DNA from: a virus
Virus record (IMG/VR): IMGVR_UViG_3300026367_000108
Coordinates: 1 to 44,046 of that record
Direction: 5' to 3' (one strand)
DNA length: 44,046 nucleotides
The notes below the pieces were generated by a model. That model saw only the letters and a list, made by a program, of their open reading frames with translations. It had not been told where the DNA came from and searched no databases. Both the position numbers and the translations under genes were made by a program. Of this stretch, positions 1 through 44,046 are shown piece after piece (position 1 is the first letter of the stretch; every line of letters begins with the position of its first letter).

Positions 1-1842
1 TTAGTCTTTTGGACCACGACTCGCACGTTTGCGATCATTTTCAGTTAAATGCTTTTTACGGATACGAATACTTTTGGGCGTAACTTCAACCAATTCATCG
101 TTATCAATAAATTCTAGGGCTTGTTCTAAGGCTAGAATAACCGGTGGTACCAGTGATTGAGCTTCGTCAGTACCTGATGCACGAACGTTAGTTAACTGCT
201 TGCCTTTTAGGGCGTTTACAGTTAAATCGTTGTCACGGTTATGCATACCGATAACCATACCTTCATATACTTCTACACCATGACCGATAAACAAACGACC
301 ACGCTCTTGCATGTTAAACAAGGCGTTAGTAAGCGCTTTACCAGTGGCGTTGGCAATCAATACACCGTTTTTACGTTGACCGATGCTGCCGCCTTTGTGC
401 GGGCCGTAATGGTCAAACGTGTGGTATAGCAAACCAGAACCTGAAGTCATGGTCATAAAGTCAGTTTGGAAACCAATCAAACCACGGCTTGGAATGATAA
501 AGTCTAAACGAACACGACCCTTGCCATCAGAGGTCATATTGGTCATTTCGCCTTTACGCAGACCAAGTTGTTCCATCATAGAACCTTGGTGTTGCTCTTC
601 ACAGTCAATAGTCACTGTTTCAAAAGGTTCTTCTAATACGCCGTTAACAGTACGCAATATTACTTCTGGACGTGATACTGCTAGCTCGTAACCTTCACGG
701 CGCATGTTTTCGATCAAGATACCTAAGTGCAATTCACCGCGACCTGATACGCGGAATTTATCCGCATCTTCCGTTTCATCAACACGTAAGGCTACGTTGT
801 GGATTAACTCGTCTTTCAAACGGTCAAGAATATTACGTGATGTCACGTATTTACCTTCTTTACCAGCAAAGGGAGAGTTGTTGACTTGGAAAGTCATCGT
901 CACAGTAGGCTCATCGACTGATAATGGCTTTAATGCTTCAACTTTGTTTGGATCGCAAATAGTGTCAGAAATTTTGAGTTCACCAAGACCGGTAATCGCA
1001 ATGATGTCACCAGCGCTAGCCGATTCAACTTCTGTGCGTGCCAATCCCATGTAACCTAGTACTTGACCAATTTTACCCGTGCGTTTGCTGCCGTCAGCAC
1101 TCACTACAGTGATTGCCTTACCGGTTTTAACTGAACCACGAGTAATGCGACCTACGCCAATAACGCCAACATAAGAGTTGTAATCAAGTTGCGAAATCTG
1201 CATTTGGAAAGGACCATCAAAGTCTGCATCCGGCTGCTTTACATGTTTAACAATAGTTTCAAACAAAGGCGTCATATTCTCGCTTGGAGTATCAACTTCA
1301 TTTGAAGCCCAACCATTTAAGGCAGAAGCATAGACAACTTGGAAATCGAGTTGATCATCTGTTGCGCCTAGGTTATCAAACAAGTCAAAAACTTGATCAA
1401 TTACCCAGCTAGGACGTGCGCCTGGCTTATCAACTTTATTGATAACAACTATTGGCTTTAAACCTTGAGCGAACGCTTTTTGTGTCACAAAGCGAGTTTG
1501 TGGCATTGGGCCTTCTTGGGCATCAACTAACAATAGTACAGAGTCGACCATAGATAATACTCGTTCAACCTCACCACCAAAGTCAGCGTGTCCGGGAGTA
1601 TCTACGATATTAATGCGGTAATCATTCCAGCGTATCGCAGTATTTTTGGCAAGAATGGTAATACCACGCTCTTTTTCAATATCATTAGAATCCATGACGC
1701 GCTCTGCGGCTGCGCCACGGCTTTCAAGGGTGCCTGACTGTTGTAAAAGCTTATCAACTAGGGTGGTTTTACCGTGGTCAACGTGGGCAATGATGGCAAT
1801 GTTGCGTAAGTTATTGGCTGGTATGGTATTATCTATGCTCAT
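1..1842 (-). CDS. typA: Ribosome-associated GTPase TypA/BipA
   Basis: 613-residue translational GTPase of the EF-G/LepA class that binds the 70S ribosome and supports ribosome assembly and stress or cold growth. The G domain is clear: P-loop AHVDHGKTT (about residues 19-27), switch region [20 protein letters not shown] and the NKVD guanine motif (about 136-139). Domain II, the EF-G-like domains and the TypA-specific C-terminal domain follow, ending in a basic tail. Length is normal for the family (about 600-615). This is the only clear host gene. It is transcribed in the same direction as the prophage tail operon and is separated from it by a hairpin terminator and a TATAAT box. Start at 1842 is preceded by GAGAA. 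Confidence 0.97.
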
Positions 1843-1934
1843 AAATTCTCTATTCAGTGTTGGGGTACGCTCAGGGGTACATTGCGGCAGGTTCTTAGCC
1901 TTTCGTAGCTGTTCGCTGATTTTCGTGGGTGCAT

Positions 1935-1940
1935 ATTATA
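1935..1940 (-). promoter_or_regulatory. Putative -10 box of the typA promoter
   Basis: A perfect TATAAT lies on the minus strand about 93 bases upstream of the typA start. With a 17-base spacer the -35 position (1958-1963) reads GGGGCG, which falls inside the prophage terminator hairpin and does not resemble TTGACA. The box is seen directly; its use as the typA promoter is inferred. Confidence 0.55.
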
Positions 1941-1945
1941 CAGAC

Positions 1946-1970
1946 AAAAAGGGGACGCGCCCCTTTTTTT
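1946..1970. terminator. Bidirectional hairpin terminator at the prophage left end
   Basis: AAAAAGGGG, a 5-base loop, then CCCCTTTTT, giving T-tracts in both directions. It starts at the stop codon of the last tail gene and would stop late tail transcripts from running into typA, which reads the same way. Confidence 0.85.
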
Positions 1971-2296
1971 TAGTAAACTATGATCGGTTTAATTTTTGGG
2001 ACGCTCTTGCTTGTTAGTGGGTACCCGTTTGTATAGGTTGCTGAGTAGCAAACTATCTCAGGATCATAAGCGCCTTTTTCTAGCTGTGTCACTGATCCGA
2101 TATCTAAAATCAACGTTTTTGAATCATCTTGATCCACATATAGTTTTGTCGGTGTTATATCCGTCGAGTAATCTTCGCCACCAATGTTAAGCGTTATTCT
2201 GCTCAGTGCTGCGAATGACTGCACTTTGGATTTATCGGTAAAAACTACTTTTATTTTCACCGCTTTGCTGAATGGCTTCTCGATTACGTTTTGCAT
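1970..2296 (-). CDS. Hypothetical phage tail-region protein, last gene of the tail operon
   Basis: 108 residues, beta-rich in appearance, with no family I recognise. It opens with [11 protein letters not shown] and has no signal peptide or membrane segment. It lies 1 base after the 144-residue gene upstream and ends exactly at the operon terminator, so it is the final gene of the late operon. Its position among tail-tip and fibre genes suggests a small structural or fibre-associated protein; that is inference from position only. Confidence 0.75.
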
Positions 2297-2297
2297 A

Positions 2298-2732
2298 TTA
2301 AGCCGCTTTAGTGAGTGACGCCGTAATTAAAACCGCCGGCAAATTAAGATCCAGTTTTTCACCATCCAATAAAGTGATGCTTGTGCTGTAATCCCAATAA
2401 CAAACGAGGGGCTTGCTCGCGTGTGTAGCGTTGTATAAGACTGCATAACGGAACGCGCCAATACTGCCGCCGGCTGCTATTATTACCTCGTCCTGTGCTA
2501 GTGCGATTGATAGTTCGCCGGCTGTTTGGGTGACTCCGCTGATGTTTACTGCGATCCCTAGTGCTGGATATCCGTTGCCGGCCGCGATCTCTGCTAGATC
2601 CGCTTTTACAGTGTGTGTCGCTTTGTTGGGCGCTGCGTTGGTCAAATAGATTTTATAAACGTCAGATGCGAAGTTATGTTTCGCTGTGTGAATGTCTAAA
2701 ATCGTATTGTTAAATTCTATAAAATCGCTCAT
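2298..2732 (-). CDS. Hypothetical phage tail-region protein
   Basis: 144 residues, rich in Ala, Thr, Ile and Val with a beta-sandwich look, and one short segment (AAGGSIGAFRYAVLYN) like those in virion decoration or fibre proteins. No family is recognised. It is packed between the 462-residue repeat protein and the terminal gene with almost no intergenic space, so it is co-transcribed with the tail genes. A structural or fibre-accessory role is a positional inference. Confidence 0.75.
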   Translation of the reverse strand: MSDFIEFNNTILDIHTAKHNFASDVYKIYLTNAAPNKATHTVKADLAEIAAGNGYPALGIAVNISGVTQTAGELSIALAQDEVIIAAGGSIGAFRYAVLYNATHASKPLVCYWDYSTSITLLDGEKLDLNLPAVLITASLTKAA

Positions 2733-2747
2733 GTTTCTGGCCTTTTG

Positions 2748-4136
2748 TTATTTGTATGCTATTGAGTATTCTTCGGCTTCGTAGCCTATTGAGTAGTCGT
2801 TGCCGGCGTAACTTAATTTATAACCGTCTATCCTGGCTTCGATGTAGCCTGAATACTTCATTAATAATGGCAAACCGAACGCCAAACTTTTACCCGTATT
2901 AATTCCAAATTTTCTAGATGCTGCCAGCTTGACGTCCTGGCCTGTTGATGTGTTGCTTGCTGCCCCTGCTTTTATCGACCTGGCGGCTCGTAACGCTGCG
3001 CTATTTCCATGAGCGATACTTGATGCCGTTCCTGGAGTTATCTTCCTGGTGGCTTTTATTGATGCGCTGCTGCCTACTTCGGTAGTGTTTCCTGCTTCGG
3101 CTTTTAATGATCGCGCTGCCACTATCTTGGCTGTTTGTCCGAATCCCAGGATCCTGCCGGCGGCCATTGTGAAGGTGTAGTTGGTTGGTTCGCCTGGTGC
3201 TGGTGTGACTAGTGTTAATGTCGCGGCATAACCAAACGCCTCCATTTTGCCTGCGCCGGCTGATATCTTCCTGGATGCTTTTAGACTTGCCTGGTTTCCA
3301 GCTCCTTCTTCTGTCGAGGCGCCGGCTGATATCTTCCTGGATGCTTTTAGACTTGCCTGGTTTCCAAATGAACTTTGTGTTCCTTGTTGCATTAACAAAT
3401 TGTAGGTTGTGCTTGTCCCTCCTGCTGATGCTAAAAATATACTCCAAGGATCTGCCCGTAACGATGCGTAATCGGAGGAAGTTAAAGCGCTATTAAACGT
3501 GATGTTTAATAGTATATTTGATACCCCATTTGCCGCATATGCGTCTACCGGGTCAACTAAAAGCATAGGCGTGACTGCGGTGCTGTGTATATCAGACTTT
3601 GACTCCGTAGTTATTGCATAGTTATCATCACCATACACCTCTCTGTTAGTATCACTATTCTTAACAAAAAGCCCAGTGTGTATCGTTGCGCTAGTATCAA
3701 GTACCGCGTAAGTCGTGTTGTTTATCAGTGATGAAAAATGGCCATTTGTGGCTCTGGTTACAAACGCATAGCTGTCGCCTTTTACCGTTGTTTTTAGTAT
3801 TTGCTGGCTAGTTGGCCGCTCACAATAAAGTACATTCTCAAGTAAATCTGAAAAATCATCATGGTAGAACAAGGTAAAAATCGAGTAAGTGGGTAAATTA
3901 CCAACGTTACCCGCATCTTCGAAATACCAGCCTGCTTTCGTTGGGTCAGTGACTGCCCCAAGCGCTAGATCATACCCATCACCACCGCTTGTGCCAAAAC
4001 CTGCAACCGCACCTTGGTACGCCGTCTCGCTCGAACCAGCAGCACCTACAGCTTGCACTGACACAACGTTTGCAAACAGCGGATGAGCTGGATCTAATGT
4101 ATAAGGTAACGTCAGGTCTGAGCGTAAAGTCGTCAT
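2748..4136 (-). CDS. Repeat-containing tail fibre or appendage-like protein
   Basis: 462 residues. The N-terminal half (about 1-235) looks like a beta-sandwich (lectin or concanavalin-like) domain with a cluster of acidic and Asn residues. The C-terminal half carries imperfect repeats of about 24 residues containing GNQASLKASRKISAGA and variants (IKATRKITPG, LRAARSIKAG, LAASRKFGIN). The tail end is rich in Tyr and Gly (DYSIGYEAEEYSIAYK). Two repeat units are encoded by identical 48-base blocks (3253-3300 and 3319-3366). The arrangement resembles a host-recognition fibre. The start at 4136 overlaps the previous stop (ATGA-type coupling). Confidence 0.75.
   Translation of the reverse strand: MTTLRSDLTLPYTLDPAHPLFANVVSVQAVGAAGSSETAYQGAVAGFGTSGGDGYDLALGAVTDPTKAGWYFEDAGNVGNLPTYSIFTLFYHDDFSDLLENVLYCERPTSQQILKTTVKGDSYAFVTRATNGHFSSLINNTTYAVLDTSATIHTGLFVKNSDTNREVYGDDNYAITTESKSDIHSTAVTPMLLVDPVDAYAANGVSNILLNITFNSALTSSDYASLRADPWSIFLASAGGTSTTYNLLMQQGTQSSFGNQASLKASRKISAGASTEEGAGNQASLKASRKISAGAGKMEAFGYAATLTLVTPAPGEPTNYTFTMAAGRILGFGQTAKIVAARSLKAEAGNTTEVGSSASIKATRKITPGTASSIAHGNSAALRAARSIKAGAASNTSTGQDVKLAASRKFGINTGKSLAFGLPLLMKYSGYIEARIDGYKLSYAGNDYSIGYEAEEYSIAYK
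3253..3300. repeat. Direct repeat copy 1 (48 bp, identical to 3319-3366)
   Basis: A 48-base block beginning GCGCCGGCTGATATC recurs without a mismatch 66 bases further on. Both copies encode the GNQASLKASRKISAGA unit of the fibre-like protein. Perfect nucleotide identity implies recent duplication and gives a site for copy-number change by recombination. Confidence 0.9.
3319..3366. repeat. Direct repeat copy 2 (48 bp, identical to 3253-3300)
   Basis: Second copy of the 48-base block in the fibre-like gene, in the same reading frame as the first (offset 66 = 22 codons). Confidence 0.9.
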
Positions 4137-4729
4137 TACACCGCCTCAATTACACCATATGCATCAGCAACAAAGTAATTCCAATGGAGTAACGTAGGCT
4201 GTAGTTTAGCCTCGTACTTCCCTACTGCGCGAACCCGCATAAATGCCGTTACTTTTTCATACTTATCTGTCAAAGGGTTTAGACCAAATACCGCTGGGTT
4301 GTGCAGCTCACAAGTAGTAGTAACATTGATGACAACACTGGTGCCAGTTTTGATAAGCGGAAGTAGAGTGTATGTACCTTTGTCAAACTGAAAGTCATAC
4401 TCAGTCGAGGTTAGAAATTGGTAGACGGTGGGGTTAGCGTAAGCAACAAGCGCATCAATAAAATTTTGTGGAACTGTACCTTGTGCTACTAAACCATTCG
4501 CAAGAGCGATGATGGTCTGAGGGTGCCCTGTAATAAGATTGAACTCACTACCAAAGGTCATAGCGGCCTTGACTGATTTAGCTAAGTCGGTAGCAGGAGC
4601 ATCAATCAGTGGGCCGATCAACCCAAACCCCGTAATAAATGACAGCATCATATCTGGCGATATTAACCGGCCTTGCGTTTCTGTGTATGCGTGGGCGTCT
4701 TGAAGTGTTTCAAAATCTTCTAATTTCAT
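4136..4729 (-). CDS. Hypothetical tail-region protein
   Basis: 197 residues. No known family recognised. The N-terminal half is helical (MKLEDFETLQDAHAYTETQG) and the C-terminal half is beta-rich. It is coupled by overlapping stop and start with its neighbours on both sides (upstream gene stop at 4726, downstream start at 4136), so it is made together with the adjacent fibre-type proteins. It may be a fibre subunit or fibre-assembly protein. Confidence 0.75.
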   Translation of the reverse strand: MKLEDFETLQDAHAYTETQGRLISPDMMLSFITGFGLIGPLIDAPATDLAKSVKAAMTFGSEFNLITGHPQTIIALANGLVAQGTVPQNFIDALVAYANPTVYQFLTSTEYDFQFDKGTYTLLPLIKTGTSVVINVTTTCELHNPAVFGLNPLTDKYEKVTAFMRVRAVGKYEAKLQPTLLHWNYFVADAYGVIEAV

Positions 4730-5019
4730 TTTGCGGCCTTAATCTTTCTGGTGACGGTTTCAAATTTGCCCGATTCGACTTCTCGCTCCCATTTGTACTC
4801 TGAGAAACCTTGGGAAACCATGAAGTCATCAAGGATGGATATTGCGGTCGCGGGTATTTCTCCTGATCCGCATGTTACTCTCGCGTCTTGAAGTCCTGAC
4901 GCGATAACTGTGAGCGAGATTAGTCGCTTTCCTGTGTCGATATTCTCAAGCCTTAGCGATGTAACTAAGCCCTCCGCTATTAGCTTGTACTTGCCTGTAG
5001 TCGTCGCTGTGAGATTCAT
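4726..5019 (-). CDS. Small hypothetical tail-region protein
   Basis: 97 residues starting MNLTATTTGKYK. An upstream ATG in the same frame (5085) would lie inside the preceding gene, while the ATG at 5019 has AAGAGAA at the right distance, so 5019 is preferred. Beta-rich with a basic C terminus (TVTRKIKAAK). No family recognised; it belongs to the fibre and appendage gene group. Confidence 0.7.
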   Translation of the reverse strand: MNLTATTTGKYKLIAEGLVTSLRLENIDTGKRLISLTVIASGLQDARVTCGSGEIPATAISILDDFMVSQGFSEYKWEREVESGKFETVTRKIKAAK

Positions 5020-5041
5020 TGAGTTCTCTTTTAATTGGTTG

Positions 5042-5419
5042 TTATAGCTGGCCGTTGTACTTCTCTTTTTCGGTGCCGTTTGCAAGCATCATTGCATCAT
5101 CAATCGCTGGAATTGCCGCTTTTAAATCCGTGACACTGGTGATGGTGTCGTCGTCGTCTAAGTTCACATATCCCGTATTTTCGAGCATGAAGAATAAAAA
5201 TCGAACGTCGGCACTGACTTCTTTCAATGCTTCAATATCTGCCCAATAAGGCCTAAACCGATTAATAAATGCTTTGCGCGTGATGATGCGGGTTGGGCTC
5301 TCGACCGCTTCAATAACCGGCTGATTTATTTTTATTTCATACGTGCCGTTTGGGTTATCAATTCGGTATCTATCACCATCTGCCAATGGTTGTCCTGGGT
5401 TAGTTAAATTTGTAATCAT
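5042..5419 (-). CDS. Hypothetical phage protein (fibre module)
   Basis: 125 residues. A short beta-rich start (DGDRYRIDNPNGTYEI) is followed by a helical domain with an acidic DLDDDDTI-like stretch. A strong GGAGG precedes the ATG. The size and mixed beta/helical layout recall fibre-assembly or receptor-binding accessory proteins, but no motif proves it. Confidence 0.75.
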   Translation of the reverse strand: MITNLTNPGQPLADGDRYRIDNPNGTYEIKINQPVIEAVESPTRIITRKAFINRFRPYWADIEALKEVSADVRFLFFMLENTGYVNLDDDDTITSVTDLKAAIPAIDDAMMLANGTEKEKYNGQL

Positions 5420-5422
5420 AAA

Positions 5423-6808
5423 TTAGCCTCCTACTATTTTTTTGGATGGGATATAAGGTAAGAACTTATCTTTAAGAGTCTCTGTTTTGTACGGTGTTCC
5501 ACTAGCGTAATAGGTAGAGATCATAAAGCTATCATCTGGAGACATAAAAAACGGGAAACCTATATTTGACGCCAAGTAAGTGCTGATCAGAAATACCCGA
5601 CCAAAGGTAAATGTGAGCCCAAAGTCATCCGAAAAACCTAAAAACCTAACCGATAAACCTGTTGTAATATCAGTTCCAGCGCACAAGACAAATAATCTCT
5701 CGTCAGTCACTCTTAGGCTATATGCAGTGATTGCACAACTTCTAGTAAACCCTACTACGCTGGGTATAGAGATAGGTACAAAAGTCACCCCGTAATCTCT
5801 GGAAATGTAGTTTCTATCGTGTACCAGTATGTGCTGCCCGTTGTTGGAACAGGTAAGCGCCCTTCCGCTACTAGGGGAGAAAGGGAGCGTGTTATAATAC
5901 TGAGTGAAGGTGACGCCATAGTCGGTGGATTTATAGAATAAGTTATTTCCAAAACCGTAGACGTGAGAACCATCGTAATCGGTACAAACCCCGTAGATAT
6001 TGCTTGTGCTGTACGTAAAACTTAGGGATACGCTCATTGCTGAGACAAAACCGTTATAAGATTTGTACACTTTTAGTTTATTGCCGTCATCGCTATCGCA
6101 GAGTAGGTAAGCATTAAGTCCGTCACCTGAAATAGCGCCAGCGAAATAAGCACTTTCTGCATAACCGCTGTCTAAGCCTCTTAATTGTAAAATTCCATTG
6201 CTTATATAGCTCACGCCTAAGGTATCGGTACTATAAACAAGGGGGGCAAAACCTCTAGTGCCGTCATGTGAAATGCAAGACTGCGTGGCTGGATAGGTAG
6301 CCGCGTTTGTAGAGTAGCTGGTTTCTACTCCATCATATGTTAATTTAACTGTTACGTAGTTATTGGACTCCGACCGCGAGCTAATAAATCTAAGGCCATT
6401 TGCGCTAAAAGCTGCCTGCCCTGCGTGTCCTGCTAAAATTACAGGATCGCTAATAAATCCATAACTTTCCGGTACAATAGCGGCTAGTTTTGGATGAGCT
6501 ATCACATTCAAAATCGAACCATCGGCCTCTATCAAACTAGCGCTGCCAATACTATCTCCGAGGTGTTCAACAATTGCGCCTGTTGTTAATGTTGCCGTCA
6601 GGTTGTTGGCACCTGCATTTTCTGCAAATTGTTCTATTGTCGCGCCAGCGATGCTTAATGCGTCTAATCGCGCCTGTATGGCGCTAGTATCAATATTTAA
6701 CTTTACCGCTGTTCCTTTTAAAAGAGACAAGTATCGTTGCGTTTGTGTGCCGTCTAGCGCTGCGATTTTGTCTAAGGTTTCGGTTATTAGAGTTGCGTTA
6801 TCTGCCAT
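5423..6808 (-). CDS. Tail protein with Asp-box (BNR/sialidase-like) beta-propeller repeats
   Basis: 461 residues. Three Asp-box motifs of the form S-x-D-x-G-x-T-F are visible: STDYGVTF (about 294-301), SRDYGVTF (336-343) and SDDFGLTF (393-400). They mark blade turns of a beta-propeller as in sialidases and BNR-repeat proteins. The first 80 residues are helical and probably attach the protein to the tail. A phage protein of this build is likely a tail spike or adhesin binding a surface glycan. The catalytic Arg triad of true sialidases cannot be assigned, so enzyme activity is not claimed. Confidence 0.8.
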   Translation of the reverse strand: MADNATLITETLDKIAALDGTQTQRYLSLLKGTAVKLNIDTSAIQARLDALSIAGATIEQFAENAGANNLTATLTTGAIVEHLGDSIGSASLIEADGSILNVIAHPKLAAIVPESYGFISDPVILAGHAGQAAFSANGLRFISSRSESNNYVTVKLTYDGVETSYSTNAATYPATQSCISHDGTRGFAPLVYSTDTLGVSYISNGILQLRGLDSGYAESAYFAGAISGDGLNAYLLCDSDDGNKLKVYKSYNGFVSAMSVSLSFTYSTSNIYGVCTDYDGSHVYGFGNNLFYKSTDYGVTFTQYYNTLPFSPSSGRALTCSNNGQHILVHDRNYISRDYGVTFVPISIPSVVGFTRSCAITAYSLRVTDERLFVLCAGTDITTGLSVRFLGFSDDFGLTFTFGRVFLISTYLASNIGFPFFMSPDDSFMISTYYASGTPYKTETLKDKFLPYIPSKKIVGG

Positions 6809-6811
6809 CTT

Positions 6812-7207
6812 TTAAAATCCTAAAATTGAAAATACAAAGGCTTGATCGGCTTTGATATTAAGCTCGCTCAAATCTCCGGTTATTTGATCTAGAGCTGCTT
6901 GCAATCCGGTTACGCCACTAAAGTTGTGCGTGTGGGTTCCTGCGACTGTCGCGTTTGCGGCGGCGGCTGAGTTCGCGGCGGCTTCTTTGTGTTGCCTGGC
7001 GATTTCCACTTGATCGGCGGCGAGGGTGACTTGTTCCTCTGCGTTGTCCGAGAATTGTCCGGCTGTTTCGCTGGCTGCTAATTGATTATTAAACTCGGTT
7101 CGGTTCTCGTTTAGAGCAGTTACTAGGCCGTTTATTTTATCTTTAAAAACCTGTCCTAGATCGCTATTTTCTAGTTGTATATTTATTGGTGCTAGTGGTG
7201 TGGCCAT
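6812..7207 (-). CDS. Tail fibre-like protein with Ala-rich coiled coil
   Basis: 131 residues. The sequence from about residue 50 to 90 is an Ala/Gln/Glu-rich coiled coil (AADQVEIARQHKEAAANS), followed by THTHNFSGVTGLQAALD, a shaft-type element common in trimeric phage fibre proteins. The start overlaps the stop of the upstream gene (TAATG). Probably a fibre shaft or connector for the adjacent propeller protein. Confidence 0.75.
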   Translation of the reverse strand: MATPLAPINIQLENSDLGQVFKDKINGLVTALNENRTEFNNQLAASETAGQFSDNAEEQVTLAADQVEIARQHKEAAANSAAAANATVAGTHTHNFSGVTGLQAALDQITGDLSELNIKADQAFVFSILGF

Positions 7208-8049
7208 TATGCTTCTTCTATCTGTGCTGTAGTCGCGTTCCGGTCGTAACCTTCGTTTACCAGGGATGGTATGACTTTAAATTTCCCAGCTAATGCTGAT
7301 TCCATTTCTTGCTGCTTTCCTGTGTTCGGGTATAGGGTTATAAAAAAGTCTAAATCTAGGCCGAGGTGTTCCGTGGCATTAAAAAAAGCCACCCGATCTA
7401 TGTCGCTTAAAATTACGCTGAAATCTAGGATCCTAAATTTCTTTCTCACTTTAGTGTAAAGACTTGCTCCGTCCGTTCGCACTTGGTTGCTGTTACTTTT
7501 GATTTGTGTCTTTTGCCCCCAATCAAAATTTCGGCTAGGTGAAAATGTACGGCCCATGTATATCCTGGTAATTTCTATTTCTCCGTCTTCGTTGCTCGGG
7601 TCGTTCACAGTTATTCGAAAACTCAAACCGAAAACCTCATAAAACCATGCTTGGGAAAACTTCACAGACCAATTATCAAAAGGCGAGCTAACTAGCTTCT
7701 CTATTCGCCAATCCCACTCGTCATATGCGCGTTGCTGTACTGCTGAAACGTTGCCGGAGTCATATACTGTGTTGCCGGCTTGGTTTACATCATCAAAAAT
7801 TTCTAGTCTAAATGTTGCTGATGCACTTAGGTTGTGCCTGTATAAAACAAATCCAGATATTAACTTTGCAATCGTAAAATCGCCTGTAATGACGACCTCG
7901 TTTATGTCTGTCGATACAAATCGCATTTCATTTCCGTAGACTTGGGTGTTGCTTAGGGTCATTTCTCCGGCTTCGGTTCCTGTTTGCAGGGTTAGTGCGG
8001 CTTCATCGTAATAGTTATTTACTAGCATCTTAAATCTATCTGTTGCCAT
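7207..8049 (-). CDS. Tail-tip protein, unknown family
   Basis: 280 residues from the ATG at 8049 (MATDRFKMLVNNYYDEA), chosen because it overlaps the upstream stop as TAATG; an in-frame ATG 9 bases earlier is also possible. Beta-rich, with aromatic segments (YDEWDWRIEKL, WSVKFSQAWFYEVFGLSFR) like those in distal tail or baseplate-ring proteins. It is the second gene after the tape measure, where distal tail or hub proteins normally sit. Confidence 0.75.
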   Translation of the reverse strand: MATDRFKMLVNNYYDEAALTLQTGTEAGEMTLSNTQVYGNEMRFVSTDINEVVITGDFTIAKLISGFVLYRHNLSASATFRLEIFDDVNQAGNTVYDSGNVSAVQQRAYDEWDWRIEKLVSSPFDNWSVKFSQAWFYEVFGLSFRITVNDPSNEDGEIEITRIYMGRTFSPSRNFDWGQKTQIKSNSNQVRTDGASLYTKVRKKFRILDFSVILSDIDRVAFFNATEHLGLDLDFFITLYPNTGKQQEMESALAGKFKVIPSLVNEGYDRNATTAQIEEA

Positions 8050-9449
8050 TACTGCCAAAACTCCACGGTTACTGTCTCGTCTAAAATGTCATAGTCTTTG
8101 CGGGTTACTATTGCATTTTTCCCGTTTAATCCTGGCGTTGTGAGCTCGGCTTCTTGGCCCATTTCTATGTCAAAGCCTGCGGCCATTTGTTTTGTCTGAT
8201 AAATCAATCTAGGGATCGCGCCTATCGCCAATCTTCGGGCCGCTTCGGTGTCTGCATCTGCCTTATTAACTATTGCCGTGTCTGCGGTGATGGTTGCTGA
8301 TTTCGCAAAGTCTATGGCTATCTGGTTGTCTGATGCGCTGGCAATCTTCCCAGGGTTTTGCAAATACTCTGCCGTTGCCTGGCTGGTTGCGTAAACGTTA
8401 CCGGCAACGTTGCGGATCTGGGTGTAGTTCCTGGCATAGCCGATCAATACTTCTTTTGATGGTGCCATAGTGAATGCGACACGGCGGCTGTCTTCGACGT
8501 TCTGATCGTCGCTTATCGCTGCGGCTGCGGTTCCTGTGACTGTATTAAAAGGTTTAATCTGCAATATTCCTGACTCGTCAAATTTCCAAAATGCACCGAT
8601 TGAAGTGGTGATGTCGTCTAGTAATTCGCCCAGGGTTGTGTCGTCGTTGATGTAGATCCCTAGCTGGTAGGTTGCTAATCCTGGATCTAGTTGCGCCCCT
8701 GGGAATATATGGCCGATGATATCTGAGGCGGTTTGCTTCCAACTACCCGTGTTAGTTCCGTCAATGTCTAAGGTGACTTGTCCGATCGGCGCGTTGTTGA
8801 ATGTTATCGTGCTGTTTGCGAGGTTTACGGTGTAGTTCGCAGGGCTCACTATATCGCCGTTAAATTTTGCGGCGGTGACGGCCTGGCTTGATTCTCTGTT
8901 AAACTTGTATGTTCCGGTTAATTCATCTATCAATATTGGCGTAACATTCGATGCTCTACCGGCGCAAAAAGGAATTAATCGACCGTCTGCGGTTCGTTCA
9001 GTTAATACCGGCGCGTTCATATCTTCGGCAAACTGTCGAAAGGTGATCCTGATATTGGTTCCTGAAATCCCTACCCCATCTGATACCAGCGTTGCTACCT
9101 GGTAAAAATCGGCTTTAGTCCATGATTCGTCGCCTATAAAAATCCTGATCGCGTTACCGGCCACGGCTTTTGTTAATAAATAATCAGTGTCTTGGTGGCC
9201 CAATAATATTAATTCGCCTGGTCGCGTTTTTGTACTGCCGAATAATGCAGAGTCTATTGACGCTGAAAATTTCAAACCCCCTATTACAAAATCTCTATAG
9301 GGAGTATATGCTGGCGTGTCTGTTCGGGCGCTCCTGAAATTTCCTTTTGCAAAGCAGGCGGTTTTTATTGAGCCGCCTTCTTTGTAGTCTATTTCGACTA
9401 GAACACATCTAAAAGTATTAGGTCGCTTTAACCACTCGCTTTGTGTCAT
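8049..9449 (-). CDS. Putative tail-tip hub or baseplate protein
   Basis: 466 residues directly after the tape measure gene, with a TAATG overlap. The N-terminal half (FRCVLVEIDYKEGG, YRDFVIGGLKFSASID) is beta-barrel-like as in phage tail-tip proteins. The middle contains a stretch like hub proteins (LGELLDDITTSIGAFWKFD, about 275-293). Gene order TMP, this gene, next tail gene fits the siphovirus tail-tip module. Function is inferred from order and fold impression. Confidence 0.75.
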   Translation of the reverse strand: MTQSEWLKRPNTFRCVLVEIDYKEGGSIKTACFAKGNFRSARTDTPAYTPYRDFVIGGLKFSASIDSALFGSTKTRPGELILLGHQDTDYLLTKAVAGNAIRIFIGDESWTKADFYQVATLVSDGVGISGTNIRITFRQFAEDMNAPVLTERTADGRLIPFCAGRASNVTPILIDELTGTYKFNRESSQAVTAAKFNGDIVSPANYTVNLANSTITFNNAPIGQVTLDIDGTNTGSWKQTASDIIGHIFPGAQLDPGLATYQLGIYINDDTTLGELLDDITTSIGAFWKFDESGILQIKPFNTVTGTAAAAISDDQNVEDSRRVAFTMAPSKEVLIGYARNYTQIRNVAGNVYATSQATAEYLQNPGKIASASDNQIAIDFAKSATITADTAIVNKADADTEAARRLAIGAIPRLIYQTKQMAAGFDIEMGQEAELTTPGLNGKNAIVTRKDYDILDETVTVEFWQ

Positions 9450-12400
9450 TACATCGCCCTTCTCAGGTCGTTTCCTGATGTCCTATCGTCCCGTATTTTG
9501 TCGATCAGGTCGGATAGGTCACGGCTAAAGTCTTTCATCCCATTGTCAGTTTCTTGCTTTTGTATATTCACGATCGGCGCTGGAACATTTACCACCGGCG
9601 CGGGAACGTTTACGATCGGCGCGGGAACGTTTACGATCGGCGCGGGAACGTTTACGATCGGCGCTGGCAGAGTTCCTATTGCATCCACTATCGCGGCTGT
9701 GGCTGCGTTAATTGCTGCTAGTTGTTCTTTTGCTACTTGCGTCTGAGCCTCAATATACTTGACCATTTGCGCGGTTTCGCCTTCGATTACTCCTGGTAAT
9801 TTATCGATTGAATCACGCATTAATTGTGCGTCTAGCTCTGCTTGCGCTTGAAGTGTGCCGATCGTCGCTTCCATTTCTTCGCCGGCGGTTGCATTTAGCT
9901 CGTCTGTTAATAACTGAAGCTCTTTTAGTTCGGCTATTGTGTCGACTGCTAATTGCTCGGCGGCTTCCTGGTACCTTAACGTCATAAAGTGAGGTGATGG
10001 TGCCGGAGGGATCGCTTGCTCTTTGCTTCCGACGTCTGTAAATGCGCCGTATACCTGGCTAAAAACATCCTGATAGTTTGCAGGTTTGTATTGCTGCGCT
10101 AGTCCCAGGTATTGTTCTCCGCTTGATTTTAATTGGCCTATTGCGTCTGCGTCACCGCCTCTAGCTTTGCGTAGTATTTCATTAAACTGCGCCTCGGCTT
10201 CTGCTAACTGTTCGCCTGCTGTTAATGGCGAAAGGTTCCCAATTAATAGATCCTGTGATGCTTTCTTGAGTGCCTTGGCTGCGTCGTTCATTGTTTCAAT
10301 GGCGCTTACTTGTTCGTTGTATGCGTTCATTTGTTGCTGGTGCGCTGCTTCGGCTTGTGCGCGGCTGTTTTCTATTTCTGCTAGTTCTGCCTGGTATCGA
10401 TCGTTTATGGCCGTGTTGAGGGTGTTAACGCGTTTTAGTTGCTCTTTTACAGTGCCTTGTCCTAAGCTTTCCCGCAGATCGCTTACTTGGTTGCTGTAAA
10501 ACTCATTAGCGTTAAAGTTAGGTTGCTGCTTTTGAATGTTGAGTATGGCTGCGCCAATTGTCGCGCTGGTTTCACTTATGGCCCTGGCCAGGTCACTGAA
10601 TGTTTGCTCTAGTGAGTCAACTTCTCGCTGAGTATTACTGGCTAGTCTCTCGATTTGTCGTTCTATCGAGTCTACCTCTCCTTTGATTACGTCAGCGAGG
10701 CGCCGTTCTGCTATTTTTTCGATTAATGTAAAGTCGGTCGCGCCTACTTCCTCGGCTGCTTCGATTGCTGCTTGCTTCCATAATAGAATGTCTTCGATAG
10801 CTAACTGAACCGGCGTCATATCCATTCTAGCCAACTCTCGGTTTAAATCGACGGTCATGCTTAATAACTGCTTAGTTGTGTCAATTGTTACCTGAGTTGC
10901 CTCCTGGGTTACTTCTACCTGTTGTTCTATGCTGTCGAAGTAACTGTCCATCGATGGTACTAGGCTCATTAATGCGGCGAATAGTTGCTGGCCTGACTGA
11001 GTTGTGAGGTCTATGCCGTCAACTAAGGATCTGAATTCGTCCCTAGTTTGCGGTATGACTTGGCCTAACGATTCGAATTGGTCAGATATCATGCTAGCTA
11101 GGTAGTCGAATTGCTCCGCTTCTGTGAAAAATTCAGAGAAATAAACATTTACTTGATCCATGTAATTTTCAATGCCACCCATTAAATCGAGCAGGCTTTG
11201 GGTGATTGCGGTTTCAGTTTCTTTGGTTAGGTCGCCAAATCTACCAAGCTGCAGGCCGATCGCGTCCATGTTCGAATTAAATATGGCTTGCTCTTGGGCC
11301 ACTCTTACTAGGGTGTCGTACAATCCCTCGCCAACTTTTTGATATTCCGCTATAGCGGGGATCAAATACTCGGTCATTAAATCGGCTTGCTTTGAAAATA
11401 TAGCTTGTAACTCGGCTTCTATTTCTTCGCCTGACATATCTTTGAATGAAACGTTTGAAAGGTTTATTTTAAAGTTATCTAGGGTTTTGGTCGCTTCCTC
11501 TCCCAGTACTCCGGTGATGCTTTCAAAGTAGTCTGAAAAAATGTTATTTAAAAATGGCTTGCCGCTTTCAAAGTCAAAATTTCCGGCGGTTATTAGGTCT
11601 GCTATATTGGTAAAATTGGTCATTACCAGTTCTTTGCCGACTTCAAACCCTAATAATTCGACTGCTGATGTAATGCTGTCTGCTAGGCTAGTAAATACTA
11701 GTCCAATTTCGCGCTGTACGCCGTTGTCTAGGGATTCATATTCAGTTGTGTACTTTGTATCGGTTTTTAATCCCCACCAACTAGAATCCTTTGTTTTTAC
11801 ATCATAATAAGCATTGACGTTAGCTAGTCCGGTTTCGATTATATTGCCGATCGTTTGTCCAACAATGCTTATTCCTGAGTCCTCGATCGATGTCTTGGTT
11901 TTTGAAAAGCCGCTGATTATTTTATCCATTATTCCTGTAGGATCGAGCCCTTCTAGGCCGGCTCCAATTAATAACTTTTCGAATTTTGAGGTGGTCGACT
12001 TACTGCCAATCTCGCCGCCGTAATTGCTGCCGTCAAATTTGCCATAGCCGCCGACTAATGATGTGGCTAGTCGTGACATATACGAGTTGAGCATTTTTAA
12101 GCTGTTGTTCATTTCTCGTAACTCTGCGTATTGCTCGGTTTCTAATTCAATCATTCGATCGGTAGAATTGTTGATTGATGCGCTCTTTTCGTCGCTACCA
12201 AGAGTGGTTCCGGTTCCCTGGTCTTTTTGTCTATCTGCGCTAGATACTGGTGCTCCTGATACGCTTCCGCTAAATAATCCTAGTCCGGCCATTAATGCGG
12301 CCATGGCTGCTATCCTGGCGAATGCTGTGTATGGGTCACCCTGTCCTTGGCCTGCAATTGCAGCCATGGCGTTTGCTGCGGCCTTTTTAAGAGCTAGTCC

Positions 12401-14152
12401 AACCTCGATTATGGTAAATGCCTGCTCTAGTCTATGAAGCGTTTCACGGCCCTTTGATTGCTCGTCAAACATTTCCGATGCTGCTCCGGCCATGCTTGCG
12501 AATCCACCGACGGTTGATTGTAATCTTTCCGTCTGCATTTTCCCTTCATACTTATCCAACTCTGCCAGCGTCTTTTCTCGAAGCTCTAGATCCTGGATAG
12601 TGTTTGCATCCTTGCGCTGCTTGTCGAAGTCTTCTTGCATCGTGCTGAACATTTCGAATGATGCGACCATTTTATCTATCTGGTCAGCTATGGAGCCGAA
12701 TGCGTCCGTCATGGTGTCGCCGGTGTTCTTCCAGCTATCGCCCAACTTGTCGACGTCTTTGATTAGGTCGTTTAGGTCTGCTGAGTCGAATACCTTACCT
12801 ACGGTTTCGCCTCCGGCCATTTCTTTGATGGCTTTTGCTGCTTCTTTTGCTGCTTCTTTTTGCTCGTTAATGGCAGTTACATTTTCATAAACCCACTGCC
12901 TTACTTTGTCGCCAGCGTTGGCATTTTTAAGGGCTTCTATGTCTTTTGTTGTTGAGACTACCGCCGCGCCCATTTTTTGATGAAGCTTGGTTATGTCGTC
13001 GCCTGATACGCTAAACTCTTTTACTGTTTTACTGAATGAGCTAAGGCTTGCTGCTGCGGCTCCCATGGTTTCCGAGCCGGTGAATTCTGCCATTGCCTCG
13101 AATATATAACCCCATCCCTCGGCTACGGCGCTTAGAACGTTTAGAAGTGGTTCAAGTGCTGCGTTTATAAGTCCAGCTACTGCGTCGGCGCTTGCTGCCA
13201 TTGCGCCGGTTGCGTACTCTCCCATGGTTAACCAACCTAGAGCGCTGGTTTTTAGTACGACTTCTAGTGCGCTGAATATGTCGGCAATGAATGCCCCGCC
13301 TTCGCTGATTACGCTTGTTAGGATCCCGCTTTCTTTTATCCAGGCTGTGGTCACTTTCACTGCGCCGCCGAGTGAGTCTATTACTCCGTCGAATATTGCG
13401 GTTAATCCCTGATCCCCTAGCGACTTGGCCAGGAGTTGGGTTTCTATTCCGACGTTGTTCATTTTTGAGGACAGCTTGCCCATTTGGTCGGTCATTGCGC
13501 CGGCGAATTCATTTTCGCCTATGCCTTGCAGGTATTCCTCGATTGATGCGGCGTCGTTCTTGATGCTTTTGGTTTGGCCCTGGAATGTAAAGGCGATTGA
13601 CTCGCCGTTGTTCTTGGCTTTGATCCCGAACTGTTTTAGGCGCTCAAACTCTCCGACGGCTGCATCTGCGACCGCTTCGACCATTTGCATCATATCCAGG
13701 CCCATGGCTGCGGCTGTGTTGCCGTAGCTGAGCATGGCTTTCTCTGATGGGTTTAGGCCCATGTTCGTTAGCCTGGTGAATGCTTCGACGCTTTGGTTTA
13801 TGGTGAAAGGGGTTTTCTTGGCAAAATCGGTAAGGCGATCCAGTGCTAGGGCTGCACCTCCGACCGATCCCGTTGTGGTTTTGAGTTGGGCTTCCATGCC
13901 CTGTATGGCGTCGATCCCTTCGTACAACTGTTTGACTAGATAGCCTAGCGATACGCCTGCGACTGCGCCCCCTAATAGCTTAAATGCGCTGCTGAATTGG
14001 CCGACTGTCTGGGTCGATTTCGAGGTGGCTGCGTCGGTCTTCTTGACCTTCCTCTCGAATTTGTCCAGGCCTGTTTCGCCCTTGGCGAGTTCTCCGACTA
14101 ACTTGCCGGTTTTGGCATCTATAACTAGGTTTAGGGCTAACTGTTTAGTCAT
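9449..14152 (-). CDS. Tail length tape measure protein
   Basis: 1,567 residues, the longest gene here. The N-terminal region has the lambda-integrase-free TMP signature: coiled-coil start (DKFERKVKKTDAATSKSTQ), a hydrophobic segment (FKLLGGAVAGVSLGYLVKQL) and the TMP core (about 90-200, LTDFAKKTPFTINQSVEAF, LTNMGLNPS). Long coiled coils and hydrophobic helices follow. Near the C terminus are five tandem PAPIVNV-type heptads (about residues 1495-1530). Protein length sets tail length, so a long non-contractile tail is expected. It starts 8 bases inside the end of the frameshifted chaperone frame, the standard arrangement. Confidence 0.95.
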   Translation of the reverse strand: MTKQLALNLVIDAKTGKLVGELAKGETGLDKFERKVKKTDAATSKSTQTVGQFSSAFKLLGGAVAGVSLGYLVKQLYEGIDAIQGMEAQLKTTTGSVGGAALALDRLTDFAKKTPFTINQSVEAFTRLTNMGLNPSEKAMLSYGNTAAAMGLDMMQMVEAVADAAVGEFERLKQFGIKAKNNGESIAFTFQGQTKSIKNDAASIEEYLQGIGENEFAGAMTDQMGKLSSKMNNVGIETQLLAKSLGDQGLTAIFDGVIDSLGGAVKVTTAWIKESGILTSVISEGGAFIADIFSALEVVLKTSALGWLTMGEYATGAMAASADAVAGLINAALEPLLNVLSAVAEGWGYIFEAMAEFTGSETMGAAAASLSSFSKTVKEFSVSGDDITKLHQKMGAAVVSTTKDIEALKNANAGDKVRQWVYENVTAINEQKEAAKEAAKAIKEMAGGETVGKVFDSADLNDLIKDVDKLGDSWKNTGDTMTDAFGSIADQIDKMVASFEMFSTMQEDFDKQRKDANTIQDLELREKTLAELDKYEGKMQTERLQSTVGGFASMAGAASEMFDEQSKGRETLHRLEQAFTIIEVGLALKKAAANAMAAIAGQGQGDPYTAFARIAAMAALMAGLGLFSGSVSGAPVSSADRQKDQGTGTTLGSDEKSASINNSTDRMIELETEQYAELREMNNSLKMLNSYMSRLATSLVGGYGKFDGSNYGGEIGSKSTTSKFEKLLIGAGLEGLDPTGIMDKIISGFSKTKTSIEDSGISIVGQTIGNIIETGLANVNAYYDVKTKDSSWWGLKTDTKYTTEYESLDNGVQREIGLVFTSLADSITSAVELLGFEVGKELVMTNFTNIADLITAGNFDFESGKPFLNNIFSDYFESITGVLGEEATKTLDNFKINLSNVSFKDMSGEEIEAELQAIFSKQADLMTEYLIPAIAEYQKVGEGLYDTLVRVAQEQAIFNSNMDAIGLQLGRFGDLTKETETAITQSLLDLMGGIENYMDQVNVYFSEFFTEAEQFDYLASMISDQFESLGQVIPQTRDEFRSLVDGIDLTTQSGQQLFAALMSLVPSMDSYFDSIEQQVEVTQEATQVTIDTTKQLLSMTVDLNRELARMDMTPVQLAIEDILLWKQAAIEAAEEVGATDFTLIEKIAERRLADVIKGEVDSIERQIERLASNTQREVDSLEQTFSDLARAISETSATIGAAILNIQKQQPNFNANEFYSNQVSDLRESLGQGTVKEQLKRVNTLNTAINDRYQAELAEIENSRAQAEAAHQQQMNAYNEQVSAIETMNDAAKALKKASQDLLIGNLSPLTAGEQLAEAEAQFNEILRKARGGDADAIGQLKSSGEQYLGLAQQYKPANYQDVFSQVYGAFTDVGSKEQAIPPAPSPHFMTLRYQEAAEQLAVDTIAELKELQLLTDELNATAGEEMEATIGTLQAQAELDAQLMRDSIDKLPGVIEGETAQMVKYIEAQTQVAKEQLAAINAATAAIVDAIGTLPAPIVNVPAPIVNVPAPIVNVPAPVVNVPAPIVNIQKQETDNGMKDFSRDLSDLIDKIRDDRTSGNDLRRAM
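9565..9671. repeat. Tandem 21-bp repeat in the tape measure gene
   Basis: About five tandem copies of a 21-base unit containing GATCGGCGCGGGAACGTTTA, encoding PAPIVNV heptads. The central copies are nearly identical, so the copy number may vary. Confidence 0.85.
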
Positions 14153-14914
14153 TTGCTTTGCGTTCTCGCTCTTGCTTTCTTAGTTCGATGATTGCGGCTG
14201 TTTCCATTGCCTGTATGTTTCTAAAAACTTCGTTTTTTTCTTCTTGTGGCCGCAATTCGAAGTCCTGGTGTTTACTGATCGCAATGTCTAGGCTGGCCCA
14301 GTTCATTCCGACTCTCTGGCCGGTCATTGGCTGTATATTCCATTGGCTATTCATGCTTAGAAATAATTCAACTGTCGAGCCGTTTTCAAAGTAAATGTGG
14401 ACGTCTTTTGCTGCCTCGGGTTTGTCATCCTCGAACTTGTCCTTAAGTTTGCTAATTGCGTCCTGTGGTGCGCCCCACTGAATTAATTGCTCAGTGAGTC
14501 GCGCCAGTTCTTCGTCGTCTTCGTCCGTGTCGTTATATTGCAGCCAGGCCCAGTGCTTGGCTGCGTCTGTTAGTTTTTTACTCGGCCTTGCTTACCTACA
14601 GGTATCATTAGGTATTCTTTCATTAATGCCGAACGCACCCATGGAATGGCGACTAGTTGCTCGACTAGATTTTCGCTGTAGCTGATGTCTTCTGCGTCGT
14701 CTTCGTTGGCTTTTACGCCTCGAACGTCCTTGATAACGTCTTTTAGGAAGTCGGGGATCTGCTCGTCTTTCTTATCCTGGATCGCTTCTGCTTCCATCAA
14801 CTGAAATTGAGCGTCGAACTTCATATCCTGGTATGAGCCGTCTACTGGTATTTCGCATTTGATGGTGCGCCATACTTTGCGGGTTGCATTTGCTTTGTTT
14901 AGAATTAACGCCAT
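14145..14914 (-). CDS. Tail assembly chaperone, -1 frameshift fusion (gpG-GT type)
   Basis: The zero-frame gene (14570-14914) ends at TAA right after A AAA AAC. A slip of -1 there continues in frame as L-T-D-A-A-K-H-W with no stop until 14145, giving 114 + 142 = 256 residues. The extension region contains an acidic stretch and ends in a helical charged segment (AAIIELRKQERERKAND). This matches lambda G-GT logic, where the minor frameshift product binds the tape measure protein during tail assembly. The ATG at 14354 inside the extension has no good ribosome site and should not be read as a separate gene. Confidence 0.85.
14540..14564 (-). promoter_or_regulatory. Frameshift-stimulating stem-loop
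   Basis: On the mRNA, GCAGCCA pairs perfectly with TGGCTGC around an 11-base loop. It starts 8 bases after the slippery heptamer, the usual distance for -1 stimulators. Confidence 0.7.
14570..14914 (-). CDS. Tail assembly chaperone, zero-frame product (gpG-like)
   Basis: 114 residues, the major product of the chaperone gene. It lies between the major tail protein and the tape measure gene, the conserved site of siphovirus chaperones. The sequence is mixed beta then helical (CEIPVDGSYQDMKFDAQFQL, then SENLVEQLVAIPWVRSALMK). It ends GRVKN-stop, where the slippery sequence encodes the final K-N. Start at 14914 follows a spaced AGGAAAAAAC-like site. Confidence 0.85.
   Translation of the reverse strand: MALILNKANATRKVWRTIKCEIPVDGSYQDMKFDAQFQLMEAEAIQDKKDEQIPDFLKDVIKDVRGVKANEDDAEDISYSENLVEQLVAIPWVRSALMKEYLMIPVGKQGRVKN
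14573..14579 (-). promoter_or_regulatory. Programmed -1 ribosomal frameshift site A AAA AAC
   Basis: The mRNA reads GTA AAA AAC TAA in the zero frame, so the heptamer A AAA AAC is in the correct phase and the zero-frame stop follows immediately. The heptamer is among the most efficient known for bacterial -1 slippage. Both tRNAs can re-pair after slipping by one base. Confidence 0.85.
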
Positions 14915-14964
14915 GTTTTTTCCTATTTGTACGAGGTTGTGGGGCTCTTTCTAACCCCTGGTTA

Positions 14965-15906
14965 TTAAATAAAGGTGATGGTTAAATCAGTGTTAGCCGT
15001 TAGCGGAACAATGCCGCCGGTGACTGTTAACATCGATTTATTTTGTTCAAACGATCGCGTGGTGCTGTCGATTTGAATGTTTGGAACTTCGATTTTTACT
15101 GCGGTGCCTGGTGCAGCTAAATCGTCGCCTAACTGGTAGGTTAGAGCGCCTTGTGCGCCGTCTTTGGCCTTCTTGAAAAAATCAACGGTTGATAGGTCTG
15201 GTTCGCGGAACTTAACGGATATACTGCCGTCACGGTCTACGATTTCGACTACTTCCTGGTTGGTTAAGTCGGTATGCATTACCGATATGCCAGGGTTGAC
15301 GGTTAGCGTGTTCATTTGCAGCGTTGTGAATCCAAAGAAATCAAACGTTTTAACGGTTTGGCTAGTTGGGATCGTTGGCGTTGTAAATGCGCTAAAATCA
15401 AGCGCTCCTGGTGCGGCTTCTGCTGCGTCACGATATAAGCCGGTGAACTTAAATTTAAGCTTGGCGATCTGGCCTAAGCTTAGGTCTAATTCCACCGATC
15501 CTACTGCGCCGTCTAACTTGTGTAATACGTCTTCAACGTAATAATACAAAGTACCGTCTTCGTAAGCTGAATCGATAAGCGAATAAACAACACTTACGCC
15601 TTCGTCGATTACTTCTGCAATTCCAGAGGCTCTCAATAGCTCGTTGTATGCTGGAACTACGCCTAAGCTGCCTGATGCGGCTAATTCAACATCAAAGGAT
15701 ACTTCCTGGTAAGCGGTGGCTCGTTGTGTGCCTGTACTGCCTAGAAAGCCCTTATAGTTATCTCGGGTTACTGTTGAACCGGCTAATGGGTTGTGGCTTA
15801 TGCCGGAGCACAGAACTGCCTTTGTTGGCACAACTGAATCGCCGTAACTGCCGGTTGATCGCAATCCAAATAGGATTACCTGTTTTTTCTCGCTTTTGCC
15901 TGCCAT
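14965..15906 (-). CDS. Major tail tube protein
   Basis: 313 residues. Beta-rich with repeated strands and an Ig-like C-terminal region (KIEVPNIQIDSTTRSFEQNK, LTANTDLTITFI). It sits just before the frameshifted chaperone and after the tail terminator-type genes, where the tail tube gene is normally found. The intergenic region behind it (14940-14965) holds a small GGGG/CCCC hairpin that may attenuate read-through and so favour high expression of the tube protein. Confidence 0.8.
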   Translation of the reverse strand: MAGKSEKKQVILFGLRSTGSYGDSVVPTKAVLCSGISHNPLAGSTVTRDNYKGFLGSTGTQRATAYQEVSFDVELAASGSLGVVPAYNELLRASGIAEVIDEGVSVVYSLIDSAYEDGTLYYYVEDVLHKLDGAVGSVELDLSLGQIAKLKFKFTGLYRDAAEAAPGALDFSAFTTPTIPTSQTVKTFDFFGFTTLQMNTLTVNPGISVMHTDLTNQEVVEIVDRDGSISVKFREPDLSTVDFFKKAKDGAQGALTYQLGDDLAAPGTAVKIEVPNIQIDSTTRSFEQNKSMLTVTGGIVPLTANTDLTITFI

Positions 15907-15909
15907 TGA

Positions 15910-16029
15910 TTAGGCTCCTTTATTTTTGGGGCTTGGTTTTGGCGCGGCTGTTTTGTTCAGCGTGCCGGTTTCTTTGTCGCGTGTGTAGCTGCCGCCTGCG
16001 GTTGGCTGCACTAGCTTTTTGTCGATCAT
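15910..16029 (-). CDS. Small basic phage protein (39 aa)
   Basis: 39 residues, MIDKKLVQPTAGGSYTRDKE then a Pro/Lys-rich tail (TAAPKPSPKNKGA). Its ATG overlaps the stop of the upstream gene as ATGA and it ends 3 bases before the ribosome site of the major tail gene, so it fits the operon tightly. Positively charged and probably disordered. Role unknown. Confidence 0.65.
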   Translation of the reverse strand: MIDKKLVQPTAGGSYTRDKETGTLNKTAAPKPSPKNKGA

Positions 16030-16448
16030 ATTTTGTTTCCTTCTAGGTGGTATTGTGTGGAAAACTGGTCGTGCCAAAGGATGAAGCCGCCGCCTATAAC
16101 CATCAATTGACCGCCTTCAAAAGTCATTAGCTCTGCGTTTTCTGGTGCAAAGCTTATTAGTTCGCGCCTGGTGGTCGTGATTATTTCTTGAAGCTTTTCT
16201 GCTCCTTTCATGCCTGTTTTGTCGTTTAGGCTGGGTATGCAATAAATCACGCTATAGGTTTCATTTAATAGCTGAAGTGCTTGGCCCATTGAGCGTTCGT
16301 TCTGCTGTGCTCCGGTGCCGGCTGGCGCTATGTATGCAACTGGTTTGCGGATCAACTGTTTGTTGATTTCTTCCTCAGACATTACCGCCTCGACACGATC
16401 GAATATTTGCAATGATGCGAGGTGCTGCTGAATCTCTACCAATTTCAT
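16026..16448 (-). CDS. Mu gp37-like / tail terminator-type protein
   Basis: 140 residues from the ATG at 16448 (MKLVEIQQHLASL), chosen because it forms a TAATG overlap with the upstream stop; an ATG 24 bases earlier lies inside that gene. The pattern of an N-terminal helix, then VMSEEEINKQLIRKPVAYIAPAG and a strand-rich C-terminal half recalls Mu gp37-like (DUF1834) proteins that cap or complete the head-tail joint. Its place between the G-like protein and the tail tube gene agrees. Confidence 0.65.
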   Translation of the reverse strand: MKLVEIQQHLASLQIFDRVEAVMSEEEINKQLIRKPVAYIAPAGTGAQQNERSMGQALQLLNETYSVIYCIPSLNDKTGMKGAEKLQEIITTTRRELISFAPENAELMTFEGGQLMVIGGGFILWHDQFSTQYHLEGNKI

Positions 16449-16948
16449 TAATTCAGTGCTCCGTCGGCCCATTTAGCAAAAAGCTTATTGACGATCTGCT
16501 GCTGCTTGGTGCCAAAGCCCAGGAATGGTCTAGCTTTTACGTTTAGCTTTTTGGTGTGGGCTTTAACATTCACGTTTACAGGAAATTTAAGCGGTTTGCC
16601 GAATGCCTGGCTGATGGTCTTTACGTGCGCGGGTACGCTAACCTGTTCTGTGCTGCCGAACTGCTGCATGGCTGCGTATTCTAGGTTTGTGCCTATTGTT
16701 ATTTTACCGTTCGCTAGCTTGGCGGTGATGCTTTGCTGCAATCTGCCGGTGTCTCGTAGTGGCTGGCCTTGCCTGTGGGTGATGCCGGCCCATTTTTCAC
16801 CGTCGGGTGATTCGCTATTTCTGAACCCCAGTTTAAAACTAGCTAGTAGCTTTTGCTTGACGGCTTCTAAGAATTTTTGCGGATCCTTAAACTTTTGGAT
16901 CTGCCATTTAACCTGTTTGAAAGTCGCGCCGACTATTTTGATCGCCAT
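16448..16948 (-). CDS. Phage virion morphogenesis protein (Mu G / tail completion family)
   Basis: 166 residues. The conserved layout of this family is visible: SPDGEKWA (about 47-54), LRDTGRLQQSI (about 64-74), IGTNLEYAAMQQFG (about 84-97) and RPFLGF near the C terminus. Family members take part in head completion and tail joining. Start and stop overlap the neighbouring genes by a few bases, so translation is coupled. Confidence 0.85.
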   Translation of the reverse strand: MAIKIVGATFKQVKWQIQKFKDPQKFLEAVKQKLLASFKLGFRNSESPDGEKWAGITHRQGQPLRDTGRLQQSITAKLANGKITIGTNLEYAAMQQFGSTEQVSVPAHVKTISQAFGKPLKFPVNVNVKAHTKKLNVKARPFLGFGTKQQQIVNKLFAKWADGALN

Positions 16949-17361
16949 TAGAAATTCGCCAAGCTGTCGCGGGTGAATGTGCGGCTTTCACGGTTTTTTG
17001 TGGTGGTGACGGCTAAAGTTTGCGAGGTGATTGATTCTGCAATGCCCAGGGTCGCTCTGCCGGCTGCGACGTCTTTCAACCATGTGACACGTTGTTGGTA
17101 TCGGGTTTCGACTTGTTCCGGCGCGTCGTTGTCGTACATGCGATATCTGGCTATATCGCAGGCAACAGCCTTTAGTTGCTTTGAACCTTCGACGGGCACT
17201 GCGTAGCGAACAGCTAAATAGCTATTAATCTCGGCGTCGGCGTCTTCCATTGCTGAATTGATAACGACTAGGTTGTATTCGTTTGGCATTTCTGAGGGCG
17301 CTAGGGCACTCACTTCTTCTATGGTAAAGCGATCTACTAGGTCGGCTGCTGCTGCGTACAT
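16948..17361 (-). CDS. Head-tail connector protein, DUF1320 (Mu gp36-like)
   Basis: 137 residues, helical. The family pattern is clear: MYAAAADLVDRFTIEEV at the N terminus, AEINSYLAVRYAVPVE in the middle and VACDIARYRMYD before a Tyr-rich helix (VETRYQQRVTWLKDVAAGRATLG). Mu gp36-like proteins form the adaptor between portal and tail. It lies directly between the capsid cluster and the G-like gene, as in Mu-type head modules. Confidence 0.85.
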   Translation of the reverse strand: MYAAAADLVDRFTIEEVSALAPSEMPNEYNLVVINSAMEDADAEINSYLAVRYAVPVEGSKQLKAVACDIARYRMYDNDAPEQVETRYQQRVTWLKDVAAGRATLGIAESITSQTLAVTTTKNRESRTFTRDSLANF

Positions 17362-17363
17362 GA

Positions 17364-17528
17364 TTATTCGCCGTCTTTCTGGTCGGCTTTAGCTTCGCTT
17401 AACTCGATCGCGTCGGCGTCTAGTAACTCGGCTTCAATATCTTTTGTAACCGGCACTTTTTCGCCGGCTTTTACTAATTTGCCTTTGATTCTAACGTTGC
17501 GGGTTAGTTTTACGTTTTTGCCTGACAT
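17364..17528 (-). CDS. Small hypothetical protein (54 aa), Mu gp35-like position
   Basis: 54 residues: MSGKNVKLTRNVRIKGKLVK, then an acidic helical tail. It sits between the major capsid gene and the DUF1320 connector gene, 2 bases before the latter. This is where Mu-like phages carry a small gp35/FluMu-type protein, and the KGKLVKAGEKVPV stretch fits a small beta domain. The family call is positional. Confidence 0.65.
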   Translation of the reverse strand: MSGKNVKLTRNVRIKGKLVKAGEKVPVTKDIEAELLDADAIELSEAKADQKDGE

Positions 17529-17545
17529 TGGGTGTTTCCTTGTTC

Positions 17546-17571
17546 AAAAAGGCTAGGGGTTATCCCTAGCC
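17546..17571 (-). terminator. Hairpin terminator after the major capsid gene
   Basis: GGCTAGGG, a 5-base loop, CCCTAGCC, then TTTTT on the minus strand. It lies 20 bases after the capsid stop inside the head operon, so it should trim transcription and leave capsid mRNA in excess over connector and tail genes. Confidence 0.85.
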
Positions 17572-17591
17572 TGGTTGGTTTTTAGTTATGG

Positions 17592-18506
17592 TTAGATAAC
17601 GCTTTGTAAGAAGTAACTAGCAGCTTTGGCCATTAGCACTTCTTTCACGCTTTCGCCTACTCGGACGACTTTGCCACCACGTAACCCGACGTTTTTGTCT
17701 TCCCAGGAGCCTGAAACACGAGTTTCATACTCTGCGGTTAGCATGTACGTTAAATCGTCTCTAAGTTGCGCTGCTGGCTTGATGTATAGCAATGCTGCGC
17801 CACCTGTCCACAAACGCTCGATAACCGCTGTCTGACCTTCACGTTGCGAATTGTGACGCGATACACCGACTAGGATTTTCACGTTAAACAACTGCTCGAT
17901 GAACGATAGAGGCACCAAACCCTCTTGGCCGTCATTACCATGAAAGGCTTTCACGATCTGCACGTTACGGCGCAGGGCTAGCGCTTCTGAGACACCTAAA
18001 ACTAATGTGTTTGGTGTGACTAGCGGGGTGTTCATGGCGTCGGTGATTTGTTCGATCGGCTTAGACGCTGGATCCGTCCATTTGTCAGTGCCGGTTATCA
18101 CTTCGTTGTGCGTATGGTTCGCGGCATTCATTACTGTGTTGGCGATACGCTTTTCACGGCCAAGAGAAATTAATTCACTTAGCTTAAGCGAGATATTACC
18201 TTCTGGATTAATGGATGGGTGGCCTTTGGCTGCGTTGACGTCTGCCATTGGGATTACGTCTTCTAAACCGTAATCTAGCACTGAGTCGCTTTTTTCGGTC
18301 GCTGTGAATTCGACCTGGTTTACGCGACCTTTACGGCCGACCATGGTGTTTGGAATTGTTAGCATTTCGTCGCTGTTGTATTCCGTCCACTTAAAGGTTT
18401 CACTTAACACTGGGGTTCGCGGTGCGACCATATCAGCGATGAAACCTTCGTTTTTGTAACCCAGGGCGATGGCCGTGAGTTTCTTATCTGCTACAAATGG
18501 GTTCAT
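17592..18506 (-). CDS. Major capsid protein (HK97-fold, E/Mu-T type)
   Basis: 304 residues. The order follows the family: N-arm MNPFVADKKLTAIALGYKNE, PRTPVLSETFKWTEY, the helix with LISLGREKRIANTVMN, the NTLVLGVSEALALRRN segment and the C-terminal TAEYETRVSGSWEDKNVGLR. It has an AAGGAG ribosome site. It follows the I-like protease/scaffold and the DUF2190-like decoration gene, and a terminator stands behind it, as expected for the most abundant head protein. Confidence 0.9.
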   Translation of the reverse strand: MNPFVADKKLTAIALGYKNEGFIADMVAPRTPVLSETFKWTEYNSDEMLTIPNTMVGRKGRVNQVEFTATEKSDSVLDYGLEDVIPMADVNAAKGHPSINPEGNISLKLSELISLGREKRIANTVMNAANHTHNEVITGTDKWTDPASKPIEQITDAMNTPLVTPNTLVLGVSEALALRRNVQIVKAFHGNDGQEGLVPLSFIEQLFNVKILVGVSRHNSQREGQTAVIERLWTGGAALLYIKPAAQLRDDLTYMLTAEYETRVSGSWEDKNVGLRGGKVVRVGESVKEVLMAKAASYFLQSVI

Positions 18507-18519
18507 GTTGATTTGCTCC

Positions 18520-18888
18520 TTAACCTAAACCGTGAGTGATTAAAACAGGGATAACGTCATTGGCTGCATTTGCGGCTTCCAATGCGCGGCCTATGCGCTC
18601 GTTTGTTGCTGCTGATGCGGTGATTACTCGACCTTGCGCGTCAACTGTTAACCATGCGCCTTTGGCGATGGATGCTCCGGCTTTCGCTTTTGCAATGCCG
18701 CTTAGGATTACGTCAATTTGTGCGCCGATTGGCGCGTCTGCTGGCTCTGCTGAAATGCCCAGGATTGGGTCGGCCACATCGTTTGCTAGTTCGACTTTAT
18801 CCTGTGCGGCTGATAGTGCTACGACGGTGTATCGTGGGATCGCCGTTGCTGCCATGAAAGTGGCTATTAAACCTGGAACGTTACGCAT
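18520..18888 (-). CDS. Head decoration-like protein (DUF2190-like)
   Basis: 122 residues, rich in Ala, Ile and Val. The sequence layout (VVALSAAQDKVELAND, DPILGISAEPADAPIGAQID, GAWLTVDAQGRVITASAAT, RIGRALEAANAANDVIPVLI) fits the DUF2190 family of small beta-barrel capsid decoration proteins. Its ATG overlaps the stop of the protease gene and the capsid gene follows, an arrangement seen in Mu-like and lambda-like head clusters. Confidence 0.75.
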   Translation of the reverse strand: MRNVPGLIATFMAATAIPRYTVVALSAAQDKVELANDVADPILGISAEPADAPIGAQIDVILSGIAKAKAGASIAKGAWLTVDAQGRVITASAATNERIGRALEAANAANDVIPVLITHGLG

Positions 18889-19372
18889 TAGCGCTCTCCT
18901 TATTTTCTAGTTCTTGGATAGCGGTCACGATGGTTATTTGTCGGCCATGTTTGCGCTGTTCTTCTTGGTATTCCAGTGCTTGGACGGTCAAGCCCTGGGC
19001 TGTTTGCGGTGCGGGTGGATCGCTGTCTTCTTCTGATTGCTCATTAAAGTTAACGATTTTTTTATTAAACTGGCTGAGGTAAGCCTCGACCATTGTTTGG
19101 GTGGTCTTGCTATCGCCTTCGCCGAATTCGACGGTTGCGGTTAAGTCAAGTTTTTCGCAAAATGCCAGGGTTGCGGCTTTCTGTGCTGGCGCGATAAAGC
19201 CACTAGTAACTAACGCATCGACGCGAGCTGCCATGGCTTGTTTGTTTCGCTGAAGGTCTGCTTCTTCAAAGTTAGCGATCCGGCCTTTTAGCTTGTCGTT
19301 TTCACCTTGCGTGGCTGCCTGTTCAGCTTCTAACGCGGCGATTCGCGTCTTTGCTTGTTCTAGGGTTTCCAT
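18881..19372 (-). CDS. Nested scaffold protein (Mu Z-like), internal start in the protease gene
   Basis: 163 residues starting at the internal ATG (METLEQAKTRIAALEAEQ) and sharing frame and stop with the protease. The start has an excellent ribosome site, GAGGA six bases upstream. The product would be mostly coiled coil (TQGENDKLKGRIANFEEADL), the build of a capsid scaffold. This mirrors Mu I/Z and lambda C/Nu3, where scaffold is made from an internal start. Inferred from sequence; not proven. Confidence 0.65.
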   Translation of the reverse strand: METLEQAKTRIAALEAEQAATQGENDKLKGRIANFEEADLQRNKQAMAARVDALVTSGFIAPAQKAATLAFCEKLDLTATVEFGEGDSKTTQTMVEAYLSQFNKKIVNFNEQSEEDSDPPAPQTAQGLTVQALEYQEEQRKHGRQITIVTAIQELENKESANA

Positions 19373-20017
19373 TGAGTTTTCCTCGTTGAATAGTGGGTTT
19401 GCGGTTACTTGCTCGTTTGCCTTGTCGATTTTCCGATCGGCTGATCGCTTAATGTCGTCTATGGCGTAGTTGGGGATGATCGCGTCGGCTTCTTCTTTGC
19501 TGAATTTGTCGATAATAAATTCACGCATACTTTTGAAAATGCCGGCGATAGCGCTCATGTTCCAGCCGTCTTCCCAGCTTTCTTCAAATTCCACAATCAT
19601 GCTGTCGGCTTCTTCAAAGTTGATCGCGTCCAGTCCTTTGATGGCTGGCGGCTGTGCGCCTAAAAATCCGACGTGACGCAAATATAAGGATCCTGGCACT
19701 GGGTTCGCTGGGTGTTCTGGTAGGTACCAGGAGGCGCTTACTTTTTTGAATGCGTGGTTGGCGACCATTTCTTCAAAGTCGGCGTTTAGCTGGTGCGGCT
19801 CTGCAAAAAGTTTGTTGTCGGCTTCGTTAAATTCGAGCGACTTTATCCAACCGTATGCTGGGTTGTCACCTTTTGGGTGGCCTATTACGATTGGAGCTTC
19901 GTGGATCGCGGGGTCGTATGCGCTGACGGCCGCGGCTAACTTTGACTCGCTAAAGTCCATAGTTGTGCCGTTACTGTCGCGGTGAGTGCCGCTTTTAAAG
20001 ATGTTTATTTTTTTCAT
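18881..20017 (-). CDS. Prohead protease with scaffold domain (Mu I-like)
   Basis: 378 residues. Mu I-like protease domain at about residues 1-140: FKSGTHRDSNGTTMDFSES, APIVIGHPKGDNPAYGWIKS (His and Gly typical of the active-site strand) and KKVSASWYLPEHPANPVPG, with Ser-Ala-Ser as the likely nucleophile motif. A linker (about 140-215) leads to a coiled-coil scaffold domain. It processes the scaffold and perhaps capsid during head maturation. It is the first gene after the late promoter near 20,080 and heads the head operon. Confidence 0.85.
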   Translation of the reverse strand: MKKINIFKSGTHRDSNGTTMDFSESKLAAAVSAYDPAIHEAPIVIGHPKGDNPAYGWIKSLEFNEADNKLFAEPHQLNADFEEMVANHAFKKVSASWYLPEHPANPVPGSLYLRHVGFLGAQPPAIKGLDAINFEEADSMIVEFEESWEDGWNMSAIAGIFKSMREFIIDKFSKEEADAIIPNYAIDDIKRSADRKIDKANEQVTANPLFNEENSMETLEQAKTRIAALEAEQAATQGENDKLKGRIANFEEADLQRNKQAMAARVDALVTSGFIAPAQKAATLAFCEKLDLTATVEFGEGDSKTTQTMVEAYLSQFNKKIVNFNEQSEEDSDPPAPQTAQGLTVQALEYQEEQRKHGRQITIVTAIQELENKESANA

Positions 20018-20077
20018 TTGCCCCTGTCTCGACTCGGTTCTTTGCGACTCGGTGTTCTTTAGGCTGTATTTGTAACT

Positions 20078-20106
20078 CTTATACGTTGGCGTTTTTACCC
20101 GTAAAA
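20078..20106 (-). promoter_or_regulatory. Candidate late promoter for the head/tail operon
   Basis: Minus strand: TTTACG, 16-base spacer, TATAAG, ending about 60 bases before the protease ATG. A perfect 14-base palindrome TTTTACGGGTAAAA covers the -35 element, so an activator or repressor site is likely; the Mor-like protein encoded at 34,097 is a candidate ligand. A direct repeat (CGACTCGGT..TTCTTT, 20031-20060) lies in the leader. Confidence 0.5.
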
Positions 20107-20117
20107 GTTCCAGGCAT

Positions 20118-20144
20118 AAAAAAAGCCACCTGGTGGGCGGCTTT
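20118..20144 (-). terminator. Hairpin terminator after ssb
   Basis: On the minus strand AAAGCCGCCC..GGTGGCTTT forms a 9-position stem with one mismatch, followed by seven T. It closes the accessory unit that ends in ssb, just before the late promoter. Confidence 0.8.
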
Positions 20145-20181
20145 CGTAGAATTAAATCTACAATTATTATTTATGTATTCC

Positions 20182-20667
20182 TCAGAATGGGATATCGTCG
20201 TCAAAATCAAAGTTAGGGTCTGCCATGGGCTGTTGTGCTGCAGGCTGGTTTGTTCCTGGCGGTTTGGCAAAGTTTGAGCCCGTCTTGCGTCCGTCTGGTT
20301 GCCTGGTGCTTTGTTGCTCTGCTCCGCTTGGCTTGCCACCCAACATTTGCATCTGATCGACTATTATTTCGGTCGTGTATTTGTCCTGCCCTGATTGGTC
20401 TTGCCATTTGCGCGTCTGGAGCTTCCCTTCGATGTAAATCTGGGAACCTTTACGCAAGTATTCGCCAGCAATTTCCGCTAAGCGACGATCCATCGTTAAT
20501 TTATGCCACTCGGTGCGCTCTTGCGGTTGTCCGGCCTGGTCTTTCCAACTCTCACTAGTGGCTAGGCTTAGGTTTGCTATTGCGTTGCCTTGAGCGGTGT
20601 ATCTGATTTCTGGATCCTGGCCTAAGTTACCAACTAAAATTACTTTGTTTACGCCTTTTGTTGCCAT
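20182..20667 (-). CDS. ssb: Single-stranded DNA-binding protein
   Basis: 161 residues. OB-fold start [20 protein letters not shown], then [20 protein letters not shown] and [20 protein letters not shown], all typical of bacterial SSB. A Gln/Pro-rich linker leads to the acidic tip DDDIPF that recruits host repair and replication proteins. It coats ssDNA during phage replication and RecET recombination. Oddity: the usual WHRVVLFGKLAE strand reads [12 protein letters not shown] here, so the Phe-Gly pair is replaced. It overlaps the small zinc-ribbon gene upstream by 19 bases. Confidence 0.95.
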
Positions 20668-20795
20668 GACTTTTTAGCCCTCTCGTTTATAAATTTGGTT
20701 GATTTGCTCGCGCATGTGTTGCATTTGTTGCTCTTGCCTTTGAAGTCTGTTTTTGGCCTGAATATCCGGCAATGGCTGCAACATTTATCTAGCAT
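20649..20795 (-). CDS. Small zinc-ribbon protein (48 aa)
   Basis: 48 residues, [18 protein letters not shown] then [13 protein letters not shown]. Two Cys pairs (C-x2-C with an adjacent His, then C-x2-C) spaced 15-16 residues apart form a likely zinc ribbon like those at the start of HNH-type phage proteins, but no nuclease domain follows. AAAGGAG lies about 10 bases before the ATG. The end overlaps the ssb start. Function unknown; DNA or RNA binding is plausible. Confidence 0.6.
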
Positions 20796-20810
20796 CTGTT
20801 TATTGCTCCT

Positions 20811-21113
20811 TTATTTAGCATCATTTAACTGTTGTACTACTTCATAAACTTCTTTTAATCGTCTAGCTGAACGGCTGAACTCCTGCTGAGAAATGCCGTA
20901 AACGATGATGCAGTTTTTCTTTGGTGTGCCGTTTACGTAGTGGTCTTTTAGTGCTGAGGTGATGCTCTCGCTTTTAATGTTGGTTAGCGATATGAGCAGG
21001 TTGATTTTTAACTCTGACTCGTACCCTTGAAGGAGCGCCCATACAAAGCGCTGCTTTCCTGGTTGCGGCGTCTGGTTAGTCGCCTCGCTTATTGGCTCAG
21101 TTGGTCGATTAAT
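20811..21113 (-). CDS. PapB/FocB-family regulator-like protein without a standard start codon
   Basis: Open frame of about 100 codons reading LLISLTNIKSESITSALKDH, then YVNGTPKKNCIIVYGISQQ and EFSRSARRLKEVYEVVQQL. This matches the PapB/FocB adhesin-regulator domain (helical DNA-binding proteins), which usually has IxSIxSExxxxAxxDxLVxG...F.xxLxRL. There is no ATG, GTG or TTG anywhere in this frame. The first possible initiator is ATT at 21113, just after an in-frame stop. It overlaps the upstream 50-codon frame by 25 bases; a -1 slip on the A6 run at 21113-21118 would join the two. It may start at ATT, be read by frameshift, or be a decayed gene. Confidence 0.55.
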   Translation of the reverse strand: MNRPTEPISEATNQTPQPGKQRFVWALLQGYESELKINLLISLTNIKSESITSALKDHYVNGTPKKNCIIVYGISQQEFSRSARRLKEVYEVVQQLNDAK

Positions 21114-21241
21114 TTTTTAGCTTCGGCTTGCTTGTCTGCCGGTACCCAGTAGGCGCGACGGACAAACCCTTTTGCTTTTTGCTGCTCAGCATACGTCCGG
21201 CTTCGCTCGGCTGCGGTTTTGGTGTTAGTTTGAGTATTAAT
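21089..21241 (-). CDS. Small basic phage protein with probable ATT start (50 aa)
   Basis: 50 residues after the initiator: NTQTNTKTAAERSRTYAEQQ, then KGFVRRAYWVPADKQAEAKK. It resembles the short Arg/Lys-rich phage proteins with an AERxRxYxxxQKAxGxxRxxxWVPAD pattern (antitoxin-like or ribbon-helix type). No ATG, GTG or TTG exists between the upstream in-frame stop and the body. AGGAG stands 6 bases before ATT, and ATT overlaps the stop of the previous gene (ATTAA), the same geometry as TAATG/ATGA couplings. ATT initiation is therefore the best reading. Confidence 0.5.
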   Translation of the reverse strand: MNTQTNTKTAAERSRTYAEQQKAKGFVRRAYWVPADKQAEAKKLIDQLSQ

Positions 21242-21941
21242 GATCTTCTCCTAACCCTATGTATGTGTTATCAAAATCATCTTGGTCACAACTTCTTATG
21301 TCTGTGATTTTGGTTCGTTTTTTAGCCATTCTGTAGAACAGGCTTTCGACGTTATGGTTATGCGATCCGTAATCTGTTTTTCCTCCGTTTAACCAGATGA
21401 TTTTGCCGTCTTTATTGATGTGTAGTTCAATATCTGGATTATTTGTTCTTGATGAACAACCAGTGGATAAGGACTTTTGTTTCCAAAATTTCAAATCAAA
21501 CCATCCATGAGAAGACTGTTCGCATTCCATTGATAAATATTCATCACGGTCGTTGTCGTAGTCATCGTCTTTGTATGCCTTTTGCACCAAGTCGATCATG
21601 CTCTGCATTGTTGTTTCTGCTGGCACCGGCTTAAACATTTGGTCTATTGATTCGCTAATTTGTTTGAGCGCTTCACCTTCCATGTGTTTGGCTATCTTTT
21701 GCTTTACAAATGAATTAATGGTGTCGGTGTAAGGCTCAAGTTCTAACCTGAATAACCCTTGCTCAATTGAAGTTTCGACTTGTTTTTCAAAGTGCTTAGT
21801 TAAAACCCCATAGCTTTGAAAAGCGCTTTTAAAAACTTCGTTAATGCAAGTTGTAAGCTTGTCTTCTATAACCTTTTCAATAGCTCCGCTTCCGACCATT
21901 TCTTCAAATTTTGCGTTTATTAAATTTTGTATATCTTTCAT
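21237..21941 (-). CDS. Hypothetical phage protein (234 aa)
   Basis: 234 residues. The first 120 are amphipathic helices (MKDIQNLINAKFEEMVGSG, FVKQKIAKHMEGEALKQI). A charged linker (YKDDDYDNDRDEYLSMECE) leads to a small mixed C-terminal domain (DIELHINKDGKIIWLNGG). No family recognised. It lies in the unit ending in ssb and is probably an early accessory protein. Confidence 0.75.
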   Translation of the reverse strand: MKDIQNLINAKFEEMVGSGAIEKVIEDKLTTCINEVFKSAFQSYGVLTKHFEKQVETSIEQGLFRLELEPYTDTINSFVKQKIAKHMEGEALKQISESIDQMFKPVPAETTMQSMIDLVQKAYKDDDYDNDRDEYLSMECEQSSHGWFDLKFWKQKSLSTGCSSRTNNPDIELHINKDGKIIWLNGGKTDYGSHNHNVESLFYRMAKKRTKITDIRSCDQDDFDNTYIGLGEDH

Positions 21942-21963
21942 TGTTAATCTTCTTATTTGTTGG

Positions 21964-22776
21964 TTAGTAGTTAATGCTGACGTTTGGCACTTGCCCTTTG
22001 ACGATCATGGTTATGATTTGCTTCGCCTGGGTTTCACTTATGTCTGTGGCCATGAGCGTTGCCAGGATCGCGTTGTTAATGTGCCGCTTGTACTCGTCGC
22101 TGCGGCTTGCCACTTCGGTTTTAATGTCTGGTTTCGGTTCTGCCGGTTTTACCGCCTGTATGGCTTCCTGTTGCTTTATCTTGGCTTCGGCTGCCTCTGC
22201 TCTGGCGTTTGCGTCGATTGCTTGTTGCTTTGCGTCCTGGGCGTCCTGCTCAGCTCGGATACGTGCGGCCTTTTCTGTCGCTACTCGCTCTGCGGCTTCG
22301 TTATCTGCTCTGATGTTGGCCTGGCGTTTGCGCTCGGCTTCGTCCTGCTGGGCTTTGAATGCTTCCTGCTCTTTTTGTAGCTTTTCACGTTCAGCGTTGA
22401 TGCGGTTCTGCTCTGCCATGGCTATGCGCTGCGCTTCTATTTCCTTTTCGCGCTGTGCTTTGGCGATCCTGGCTGCTTTGGCGTCGAGTGGCTTCATGTG
22501 CTGATCGACCATGGCGTCGATTTCGCCTATGAGATACCGCTTGCCGGCGTCGAGGTCTTTGCAAATCTGCAGGGCGTGTTCTTTTGCTTCTTTGTGCAAG
22601 TCATTGACGGCCGTTTTAGATTTCCGAAGGGTGGCCACATGGCTTCGTGCTTCCTTCTCGCCCTTGCTGGTTTCGTAGTCGAACACTACCGATCGGTTGT
22701 TTTCTTTAACCTCAGCTAGTTGCGCCAGAAGTGGCTTTAGTGCGGTTGGTAATGCAATTTGCGTTTGTTGGTTCAT
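21964..22776 (-). CDS. Coiled-coil phage protein (DUF1351-like)
   Basis: 270 residues. The first 90 resemble early phage proteins near ssb and recombinases (NNRSVVFDYETSKGEKEARS, LRKSKTAVNDLHKEAKEHAL). A long charged coiled coil (about 95-215, EKEIEAQRIAMAEQNRINAE and onward) is followed by a short helical domain ending EAQ-type ISETQAKQIITMIVKGQVPN. Proteins of this build usually lie next to SSB or RecT in phage genomes and may aid recombination. The family link is by general resemblance. Confidence 0.7.
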   Translation of the reverse strand: MNQQTQIALPTALKPLLAQLAEVKENNRSVVFDYETSKGEKEARSHVATLRKSKTAVNDLHKEAKEHALQICKDLDAGKRYLIGEIDAMVDQHMKPLDAKAARIAKAQREKEIEAQRIAMAEQNRINAEREKLQKEQEAFKAQQDEAERKRQANIRADNEAAERVATEKAARIRAEQDAQDAKQQAIDANARAEAAEAKIKQQEAIQAVKPAEPKPDIKTEVASRSDEYKRHINNAILATLMATDISETQAKQIITMIVKGQVPNVSINY

Positions 22777-22794
22777 GGCTTTACTCCTTTGTTG

Positions 22795-22953
22795 TTAATC
22801 GTCTAACTGCGCTTCTTTCAGGCAATGCTTGCACACGCCGTCTTCGTCTAATCTGTGCGCTCCCTGGTGGCATTCGACGCAGATTATCGGATCATAAAAT
22901 GGGCTTTGTGTGTCGCATGATGTGGCGCTCATGCCGGCTGGGTAGTAGCTCAT
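22795..22953 (-). CDS. Small zinc-ribbon protein (52 aa)
   Basis: 52 residues with two C-x2-C knuckles (ICVECHQG and VCKHCLKE) separated by about 15 residues, a likely zinc ribbon. ATG at 22953 overlaps the upstream stop (ATGA). It may bind nucleic acid or a protein partner; function unknown. Confidence 0.65.
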   Translation of the reverse strand: MSYYPAGMSATSCDTQSPFYDPIICVECHQGAHRLDEDGVCKHCLKEAQLDD

Positions 22954-23222
22954 TCTGCTAGCCCCATTTCTTCTTTAAACATTGAGTAGCCGGCAAAGGT
23001 GATCCTGAAATAGTCGGCTGTTTTACTTGCTGTTGCGACGGCTCCCTGGTCGATTAGGCAGTTTATGGCGTTCCAGATCTCGTCGTTCTCCATGGCTTTT
23101 GTGCCGTGGGCTGCTGCAAACTGTTCGTCTTGTTCTTCTATGTCTGCGACGGTCATTCTGCTGCCGTCGTAGCTACCCATTAGGAACATGACTTGTGCTT
23201 CGTGGTTGAGGTTTCTTTTCAT
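22950..23222 (-). CDS. Hypothetical early phage protein (90 aa)
   Basis: 90 residues from MKRNLNHEAQVMFLMGSYDG. The start at 23222 is preferred: it has AAGG upstream, while a longer frame back to 23357 would run through a terminator and an operator. It is helical with a winged-helix look (WNAINCLIDQGAVATASKTA, DYFRITFAGY). A 16-bp operator (23250-23265) lies 27 bases before the ATG, which suggests repressor control. Confidence 0.7.
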   Translation of the reverse strand: MKRNLNHEAQVMFLMGSYDGSRMTVADIEEQDEQFAAAHGTKAMENDEIWNAINCLIDQGAVATASKTADYFRITFAGYSMFKEEMGLAE

Positions 23223-23249
23223 GGTTATTCGCCTTGTTGGTTGTTTGCG

Positions 23250-23265
23250 GTTCGTAAAAGTGAAC
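23250..23265. promoter_or_regulatory. Operator GTTC-N8-GAAC
   Basis: GTTCGTAAAAGTGAAC, with flanks extending the perfect arms to GGTTC/GAACC. Member of the nine-site family shared with the immunity region; it sits just upstream of the gene at 23222. Confidence 0.65.
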
Positions 23266-23276
23266 CTGTTGCACCT

Positions 23277-23298
23277 AAAAAAGCGGCCGAAGCCGCCG
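23277..23298 (-). terminator. UUCG-loop terminator
   Basis: On the minus strand GCGGC-TTCG-GCCGC followed by six T. It ends the transcript of the gene at 23315-23602. Confidence 0.85.
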
Positions 23299-23314
23299 AA
23301 CCTTGCAGGGTGGG

Positions 23315-23602
23315 TTAAATACTTAAATAATATTGAATGTGTGCTTTGGGGCTGCACACTTTTTTGTTCAGGTCGATGCGTAATTCTCTGATGCTCATTT
23401 GGCCGTTGTCATCCATAACCCATATTGCAAATTTGGTTTTGTCGTAGCCGAAATCTACTAGCTGCGCGGCTGATTGGCAGACTTTCTCGAACTCGTCTAG
23501 GTTGATGGTTTTGTTTATGTCAAAGTCTGCGTCTGGGTAAGCCTGGTTGATAAAGTTTGACTCGCTCCAGTATAAAAAAATGTCTTGTGATACTAATTTC
23601 AT
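23315..23602 (-). CDS. Hypothetical early phage protein (95 aa)
   Basis: 95 residues, acidic in the middle and beta-rich at the end (FAIWVMDDNGQMSIRELR). No family recognised. It forms its own small transcription unit, with promoter TTGCTA-N17-TAAAGT and an operator half-site upstream and a UUCG terminator downstream. A single-gene unit under repressor-type control suggests a regulatory or host-takeover role; inference only. Confidence 0.7.
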   Translation of the reverse strand: MKLVSQDIFLYWSESNFINQAYPDADFDINKTINLDEFEKVCQSAAQLVDFGYDKTKFAIWVMDDNGQMSIRELRIDLNKKVCSPKAHIQYYLSI

Positions 23603-23640
23603 GTTGTTTCGCCTGTTGGTTTGTTCGCGTTGGTGTGTGT

Positions 23641-23692
23641 ACTTTATGCGTGTGCACCTACGATAGCAAGTAAAAAATACGTAAAAGTGAAC
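23641..23692 (-). promoter_or_regulatory. Promoter with upstream operator for the 95-aa gene
   Basis: Minus strand: TTGCTA (23664-23669), 17-base spacer, TAAAGT (23641-23646). An operator variant GTTCACTTTTACGTAT lies at 23677-23692, eight bases upstream of the -35 box. Confidence 0.5.
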
Positions 23693-23731
23693 TTAATTTA
23701 TATTTGGTTCGCTTAACGGGATGTTGTAGGC

Positions 23732-23759
23732 AAAAAAAAGCGCTCCGAGTGGGGCGCTT
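23732..23759 (-). terminator. Hairpin terminator
   Basis: AAGCGCCCC-loop-GGAGCGCTT on the minus strand (9 bp including one G-T), then T8. It also closes any transcript of the 132-residue gene upstream. Confidence 0.85.
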
Positions 23760-23830
23760 GTGACAAACTTAGTTTTCAATCATCTTATTAGCCTCTTGCT
23801 GGGCTTATTTCATGACACCGGAGAAGTGTG
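23732..23830 (-). ncRNA. Candidate repressor-controlled small RNA (about 99 nt)
   Basis: A promoter TTGTGT-N17-TAATGT (23837-23865, minus strand) points into a stretch with no open frame longer than a few codons. It ends at a strong terminator (23732-23759) with a 9-bp stem and eight T. The operator GTTCACTTTTGCGAAC fills the promoter spacer. The parts are seen directly; a stable RNA product is inferred. Confidence 0.4.
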
Positions 23831-23845
23831 GCCTAAACATTAGCG

Positions 23846-23861
23846 GTTCGCAAAAGTGAAC
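23846..23861. promoter_or_regulatory. Operator GTTC-N8-GAAC inside a promoter
   Basis: GTTCGCAAAAGTGAAC. It occupies the spacer between the -35 (TTGTGT) and -10 (TAATGT) boxes of the candidate small-RNA promoter, where a bound repressor would block RNA polymerase. Confidence 0.65.
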
Positions 23862-23882
23862 ACAAGCTTTATTTGTTTATGG

Positions 23883-24281
23883 CTAAACCAGACTGATTAT
23901 TCGCCTTTCTATGCTGGTCATATTTTTAACAATAAAGTCCAATTCCAGAACATGCTCTGGCTTCGTTTTTCTCAGAAAAGAAACGATCCCGTAAGTCGTT
24001 ATAAGCATGTCGCTTAGTATGTCGGTCATGTCGCATCCAACCTCTTTATGGCGATAAACGATAGGCTCTGGTTCAGGCTCTATTTTATACTGTAACAATT
24101 GGATTGCCTGCTCTAGTTGCCTGCTGCTGGCAAACTTAATACTACTTACGCCGATTTCATTATTTAGCCATCGGTAAAGTCCGGCGCGATCTCCGTTTAT
24201 AGCTTGCTCTTGGTTTATTTTGGAAAGTTGGTTTACGAGGCGCGATATTTCGCTGCGGTATGCAGTTTTTGAATTAGTCAT
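23883..24281 (-). CDS. Phage protein with ORF6C/antirepressor-tail-like segment (132 aa)
   Basis: 132 residues, helical. The middle part (LYRWLNNEIGVSSIKFASSR, then QLEQAIQLLQ) resembles the C-terminal segment of Rha/ORF6C and P22-type antirepressors (L-Y-x-x-L-x-x-x-x-G-V-x-S-x-x...A-I-x-x-L), but no N-terminal DNA-binding Bro/Ant domain is present. It has a strong promoter of its own (TTGACT-N16-TATAGT) without the phage operator, so it may be expressed in the lysogen. Role uncertain. Confidence 0.6.
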   Translation of the reverse strand: MTNSKTAYRSEISRLVNQLSKINQEQAINGDRAGLYRWLNNEIGVSSIKFASSRQLEQAIQLLQYKIEPEPEPIVYRHKEVGCDMTDILSDMLITTYGIVSFLRKTKPEHVLELDFIVKNMTSIERRIISLV

Positions 24282-24309
24282 GGTTATTCCTATTAATTTA
24301 AGGTTAGTT

Positions 24310-24365
24310 TGCGAAAGATTTTTAAGCTTTCGCGGTCACTATAGCTGCACGTTTTTGGTAGTCAA
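24310..24365 (-). promoter_or_regulatory. Strong sigma70-type promoter with a leader hairpin
   Basis: Minus strand: TTGACT (24360-24365), 16-base spacer, TATAGT (24338-24343). Directly behind it GCGAAAG and CTTTCGC (24311-24333) form a 7-bp inverted repeat in the early leader, which may be a protein site or an mRNA hairpin. Confidence 0.65.
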
Positions 24366-24369
24366 GCGC

Positions 24370-24954
24370 TTATTTGCAGAATGCAATACCTAGCTCTACC
24401 CACTCTTTGGTGTTGACTAACTTAGTGATGTCGATTATTTGCACGGCGATTCGCTGGCCTCTAAATCCGTGCTCGTAAAGCGTTTCACAGACGTAGTTTG
24501 CATACCCGCTTCGGTTAGAGCCATCGTTTATGACTCCAACTTTAAATATGTTATCTGCTGCCCATATAGCGTCTTTTGCTGTTGGCTCTTTTGGGCTTTT
24601 AAATATATTGGCCACTCTGATTCTAGCGCTTGAAAGATCTGCTGTTGGTGCCGATGCTGTCGGGGTTGCCACTGTTGACTTTGGTTTTTCCGTTGGAGTT
24701 GGGGTTGCCACTGCTTGTTTGGCGACGACTGTTACTTCTTCTGCCGGCACTTTGCTGGCTTTTTCGGTGTAACCTTGATAGCTGGTGTAAACCTGATAGG
24801 CAATAAAGGCAAAAAAACCGTATACGATTAGGCGCATTATTGAGTATTGCTTTACTTTTTTTAGTGGTGCTTTGGTGCCGCATTGTGGGCAAAATTTACT
24901 ATCGCTTGCTATTTCTGAGTTGCATTTTCTACAAACGTTTGTGGTCTTATCCAT
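24370..24954 (-). CDS. Membrane-anchored zinc-ribbon protein
   Basis: 194 residues from the ATG at 24954 (MDKTTNVCRKCNSEIASDSK). Two C-x2-C pairs (VCRKC, FCPQC) form a zinc ribbon at about residues 8-27. One membrane segment follows (MRLIVYGFFAFIAYQVY, about 40-56), then a Thr/Pro/Ala-rich linker and a C-terminal domain (about 105-194) with two Cys. The DZR-type ribbon plus single membrane helix is common in bacterial accessory proteins. The longer frame back to 25116 would run through the regulatory region and is rejected. Possibly a superinfection or envelope function; inference. Confidence 0.7.
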   Translation of the reverse strand: MDKTTNVCRKCNSEIASDSKFCPQCGTKAPLKKVKQYSIMRLIVYGFFAFIAYQVYTSYQGYTEKASKVPAEEVTVVAKQAVATPTPTEKPKSTVATPTASAPTADLSSARIRVANIFKSPKEPTAKDAIWAADNIFKVGVINDGSNRSGYANYVCETLYEHGFRGQRIAVQIIDITKLVNTKEWVELGIAFCK

Positions 24955-25184
24955 GGATAATGGTTCCTGCTGTTGGTTTTGGTGTCGGGGGCTAAAAATC
25001 ACCGCCATAGGTGGCTGTGCCGGTCTTATTTCCCTTTCGGGTATTGTATTCGCCCACCCCCGACCGACAGAGATTAACATCGGTGACAATGTTGCACAAT
25101 ATCGCGGGTTGGACATTACTTTCTGGCGGGTTGCTTAGCAATAGAAAAGTTCGATAATACGTACTAAGTTCAATAAAGCGTACT
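24955..25184. promoter_or_regulatory. 230-bp regulatory region without a gene
   Basis: Holds two tandem operators (25149-25164 and 25168-25183) and, between them on the minus strand, a TATTAT that could be a -10 box with a weak -35. A G-rich stretch and a small CACC/GGTG hairpin followed by T5 (near 25000) may act as an attenuator in the leader of the zinc-ribbon gene. No convincing small gene was found. Confidence 0.5.
25149..25183. promoter_or_regulatory. Tandem operators GTTC-N8-GTAC (two copies)
   Basis: GTTCGATAATACGTAC and GTTCAATAAAGCGTAC, centres 19 bp apart, so on nearly the same DNA face. Same family as the immunity-region sites. They would bring the accessory/ssb unit under CI control. 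Confidence 0.65.
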
Positions 25185-25352
25185 CTACTGCTCCAATTTT
25201 ATTAGTTTTTTTAGCTTATTCAGTCCACCGATTGGCTTAAACTGGCTTAATTGCTCGTCTGTTAAATCGGTGCCGTCTTCCACTGCCTGGGCTGTGTACA
25301 TGCGATCTTCATCGTCTGTCGGCTGCTTAATTTTTTGTTTGTTGGTTTTCAT
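25185..25352 (-). CDS. BrnA-like antitoxin/immunity protein (55 aa, short form)
   Basis: 55 residues. The part DDEDRMYTAQAVEDGTDLTD, then EQLSQFKPIGGL, resembles the N-terminal part of BrnA antitoxins (acidic start, then D-L-T-D-E-x-L-x-x-x-x-P). The DNA-binding C-terminal part of full BrnA is absent. The start overlaps the end of the MuF-BrnT gene by 26 bases, so toxin domain and partner are made together. This order (toxin-bearing gene, then small partner) fits an immunity role. Supported by neighbourhood and modest resemblance. Confidence 0.6.
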   Translation of the reverse strand: MKTNKQKIKQPTDDEDRMYTAQAVEDGTDLTDEQLSQFKPIGGLNKLKKLIKLEQ

Positions 25353-27465
25353 AAGTCTTAATCTCGCGTTTGTTTGCTTTCCTTAGTGATATTGCTCGCA
25401 TGCCTTTGCCTGTTGCTATAAATACAAATACATGGAGCCTGCCGGCTATGACGCCCTGAACGATAAACCTCTGTTCGTTGTAATCGCTCCTGGTGTCCTC
25501 GGTAATGATGGCTCTTGCCCAGTCTATTTCAGACACTTTAGTAAAGTCTAGTCCTCGTTCAGTGATGTTCTTCTGGTTTTTCACTGGGTCGTATTCTAAT
25601 TCCATACCGTTGATGTTATCCACAGCAGTTCGCCCTTTTATGTCTGGCGTCCCTATAGCTTTCAGTAATGGTTTAGTGTTCTTAGATATGGCTTTGGTTG
25701 CCTGCTTGCCTTTTTTCGCCTGTGCGGCTGCCTCTGGGTCTGTTTTGGCTATCTTTGCCAGTTTTTCTTGCTCCAGTTCGGCTAACTTAGCGAATTGGCT
25801 TTTGCCTGAGTTGTTCACGAACCCTGGATCCACTCCTATTGGTATGGTGTGAGCTTTGCCGGTTGTTGGGTTCGTCCATAAATCATACTTTGGCTTTGGC
25901 GGCTTTGAAATTGTGAGCCCTTGTGCGGCTATTTCGTCTGCATCCATTTGTATTACACCACATCTACAGTTGTGTACTATTAAACCCTGTGCTACTACTA
26001 TGCTTTCACTACTTTGGAAATCATAAACGTGCCCGCTAAAATCAAAATTGAAAACCTTGATAACTGGGTCGAGTTGTACTTGTCTGGTGTAAGTATTAAG
26101 CAAATAGCTGAACAAATCGGAATTGATAGAACCACGGTCACCAGAGAATTTCGCGATGCTGGTGTCAATATCAGAACCAGATCCCAAGCCGAAGTTATTA
26201 AGTGGCAATCCATCAAAAAGGATCGTGCTGCAGTCGTTAGGCAGTGCGGTGCTGCGTGGGCTGCTGCTGCCTCTAGGAACGATGACATTGAACTCGCCAT
26301 CTTGAGACTCAATCGAGAAGAAAGGCTTTCCTCCAGGGCTATTGCTCTTAGGCTTAATGTTAGTCGCGGGTGCGTCACTACCACCTTGAAAAGTAATGGT
26401 GTCAAATGCGATGATTGGGCAGAAAGAAGATCTAATGGCGTCCAGCGCGGCGGTTTGGTTTCCGGTCAAATCAGTCCTTTCGAGACCCCCTTCGTTGAGA
26501 TATTGATCTCCAATGGGTTTCGGGTTGTCCATCAGTTTGCTATTGCCGGCTTTAATGTTGATATCGCTTTGCCTGAATGCAATATCATCATTGAGGTTGA
26601 GCGTGGTGGTTTGAACCATAGCAAAAGCCTCAGACTTGAGCGTTTGGAACAAATTTTCAGCGCTGGTTTTAAGCTCTTGGTTGTTAGTGACAATACCAAG
26701 GATGGGTTCGACTATGTTGCTATATGCGAGAAGATTATCTCCTACGCAAATATTACCAGCAACAATCCATCCTTTCCTGGTCAGTATCGGGTGATTAGGA
26801 GTAACGGAGAGTTGGCGACCACTCGCAGTAAGTATTTTAATGGCTTTACCGTTATGCCTGCGCTTGATTCCTCCTTGGATATCTCCTGAAATTTCGGTTT
26901 CAGGCAAAAAGCAATTCCAGCCGTTCGGTGGGTAGTGAGAATCCCAGAAAGGATCGTCAACGGGTAAAACCAGGCCGTCATTGTGGCGATGTTCTGCTCG
27001 CGTGGCTCCGTCGTCTACGGCGTCGTACATCAGGTAGGGCATGTCTGCCTTGCTTTCCTCGATGGCTTGCCATTGTCCTGCGGCATAGCTGCTCTGTAGG
27101 TTTGTTCGGAAAATAGTTTCTAGCCTGGACGCGCTGCCCAGTTGCACCTTGGTGATGTGTCCGGTCGCGGCGTCGATTACGTCCTTTTTGCCCCACCATC
27201 CTTTCTTCTGCAGTATTGGGATCATGTTCTTCTTGAAGTCGGCCAGGGTGCCACCGGCCTCGATGGCTTTGTCCAGCTCATGGCGAATGGCGAGCAATAA
27301 ATCGTCGTCCATCATTTTGGCAACTGTAAAAGCTGCGTCATGTTGCTTGCCGATCATTTCATGCCAGTTATAAGACTGCTTTAAGCCTTTACCGGAAAAG
27401 TAGGCGATCGCTTGTTCCGGTGGCAGGTCAAATGTGGCGGCCGCTTCAAAATAATTAATGATCAT
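25327..27465 (-). CDS. MuF-type minor head protein with intein and C-terminal BrnT toxin domain
   Basis: 712 residues before splicing. MuF/SPP1-gp7-like domain at about 1-184 and 500-510, with the signature HYPPNGWN joined to CRCGV. An intein occupies residues 185-499; splicing would leave a 397-residue protein. After an Ala/Lys-rich linker, residues about 615-712 match the BrnT RNase toxin: LEYDPVKNQKNITERGLDF, NEQRFIVQGVIAGRLHVF and RAISLRKANKREIKTYE. MuF proteins enter the head with the portal; toxin-tailed MuF proteins are a known polymorphic toxin class of temperate phages. The start overlaps the portal stop (TAATG). Confidence 0.9.
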   Translation of the reverse strand: MIINYFEAAATFDLPPEQAIAYFSGKGLKQSYNWHEMIGKQHDAAFTVAKMMDDDLLLAIRHELDKAIEAGGTLADFKKNMIPILQKKGWWGKKDVIDAATGHITKVQLGSASRLETIFRTNLQSSYAAGQWQAIEESKADMPYLMYDAVDDGATRAEHRHNDGLVLPVDDPFWDSHYPPNGWNCFLPETEISGDIQGGIKRRHNGKAIKILTASGRQLSVTPNHPILTRKGWIVAGNICVGDNLLAYSNIVEPILGIVTNNQELKTSAENLFQTLKSEAFAMVQTTTLNLNDDIAFRQSDINIKAGNSKLMDNPKPIGDQYLNEGGLERTDLTGNQTAALDAIRSSFCPIIAFDTITFQGGSDAPATNIKPKSNSPGGKPFFSIESQDGEFNVIVPRGSSSPRSTALPNDCSTILFDGLPLNNFGLGSGSDIDTSIAKFSGDRGSINSDLFSYLLNTYTRQVQLDPVIKVFNFDFSGHVYDFQSSESIVVAQGLIVHNCRCGVIQMDADEIAAQGLTISKPPKPKYDLWTNPTTGKAHTIPIGVDPGFVNNSGKSQFAKLAELEQEKLAKIAKTDPEAAAQAKKGKQATKAISKNTKPLLKAIGTPDIKGRTAVDNINGMELEYDPVKNQKNITERGLDFTKVSEIDWARAIITEDTRSDYNEQRFIVQGVIAGRLHVFVFIATGKGMRAISLRKANKREIKTYENQQTKN
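25969..26913 (-). mobile_element. Intein (315 aa) in the MuF gene
   Basis: Residues 185-499 of the MuF protein. Block A is CFLPETEI with the N-terminal Cys nucleophile. Block B is LSVTPNHPILTRKGW with the TxxH motif, followed by VGDNLL. Block F is GHVYDFQS. Block G is GLIVHN with the terminal Asn, and Cys is the next extein residue. All splicing residues are present. About 170-220 residues between the two Hint halves have no in-frame endonuclease motif and are Gly/Ser/Asp/Asn-rich; their antisense strand encodes the endonuclease. Confidence 0.92.
26029..26889 (+). CDS. Putative homing endonuclease encoded antisense within the intein
   Basis: About 286 residues from GTG at 26029 (TTG at 26014 also possible). 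First HTH: GVSIKQIAEQIGIDRTTVTR. Second HTH: RLSSRAIALRLNVSRGCVTT. Nuclease core: ETPFVEILISNGFRVVHQF, then FNVDIALPECNIIIEVERGG and ERLEQIFSAGFKLLVVSD, a Vsr/DUF559-like PD-(D/E)XK fold with likely catalytic Asp and Glu. HTH units plus a Vsr-like core is the build of the EDxHD/Vsr-type phage homing endonucleases. It lies wholly inside the intein reading frame on the other strand, in exact codon register. GGAAA lies 8 bases before the GTG. No in-frame ATG is available for a start. Confidence 0.8.
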   Translation: MPAKIKIENLDNWVELYLSGVSIKQIAEQIGIDRTTVTREFRDAGVNIRTRSQAEVIKWQSIKKDRAAVVRQCGAAWAAAASRNDDIELAILRLNREERLSSRAIALRLNVSRGCVTTTLKSNGVKCDDWAERRSNGVQRGGLVSGQISPFETPFVEILISNGFRVVHQFAIAGFNVDIALPECNIIIEVERGGLNHSKSLRLERLEQIFSAGFKLLVVSDNTKDGFDYVAICEKIISYANITSNNPSFPGQYRVIRSNGELATTRSKYFNGFTVMPALDSSLDIS

Positions 27466-28958
27466 TACTTGCTACCTTTGAACATTCCCATTAATCGGCT
27501 GACCAGGGTTGCGTTGCGGATTGTCTCTGCGGCCTGTTCGCTGGCTGGCTCTGCCATTAGCTCGTTTAAGTGCTTTTTGAACGTGTCCACATCGTCGGTT
27601 TCTTCCATGAACGATAGGAGCTGCTCGATCCGCTTGCCGTACAAGTCCTTGTATTTGGTTGCCATGTACTCTGCGGCGTCGACAAGCGCTTGCTGGTCTT
27701 GTCTGTGCGCGATCCGCTTTTGGGTTAGGGCGGTGACTTCTGCAAAGTCGGCATTCATTTCTGGTAGCCCGTTGGCGGTCGGTGGGAGTACGGCCTCTTT
27801 CTTGCGCCATCCTTCGCCATAGGTTTCTTTGATGTATTCCTCGGTTGGCTCATAACCTAATTTTGTGATTTCGGCATCGCGCTTGGCCACTTCGAGTAAG
27901 TTTATTTCTGGCTCTGTTCTGCGCCATACTTTTGGTGGTTTTGCGTTGGGAAAGTTCCAGGCGATTAGGCGCTTGACCACCTGGTCGTTGAACGAGGCAC
28001 ATACCAAGTCGGCATCGCTTTTGATTAGTTCCTCTTTGACGCCTTGATGTACTTCGGCTTGGCTTCTGCTGCTGCCGTTGTCTGTGGTCATGGTTTGGGA
28101 TAGCACTATTTTGGCGATCGCTGCGTCCATCGCGCCTTTTAGCCCTTCGTAATCAACCGAACCGCTGCGGGTGGCTTCTAGTAGTTCGATTACAAAGTCT
28201 TCCGGTATTACGACGCCGCTGTCTGCTTGTATTGCGTCGATTATCTCTAATGCTTGGCCTCGCTTTTCTTCGTCCTGGTATTGAGCGTTGTTTAGCTTGG
28301 CCACGGCGGTTGGCATGCTGAATTTTTCTAGGTGAATCATCCAGAATTTAATGCCGTTACGCTTAAAAAATACAGGCCAGTAGAGCGAATGCGCTAAACC
28401 TTCGCCGTATGGGTTGTCGTCGTGGCTTGCGCCCATGGAGACTACCCAGAAGTTTTCGGGAGGCATTATTTTGTTTTTAAAGTTATCGGTTTTTAAATAC
28501 AGATTGCCTTCGACGTCAAAGCCAAACCTTGCGCGATCTCTTACTTTGATTTTGTCGATTACGACGCGCCCTTCTGCGATGGTGTATAGGGTTTCTGCCA
28601 CTGACCAGCCGTAGTGGATGGCATAAAGCATTTTATCGGTGATGTTGTCGAACCCGATCCGGTCTAGTTCGCCTCTGAGCCATTCTGCGGCCTCTTCGTC
28701 TTCTGGGCTTTCTGTTGCTGCGTCAACGTACCATTCAGCGTTTGTGATGGCTGTGCGGCGTTGTTGAAATGTGCTTTTTACCTGGTCGTCGCGTAGTAGG
28801 TCGGTATAAACACGAAGCCGGCCACCTTGTTGTTGTAATACTGGATCGGGGTTTTCGAGCATGCCGTCAATAAATGCCCTGGTTAGCATTATTCCGTGAT
28901 CCGCTCGGGACATTTCTGTCAGCTTTAGTTTTGCCGGTGCGTTTTTCTTGTCTGCCAT
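27465..28958 (-). CDS. Portal protein (DUF935, Mu gp29-like)
   Basis: 497 residues. DUF935 landmarks: RLRVYTDLLRDDQVKSTFQQ, RRTAITNAEWYVDA, YAIHYGWSVAETLYTI, FWMIHLEKFSMPTAVAK and MTTDNGSSRSQAEVHQGV. It forms the dodecameric portal at the head vertex through which terminase packages DNA. It lies between large terminase and MuF as in Mu-type heads. Family length is typical. Confidence 0.93.
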   Translation of the reverse strand: MADKKNAPAKLKLTEMSRADHGIMLTRAFIDGMLENPDPVLQQQGGRLRVYTDLLRDDQVKSTFQQRRTAITNAEWYVDAATESPEDEEAAEWLRGELDRIGFDNITDKMLYAIHYGWSVAETLYTIAEGRVVIDKIKVRDRARFGFDVEGNLYLKTDNFKNKIMPPENFWVVSMGASHDDNPYGEGLAHSLYWPVFFKRNGIKFWMIHLEKFSMPTAVAKLNNAQYQDEEKRGQALEIIDAIQADSGVVIPEDFVIELLEATRSGSVDYEGLKGAMDAAIAKIVLSQTMTTDNGSSRSQAEVHQGVKEELIKSDADLVCASFNDQVVKRLIAWNFPNAKPPKVWRRTEPEINLLEVAKRDAEITKLGYEPTEEYIKETYGEGWRKKEAVLPPTANGLPEMNADFAEVTALTQKRIAHRQDQQALVDAAEYMATKYKDLYGKRIEQLLSFMEETDDVDTFKKHLNELMAEPASEQAAETIRNATLVSRLMGMFKGSK

Positions 28959-28961
28959 GGT

Positions 28962-30620
28962 TTAAAATCCTCTATATTTAGTGTTGTTTCGGCGCACTGG
29001 TTTGCCTCGGCCGTTTATTTCTGCTTCTAACGTTCCGGCGTTGCGCTTGCCGGTTGACGCCATCCAAATGTCTGTAGATTTCCCGACTACCCAGTCTATG
29101 TACTGGCTCACGCTGTCCACTTGGTCGTCGTGTGTCGATAGTGGGAATCCGAAGAACTCACTTTCAAAATCCATTAGCCATGGCGCTATTTGCGGTAAAT
29201 AAACCTGCTGCGCTTCGACGGTTGAGCTTGACCTGACGGCTCTTTCTAGCTTGTTGCCTTTGGGCTCTATCGCCACCACCGGCATAAAAATAGGTTTTGG
29301 ATAGCCTTCTAGTCTTACGCCGGTACGGCACTCTTGTATTAAGCTCTGGCCGCTTGATTTGTCCTCAATGAGTACGGTATCTGGCCGCCAGTTCATGTAT
29401 AAATTTGCCAGGATGCGTTTTAACTCTGGGTACTCGACGCGATCCCGCCATACGCTTAACAAATAATGGGCTCGCTCCGTTTGCCCCCAGATGGTTAACA
29501 CACTTGGGTCGTTTATCTGTTCTGGTTTATAAGCTGTGTCAAGGCTAAACGTTACCCGTAAAAATTCCGCTGGCGGTGTCTGGTACCGCTGAACCCATGC
29601 GCGTTTAAAGATTGAACCCTCGGCCGGCTTCGGTTGCTGCTGGTATAGCGATCCCCAGTTTCTGACGCCTTGGACGCGCTTTTCTCTTACCCAGTGTTCC
29701 TCGCTAAACCATTCCGTCCATAACCACTCGCCTATTTCACGACCTAGCGGATCGTCTTCTCGTTCGCATTGCGCGGGTAGGCATACGACATACCATGGTT
29801 CACCGTCCTTGCTCATTACCCAGCCTGATTCGCCGTTCCAGTTGTCGGGTAATATCCGGCCGCTTAAGTCGTCTTCGTGCCATCGTGTTTGCACTATGGT
29901 GATGAACGCGCCAGGTTTTAAACGTGTTCGTAAGTCGTTTAGGTAGGCGTCCCAGGTCTTTTCGCGGATCTTTGGGCTGTCTGCGTCTTCGCGGCCTTTG
30001 ATGGGGTCGTCAATGACGAGGCCGTCTGCCCTGTTGCCGGTGATGCCTGATAGGATCCCGCCGCACATGTAGGTGGATCCGTTGGTCAATGCCCAGTCGT
30101 CTATTGCCCTGTTATCTGATCGCAGTCGGGAATCAAACAATTGATTGTATTGGCCGCTGCTGGTTATGCTTCGGCATTTGCGGCCAAACTTACGGGCTAG
30201 GCTGGCACCGTAGCTGGTGCTGATGATGTTTTTGTTTGGGTTTTTGCCCATGTACCAAGTTGGGAAGGTCACGCTCACATAGGTCGATTTGGCGCTGCCT
30301 GGTGGCATCATTACCAAGAGTCGGTTGTATGTGTAGCCGGTTTCGGGATCTATTTCTTTGCGCTCGACCTTTTCCAGTATGCTGTTTAATAAGCTGTGAT
30401 GCTCTGCCGGCTCTACTGTGTCGGGATAAAAAGCGCTTGTTATTTCGTGAAGCTTACACTTTGGATCGTCGCATCTGTCGCCGTCAGGGCATGTGTCCTC
30501 TTTCAGTGGTGCGCCTGGGATCTCGATGTACCTGCAGTAATCATCTAAGCTAATTGTCGCTTGATATCTGCGATCGGCTTCGAGTAATTCTAGGTACTCG
30601 AGTTCCTCGGCTGCTGTCAT
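28962..30620 (-). CDS. Terminase large subunit
   Basis: 552 residues. ATPase domain with Walker A MMPPGSAKST (about 104-113), Walker B GLVIDDP (about 200-206) and coupling motif QTRWHEDDLSGR. The RNase H-like nuclease domain has its first Asp in FSLDTAYKPEQ and a later Asp in THDDQVDS. An N-terminal Cys cluster (CPDGDRCDDPKC, about 44-55) is an added feature that may bind zinc. It packages DNA into heads and cuts it. It overlaps the small subunit gene by 4 bases. Confidence 0.95.
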   Translation of the reverse strand: MTAAEELEYLELLEADRRYQATISLDDYCRYIEIPGAPLKEDTCPDGDRCDDPKCKLHEITSAFYPDTVEPAEHHSLLNSILEKVERKEIDPETGYTYNRLLVMMPPGSAKSTYVSVTFPTWYMGKNPNKNIISTSYGASLARKFGRKCRSITSSGQYNQLFDSRLRSDNRAIDDWALTNGSTYMCGGILSGITGNRADGLVIDDPIKGREDADSPKIREKTWDAYLNDLRTRLKPGAFITIVQTRWHEDDLSGRILPDNWNGESGWVMSKDGEPWYVVCLPAQCEREDDPLGREIGEWLWTEWFSEEHWVREKRVQGVRNWGSLYQQQPKPAEGSIFKRAWVQRYQTPPAEFLRVTFSLDTAYKPEQINDPSVLTIWGQTERAHYLLSVWRDRVEYPELKRILANLYMNWRPDTVLIEDKSSGQSLIQECRTGVRLEGYPKPIFMPVVAIEPKGNKLERAVRSSSTVEAQQVYLPQIAPWLMDFESEFFGFPLSTHDDQVDSVSQYIDWVVGKSTDIWMASTGKRNAGTLEAEINGRGKPVRRNNTKYRGF

Positions 30621-31069
30621 TGTTTACGCTTGGCTTCTAACTCTTTAATCCTGGCTTGCCGTTCTTCCGGTGTTAAGTCATGAAGCGGGTTGTATTGCGC
30701 TTTCCCGTCCGGCGTTGTCGGGGCTATCTTCTGAGGCGCGTCTAATCCCATCAATCGGTTGATGCTGTCCAGTACCCTGGTTGCTTGCCCGATGGCCGCC
30801 ACTTCTCCTTTGCCTACTTGTGTCTGGAGCTTTAAGAATAGGTTTTCGTATCGCTCGAGCTGAATGGCGTGATAGTTTTTTGCCGCCTCGACGTTCAATT
30901 CTTTCAGTTCTTCGGATGCTTTGGTTACATGCCGATGAACCGCTGATACTTGGATCCCTACTTTGTTGGCTATCGCTCTAAACGTGAACCCAAGCATGCG
31001 AAGCTCCAGGCATTTAAGCCTGGTTTCTTTCGCGGTAAGTCGTGACCTGTGTGTCTCTGGTAATGCCAT
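30617..31069 (-). CDS. Putative terminase small subunit (HTH protein)
   Basis: 150 residues. An N-terminal helix-turn-helix (CLELRMLGFTFRAIANKVGI, then VSAVHRHVTKASEE) is followed by a helical oligomerisation region and a charged C-terminal tail (TPEERQARIKELEAKRKQ). Size, HTH and location directly before the large subunit fit the DNA-recognition subunit of terminase. No direct family motif beyond this. Confidence 0.8.
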   Translation of the reverse strand: MALPETHRSRLTAKETRLKCLELRMLGFTFRAIANKVGIQVSAVHRHVTKASEELKELNVEAAKNYHAIQLERYENLFLKLQTQVGKGEVAAIGQATRVLDSINRLMGLDAPQKIAPTTPDGKAQYNPLHDLTPEERQARIKELEAKRKQ

Positions 31070-31072
31070 AGC

Positions 31073-32419
31073 TTATCCTTGAACGCATGAGTTGAATGTC
31101 GCACCGGTGTCTTGCAGGATCGCGTCCTGTCCACTGAACTCTTGGTATCTTCTGACAATGACGTCAGCGTAAATAGGATCCAGTTCCATCACTCGAGCTT
31201 TGCGGCCTATCTTTTCACACGCGACCATTGTCGAACCACTGCCTGCGCAAAAGTCTATGACCACATCGCCTCGCCTGGTGCTGTTCTTCAATTGCCCGAC
31301 GATCAGCCTGATAGGTTTCATGGTCGGGTGCTCGCCGTTCTTGACGGGCTTGTCTTCGCGTATGATGGTTGTTGCCAGTGTGTTTCGTAGTTCGCGTATG
31401 TAGTTTGCCATCTGGTTTTTATCCATGGCTTTTACATCTGGCTGGTCGTCTATGACGGTTGTCTTGTTGAACTCGCCGTACCATTTGTGCGCTGCGCCTG
31501 GTTTCCATCCGTATAAAATGGGCTCATGGACCCACTGGTGGTCTTGTCGCCCAAGGACTAAGCCGTTTTTAACCCAGATAAGGCATTGCTTCACGCCGAG
31601 GCCGGCTTCCCTGGCTGCGCCTCTAAAGTTCTCGCCTTCGCTGTCTGCGTGGGCAATATAAAACGGGGCTCCTTGTTTAAGCACTGTGCAGCAACTGGTG
31701 AATAAGTCCGTCAGAAACAACCTAAAGTTGTCATTGCTCATGCTGTCGTTCTTGATCTTCTTGCCGTCCGTTCCTTCGTAGTCGACGTTGTATGGCGGGT
31801 CAATCCACAAGCAATCGGCCTGTTCGCCGGCCATCAGTGTTTCTACGTGCTCGATGTTGCAACTGTCGCCGCACATGAGGCGGTGATTGCCCAGGATCCA
31901 AACATCGCCTGGTTGCGTCACGGCGTTTTGTTGGGTGCTTGGCGCTTCGTCGTCGTCAATCTGACCTTCTACCTCGACTTCTTCAATGTCAGGGTTATCG
32001 CTCATTAGGCTTTCAAGGAATGCGTTTAGCTCGTCGTCTGCTACGATGTCGATGCTTTCCAGTAGGTCGTCTAGCATGGCCTGGTCTTGCTCTGCCATTG
32101 CGCCTAATGGGTCGATGCTGGCGAGGGCGATTTTCTCTTGTTGTTCGGTCAGTTCGACGTACTTAACCGGCACCTTTTCGCCTTTTTCTTTGGCCAGGTC
32201 AACGCGCAGATGTCCGTCGATAATGTGGCCTGTTGTGCGGTTGACGATGACGTCCTGGATCCAGCCAATCTCGTTTAAAACGCCATTTAATGCCTGGCGT
32301 TGGTGCTTCGGGTGGTTTCTAAAGTTGAAGGGGTTAGCCATCAGTGTTTTGGGATCTTCAAATCCCGAGCTGACGATCCTGTTTTCCCATAGGCTTTCTT
32401 TTTCTACTGCGTTAGTCAT
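31073..32419 (-). CDS. ParB-domain DNA methyltransferase
   Basis: 448 residues from MTNAVEKESLWENRIVSSGF at 32419, where AGGA precedes the ATG; an earlier ATG has no such site. Residues about 20-105 are a ParB/Srx-like domain (DGHLRVDLAKEKGEKVPVKY). The methyltransferase part has catalytic motif IV DPPYNVDY (about 208-214) before the AdoMet motif I FCAGSGST (about 390-397), the order of beta-class adenine or N4-cytosine enzymes. It likely modifies phage DNA against host restriction. Its place just ahead of terminase is common. Confidence 0.9.
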   Translation of the reverse strand: MTNAVEKESLWENRIVSSGFEDPKTLMANPFNFRNHPKHQRQALNGVLNEIGWIQDVIVNRTTGHIIDGHLRVDLAKEKGEKVPVKYVELTEQQEKIALASIDPLGAMAEQDQAMLDDLLESIDIVADDELNAFLESLMSDNPDIEEVEVEGQIDDDEAPSTQQNAVTQPGDVWILGNHRLMCGDSCNIEHVETLMAGEQADCLWIDPPYNVDYEGTDGKKIKNDSMSNDNFRLFLTDLFTSCCTVLKQGAPFYIAHADSEGENFRGAAREAGLGVKQCLIWVKNGLVLGRQDHQWVHEPILYGWKPGAAHKWYGEFNKTTVIDDQPDVKAMDKNQMANYIRELRNTLATTIIREDKPVKNGEHPTMKPIRLIVGQLKNSTRRGDVVIDFCAGSGSTMVACEKIGRKARVMELDPIYADVIVRRYQEFSGQDAILQDTGATFNSCVQG

Positions 32420-32484
32420 TTGCGATCCTGGTTTTGTTTTTGTTGTTGGTACCACTGCTGGCGCTCGTCGTAGTAGTGACTCAT
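32416..32484 (-). CDS. Possible 22-aa peptide between DUF1353 and methyltransferase genes
   Basis: MSHYYDERQQWYQQQKQNQD plus two residues. Start and stop both overlap the neighbours as ATGA, suggesting translational coupling, but it has no ribosome site and is very short. It may only be a coupling device that carries ribosomes to the methyltransferase start. Confidence 0.3.
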   Translation of the reverse strand: MSHYYDERQQWYQQQKQNQDRK

Positions 32485-32837
32485 AGGCCGTTAAACTTGG
32501 CGTAAATCCGCACTCCAAAATAAAGTATTTGGCTGTTTATTTTGTTTACGCCGGTGTCGAGCAGGGCTTCTTTGAATAGGCGGTCTGCTTCTTTTCGCGT
32601 GTAGCTTGGAGTTGCTAGGGCTGCGTCATGGATGATTGCTGCATCTTTAATCTTGCCGCTGTTTGAATATGCCCAGCGCAAATACCAAGGGACGGTGGCT
32701 AGGTCGGTTTTTGTGCCTGTTCTTATATGCAGTACTCGCCCTAGCTCTGAGCTTTCGAATGTTTGGTTCTCGGCAACTCTAAAGCTGCCGGTACCTGGGA
32801 TGCTAACGAGGCTGATTGCGCCTTTTAGTTTTTTCAT
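32481..32837 (-). CDS. DUF1353-like phage protein
   Basis: 118 residues from MKKLKGAISLVSIPGTGSFR at 32837; the frame extends upstream but only into the overlapping holin-like gene. The family pattern is clear: TDLATVPWYLRWAYSNSGKI, DAAIIHDAAL and EADRLFKEALLDTGV. DUF1353 proteins are small phage proteins of unknown role often found near lysis or packaging genes. Confidence 0.8.
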   Translation of the reverse strand: MKKLKGAISLVSIPGTGSFRVAENQTFESSELGRVLHIRTGTKTDLATVPWYLRWAYSNSGKIKDAAIIHDAALATPSYTRKEADRLFKEALLDTGVNKINSQILYFGVRIYAKFNGL

Positions 32838-33229
32838 TTCTTTTTTATCCCTGGTATGGGCAATGCGCCCGAGTTGACGTTGGGTACCAAAAAGTAAAAG
32901 GTGACGACGAGCGAGAAAGGCCATACCCATACTTCGGATAGTAATTCTAGGATCCACTTCGCGTCGTCTACCCATCCGACTAGTTGTGCTACTGTGCCGA
33001 TTATTGATAGCAAGGCCACCATGCCGGTTACAATCCAAGCCACACCTCGCCGGCTCTTTGCGCTGGGGCTTAGTGCTGTCATTAGCTCTAGGTACCACTT
33101 ATCTCTGCGCTCGTTGGCTGCGGCCTTTTCTTCTTCTGTGTAGACGAGTGCGTCACCGGTTCTGATTAGGGCGTTAGTGCCTTTCTCGATCAGGTCGTCG
33201 CTACTGAATAGGGATTTAAAGAAACTCAT
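32834..33229 (-). CDS. Holin-like membrane protein
   Basis: 131 residues from MSFFKSLFSSDDLIEKGTNA (GGAG upstream). Two membrane segments near the C-terminal half (GVAWIVTGMVALLSIIGTVA and VWPFSLVVTFYFLV), with a soluble charged N-terminal part. This build is common in phage holins of the 3TM or HI1416-like types. Position next to endolysin and a second holin-like gene supports a lysis role, perhaps as antiholin or second holin. Confidence 0.65.
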   Translation of the reverse strand: MSFFKSLFSSDDLIEKGTNALIRTGDALVYTEEEKAAANERRDKWYLELMTALSPSAKSRRGVAWIVTGMVALLSIIGTVAQLVGWVDDAKWILELLSEVWVWPFSLVVTFYFLVPNVNSGALPIPGIKKK

Positions 33230-33317
33230 TTTCTGCTTCTCCACGGTTCCAATAATAACTATTCGAATCGTAAAAATCCGCCGCGACTGCTAGTGCTATT
33301 TTGCTGTGTTTAAACAT
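33216..33317 (-). CDS. Possible 33-aa protein in the lysis cassette
   Basis: MFKHSKIALAVAADFYDSNS followed by 13 residues. CGGAG lies 8 bases before the ATG, which is better than chance, and it overlaps the endolysin end and the holin start. No family. It may be a small lysis-associated peptide or a coupling frame. Confidence 0.45.
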   Translation of the reverse strand: MFKHSKIALAVAADFYDSNSYYWNRGEAENEFL

Positions 33318-33805
33318 GCTATTGCTCCGTTTGGTAGGTGCCGTTGTGCGCTCTCGATGTAATGCTCGGTTGTGCCTTTTCCGGCTTTTGTGTTGTAAAA
33401 GGTTTTCCAGTACTGCGCTCGATGACATAGCGCGGTCGGTATTATTTCGGGCCGTAACCAGTATTTAAGCCTGGTAAATATCAGGGCTAAAAGTGGATCT
33501 TCTGCCAGATCTTCAAACTTTGCGGTGTAGACGTTGCGGCCTAGTTCGTGCGCGACCTTTTGGGCGATATCAAATCGGGTTCTGGTTTTGACGTCTTCAA
33601 AGCCTATGCGGTCGAATTGCGTTAATCCGTATCCGGCACCGTTTGGCGTTGGGTCTTTGAATTGTCCGCATTGGGTTTCTGCTGCTGCGGTTTCGACTAG
33701 CAGCTCCATGGCGGTGTAGTTTGTGCCGTGTCCTATGGTGTCGCATACACGGTCTGCTAGTTGGCATAGGTGATTTTTACTGGTTATTCCGTAATGAAAT
33801 GCCAT
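33296..33805 (-). CDS. Endolysin (lysozyme/transglycosylase-like)
   Basis: 169 residues. The catalytic region reads VETAAAETQCGQFKDPTPNG, then AGYGLTQFDRIGFEDV: a Glu in an ETxxAETQxG context and a GYGLTQF strand as in lysozyme-fold transglycosylases. No signal peptide, so it needs a holin for export. It sits between two holin-type genes. It cleaves peptidoglycan glycan strands at the end of infection; exact chemistry (hydrolase or lytic transglycosylase) is not resolved. Confidence 0.8.
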   Translation of the reverse strand: MAFHYGITSKNHLCQLADRVCDTIGHGTNYTAMELLVETAAAETQCGQFKDPTPNGAGYGLTQFDRIGFEDVKTRTRFDIAQKVAHELGRNVYTAKFEDLAEDPLLALIFTRLKYWLRPEIIPTALCHRAQYWKTFYNTKAGKGTTEHYIESAQRHLPNGAIACLNTAK

Positions 33806-33806
33806 A

Positions 33807-34097
33807 TTAGGATCTTACTGCCTTGCTAGCGCTGATTAACCATTCAAGACTTCGGGTGGTGCCCATACCTGAAAGTAATCCTATTAACAACGTTTGCCAA
33901 AATCCGAGGCTCTGAATAACGCCGAACGCGTATATTGCTGTTCCGAACATGATCGCCAGGATTAGCTCTCCACAAAATTTGCGTAAGTTAAACGGCTCGT
34001 TGTTCACTAGGGTTCTAGCGACTAGTCCTGCAATCATTGCAATGACTACAGCGATTAATTCTCTTAAAAATGGGGTTTCTAATATTTTATCGGGCAT
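33807..34097 (-). CDS. Holin
   Basis: 96 residues with three probable membrane segments (LIAVVIAMIAGLVARTL, LILAIMFGTAIYAFGVI, WQTLLIGLLSGMGTT) and a short basic C terminus (SASKAVRS). Size and topology fit a class I holin that opens the inner membrane for the endolysin, whose gene follows one base later. Confidence 0.8.
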   Translation of the reverse strand: MPDKILETPFLRELIAVVIAMIAGLVARTLVNNEPFNLRKFCGELILAIMFGTAIYAFGVIQSLGFWQTLLIGLLSGMGTTRSLEWLISASKAVRS

Positions 34098-34453
34098 TAT
34101 TTTTTACTCAGTATCTTTCTGATGTTGCGGGTTGAGACTGAGAATTTTGCCGCTAATTCGTGGATAGTTTTACCCGTAGAATTTCCATCAACTATCTGAA
34201 TGTTGCGGTATTGGGTTAATAATTGGCGCGGTACCCAAATGTCACCACAGCCAAAATGGCGCACCAGCTTGATAGCTGCATCCACTCCGATTGCATCCAC
34301 GATGGCTTTTGTTGGTGCTTTGGCGGGAATGTATAAATACCCGACAGCAAATGCGCGTTCTAGGTTTAGCGTGGCCTCAATGCCTATCGTTTCTATTAAC
34401 TCCTGTTCCCATACGCTGTTTGTTGTTAGTTTTTGTATTGCAGCTTGGTTCAT
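34097..34453 (-). CDS. Mor-family transcription activator
   Basis: 118 residues. The Mor/C signature of Mu is clear: LVRHFGCGDIWVPRQL, RNIQIVDGNSTGKTIHELA and the HTH AAKFSVSTRNIRKILSK at the C terminus. Mu Mor and C activate middle and late promoters as dimers. Here the gene directly precedes the lysis genes, so it is likely the late-gene activator, with the palindromic promoter at 20,078-20,106 a candidate target. Its stop overlaps the holin start. Confidence 0.85.
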   Translation of the reverse strand: MNQAAIQKLTTNSVWEQELIETIGIEATLNLERAFAVGYLYIPAKAPTKAIVDAIGVDAAIKLVRHFGCGDIWVPRQLLTQYRNIQIVDGNSTGKTIHELAAKFSVSTRNIRKILSKK

Positions 34454-34465
34454 TGGTTTTTATTC

Positions 34466-34891
34466 CTATGCGGGGGTGAATTCTTCAAATTTCCAGCCAC
34501 CACCTTGTTTCTCGGTGACTTTCTGGACGGCGATAAAACGGAAGTGATGGTATTTGTCTGCGGCGACTTTTATTTTTACCCTGGCGTCGTCTTCCCAGAA
34601 TCCTTTCACCTCGAAAACAATAAATTCTGTGGGCGTGGCGACGAAAAAGTCCGGCGTGTAAAACGTGGTCTTGGCTAGGCGTAGTTTTATTGATTCAAAC
34701 TCGCTCGATAAAAATTCACCTGAGAAGATGCGCGGTTGTATGTAGCTTTGCAGGAATAGGGTTTCTGTTTTGTTCATTGCTCCTGGCGTGTGTTTGGGGC
34801 GCGGTCGAACTTTTACCCTGGCGCTAGTGGTTGCCTTTGGGGTTGTTGCTCTGCGCCTGATGCCGGCCAGTTGGCTTTCGCTCATTCTCAT
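34466..34891 (-). CDS. DUF1064-like nuclease-fold phage protein
   Basis: 141 residues. A basic disordered start (about 1-38) is followed by a domain with TPDFFVATPTEFIVFEVKGF, the PD-(D/E)XK arrangement (D in TPDF, E-x-K in FEVKG), then a helix with VKIKVAADKYHHFRFIAV. DUF1064-type proteins lie in early phage operons and may act as Holliday-junction or repair nucleases in DNA processing. Alternative start MNKTETLFLQS exists at residue 39. Confidence 0.75.
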   Translation of the reverse strand: MRMSESQLAGIRRRATTPKATTSARVKVRPRPKHTPGAMNKTETLFLQSYIQPRIFSGEFLSSEFESIKLRLAKTTFYTPDFFVATPTEFIVFEVKGFWEDDARVKIKVAADKYHHFRFIAVQKVTEKQGGGWKFEEFTPA

Positions 34892-35247
34892 GCTCGTTTT
34901 CTCTCTGTGCTAAGTGGGCGCGACCATAGGCCGTCTGCTGATCGTGGAGTTCCGTCGTTCTGCGCCTTGGTGGGTTTCATGTTCTGCAGTTTGTTTAGTC
35001 TGTCTTCCTGGCTCATTGGCTTAACTTCCTGCCCTCTGGTGTCGAGCTTCATGTTCAGGTACCTAAAAAAGCGCTGACTCATATCCTCGATTTTTACCTG
35101 GTCGCCTAACTTCTGGATCCTGGCTAGCACTTCGCCATGCTTTGCCTTTCCGTTGTTGACTTGGTTTGCCCATAGCGCTGCTTTTAAATCGCGCTGTAGC
35201 TTTCTCTGATCGCTTATTGGTTTTATTGCTATGTTGTGTTGGGTCAT
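34888..35247 (-). CDS. Hypothetical phage protein (119 aa)
   Basis: 119 residues, helical and charged, ending in a basic tail (LWSRPLSTERKRA). No family recognised. Overlaps the nuclease-like gene by 4 bases, so both are translated together. Located in the early DNA-metabolism group between replication genes and the Mor-like activator, where nin-region proteins lie in lambdoid phages. Confidence 0.75.
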   Translation of the reverse strand: MTQHNIAIKPISDQRKLQRDLKAALWANQVNNGKAKHGEVLARIQKLGDQVKIEDMSQRFFRYLNMKLDTRGQEVKPMSQEDRLNKLQNMKPTKAQNDGTPRSADGLWSRPLSTERKRA

Positions 35248-35306
35248 TGCCTTTTGCCTTTTCTGTGTTGTTTCAGGGCGCTTTATTCGCTCCCCTCGTT
35301 CACTGG

Positions 35307-35684
35307 TTACTGTTCACACGCCGCCAGTCCGATTGCAGTGCATCGCCACACTTGGCTTTTTCGGTTGGCGATGGTGCATCTTCGGATCTCTACTAATTCG
35401 ATTAGTCCGTTCTTGGCCAGCTCTGGTAATCGTCTGCCCATCATGACTTTCGTTTGGTTTGTTAGGGCTTGCATGTACTCAAAATCGTAACTGTGCCGGC
35501 CTTTTCTTTTTGCCATGTGGTCATTGGTGTTCTGGATGGCTATTTCTGCTCTTGTTCCGGCTCCGTACAACGCGACCATGCGTAGTGTTTGGAGTTGTTG
35601 GTATATTTGCGTTCCTTCGGCTTCGACTTCGGCTGCAGCTTCGTGACTGCTTATTGGGTCGATACGTCTTGCCAGTTGACTCAT
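35307..35684 (-). CDS. Hypothetical phage protein (125 aa), winged-helix-like
   Basis: 125 residues. Helical N terminus, then LPELAKNGLIELVEIRRCTI and KSQVWRCTAIG, which looks like the recognition helix and wing of a winged-helix DNA-binding fold. Comparable small nin-region proteins with a QTRRILxxLLxxGxV pattern exist in many phages. Function unknown. Confidence 0.7.
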   Translation of the reverse strand: MSQLARRIDPISSHEAAAEVEAEGTQIYQQLQTLRMVALYGAGTRAEIAIQNTNDHMAKRKGRHSYDFEYMQALTNQTKVMMGRRLPELAKNGLIELVEIRRCTIANRKSQVWRCTAIGLAACEQ

Positions 35685-35694
35685 AAAATCGCCT

Positions 35695-36294
35695 TTATTT
35701 TTGGTTTAATGTTTTAAAACGTTGTTTAGCTTCTGCTAGAAGTTGGGCTTCAATTTTTTTACGTGCTGCGTTTTCTTTTGCTTTGTTCGCCGCGACTTCT
35801 GCTTGTTTTTTGTTTGGCGCGAGTAGCATTGTTCTTATGTTGTTTATTTTTGGCGCTCCGACCTTCTCTCGCTGGGCTCTTAGTTCGTCGGTGAGAAGCA
35901 TTTCCGCTGCCGGCTTAAATTCGAGCGCTGCCACTGGCTTTGGTCTGTTGGCTTTGCAAAATCGGAGCGTTGTTGCAATGTCCGGCCACTTTAGATCGTC
36001 GTCCTTTTCCATTTTTGTTTTTAAGATTTCCATTCCCCTGTCGATCTCTGCCCTGGTTAGTTCACCTATTTTGCTGCTCCACTCTTGCTGGCTTTCAAGC
36101 AGCATTTGGTCGCTTTTAAACTGGGCTCTGTATTTGGCTCCGTATATCGTTTCTAGGCGCTTATAAAAGTAAACCGTCGCCTTAGCGTTGTAAGCGTTGA
36201 CTGAGTTGGTAAACGTTCTCTGTTGGGTCGCTGAATAGGTCGTTTGCCCCATTGTTGCTGTTGTTCTGCTTAGTAGTTCCGTTGTGCTTTGCAT
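35695..36294 (-). CDS. Replication protein P-like (helicase loader)
   Basis: 199 residues. The segment LTRAEIDRGMEILKTKMEKD then LKWPDIATTLRFCKANRPKP matches the replication protein P family, where R-G-x-x-x-L...W-P-x-x-x-x-F-x-x-x-C is conserved. P-type proteins bring the host DnaB helicase to the origin. The gene overlaps the O-like gene by 113 bases if the first ATG is used; a later ATG at 36252 would shorten the overlap. Confidence 0.75.
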   Translation of the reverse strand: MQSTTELLSRTTATMGQTTYSATQQRTFTNSVNAYNAKATVYFYKRLETIYGAKYRAQFKSDQMLLESQQEWSSKIGELTRAEIDRGMEILKTKMEKDDDLKWPDIATTLRFCKANRPKPVAALEFKPAAEMLLTDELRAQREKVGAPKINNIRTMLLAPNKKQAEVAANKAKENAARKKIEAQLLAEAKQRFKTLNQK

Positions 36295-37072
36295 GTTGTT
36301 GGTCTCGTTTGTTGTTGCGGTTCATCCAGCCTTTCGCCGTGGCTTCCCATGATTTCATCTTGACTCTGCCTACCATCCAGCCGTTGGCTGTGTAGTGGTT
36401 TATAAATGCTTCGGCGTCGTCGGGTGTTGGGATCTTGAATTCAGGTTTTTTGTCATTGCGGTACGTTGCCATGAGTTCTAAAACTTGTTGTTCAGTGGGA
36501 GGGGTGAATCGCGGGGTTGGTGCTTTTTTGGGGTTGGTTAAATTTTGTTCGACTTCGCCTCTATAGAGATTATCAATAGCGGTTGTATCGGATATGGGTT
36601 GCAGTGGGGTGTTTTCCCTTGGTTGCTGTGCTGGTTGCTGTTGCGTCGCTAGCCCTTTGTTTATATGGGTTTCGCTTGGTTGCTGTGCTGGTTGCTGTCC
36701 TTGGTTGCTGTCTGGTTGCTGTGGAATTGGGCAAATAAAAGATTTTTTGACGTCGTTTGTTGCCAATTCACAACGCCAAGAGGGCGCTAGTCCAGCGGTG
36801 ATGTTTCCTTTGTTTACCTTGGTTATGAGGCCTGATTTCTCTAGGTGCGCGATAATGGTTCTTATCCGTTGTCTAGATGGTGAGGTGGGCTTTTCTTTCG
36901 ATCGTGGGTCGGGTCTATACTCAAGCTCTGCAATCATTCTTGCTTCGCTTAAAAAAACGATACCATCCTGGTAATTCATAAACCTTCGGAAACACATCAC
37001 ATAAAGCGCTTTTGCTTCGGCGTGTAATCCTGGATCTGAAAGCACCATGTATTCGGTGGCGTTTAAACTCAT
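36182..37072 (-). CDS. Replication initiator O-like protein
   Basis: 296 residues. N-terminal winged-helix (AKALYVMCFRRFMNYQDGIV, SRQRIRTIIAHLEKSGLIT), a Gln/Pro-rich linker (about 115-155) encoded by GGTTGCTGT repeats, and a C-terminal DnaT/O-like segment (AEAFINHYTANGWMVGRVKM, then SWEATAKGWMNRN). It binds the origin and recruits the P-like loader. The repeats inside the gene may be the origin, as in lambda. Confidence 0.8.
   Translation of the reverse strand: MSLNATEYMVLSDPGLHAEAKALYVMCFRRFMNYQDGIVFLSEARMIAELEYRPDPRSKEKPTSPSRQRIRTIIAHLEKSGLITKVNKGNITAGLAPSWRCELATNDVKKSFICPIPQQPDSNQGQQPAQQPSETHINKGLATQQQPAQQPRENTPLQPISDTTAIDNLYRGEVEQNLTNPKKAPTPRFTPPTEQQVLELMATYRNDKKPEFKIPTPDDAEAFINHYTANGWMVGRVKMKSWEATAKGWMNRNNKRDQQHAKHNGTTKQNNSNNGANDLFSDPTENVYQLSQRLQR
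36618..36724. repeat. Iteron-like repeats, candidate replication origin
   Basis: Six copies of GGTTGCTGT (36621, 36633, 36678, 36690, 36703, 36714), mostly 11-13 bp apart, in the middle of the O-like gene. Lambda-type origins are iteron arrays inside the initiator gene. The repeats also encode a QQP-rich linker, so a purely coding origin cannot be ruled out. Confidence 0.5.
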
Positions 37073-37368
37073 TCTGGCGCTCGTAGAAATTTGAGGCCAA
37101 CGTCTGCAAACTCGGTTAATGACTCGTACATTGATCGCTTAATTGTTATTGAGTCGTCCGTGATCTCTAAAATCGTTAGGCCACATGCGTCGAGAAGTGT
37201 GCAAAATTCCTCTGTAGTGACTTTGGTTTCGCCCGTTTTAAGTCTGCTTATAAAGCTTGGATCGCGACCTATTGCCTCGCCGGCTAATTTTGTGCCTATT
37301 CCACAAATACCTTGCATAAGTAAGGCGTTCATTTTTGCGGCGCTTTTGCTTATTTTTCCATCGTTCAT
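37069..37368 (-). CDS. CII-like transcription regulator
   Basis: 99 residues. The HTH region reads IGTKLAGEAIGRDPSFISRL then KTGETKVTTEEFCTLLDACG, which matches lambda CII (LGTEKTAEAVGVDKSQISRW and the following helix). It is the first leftward gene after the operator region and precedes O and P, the same place as cII in lambda. No separate cro gene was found, so this protein may also serve as the early regulator opposing CI. Confidence 0.75.
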   Translation of the reverse strand: MNDGKISKSAAKMNALLMQGICGIGTKLAGEAIGRDPSFISRLKTGETKVTTEEFCTLLDACGLTILEITDDSITIKRSMYESLTEFADVGLKFLRAPE

Positions 37369-37427
37369 GTTGGTAATATTCCGTTTTTTGTTGGTTGGGT
37401 TCGTATCGCTGGCGGTTTTCGCCTACC

Positions 37428-37443
37428 GTTCAGCTTTCCGAAC
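37428..37443. promoter_or_regulatory. Operator GTTC-N8-GAAC in the immunity region
   Basis: GTTCAGCTTTCCGAAC, perfect four-base arms, upstream of the leftward CII/O/P operon. Confidence 0.65.
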
Positions 37444-37470
37444 TTTAAATGTTTTGTTGCCGGATCTCAA

Positions 37471-37486
37471 GTTCATGTTTGTGAAT
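37471..37486. promoter_or_regulatory. Operator-like site upstream of the repressor gene
   Basis: GTTCATGTTTGTGAAT, one mismatch in the right arm. It fills the spacer of a weak TCAAGT-N17-TAATTG promoter facing the repressor gene, the same geometry as at the candidate small-RNA promoter. This suggests autoregulation. Confidence 0.6.
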
Positions 37487-37512
37487 CACTAATTGTTTAA
37501 GCTGGAGGTTAT

Positions 37513-38232
37513 ATGAAAGACGAAAATATTAAGGAATGTATTGAAATGCCCATAAAGCAAAATTTAAGCAAAGTCAGGGAAGAGTCAGCGGCGCGTCTTA
37601 ACCGCAGGGCGGCTGAGTTGAACATTAAGCAGGTCGATGTGGTTCGCTATTTGTCTTCTTCTAAATCCACGGTTAATGGTTGGTTTGCCGGCAAGGCACA
37701 GCCGAGAGGTAATGATCTATTAAAATTATGTCGTATGCTCAAATGCTCTGTTGATTGGTATGTGACGGGCTCTGGCTCTGTCGCTCCTACCACTGAACTG
37801 CTGGCCTTTGCGGTTTTTCCTGGCACTTGGGAGGCCGATCTTGACTCTGGGGCTCAGTTTTATCGTGTGCCTGCTCTGATGCCTGATGGAACGCTGGATC
37901 GTGATGGTGCAATGCCTATTCACAGATCGTCGTTTGTTGAGTTTAAATCCATTGCTTTGGCTGCCTGGTTTTGGTCAACAGGCGGTAGTGCTCGGCCGCT
38001 GGTGTCTGAGGGTGATATGGTTCTGGTCGACACTTCTGAGGATAAATCCATGGTGTCAGGCGGCGTGTACGCCTTTAAATATGCGGGTGGATTTAATATT
38101 CATAAAACATTTGCCAATGTTGACGGCTCCCTTGTTCTTGAGGACTCGACAAGGCCTGGCGGCAGTTTGACGGTTAAAGCGTCAGACGTAAAAGTGATAG
38201 GGCGTGTTTTGCACCGTTCTGGTTCACTGTAA
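37513..38232 (+). CDS. CI-type phage repressor (HTH plus S24 peptidase-like domain)
   Basis: 239 residues with GGAGG upstream. HTH at about residues 35-75 (LNIKQVDVVRYLSSSKSTVN, GWFAGKAQPRGNDLLKLCRM). C-terminal S24/LexA-like domain with Ser in GGSARPLVSEGDMVLVD (Met after Ser replaced by Ala) and Lys in FNIHKTF. It should hold lytic promoters shut through the GTTC-N8-GAAC sites. Oddity: no Ala-Gly or Cys-Gly dipeptide occurs in the linker, so RecA-stimulated self-cleavage is uncertain. Confidence 0.88.
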   Translation: MKDENIKECIEMPIKQNLSKVREESAARLNRRAAELNIKQVDVVRYLSSSKSTVNGWFAGKAQPRGNDLLKLCRMLKCSVDWYVTGSGSVAPTTELLAFAVFPGTWEADLDSGAQFYRVPALMPDGTLDRDGAMPIHRSSFVEFKSIALAAWFWSTGGSARPLVSEGDMVLVDTSEDKSMVSGGVYAFKYAGGFNIHKTFANVDGSLVLEDSTRPGGSLTVKASDVKVIGRVLHRSGSL

Positions 38233-38299
38233 ATATCGCGTATAGATTTGATATATTGATACGTGTATAGTCGCTCCTTTTTTTCACCAAGGAGCTTTT

Positions 38300-38470
38300 A
38301 TGCCGCTGTTGTTTTGCGTCGCTGTTGTCGAGTTACTTGGGGATGTGCAGGACTATAAGTTTACTGCCCAGGTTCCCATTCATGCTGTTGACGATACCCA
38401 TTTATCTGAACAATTAGACTGCCTCGGTCGTCGTTATAATATTTTAAGTATTTCAAAAAATCCCGCTTAA
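38300..38470 (+). CDS. Small protein downstream of the repressor (56 aa)
   Basis: 56 residues: MPLLFCVAVVELLGDVQDYK, then a charged domain ending SISKNPA. AAGGAG lies 5 bases before the ATG, a strong site. It follows the repressor in the same direction and a terminator stands 9 bases after its stop, so it is probably expressed in the lysogen. A role in immunity or exclusion is possible but not shown. Confidence 0.7.
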   Translation: MPLLFCVAVVELLGDVQDYKFTAQVPIHAVDDTHLSEQLDCLGRRYNILSISKNPA

Positions 38471-38478
38471 ACCGTCTT

Positions 38479-38502
38479 AAACCGCCTTTCGTGCGGTTTT
38501 TC
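38479..38502 (+). terminator. Hairpin terminator of the repressor transcript
   Basis: AAACCGC, 7-base loop, GCGGTTT followed by T-rich sequence. Confidence 0.85.
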
Positions 38503-38513
38503 TTAATTTAAAG

Positions 38514-38564
38514 GTTCGCTTTCTCGTACTTATGACTTGCATTAAGTTCACTTTGTTGTAATCT
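38514..38564 (+). promoter_or_regulatory. Early rightward promoter with two operators
   Basis: TTGCAT (38537-38542), 16-base spacer, TAATCT (38559-38564). Operator GTTCACTTTGTTGTAA (38546-38561) lies between the boxes and GTTCGCTTTCTCGTAC (38514-38529) just upstream. It should drive the recE/recT operon and be silenced by CI. Confidence 0.65.
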
Positions 38565-38621
38565 CTGCTCCGTAAACCGGCGAAACGTTGCGAAAACATA
38601 CGCAATTTGGGCGCTGAAACG

Positions 38622-38654
38622 AAAAAAACCCGCTAGGGCGAACTAGCGGGTTTT
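38622..38654. terminator. Strong hairpin in the leader of the early right operon
   Basis: AACCCGCTAG, 6-base loop, CTAGCGGGTT with T or A runs on both sides. It stands between the early promoter and the first gene, so it is either an attenuator overcome by antitermination or a block to leftward transcripts. A second small hairpin (TCAGGC/GCCTGA, 38665-38679) precedes the start at 38700. Confidence 0.8.
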
Positions 38655-38699
38655 CCAACAAACGTCAGGCAATGCCTGAACCAACGAGGTAATACTAGC

Positions 38700-38936
38700 A
38701 TGAAAAATCCATTGCTGAATAGTGTGAATTCTAAAGTTGAACAAATTTGTTTTGCTGTCGCTGCGGCTAAAAAAGCCGGCTTAAGTGCCAGCGTTGAAAT
38801 AGCCGGTCAAAATCTCATCTGTAACTATGACGGCTTTAATCGTGTTATCGGTCTTAATTTAGATACGGCTCCCGATCGCCTTAACTCCCTTTTAAACGAC
38901 ATTTACGCCATTACGCCTTTAAGCGTTGCGGTTTAA
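38700..38936 (+). CDS. Small hypothetical early protein (78 aa)
   Basis: 78 residues, helical first half (SKVEQICFAVAAAKKAGLSA) and strand-rich centre (ASVEIAGQNLICNYDGF). First gene of the early right operon, with GAGG upstream. No family recognised. Confidence 0.7.
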   Translation: MKNPLLNSVNSKVEQICFAVAAAKKAGLSASVEIAGQNLICNYDGFNRVIGLNLDTAPDRLNSLLNDIYAITPLSVAV

Positions 38937-38945
38937 GGATCCCTT

Positions 38946-40130
38946 ATGAAACTTCAAAATTACTCGATTACCTTTACGCCTTTATCTAAAGCGCCGGCTG
39001 GCACTTTTTGTCTTACTTTCGATTTACAGGCTGTCTCTGAACGTGTGGCCATTTCGCTTGCCGAGGCTGAACTCGATAAATCTGGCAGTCCTCGCGCTTA
39101 TTTTAAAAAGTCGGTTGATGTCGCTCTGGTTCGAGACAACCTAGAAACTGATGAGCCTGTTGCTTATGTGCCTGTTGTTCAAGATCCACCAGCGGCCTCT
39201 GATGCGCCCGTTGTTCAGGATGAACCGGTTGTTGATGATCATAAGCCTGAGTCTGCGCTTGTTCGTGAAGTGCGGATCTTGAATGAAAAAATTAACAGTC
39301 TTGATCCTGGTGAGGTGTTGGCCAGCATCAATGTGTCGAATGAGGCATATCACGCCGCAGAAGGTCTTAGCTGCAGTCAGCTTAAGCTTTTCATGGAATG
39401 CCCAGCAAAATACAAAGCAAAGTTTATTGACAAAATTATGCCGCCGGTTAATAGCGATACATTTTCGCTTGGTACTGCTGTGCACACTATTGCCCTTGAG
39501 CCTTGGTTGTTCAATAAAACGGTTATTCGTTTGGATCCTGAAATTAAGGTAAGGCGCGGCGCAAAATGGGAAGCGTTTCAGGCTGCTAACCCTGGCAAGT
39601 TGATTTTGCCAGGCGCTAATTATGACCTCGTTAAGATGGCAAACGATGCTATCCAGGCGCATCCGTATGCTGGCGAAATGCTGCGAGGTGGCATGCCGGA
39701 AGTGTCGATCTTTAAACGTGATGTTGAAACTGGCTTGATCATCAAATGCCGTCCTGACTTCCTTATTGATGGCGATCTGATTATCGATGTTAAAACGGCG
39801 GCCAGCTCTGAGCCTAAAAAGTTTGGTATGGACGCTAAAAAAATGGGGTACCACATTCAGGACGCTATGTACCGCGATATTTCTGGGATCCCTGAGTTCG
39901 CCTTTCTGGTTATTGAATCTAAAGCGCCGTGTGTTGTTACTGCGCCGGTAATGATGGACGACGAAGTGCGCCGCCTTGGTTATCTGCAATACCGCGATGC
40001 CTTACAGCGTTTAGTTCACGCCTATGAAAATGACGACTTCCCAAATTATACAAATGAACCTGTGATCGTCGGGCTTTCTGCCTGGGAACGCACACAACTT
40101 GAAAAACTTGAAGCTAAGAGGGTCGCGTAA
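38946..40130 (+). CDS. RecE-like exonuclease (exodeoxyribonuclease VIII family)
   Basis: 394 residues. The C-terminal half (about 125-394) is the RecE/PDDEXK nuclease: YHAAEGLSCSQLKLFMECPA, DTFSLGTAVHTIALEP, KCRPDFLIDGDLIIDVKTAA (catalytic Asp and D-x-K) and GYHIQDAMYRDI (QxxxY motif). The N-terminal 120 residues are an acidic, Pro/Val-rich region without a known role. It resects dsDNA 5' to 3' and hands the strand to RecT, encoded next with one-base overlap. Confidence 0.93.
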   Translation: MKLQNYSITFTPLSKAPAGTFCLTFDLQAVSERVAISLAEAELDKSGSPRAYFKKSVDVALVRDNLETDEPVAYVPVVQDPPAASDAPVVQDEPVVDDHKPESALVREVRILNEKINSLDPGEVLASINVSNEAYHAAEGLSCSQLKLFMECPAKYKAKFIDKIMPPVNSDTFSLGTAVHTIALEPWLFNKTVIRLDPEIKVRRGAKWEAFQAANPGKLILPGANYDLVKMANDAIQAHPYAGEMLRGGMPEVSIFKRDVETGLIIKCRPDFLIDGDLIIDVKTAASSEPKKFGMDAKKMGYHIQDAMYRDISGIPEFAFLVIESKAPCVVTAPVMMDDEVRRLGYLQYRDALQRLVHAYENDDFPNYTNEPVIVGLSAWERTQLEKLEAKRVA

Positions 40131-41116
40131 TGACTACTGAAATTGCAAACGTAAACACAGCCGATATGATCTTTAACAGCCAGTCCATGGAGCTGCTTGA
40201 TACTTTGGCCGCGACAATGTCCATGGGTATCGCTACGATCCCTAAGCACTTGCAAAAAAACAAATCTGATTGCATGGCTGTTGCGATGCAAGCGATGCAA
40301 TGGGGTATGAACCCGTATGCTGTCGCGCAAAAAACACATTTAATTAATGGCACTCTTGGTTATGAGGCGCAGCTTATTAACGCTGTTATTTCTAGTTCTC
40401 GCGCCATTAAAGGCCGGTTTCATTATCGCTATGGTGGCAACTGGGATAATACGGGCGACGGTAAGGCGGTTAAAATCGAGGCCGGTGTCAACGTTAATAT
40501 GGGCGTTACTATCGACACCACTTGCTGGGTTCAGGTTGGCGCCGTGTTGGCCGGTGAAGACGAAATAACGTGGGGTGAGCCGCTTTATCCCTCCGCTGTT
40601 ACGACTCGTAATTCGCCGCTGTGGAAAACGGCACCAAAGCAGCAAAGCGCTTATTTGGCACTCAAATACTGGGCTCGTTTATATTCGCCGGCGGTGGTGA
40701 TGGGCGTTTATTCTCCTGATGAATTTGAAGACTATACACCTTCTGAACGTGTCGTTAACCCTGCGCCGGCTTCTACTGCGCCGGTCGAAGGTTCAACAAA
40801 AAGCAGCAAGTTAAATTCCATCTTAAATCGCAAATTGACGGTCATTGAAAATGAGCCCGAAGTCGTGCCGGAACAGTCCGGATCTGCTGCCGATGAAGAC
40901 GGTGTGATAAGTGAGGTTACTGCCGACTTCGCTAATCGTATCGGTCACGCTCGAAGCCTGGCTGAACTAGAAAAAGTTGGCGCTTTAATCAAAGGCGCGG
41001 TGGATGGCAATGTATTAATCGCTATGGAGCGCGACCTTCTATATTCGACTTTCGGTGAACGTAAGCATCAGCTAAAAGCCGAATTTGCAAAGTCTAACGA
41101 AGATAACCAGGCATAA
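40130..41116 (+). CDS. recT: RecT-family ssDNA annealing protein
   Basis: 328 residues. RecT hallmarks: IPKHLQKNKSDCMAVAMQAM, QWGMNPYAVAQKTHLINGTL, YEAQLINAVISSS and FHYRYGGNWDNTGDG, followed by the variable acidic tail. It anneals ssDNA ends made by the RecE-like nuclease for recombination and replication of the phage genome. Confidence 0.95.
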   Translation: MTTEIANVNTADMIFNSQSMELLDTLAATMSMGIATIPKHLQKNKSDCMAVAMQAMQWGMNPYAVAQKTHLINGTLGYEAQLINAVISSSRAIKGRFHYRYGGNWDNTGDGKAVKIEAGVNVNMGVTIDTTCWVQVGAVLAGEDEITWGEPLYPSAVTTRNSPLWKTAPKQQSAYLALKYWARLYSPAVVMGVYSPDEFEDYTPSERVVNPAPASTAPVEGSTKSSKLNSILNRKLTVIENEPEVVPEQSGSAADEDGVISEVTADFANRIGHARSLAELEKVGALIKGAVDGNVLIAMERDLLYSTFGERKHQLKAEFAKSNEDNQA

Positions 41117-41117
41117 A

Positions 41118-41360
41118 ATGCCTAATTTACCCATCACTGACCTGGTGCTGCACTTCGCCTTGGCTTGGCATTATCACCTTGCCAATGGCGGGAAGTCTCG
41201 CCTTGATGGTTTTGCTCGCTCTTGGTTGCGTCGTGTGCGTGGCCATGGGTGGAGTGTCCAAGCCGACAAAGCGATCGGCTCTATTATCGGCCAGCGTAAT
41301 CCTGGCGCGGCGTTGTTGGCCGGCCTTGCTGAGTACGATAAACAATTAGGAATTTATTAA
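41118..41360 (+). CDS. Small basic early protein (80 aa)
   Basis: 80 residues from MPNLPITDLVLHFALAWHYH, starting one base after the recT stop; a longer frame would begin inside recT. Rich in His, Arg and Trp (ARSWLRRVRGHGWSVQADKA). Family not recognised. Next gene begins immediately after its stop. Confidence 0.7.
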   Translation: MPNLPITDLVLHFALAWHYHLANGGKSRLDGFARSWLRRVRGHGWSVQADKAIGSIIGQRNPGAALLAGLAEYDKQLGIY

Positions 41361-41930
41361 ATGTCTGGTTTCCATGGTTCTACTACGCCGGTTGAAATTC
41401 GCAACTTTTGGCGAACTCCCGACTGGCTTCATAACCCGCTTGATCTCGAGTTCGACTTCGGTGTCGATGTTGCAGCCAGCGCTGACAATACTCGGGTAAA
41501 GGATGCTTTTATTACAAAAGAAATGAACGCGCTTTCTGATGATATTCAATGGATTGACTATGTGCATCCTGATAAGCCGGCGACGGCCTGGTGCAATCCT
41601 CCGTATGACGATATTTACCCTTGGATGGTCAAGGCTGAATATGAGGCGCGTTTTAACAAATTAACCACCGTCTTGCTGGTACCCAATACGCCGGATGCTG
41701 CGTGGTGGCCTCGCGGGGCGTCTGAGATCCGCTTTTTAACTGGCTTTCATCGCCCTGGCAATCTTCGCAACATTAGCGGTCGCGTGTGCTTTGTTCGGGC
41801 TGATACGGGCGAGGTTCAGCGTGGGCAAAACAAAGGATCTGTATTAATCATTTTCGCGCCTTACTCGCTCGGGAATATGACAACTAAATATATCGGTATT
41901 GAAACCTTTGAAACTGGAGCAAAAAAATGA
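41361..41930 (+). CDS. Phage DNA N6-adenine methyltransferase (Dam-like)
   Basis: 189 residues. Family features: WRTPDWLHNPLDLEFDFGVD, VAASADNTRVKDAFITKE and the catalytic motif AWCNPPYDDIYPWMVKA with NPPY. These belong to the T1/phage Dam group (DNA N-6-adenine-methyltransferase of phage). It is distinct from the beta-class enzyme at 31,073. It may mask phage DNA from host restriction or mark replication. Confidence 0.92.
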   Translation: MSGFHGSTTPVEIRNFWRTPDWLHNPLDLEFDFGVDVAASADNTRVKDAFITKEMNALSDDIQWIDYVHPDKPATAWCNPPYDDIYPWMVKAEYEARFNKLTTVLLVPNTPDAAWWPRGASEIRFLTGFHRPGNLRNISGRVCFVRADTGEVQRGQNKGSVLIIFAPYSLGNMTTKYIGIETFETGAKK

Positions 41931-42133
41931 CTGCTGGATTTTTTAACACTACACAGCTTTGCCATCGATATTCTGTCTCTGTTCGGACGTTGGAAAATTG
42001 GCGTAAAAAGCGCGGATTTCCAAAGCCGGCGATAACGAGCAATGGCGCACAGAATTTATACACTCTTGCTTCTATTGAGTCTTGGGAAGCTAAGCAAATG
42101 GAAGTGAAAAACCAAGAAAGCGCGGTTGCATAA
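41927..42133 (+). CDS. AlpA/Xis-like HTH protein
   Basis: 68 residues. MerR/excisionase-type winged helix: FFNTTQLCHRYSVSVRTLEN, then WRKKRGFPKPAI. Small proteins of this kind near a tyrosine integrase act as excisionases or as regulators of int. It overlaps the methyltransferase by 4 bases and is 640 bp from the integrase stop. Confidence 0.75.
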   Translation: MTAGFFNTTQLCHRYSVSVRTLENWRKKRGFPKPAITSNGAQNLYTLASIESWEAKQMEVKNQESAVA

Positions 42134-42170
42134 CCGCCTTTAAATTCAACTAAAACAGGTAAATAAAAAT

Positions 42171-42491
42171 ATGATTGATACAATAAAAAACGCCGCTACA
42201 AGTTATGAATTTTTAAGCATGTTAGCTTTGTTCACTTTCTGGGTTCCGTTAACGATTTGCTTAACGGTTTATCTATTCCGCTTTGTTGCTATGTATAAAA
42301 AAGACCTTCAAATGTGTTCTGAAATGCATTACAGGCCGTCTTTAACCTTAGGTAAAATTGTTTGGTATTTGTCTATCTCCATAATTCCTGGCATTAACCT
42401 TTTTACTCTGGTTTTTGATTGCGCTAGCTCTTTGTTTAAATGGTTGGGCAGGGTGCTGGACTTTCCTTTGGTTCGGGCTCGGGTGAAGTAA
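42171..42491 (+). CDS. Small membrane protein (106 aa)
   Basis: 106 residues with two probable membrane segments (LSMLALFTFWVPLTICLTVY, about 16-35, and IVWYLSISIIPGINLFTLVF, about 63-82). No family recognised. Last genes of early right operon are often host-takeover or exclusion functions; inference only. Confidence 0.7.
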   Translation: MIDTIKNAATSYEFLSMLALFTFWVPLTICLTVYLFRFVAMYKKDLQMCSEMHYRPSLTLGKIVWYLSISIIPGINLFTLVFDCASSLFKWLGRVLDFPLVRARVK

Positions 42492-42775
42492 TGCCCAAGT
42501 ATAAAGATGGCGATTTAATCCAGTTATTTGGCGATATTGAAGACCACTACATAAAGGGTCACGTTTCAAACGCCGCAGCTCAAATGGTAATGGATAAAGA
42601 GTATGGCGATAAAAAAGTAATATCAATTAAACATACTTTTGCTTTTTGGGGTGTGGGCTGTGATGAAACTGGGCAGCCATGCCAGATATTTTATGATCGA
42701 AGTAACCCTGGCCGCGGTCGATTCAAAGTGACTGAGGTTAAATATTCTGTTGATATTTATGAAGAGGCGCACTAA
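42491..42775 (+). CDS. Hypothetical early protein (94 aa)
   Basis: 94 residues from MPKYKDGDLIQLFGDIEDHY, start overlapping the upstream stop as TAATG; an earlier ATG lies within the membrane-protein gene. SH3-like beta barrel appearance (GDLIQLFGD, IKHTFAFWGVGCDETGQP). Its stop overlaps the integrase stop from the opposite strand. Confidence 0.75.
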   Translation: MPKYKDGDLIQLFGDIEDHYIKGHVSNAAAQMVMDKEYGDKKVISIKHTFAFWGVGCDETGQPCQIFYDRSNPGRGRFKVTEVKYSVDIYEEAH

Positions 42776-44046
42776 GCGCCTTTTCTTTTGCCTATCACTG
42801 TCACATTGTCTCGCTGGTTCCAAATATTATCTAGTCTCTGGTACCACTTCTGGTACCCGATTAACTGCTCTTGCAAATAGTCGTATTTGTCGTAAGTCTC
42901 AAACTCGCCGGTTAGTGCGTGGCCTATCATCTTTTCTGCGATATGGGGCTCTGTGAGCTTGCTCATGTTGGTTCGCATGGTTCGCCTTAAGTCGTGCTTA
43001 GTCCAGTGCTTAACGTTGGCCTCTGGGTGCGTTTTGTTGATCTTGTGCGTTAGGCGCATTGAAATGTCGAGTAGGGCGGTTTCGCCCATGGGTTCGCCGT
43101 TCTCCTTTGGAAATAAATATTTACTTTTTGGTTTGAGCTTTATCGCCTGGTTGAATAGCTCGATTGTTTCCGCAAATAATGGCCGCTTTATCTCTCGGTT
43201 TAAATCTGGCCTTTTGGCATCCTTTGGCTTTGCTATTTCTCTTGGTACCGTCCACACGCCGTTTTTAAAATCGAGGTGGTGTGGTTGCAATAGCCTTAGT
43301 TCGATTGTTCTGCAGCCGTAAATAATGAGCAGCTTAAACAGGATCTTATTTCCTGGCTTGATGCGGCTTTCTTCAATGGCATTAAATACCAGGTATAGTT
43401 CCTCGTCGCTGAGTGTCCGTTCGCCTCGCTTGTTGCTGATCCCAAGTGTTCGCTTTGCGGTGAATTCCATCAATGGATGCTCCTTTGTTAGTCCGTTGCC
43501 TACTGCCCATCCTGCGGCTGATTTTACGGCCGTGACCATTCGCTGTGTGATTGCCGGCACTCGCCGTTTCATGTCCTGAAAAAGCGACGACCATTGCCGT
43601 CTGTCAACTAGATCCCATGGTGTTGATCCTAGCTTCGGGAATATGTGGATCTCAAAGCCCCTTTTGACGTCATACGGGTATTTGTTCCTGACTGCGTAGT
43701 CTGGGTGATCTTTGAAAAAGTCCTCCCACCATTCAAGCAACATGCGCTTAACTGTGTACTCGGTCGTTTGCTTCGTTCTATCGACTATTCTTTCGCGCTT
43801 CGGGTTTTTATCCTCTGCGATCATGGCCTGGTATTTTTTGGCGATCTCTGACGCTTCGGTGATCCCTAATTCGGGATAACTACCGATGGCGATCTTTTCT
43901 TCTTTACCCAGCCATTTATATCGAAACACAAAAGTAATGGATCCGGTTTTGCGGATCCTGGCACTGAGGCCGTACCGGTGCGCTTTGACGACTTCCTTTT
44001 CCTGGGGCTTGTTTAATTTGCTGTCTAAAAATTTGACTGTAAGCAT
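42772..44046 (-). CDS. int: Tyrosine-type prophage integrase (P4-like)
   Basis: 424 residues. N-terminal DUF4102 arm-binding domain (LSARIRKTGSITFVFRYKWL, EEKIAIGSYPELGITEA), SAM-like core-binding domain and catalytic domain with Arg in YGCRTIELRLL, H-x-x-R in HDLRRTMRTN, His in IGHAL and the Tyr in YDKYDYLQEQ. It recombines attP and attB. P4-type integrases usually start next to the att site, often a tRNA end, so the right junction is expected just beyond 44,046. The ATG is on the last three bases of the window. Confidence 0.95.
   Translation of the reverse strand: MLTVKFLDSKLNKPQEKEVVKAHRYGLSARIRKTGSITFVFRYKWLGKEEKIAIGSYPELGITEASEIAKKYQAMIAEDKNPKRERIVDRTKQTTEYTVKRMLLEWWEDFFKDHPDYAVRNKYPYDVKRGFEIHIFPKLGSTPWDLVDRRQWSSLFQDMKRRVPAITQRMVTAVKSAAGWAVGNGLTKEHPLMEFTAKRTLGISNKRGERTLSDEELYLVFNAIEESRIKPGNKILFKLLIIYGCRTIELRLLQPHHLDFKNGVWTVPREIAKPKDAKRPDLNREIKRPLFAETIELFNQAIKLKPKSKYLFPKENGEPMGETALLDISMRLTHKINKTHPEANVKHWTKHDLRRTMRTNMSKLTEPHIAEKMIGHALTGEFETYDKYDYLQEQLIGYQKWYQRLDNIWNQRDNVTVIGKRKGA

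Follow-up and report, generated by a model that had tools for sequence, protein, structure and literature searches.

The window analysed here, the entire 44,046-base virus record IMGVR_UViG_3300026367_000108, contains a head protein gene that is very probably a chimera of three layers: a virion protein whose tail is a captured toxin–antitoxin (TA) toxin, an intein that interrupts this protein and, on the opposite strand, a homing endonuclease gene codon-for-codon complementary to the intein linker. The antisense arrangement is apparently the rule for the whole endonuclease family (93/93 loci, from phages of gammaproteobacteria and actinobacteria), and the intein would be mobile via the antisense gene; therefore, some 230–300 codons would be under selection on both strands. 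This antisense endonuclease gene, which the first-pass annotation did not record, is more unusual than the toxin tail. As regards the tail, it is fairly probable that the gene, in a temperate phage, encodes a MuF polymorphic toxin in which brnT has been fused to a head gene and a BrnA-derived partner confers immunity, with toxicity and delivery as presumed properties of the fusion.

A head protein gene of a temperate phage and its BrnT tail

The relevant features of the window are the following:
17592–18506, minus strand: major head protein (phrog_1005, E 7.5e-69)
25185–25352, minus strand: 55-residue ORF, likely a shortened BrnA without the ribbon-helix-helix (RHH) domain, overlapping the MuF stop by 26 nt
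25327–27465, minus strand: MuF-type head protein gene of 712 residues, interrupted by an intein and with BrnT at its end (ORF, Pfam and PHROG)
25330–25605, minus strand: BrnT toxin tail, residues 621–712 (Pfam, PHROG, AF2 and Foldseek)
25969–26913, minus strand: intein, residues 185–499 (TIGR01445, 25.1 bits, cut-off 24.5; same insertion site in locus L017)
26029–26889, plus strand: antisense gene within the intein, 286 residues, GTG start, helix-turn-helix (HTH) and Vsr/EDxHD-like endonuclease
26911–27288, minus strand: Phage_Mu_F domain, residues 60–185 (Pfam, E 4.6e-20)
27465–28958, minus strand: portal protein (phrog_113, E 1.2e-107)
28962–30620, minus strand: terminase large subunit (phrog_38, E 3.5e-102)
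37513–38232, plus strand: CI-like repressor, a temperate marker (phrog_4, E 1.8e-18)
42772–44046, minus strand: tyrosine integrase, a temperate marker (Pfam Phage_integrase, E 2.5e-14)

The MuF gene sits in the head and packaging module, where portal and terminase genes adjoin it, and a major head gene is present in the same phage. Since a tyrosine integrase and a CI-like repressor are encoded together with RecT, the phage is very likely temperate, in agreement with the first-pass annotation of this DNA. A search for near DNA in phages with 16 kb returned no match. The gene at 31073–32518 on the minus strand encodes a DNA methyltransferase with matches to ParB-like partition families in its N-terminal part.

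The MuF ORF matches phrog_220, 'minor head protein and DNA pilot' (E 9.5e-83), and contains both the MuF and the BrnT domains above their Pfam cut-offs. Residues 625–701 align with the complete BrnT_toxin profile (PF04365, positions 1–77 of 77; E 4.5e-18, 65.8 bits, cut-off 34.5), while residues 621–709 match phrog_4399, 'ribonuclease toxin of AT system' (E 4.3e-31), a similarity that at the sequence level is far above chance. The BrnT domain and the motifs quoted for it in the first-pass annotation are present, with a size of 92 residues (621–712) instead of the 98 proposed there. An AlphaFold2 model of the tail, built with 28 BrnT relatives, reached a pLDDT of 92.7 and a pTM of 0.82, and its sole Foldseek match below 0.001 was 7vd7_A, the toxin in a Salmonella toxin–antitoxin complex (E 1.6e-5, TM 0.79). 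The modelled tail has a BrnT-like (BECR) fold, BECR being the fold given for BrnT in passages of PMC11980606. In a sequence search of solved structures, 7vd7_A (0.032) also ranked ahead of the Brucella BrnT 3u97 (0.97), both as weak matches.

The tail was compared with 84 phage BrnTs, 80 from IMG/VR loci and four from phage records, which include 34 distinct sequences below 85% identity. All near-invariant columns of this set are kept save for one I in place of V, while two C-terminal columns that are mostly gaps in the 84 sequences also differ, and the tail has no stop and no frameshift. Lys, His and Glu are reported as important residues of characterised BrnTs; in our own mapping, via the shared KHG motif, they fall at columns 16, 17 and 81. 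The tail has Glu, Arg and Glu at these positions, i.e., the Glu is kept and Lys-His is replaced by Glu-Arg, and because of this replacement RNase activity is predicted but not assured. However, Glu at column 16 (46/84) and Arg at column 17 (54/84) are common among the phage BrnTs, and Glu-Arg is therefore, on this alignment, a subfamily trait and not a sign of decay; the initial suspicion of catalytic decay was dropped for this reason. Phage BrnTs at loci L198–L277 include a large group in which Glu-Arg replaces Lys-His.

The 55-residue partner and the toxin–immunity reading

The 55-residue ORF had no match in Pfam (PF14384 included), PHROG, NCBIfam or the phage collection, and searches of solved structures with this protein and with a BrnA gave nothing useful. 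An RHH-bearing BrnA starts 8–32 nt before the brnT end in 74/80 BrnT loci, a range that includes the 26-nt overlap of the window ORF, and the two such neighbours checked against Pfam match BrnA_antitoxin (E 1.1e-26 and 7.5e-22). Against a profile of BrnA N-termini, the ORF scored 22.0 bits (E 2.1e-5), where none of 5000 shuffles exceeded 9.9 bits; it ranked first among 748 window ORFs. This profile comprises 15 unique N-termini from a subset of 20/74 BrnAs picked for the PTxxED motif that the window ORF itself has, a choice that biases the test in favour of a match. With a full-length BrnA profile the ORF reached 8.7 bits and 4/5000 shuffles scored higher, which gives no separation. Because the former profile separates and the latter fails, identity with the N-terminal part of BrnA, as suggested in the first-pass annotation, is likely, not proven.

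The ORF stops about where the RHH would start, and the DNA-binding half is missing. Thus, of the two hallmarks of a canonical BrnTA operon, the window shows the overlap of the partner with the toxin gene and lacks the C-terminal ribbon-helix-helix. Weak RHH-like matches lie out of frame downstream of the ORF, at about 25036–25128 (tblastn E 0.036–0.078), and may represent a remnant or chance. Immediately downstream of the ORF, a zinc-ribbon protein of phrog_7191 (function unknown) is encoded at 24370–25116 on the minus strand.

These data bear on the idea that the BrnT tail is an inactive passenger, a mere structural extension accompanied by a brnA remnant. The exchange of Lys-His for Glu-Arg, the reduction of BrnA to 55 residues and the weak RHH-like matches would agree with it; nevertheless, Glu and Arg are frequent at these columns in phage BrnTs and 74/80 of the loci have a full BrnA neighbour, while the frame is free of stops and frameshifts and the conserved columns are intact. 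This explanation is accordingly given a quite small probability.

In the preferred reading, that of a polymorphic toxin with an immunity partner, brnT became fused in frame onto the 3' end of a head-morphogenesis gene. The intein would first splice out of the MuF protein, whose MuF part, judging from MuF biology, would put the BrnT domain into the head or onto the portal complex. The tail is probably carried in the phage head, and delivery of BrnT into other cells is plausible; once injected, BrnT would act on RNA, whether of competitors or of the cell infected next. The 55-residue gene would be a leftover of brnTA without its DNA-binding half, neutralising the toxin as an immunity protein both in the producing cell and in the lysogen. 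The missing RHH is consistent with a partner that has given up operon control.

The alternative raised in the first-pass annotation, an addiction module, is less well supported: the toxin forms part of a head gene, and the DNA-binding portion through which a brnTA operon regulates itself is missing from the partner. In its general form, this explanation holds that a TA module for prophage maintenance or exclusion was merely fused to the head gene, so that BrnT acts in the lysogen, by addiction or in an abortive response to a competing phage, and the short BrnA restrains it. The overlap of brnT with the BrnA-like ORF is indeed that of standalone brnTA operons, and phages do hold standalone BrnT–BrnA pairs. 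Nonetheless, the toxin belongs to a head protein encoded next to portal and terminase, and the partner is devoid of the RHH half that controls the operon in BrnA (passages of PMC11980606). Moreover, the putative start of a free BrnT at 25605 has, by eye, no well-placed Shine–Dalgarno sequence. We regard such a module as unlikely.

Tails of related MuF proteins

The reading as a polymorphic toxin is further informed by the relatives of the carrier protein. According to our own MuF profile, 193/197 surveyed loci have a MuF ORF, 192 of them besides that of the window; in 18 the ORF is truncated at a contig end. Dereplication left 145 complete MuF ORFs; once that of the window and two whose remainder was too short were set aside, these provided 142 C-termini. 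Pfam recognised PBECR2 in 27 of these, MuF_C in 13, PBECR3 in eight, ADPrib_exo_Tox in seven, ART in three, Intein_splicing and HipA_C in two each, and three more families in one each. These families indicate that effectors are exchanged at the MuF tail, many of which are, by name, BECR-type nucleases. The polymorphic class invoked in the first-pass annotation is thereby recovered, including the alternative C-terminal toxins (PBECR2, PBECR3, ADPrib_exo_Tox and ART) that it proposed to look for on other MuF genes. Close MuF relatives of 1250–1690 residues at loci L006, L017, L041, L043, L044 and L118 have a common C-terminal region with the motifs GSNPGGxYxDTxTG ... and GGAxYFFTRI ... WPDGR; this region, which has no Pfam family match in the L006 protein, is possibly a large effector of unknown kind.

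BrnT was absent from the 142 C-termini by Pfam and, with a profile from five BrnTs, from the MuF frame of all 192 other loci. A single-sequence scan of IMG/VR with the tail found no other MuF–BrnT fusion; standalone BrnT occurred in six phage records, four of which were inspected, and none of the 80 IMG/VR BrnT loci had a MuF fusion. BrnT matches were present in 147/369 gammaproteobacterial genomes, and the window tail was matched in 74/398 genomes of the phylum, two samples that overlap in part. Among the matches listed there were six long open frames, none of which is a MuF fusion on reading: their upstream parts look like out-of-frame noise, and the four that were compared with a MuF profile gave no match. 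As no second fusion was found in phage loci or genome samples, the MuF–BrnT fusion of the window may be a one-off. No paper with both MuF and BrnT as whole words was found in the open-licence PMC literature.

Passages of PMC5576092 (Jamet 2017) describe MuF toxins with immunity genes in temperate phages, and passages of PMC12226406 report that a MuF-borne synthetase domain (Apk2 toxins) is toxic in E. coli and neutralised by its own immunity proteins. With the systems covered in these passages, the window gene shares the MuF N-terminus, the head-gene neighbourhood in a temperate phage, a toxin-like C-terminus that varies among relatives, and a small ORF directly downstream. In contrast, the window gene has an intein, and a type II TA operon was the source of its toxin and partner; the word BrnT has 0 occurrences in the main text of PMC5576092. 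MuF proteins with PBECR2 or PBECR3 tails (35/142 relatives' C-termini) have a BECR-fold nuclease domain on the same carrier, whereas the window tail comes from a different Pfam family. As for type II BrnTA operons, the BrnT fold and residues are shared, as is an overlapping downstream partner with a BrnA-like N-terminus, but in the window the toxin is fused to a virion protein and the partner has no ribbon-helix-helix domain.

The intein and the gene opposite its linker

The intein, already noticed in the first-pass annotation, has both splicing motifs and junction residues. TIGR01445 exceeds its cut-off and Pfam Intein_splicing falls under its own (E 2.3e-6); the junctions are C185 and HN499/C500, and all of 46 aligned sense ORFs share N499 and C500. 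These 46, including the window, match Intein_splicing in 39 cases, Phage_Mu_F in 36 and phrog_15127, 'head protein', in 46/46.

The opposite strand carries an ORF of 286 codons, exactly complementary to intein codons, with GGAA about 9 nt upstream of its GTG start. An open antisense frame requires that TTA, CTA and TCA be absent from the sense strand, and none of them occurs among the 25 Leu and 27 Ser codons of the region. In 14 window genes, TTA and CTA account for 333/598 Leu codons and TCA for 106/478 Ser codons, so that the chance of a stop-free antisense frame is about 1.7e-12; the test has little power in GC-rich relatives (P 0.02–0.12 in 7/14 examined). Disjoint pairs of relatives with 40–97% identity all (32/32) show more variation at the third antisense position, which is the first of the sense codon, than at the first, which is the third of the sense codon, and in all of them identity is higher for the antisense than for the sense sequence. 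The N-extein follows the usual pattern in eight pairs, e.g., with sense positions 1, 2 and 3 changed 2, 1 and 35 times. At 20–40% identity the linker pattern is weaker (2891/3662 pairs). Based on this codon-position pattern and the higher antisense identity, the antisense protein is under tighter constraint than the sense protein in the linker.

The antisense protein has an HTH above the Pfam cut-off. By itself it gives a weak nuclease match (MTES_1575, E 0.022), and REase_MTES_1575 is matched by 35/46 aligned sequences of the family. In its AF2 model (pLDDT 86.6, pTM 0.54) the catalytic fold is Vsr-like: the best Foldseek matches, at probability 1.00 and none with E <=0.001, were Vsr 1cw0 (E 7.1e-3) and I-Bth0305I 3r3p (E 1.2e-2). 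The nearest known systems are thus I-Bth0305I (EDxHD) and Vsr, with which the model shares the catalytic-domain fold (3r3p TM 0.69 by target length, and 1cw0), an HTH part and the phage setting. Unlike them, the window gene is antisense to an intein, and the Foldseek E values of this comparison are only 0.007–0.012. Intein endonucleases are described in passages of PMC3943268 as translated in fusion with the intein.

A codon-aligned opposite ORF covers at least 95% of the match in 93/93 family loci (L278–L370), a count in which one search gave the best 80 of 88 matches, some loci are almost the same, and L279 and L308 represent a single contig. The family matches come from Salmonella, Escherichia, Pseudomonas, Cronobacter, Vibrio, Gordonia and Mycobacterium phages. 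The record of Escherichia phage Snoke (L286, 1516–2265, plus strand) has an annotation for the MuF intein and none for a protein-coding gene on the opposite strand, though the same endonuclease family is encoded there.

The possibility that the antisense ORF is a mere shadow of a conserved intein was rejected in view of the avoided stop codons, the distribution of changes over codon positions, the domains and the fold. Judged from sequence and model together, the ORF is a real, selected gene, whose product looks like the intein's own DNA-cutting mobility enzyme, for which homing would be the expected activity. No description of an endonuclease encoded antisense to an intein was found in searches of the open-licence PMC literature.

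If the toxin–immunity reading is true, a single fusion would turn a stock toxin–antitoxin pair into a delivered effector and its immunity protein, and an antitoxin could drop its regulatory half once it serves solely for immunity. Likewise, if the antisense gene is what it appears to be, it would represent a new way for inteins to carry mobility and a gene still unannotated in many sequenced phages. Moreover, such a long double-coding region would allow measuring which of the two strands is constrained.

Follow-up and report, generated by a model that had tools for sequence, protein, structure and literature searches.

Canonical large inteins carry a LAGLIDADG or HNH endonuclease nested in frame. 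The element described here resembles them in its Hint ends, in the position of its putative endonuclease between blocks B and F, in its use of a conserved motif within an essential gene as insertion site, and in the occurrence of empty alleles. It differs in that the predicted endonuclease is a separate protein from the opposite strand, has another nuclease fold and overlaps even blocks B and F, while the in-frame middle is a predicted disordered linker. In 2009, Dassa et al. reportedly described "fractured genes," in which split inteins occur with a freestanding Vsr-like endonuclease gene. There, as here, a Vsr-like endonuclease is said to be tied to an intein as a separate gene, but the host gene and intein are split, whereas at our locus both are continuous and the endonuclease gene overlaps them. 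We know of no antisense endonuclease within an intein, and we found none in the openly licensed literature; the two-strand layout of a mobile intein is apparently widespread and not previously described.

Antisense homing endonuclease genes are known from nuclear rDNA group I introns, such as that of I-DsqI in Didymium S956 (PMC9548176). Like our gene, the I-DsqI gene lies opposite the host-gene strand within a self-splicing element, but it occupies a peripheral loop of the ribozyme, where nothing requires the host strand to be an open reading frame (PMC9548176); here, both strands are protein-coding in register. Out-of-frame HNH genes have been reported in phage methylase insertions that have no splicing domain, namely, the ShiLan domain and its relatives (PMC11855218). 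In these, too, the insertion can be read through in the host frame while a second frame conceals an endonuclease, but the latter is of the HNH type and on the same strand, no splicing domain of an intein or intron is present, and no ribosome-binding site was found (PMC11855218). EDxHD enzymes are a recognized homing family (PMC3943268). Our predicted protein has the catalytic fold of I-Bth0305I/EDxHD and Vsr and likewise joins DNA-binding modules to a small nuclease, although I-Bth0305I is intron-encoded and the catalytic signature here is E...N-x-D...E (DUF559-like). Ambigrammatic narnaviruses also carry a long reverse open frame across coding sequence (PMC6884476), the function of which is unknown or disputed (PMC8155312), whereas the reverse frame described here encodes a recognizable protein that is under selection.

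An intein in the MuF gene of a temperate phage

The window, i.e., the whole 44,046-nucleotide stretch of viral DNA that was analyzed (IMG/VR virus record IMGVR_UViG_3300026367_000108), belongs to a temperate phage whose head module is Mu-like, since positions 27465-44046 encode a Mu-type portal and a terminase together with a tyrosine integrase, RecT, a PD-(D/E)XK nuclease, and an S24-type repressor. Its MuF head-morphogenesis gene (Table 1) contains an insert with matches to the intein profiles Intein_splicing (Pfam, 2.3e-6) and TIGR01445 (2.7e-5). Splicing blocks A, B, F, and G were all recognized (Cys1, TPNHP, HVYDF, the C-terminal HN, and the +1 Cys). The insertion point lies before the Cys (+1) of the MuF motif N|CRC, in the flanks HYPPNGWN|CRC, and the uninterrupted HYPPNGWNCRC of phage StM171 represents the empty version of this site. 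A first-pass annotation, made from the letters alone, had proposed a 315-codon MuF intein with no in-frame endonuclease. This proposal held, in that no endonuclease domain was detected in the intein's own frame by Pfam, NCBIfam, or PHROG. The structure model of the intein is confident (pLDDT 92-98) at residues 1-60 and about 281-315, whereas most of the middle (residues 119-262) has pLDDT values below 50 and is predicted to be disordered; structure matches of the model were mostly inteins with the Hint fold. We conclude that the insert is a Hint intein with predicted splicing activity.

The MuF protein closes with a fused BrnT-like RNase toxin domain (Pfam BrnT, 4.5e-18; 25363-25593, minus strand). 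A 55-amino-acid ORF just downstream of the MuF gene (25186-25351, minus strand) occupies the expected place of a BrnA antitoxin and had no match to any Pfam family. In a related locus (L051:1168-5028, minus strand), a MuF protein with a like intein has a C-terminal ADP-ribosyltransferase exoenzyme domain (Pfam, 1.4e-12).

Table 1. Features of the intein-bearing MuF gene and of the opposite strand, in window coordinates
Feature	Position	Strand	Basis or remark
MuF head-morphogenesis gene, intein-interrupted	25327..27465	-	712-aa ORF; Pfam Phage_Mu_F 4.6e-20
Intein, 315 codons, Cys1 to Asn315	25969..26913	-	Intein_splicing, TIGR01445, junctions, Hint fold matches
Intein block B core TPNHP, residues 38-42	26788..26802	-	Overlapped by antisense C-terminal motif RVIRS
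GGAAAT, weak Shine-Dalgarno-like site complementary to block F codons	26016..26021	+	
GTG start, complement of block F His295 (CAC)	26029..26031	+	ATG in most relatives
Putative antisense homing endonuclease gene, 286 codons beginning with GTG, then a TGA stop	26029..26889	+	Register, family conservation, selection
HTH 1, residues 14-40	26068..26148	+	HTH_23 1.2e-8
HTH 2, residues 89-120	26293..26388	+	HTH_11 6.1e-6 to 6.4e-6; model helices
PD-(D/E)XK nuclease domain, residues 147-245	26467..26763	+	Profiles, model, fold matches
Antisense C-terminus, mainly block B shadow	26764..26886	+	Disordered from residue 260 (model)

A second open frame in codon register with the intein

The plus strand over the intein is open for 301 codons, which gives 291 amino acids from a TTG at 26014 or 286 from the GTG at 26029, and the stop of the antisense gene is at 26887-26889. 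Both strands are coding over 286 of the 315 intein codons (91%), and at this locus, each antisense codon is the exact reverse complement of one sense codon. These results agree with the first-pass annotation, which had claimed an opposite strand open for 286 to 291 codons, more than 90% of the intein coded twice in register, avoidance of TTA, CTA, and TCA throughout, overlap with blocks B and F, and a GTG start that complements the block F His codon; every one of these claims was confirmed. The start region of the antisense gene overlaps block F and its C-terminus overlaps block B, with residues about 250-286 largely mirroring block B and predicted to be disordered.

We found no sense stops in the antisense frame, where 19 were expected (P = 2e-12), and no antisense stops in the sense frame, where 21 were expected (P = 9e-14). 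Twelve other genes of the window were compared, and their longest open run in antisense register is 100 codons, versus 301 at the intein. Because about 20 stops were expected either way and none was found, and because the control runs did not exceed 100 codons, the open antisense frame is not a product of chance. Of the Leu codons in this genome, 59% are TTA or CTA, and of the Ser codons, 24% are TCA; the high use of TTA and CTA makes the stop-free antisense frame more striking.

The antisense protein is a predicted PD-(D/E)XK nuclease

Two HTH units and a Vsr/DUF559-like core had been proposed for the antisense protein, and both are supported by profile matches. The HTH_23 match spans two stretches, and HTH_11 was matched as well (Table 1). 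The nuclease core gives a weak match to MTES_1575 in the window protein alone (E = 0.022) and a strong one in the family, in which 41 of 49 members match MTES_1575 (best, 1e-9), 7 match DUF559, and many match HTH families. A family profile compared to solved structures matched 3hrl (9.2e-9), I-Bth0305I (3.7e-6), and, weakly, Vsr. The conserved nuclease residues are E152, N176-x-D178, E189, and R205; in the family alignment, E152 is nearly invariant and D178 and E189 are invariant.

The AlphaFold2 model of the antisense protein has a mean pLDDT of 82.7, with helices in the HTH regions and a nuclease core of alpha-beta-beta-beta-alpha-beta topology that contains the acidic catalytic residues. 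Vsr and I-Bth0305I were top-ranked Foldseek matches of the model, and VIA-align Z scores were 11.2 (3hrl), 9.4 (I-Bth0305I), and 9.1 (Vsr). When the EDxHD signature is compared with I-Bth0305I, both Glu residues align, and the family Asp lies opposite an Ala of the solved chain. Profiles and model together identify the antisense protein as a predicted PD-(D/E)XK nuclease of the MTES_1575/DUF559/Vsr/I-Bth0305I type; that it is a homing endonuclease, we infer from homology, position, and mobile distribution. In the models, the two strands fold in complementary parts of one DNA, because the antisense core is predicted to fold and its tail over block B to be disordered, while the ends of the intein are predicted to fold and its middle is not.

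The layout recurs in related inteins, including those selected by the sense strand

A tblastn search of phages with the antisense protein matched 109 records. The first nine loci inspected, from phages of Pseudomonas, Cronobacter, Gordonia, Mycobacterium, Vibrio, Salmonella, and Klebsiella, were all antisense, in register, and within an intein of a MuF or head gene. A search of viral contigs with the window protein as a single query returned nothing, and an alignment query gave 151 IMG/VR relatives. Twelve further loci were found in bacterial genome assemblies, including those of Chloroflexi, Actinobacteria, Rhizobium, and Firmicutes. Across 93 related loci and the window, the in-register sense frame is stop-free in all, and no antisense frame has more than one stop, which we took as the terminal stop inside the match. 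These clean in-register frames hold at any GC content (38-72%), and other registers nearly always have several stops. Freestanding relatives of the nuclease were sought by tblastn only: nearly all phage matches listed lie in genes annotated as head, minor-capsid, structural, or hypothetical, and plasmids yielded, besides one intein, several short matches to HTH or DUF559. In Salmonella phage PK2 (L125:1908-2717, plus strand), the antisense ORF is annotated as a hypothetical protein (XRA40007.1), its nature unrecognized.

An antisense query could by itself bias the collection toward antisense genes. This possibility was countered by an independent search that used only sense-strand patterns (blocks B and F) and found at least 529 related inteins, of which the best 80 were kept and 79, with 68 distinct, were scored for the nuclease by an HMM from which the shadows of blocks B and F had been left out. 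Among these best 80 of at least 529 inteins, all 68 distinct ones have the antisense nuclease by HMM and 67 have a fully open antisense core, while the same HMM matched none of the 79 sense translations. In the remaining intein (L142:2280-3254), the sense frame of the same intein class is intact and the antisense frame has two stops; its antisense gene is apparently a decayed endonuclease gene. From these comparisons, the two-strand layout appears to be a family-wide architecture. The first-pass annotation had named two findings that would overturn it, a lack of profile similarity to HTH or Vsr/DUF559 nucleases and a lack of antisense-frame conservation in related inteins; neither was borne out.

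Codon comparisons show selection on both strands

In register, sense position 1 is the wobble position of the antisense codon and sense position 3 is that of the sense codon. Over 16 pairs, some of which share a member, so that the counts are descriptive rather than a formal probability, differences at sense positions 1/2/3 were 294/218/656 in the N-extein, 232/184/356 in the C-extein, 80/49/191 in blocks A-B, 25/18/109 in blocks F-G, and 1088/442/749 in the core. In nine closer pairs, we also compared single-change codons that were silent only in the antisense protein to those silent only in the sense protein, for which the neutral ratio is 1:1. The ratio was 234:63 in the core and 10:80 in the splicing blocks. 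These comparisons show selection acting on the sense protein in the exteins and splicing blocks, and on the antisense protein in the core. Without two functional proteins, it is difficult to account for a protected strand that changes at the core's edge.

Empty alleles and exchange between diverged genes

Among Salmonella-type phages, 386 records matched; 58 of them contain most of the gene with its intein, and in many others the gene is uninterrupted. The corresponding count among Pseudomonas phages is 14 of 38. The inteins are clean in-frame insertions of 816 and 807 nucleotides, and the empty alleles are ungapped. The BPS11Q3 gene minus 816 nucleotides is 1044 nucleotides long, which is the length of the MA12 gene, and the two are 94.5% identical without a gap. 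Phage Fyn8 gives the same picture of an exact intein-free allele for Pseudomonas. Between TU03 and BPS11Q3, the inteins are mostly 90-97% identical, versus 60-72% for most of the N-exteins. Because the intein is so much more alike than the N-extein, the element has moved between diverged genes together with its 3' flank. Empty alleles and an intein more alike than the adjoining N-extein are as expected under homing.

A proposed mobile intein encoded on two strands

We propose that splicing and homing of one mobile MuF intein are, very probably, encoded on the complementary strands of one DNA segment. By sequence and model, the MuF strand encodes the Hint splicing domain at the two ends of the segment, joined by an unstructured linker free of stops, and the other strand encodes a DNA-binding, HTH-bearing PD-(D/E)XK nuclease in the middle. 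An antisense transcript would yield the nuclease, which in a mixed infection may cut MuF alleles that lack the intein, at the conserved N|CRC codons. Repair off the intein-bearing copy would then insert the segment, and protein splicing would restore MuF. The observed avoidance of TTA, CTA, and TCA in the nuclease gene would arise because the host gene is translated through it, and the need for a working nuclease may leave the intein middle free to become any linker that is open and soluble. Beyond the window, we consider it likely, with good confidence, that a large and old class exists in which splicing protein and endonuclease are set codon against codon in phages of many bacterial phyla, with the start and ribosome-binding site supplied by the reverse complement of block F. 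Two folded, selected proteins in aligned codons on both strands, in many phage lineages, would open questions of sense-antisense coding to direct counts and mutation. Large inteins annotated as endonuclease-free may carry an endonuclease on the other strand, which changes how mobile inteins are to be recognized.

Would the antisense frame be a mere by-product, with the intein conserved on the sense strand and the other strand only its shadow? In-register antisense frames do inherit sense conservation, and blocks B and F do shadow the antisense ends, but in the core it is the antisense protein that is more conserved and sense position 1 that varies most. Moreover, the antisense protein matches DNA-binding and nuclease profiles and is predicted to fold, the sense middle does neither, and the open runs go far beyond chance. 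Shadow conservation alone was ruled out by the codon-position and codon-class tests, and we find this explanation barely credible. It is also very unlikely that the gene is a relic of an intein that spread earlier and whose endonuclease is now dead in most members. The L142 locus, with its broken antisense frame in an open intein, is what such a history would leave, but the frame is open in all the other distinct inteins of the sense-selected set, and purifying selection on the antisense protein is seen in close pairs, a sign of recent function.

A real nuclease could also serve something other than the homing of this intein, e.g., as a DNA-binding regulator or a nuclease directed against competitor phages. 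HTH-nuclease proteins can have other roles, and DUF559/MTES_1575 has non-homing members. However, the gene is located within an intein and its product is similar to I-Bth0305I; presence or absence is polymorphic at a specific site, with exact empty alleles; the inteins are far more alike than the adjoining N-exteins; and a single copy, that of L142, has decayed in an intact intein. A non-homing role is, in our judgment, improbable, and we retain a mobile intein with its homing enzyme on the opposite strand as the preferred reading.

Translation start of the antisense gene

Opposite the block F His codon, the antisense start is ATG in 61 of 73 loci and GTG in the other 12. The typical sequence upstream of the start is CTGGAGGTTGTAGACATG, and the Shine-Dalgarno site in most members is the complement of the block F "YDL/YNL." Most relatives have GGAGGT, GGAGAT, or CGAGGT at this site; the window, with its GTG start and weaker GGAAAT, is less typical. 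Codon choice in block F follows the same pattern: the His codon is CAT in 46 of 55 cases (21.5 expected), and CTC, which reads GAG on the opposite strand, encodes the Leu of YDL/YNL in 38 of 51 (12.4 expected). Among antisense codons, TTA, CTA, and TCA number 0 versus 224 expected. Where block F has no His (GWVYDV, GPVYDF), an ATG lies 2-4 codons further in (L014, L040, L157, and L175); L036 and L056 have no clear antisense start at the usual place, and L055 perhaps has a GTG. Taken alone, conserved block F has a reverse complement that already comes near GGAGGTNRTANACATG, a bacterial translation start, and this resemblance suggests a possible origin of the two-strand arrangement.

A sigma-70 scan found no convincing antisense promoter. 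In Klebsiella phage RCIP0054 (L121) and Edwardsiella phage MSW-3 (L122), runs of small plus-strand genes end close to the antisense gene, whose transcription they could provide.
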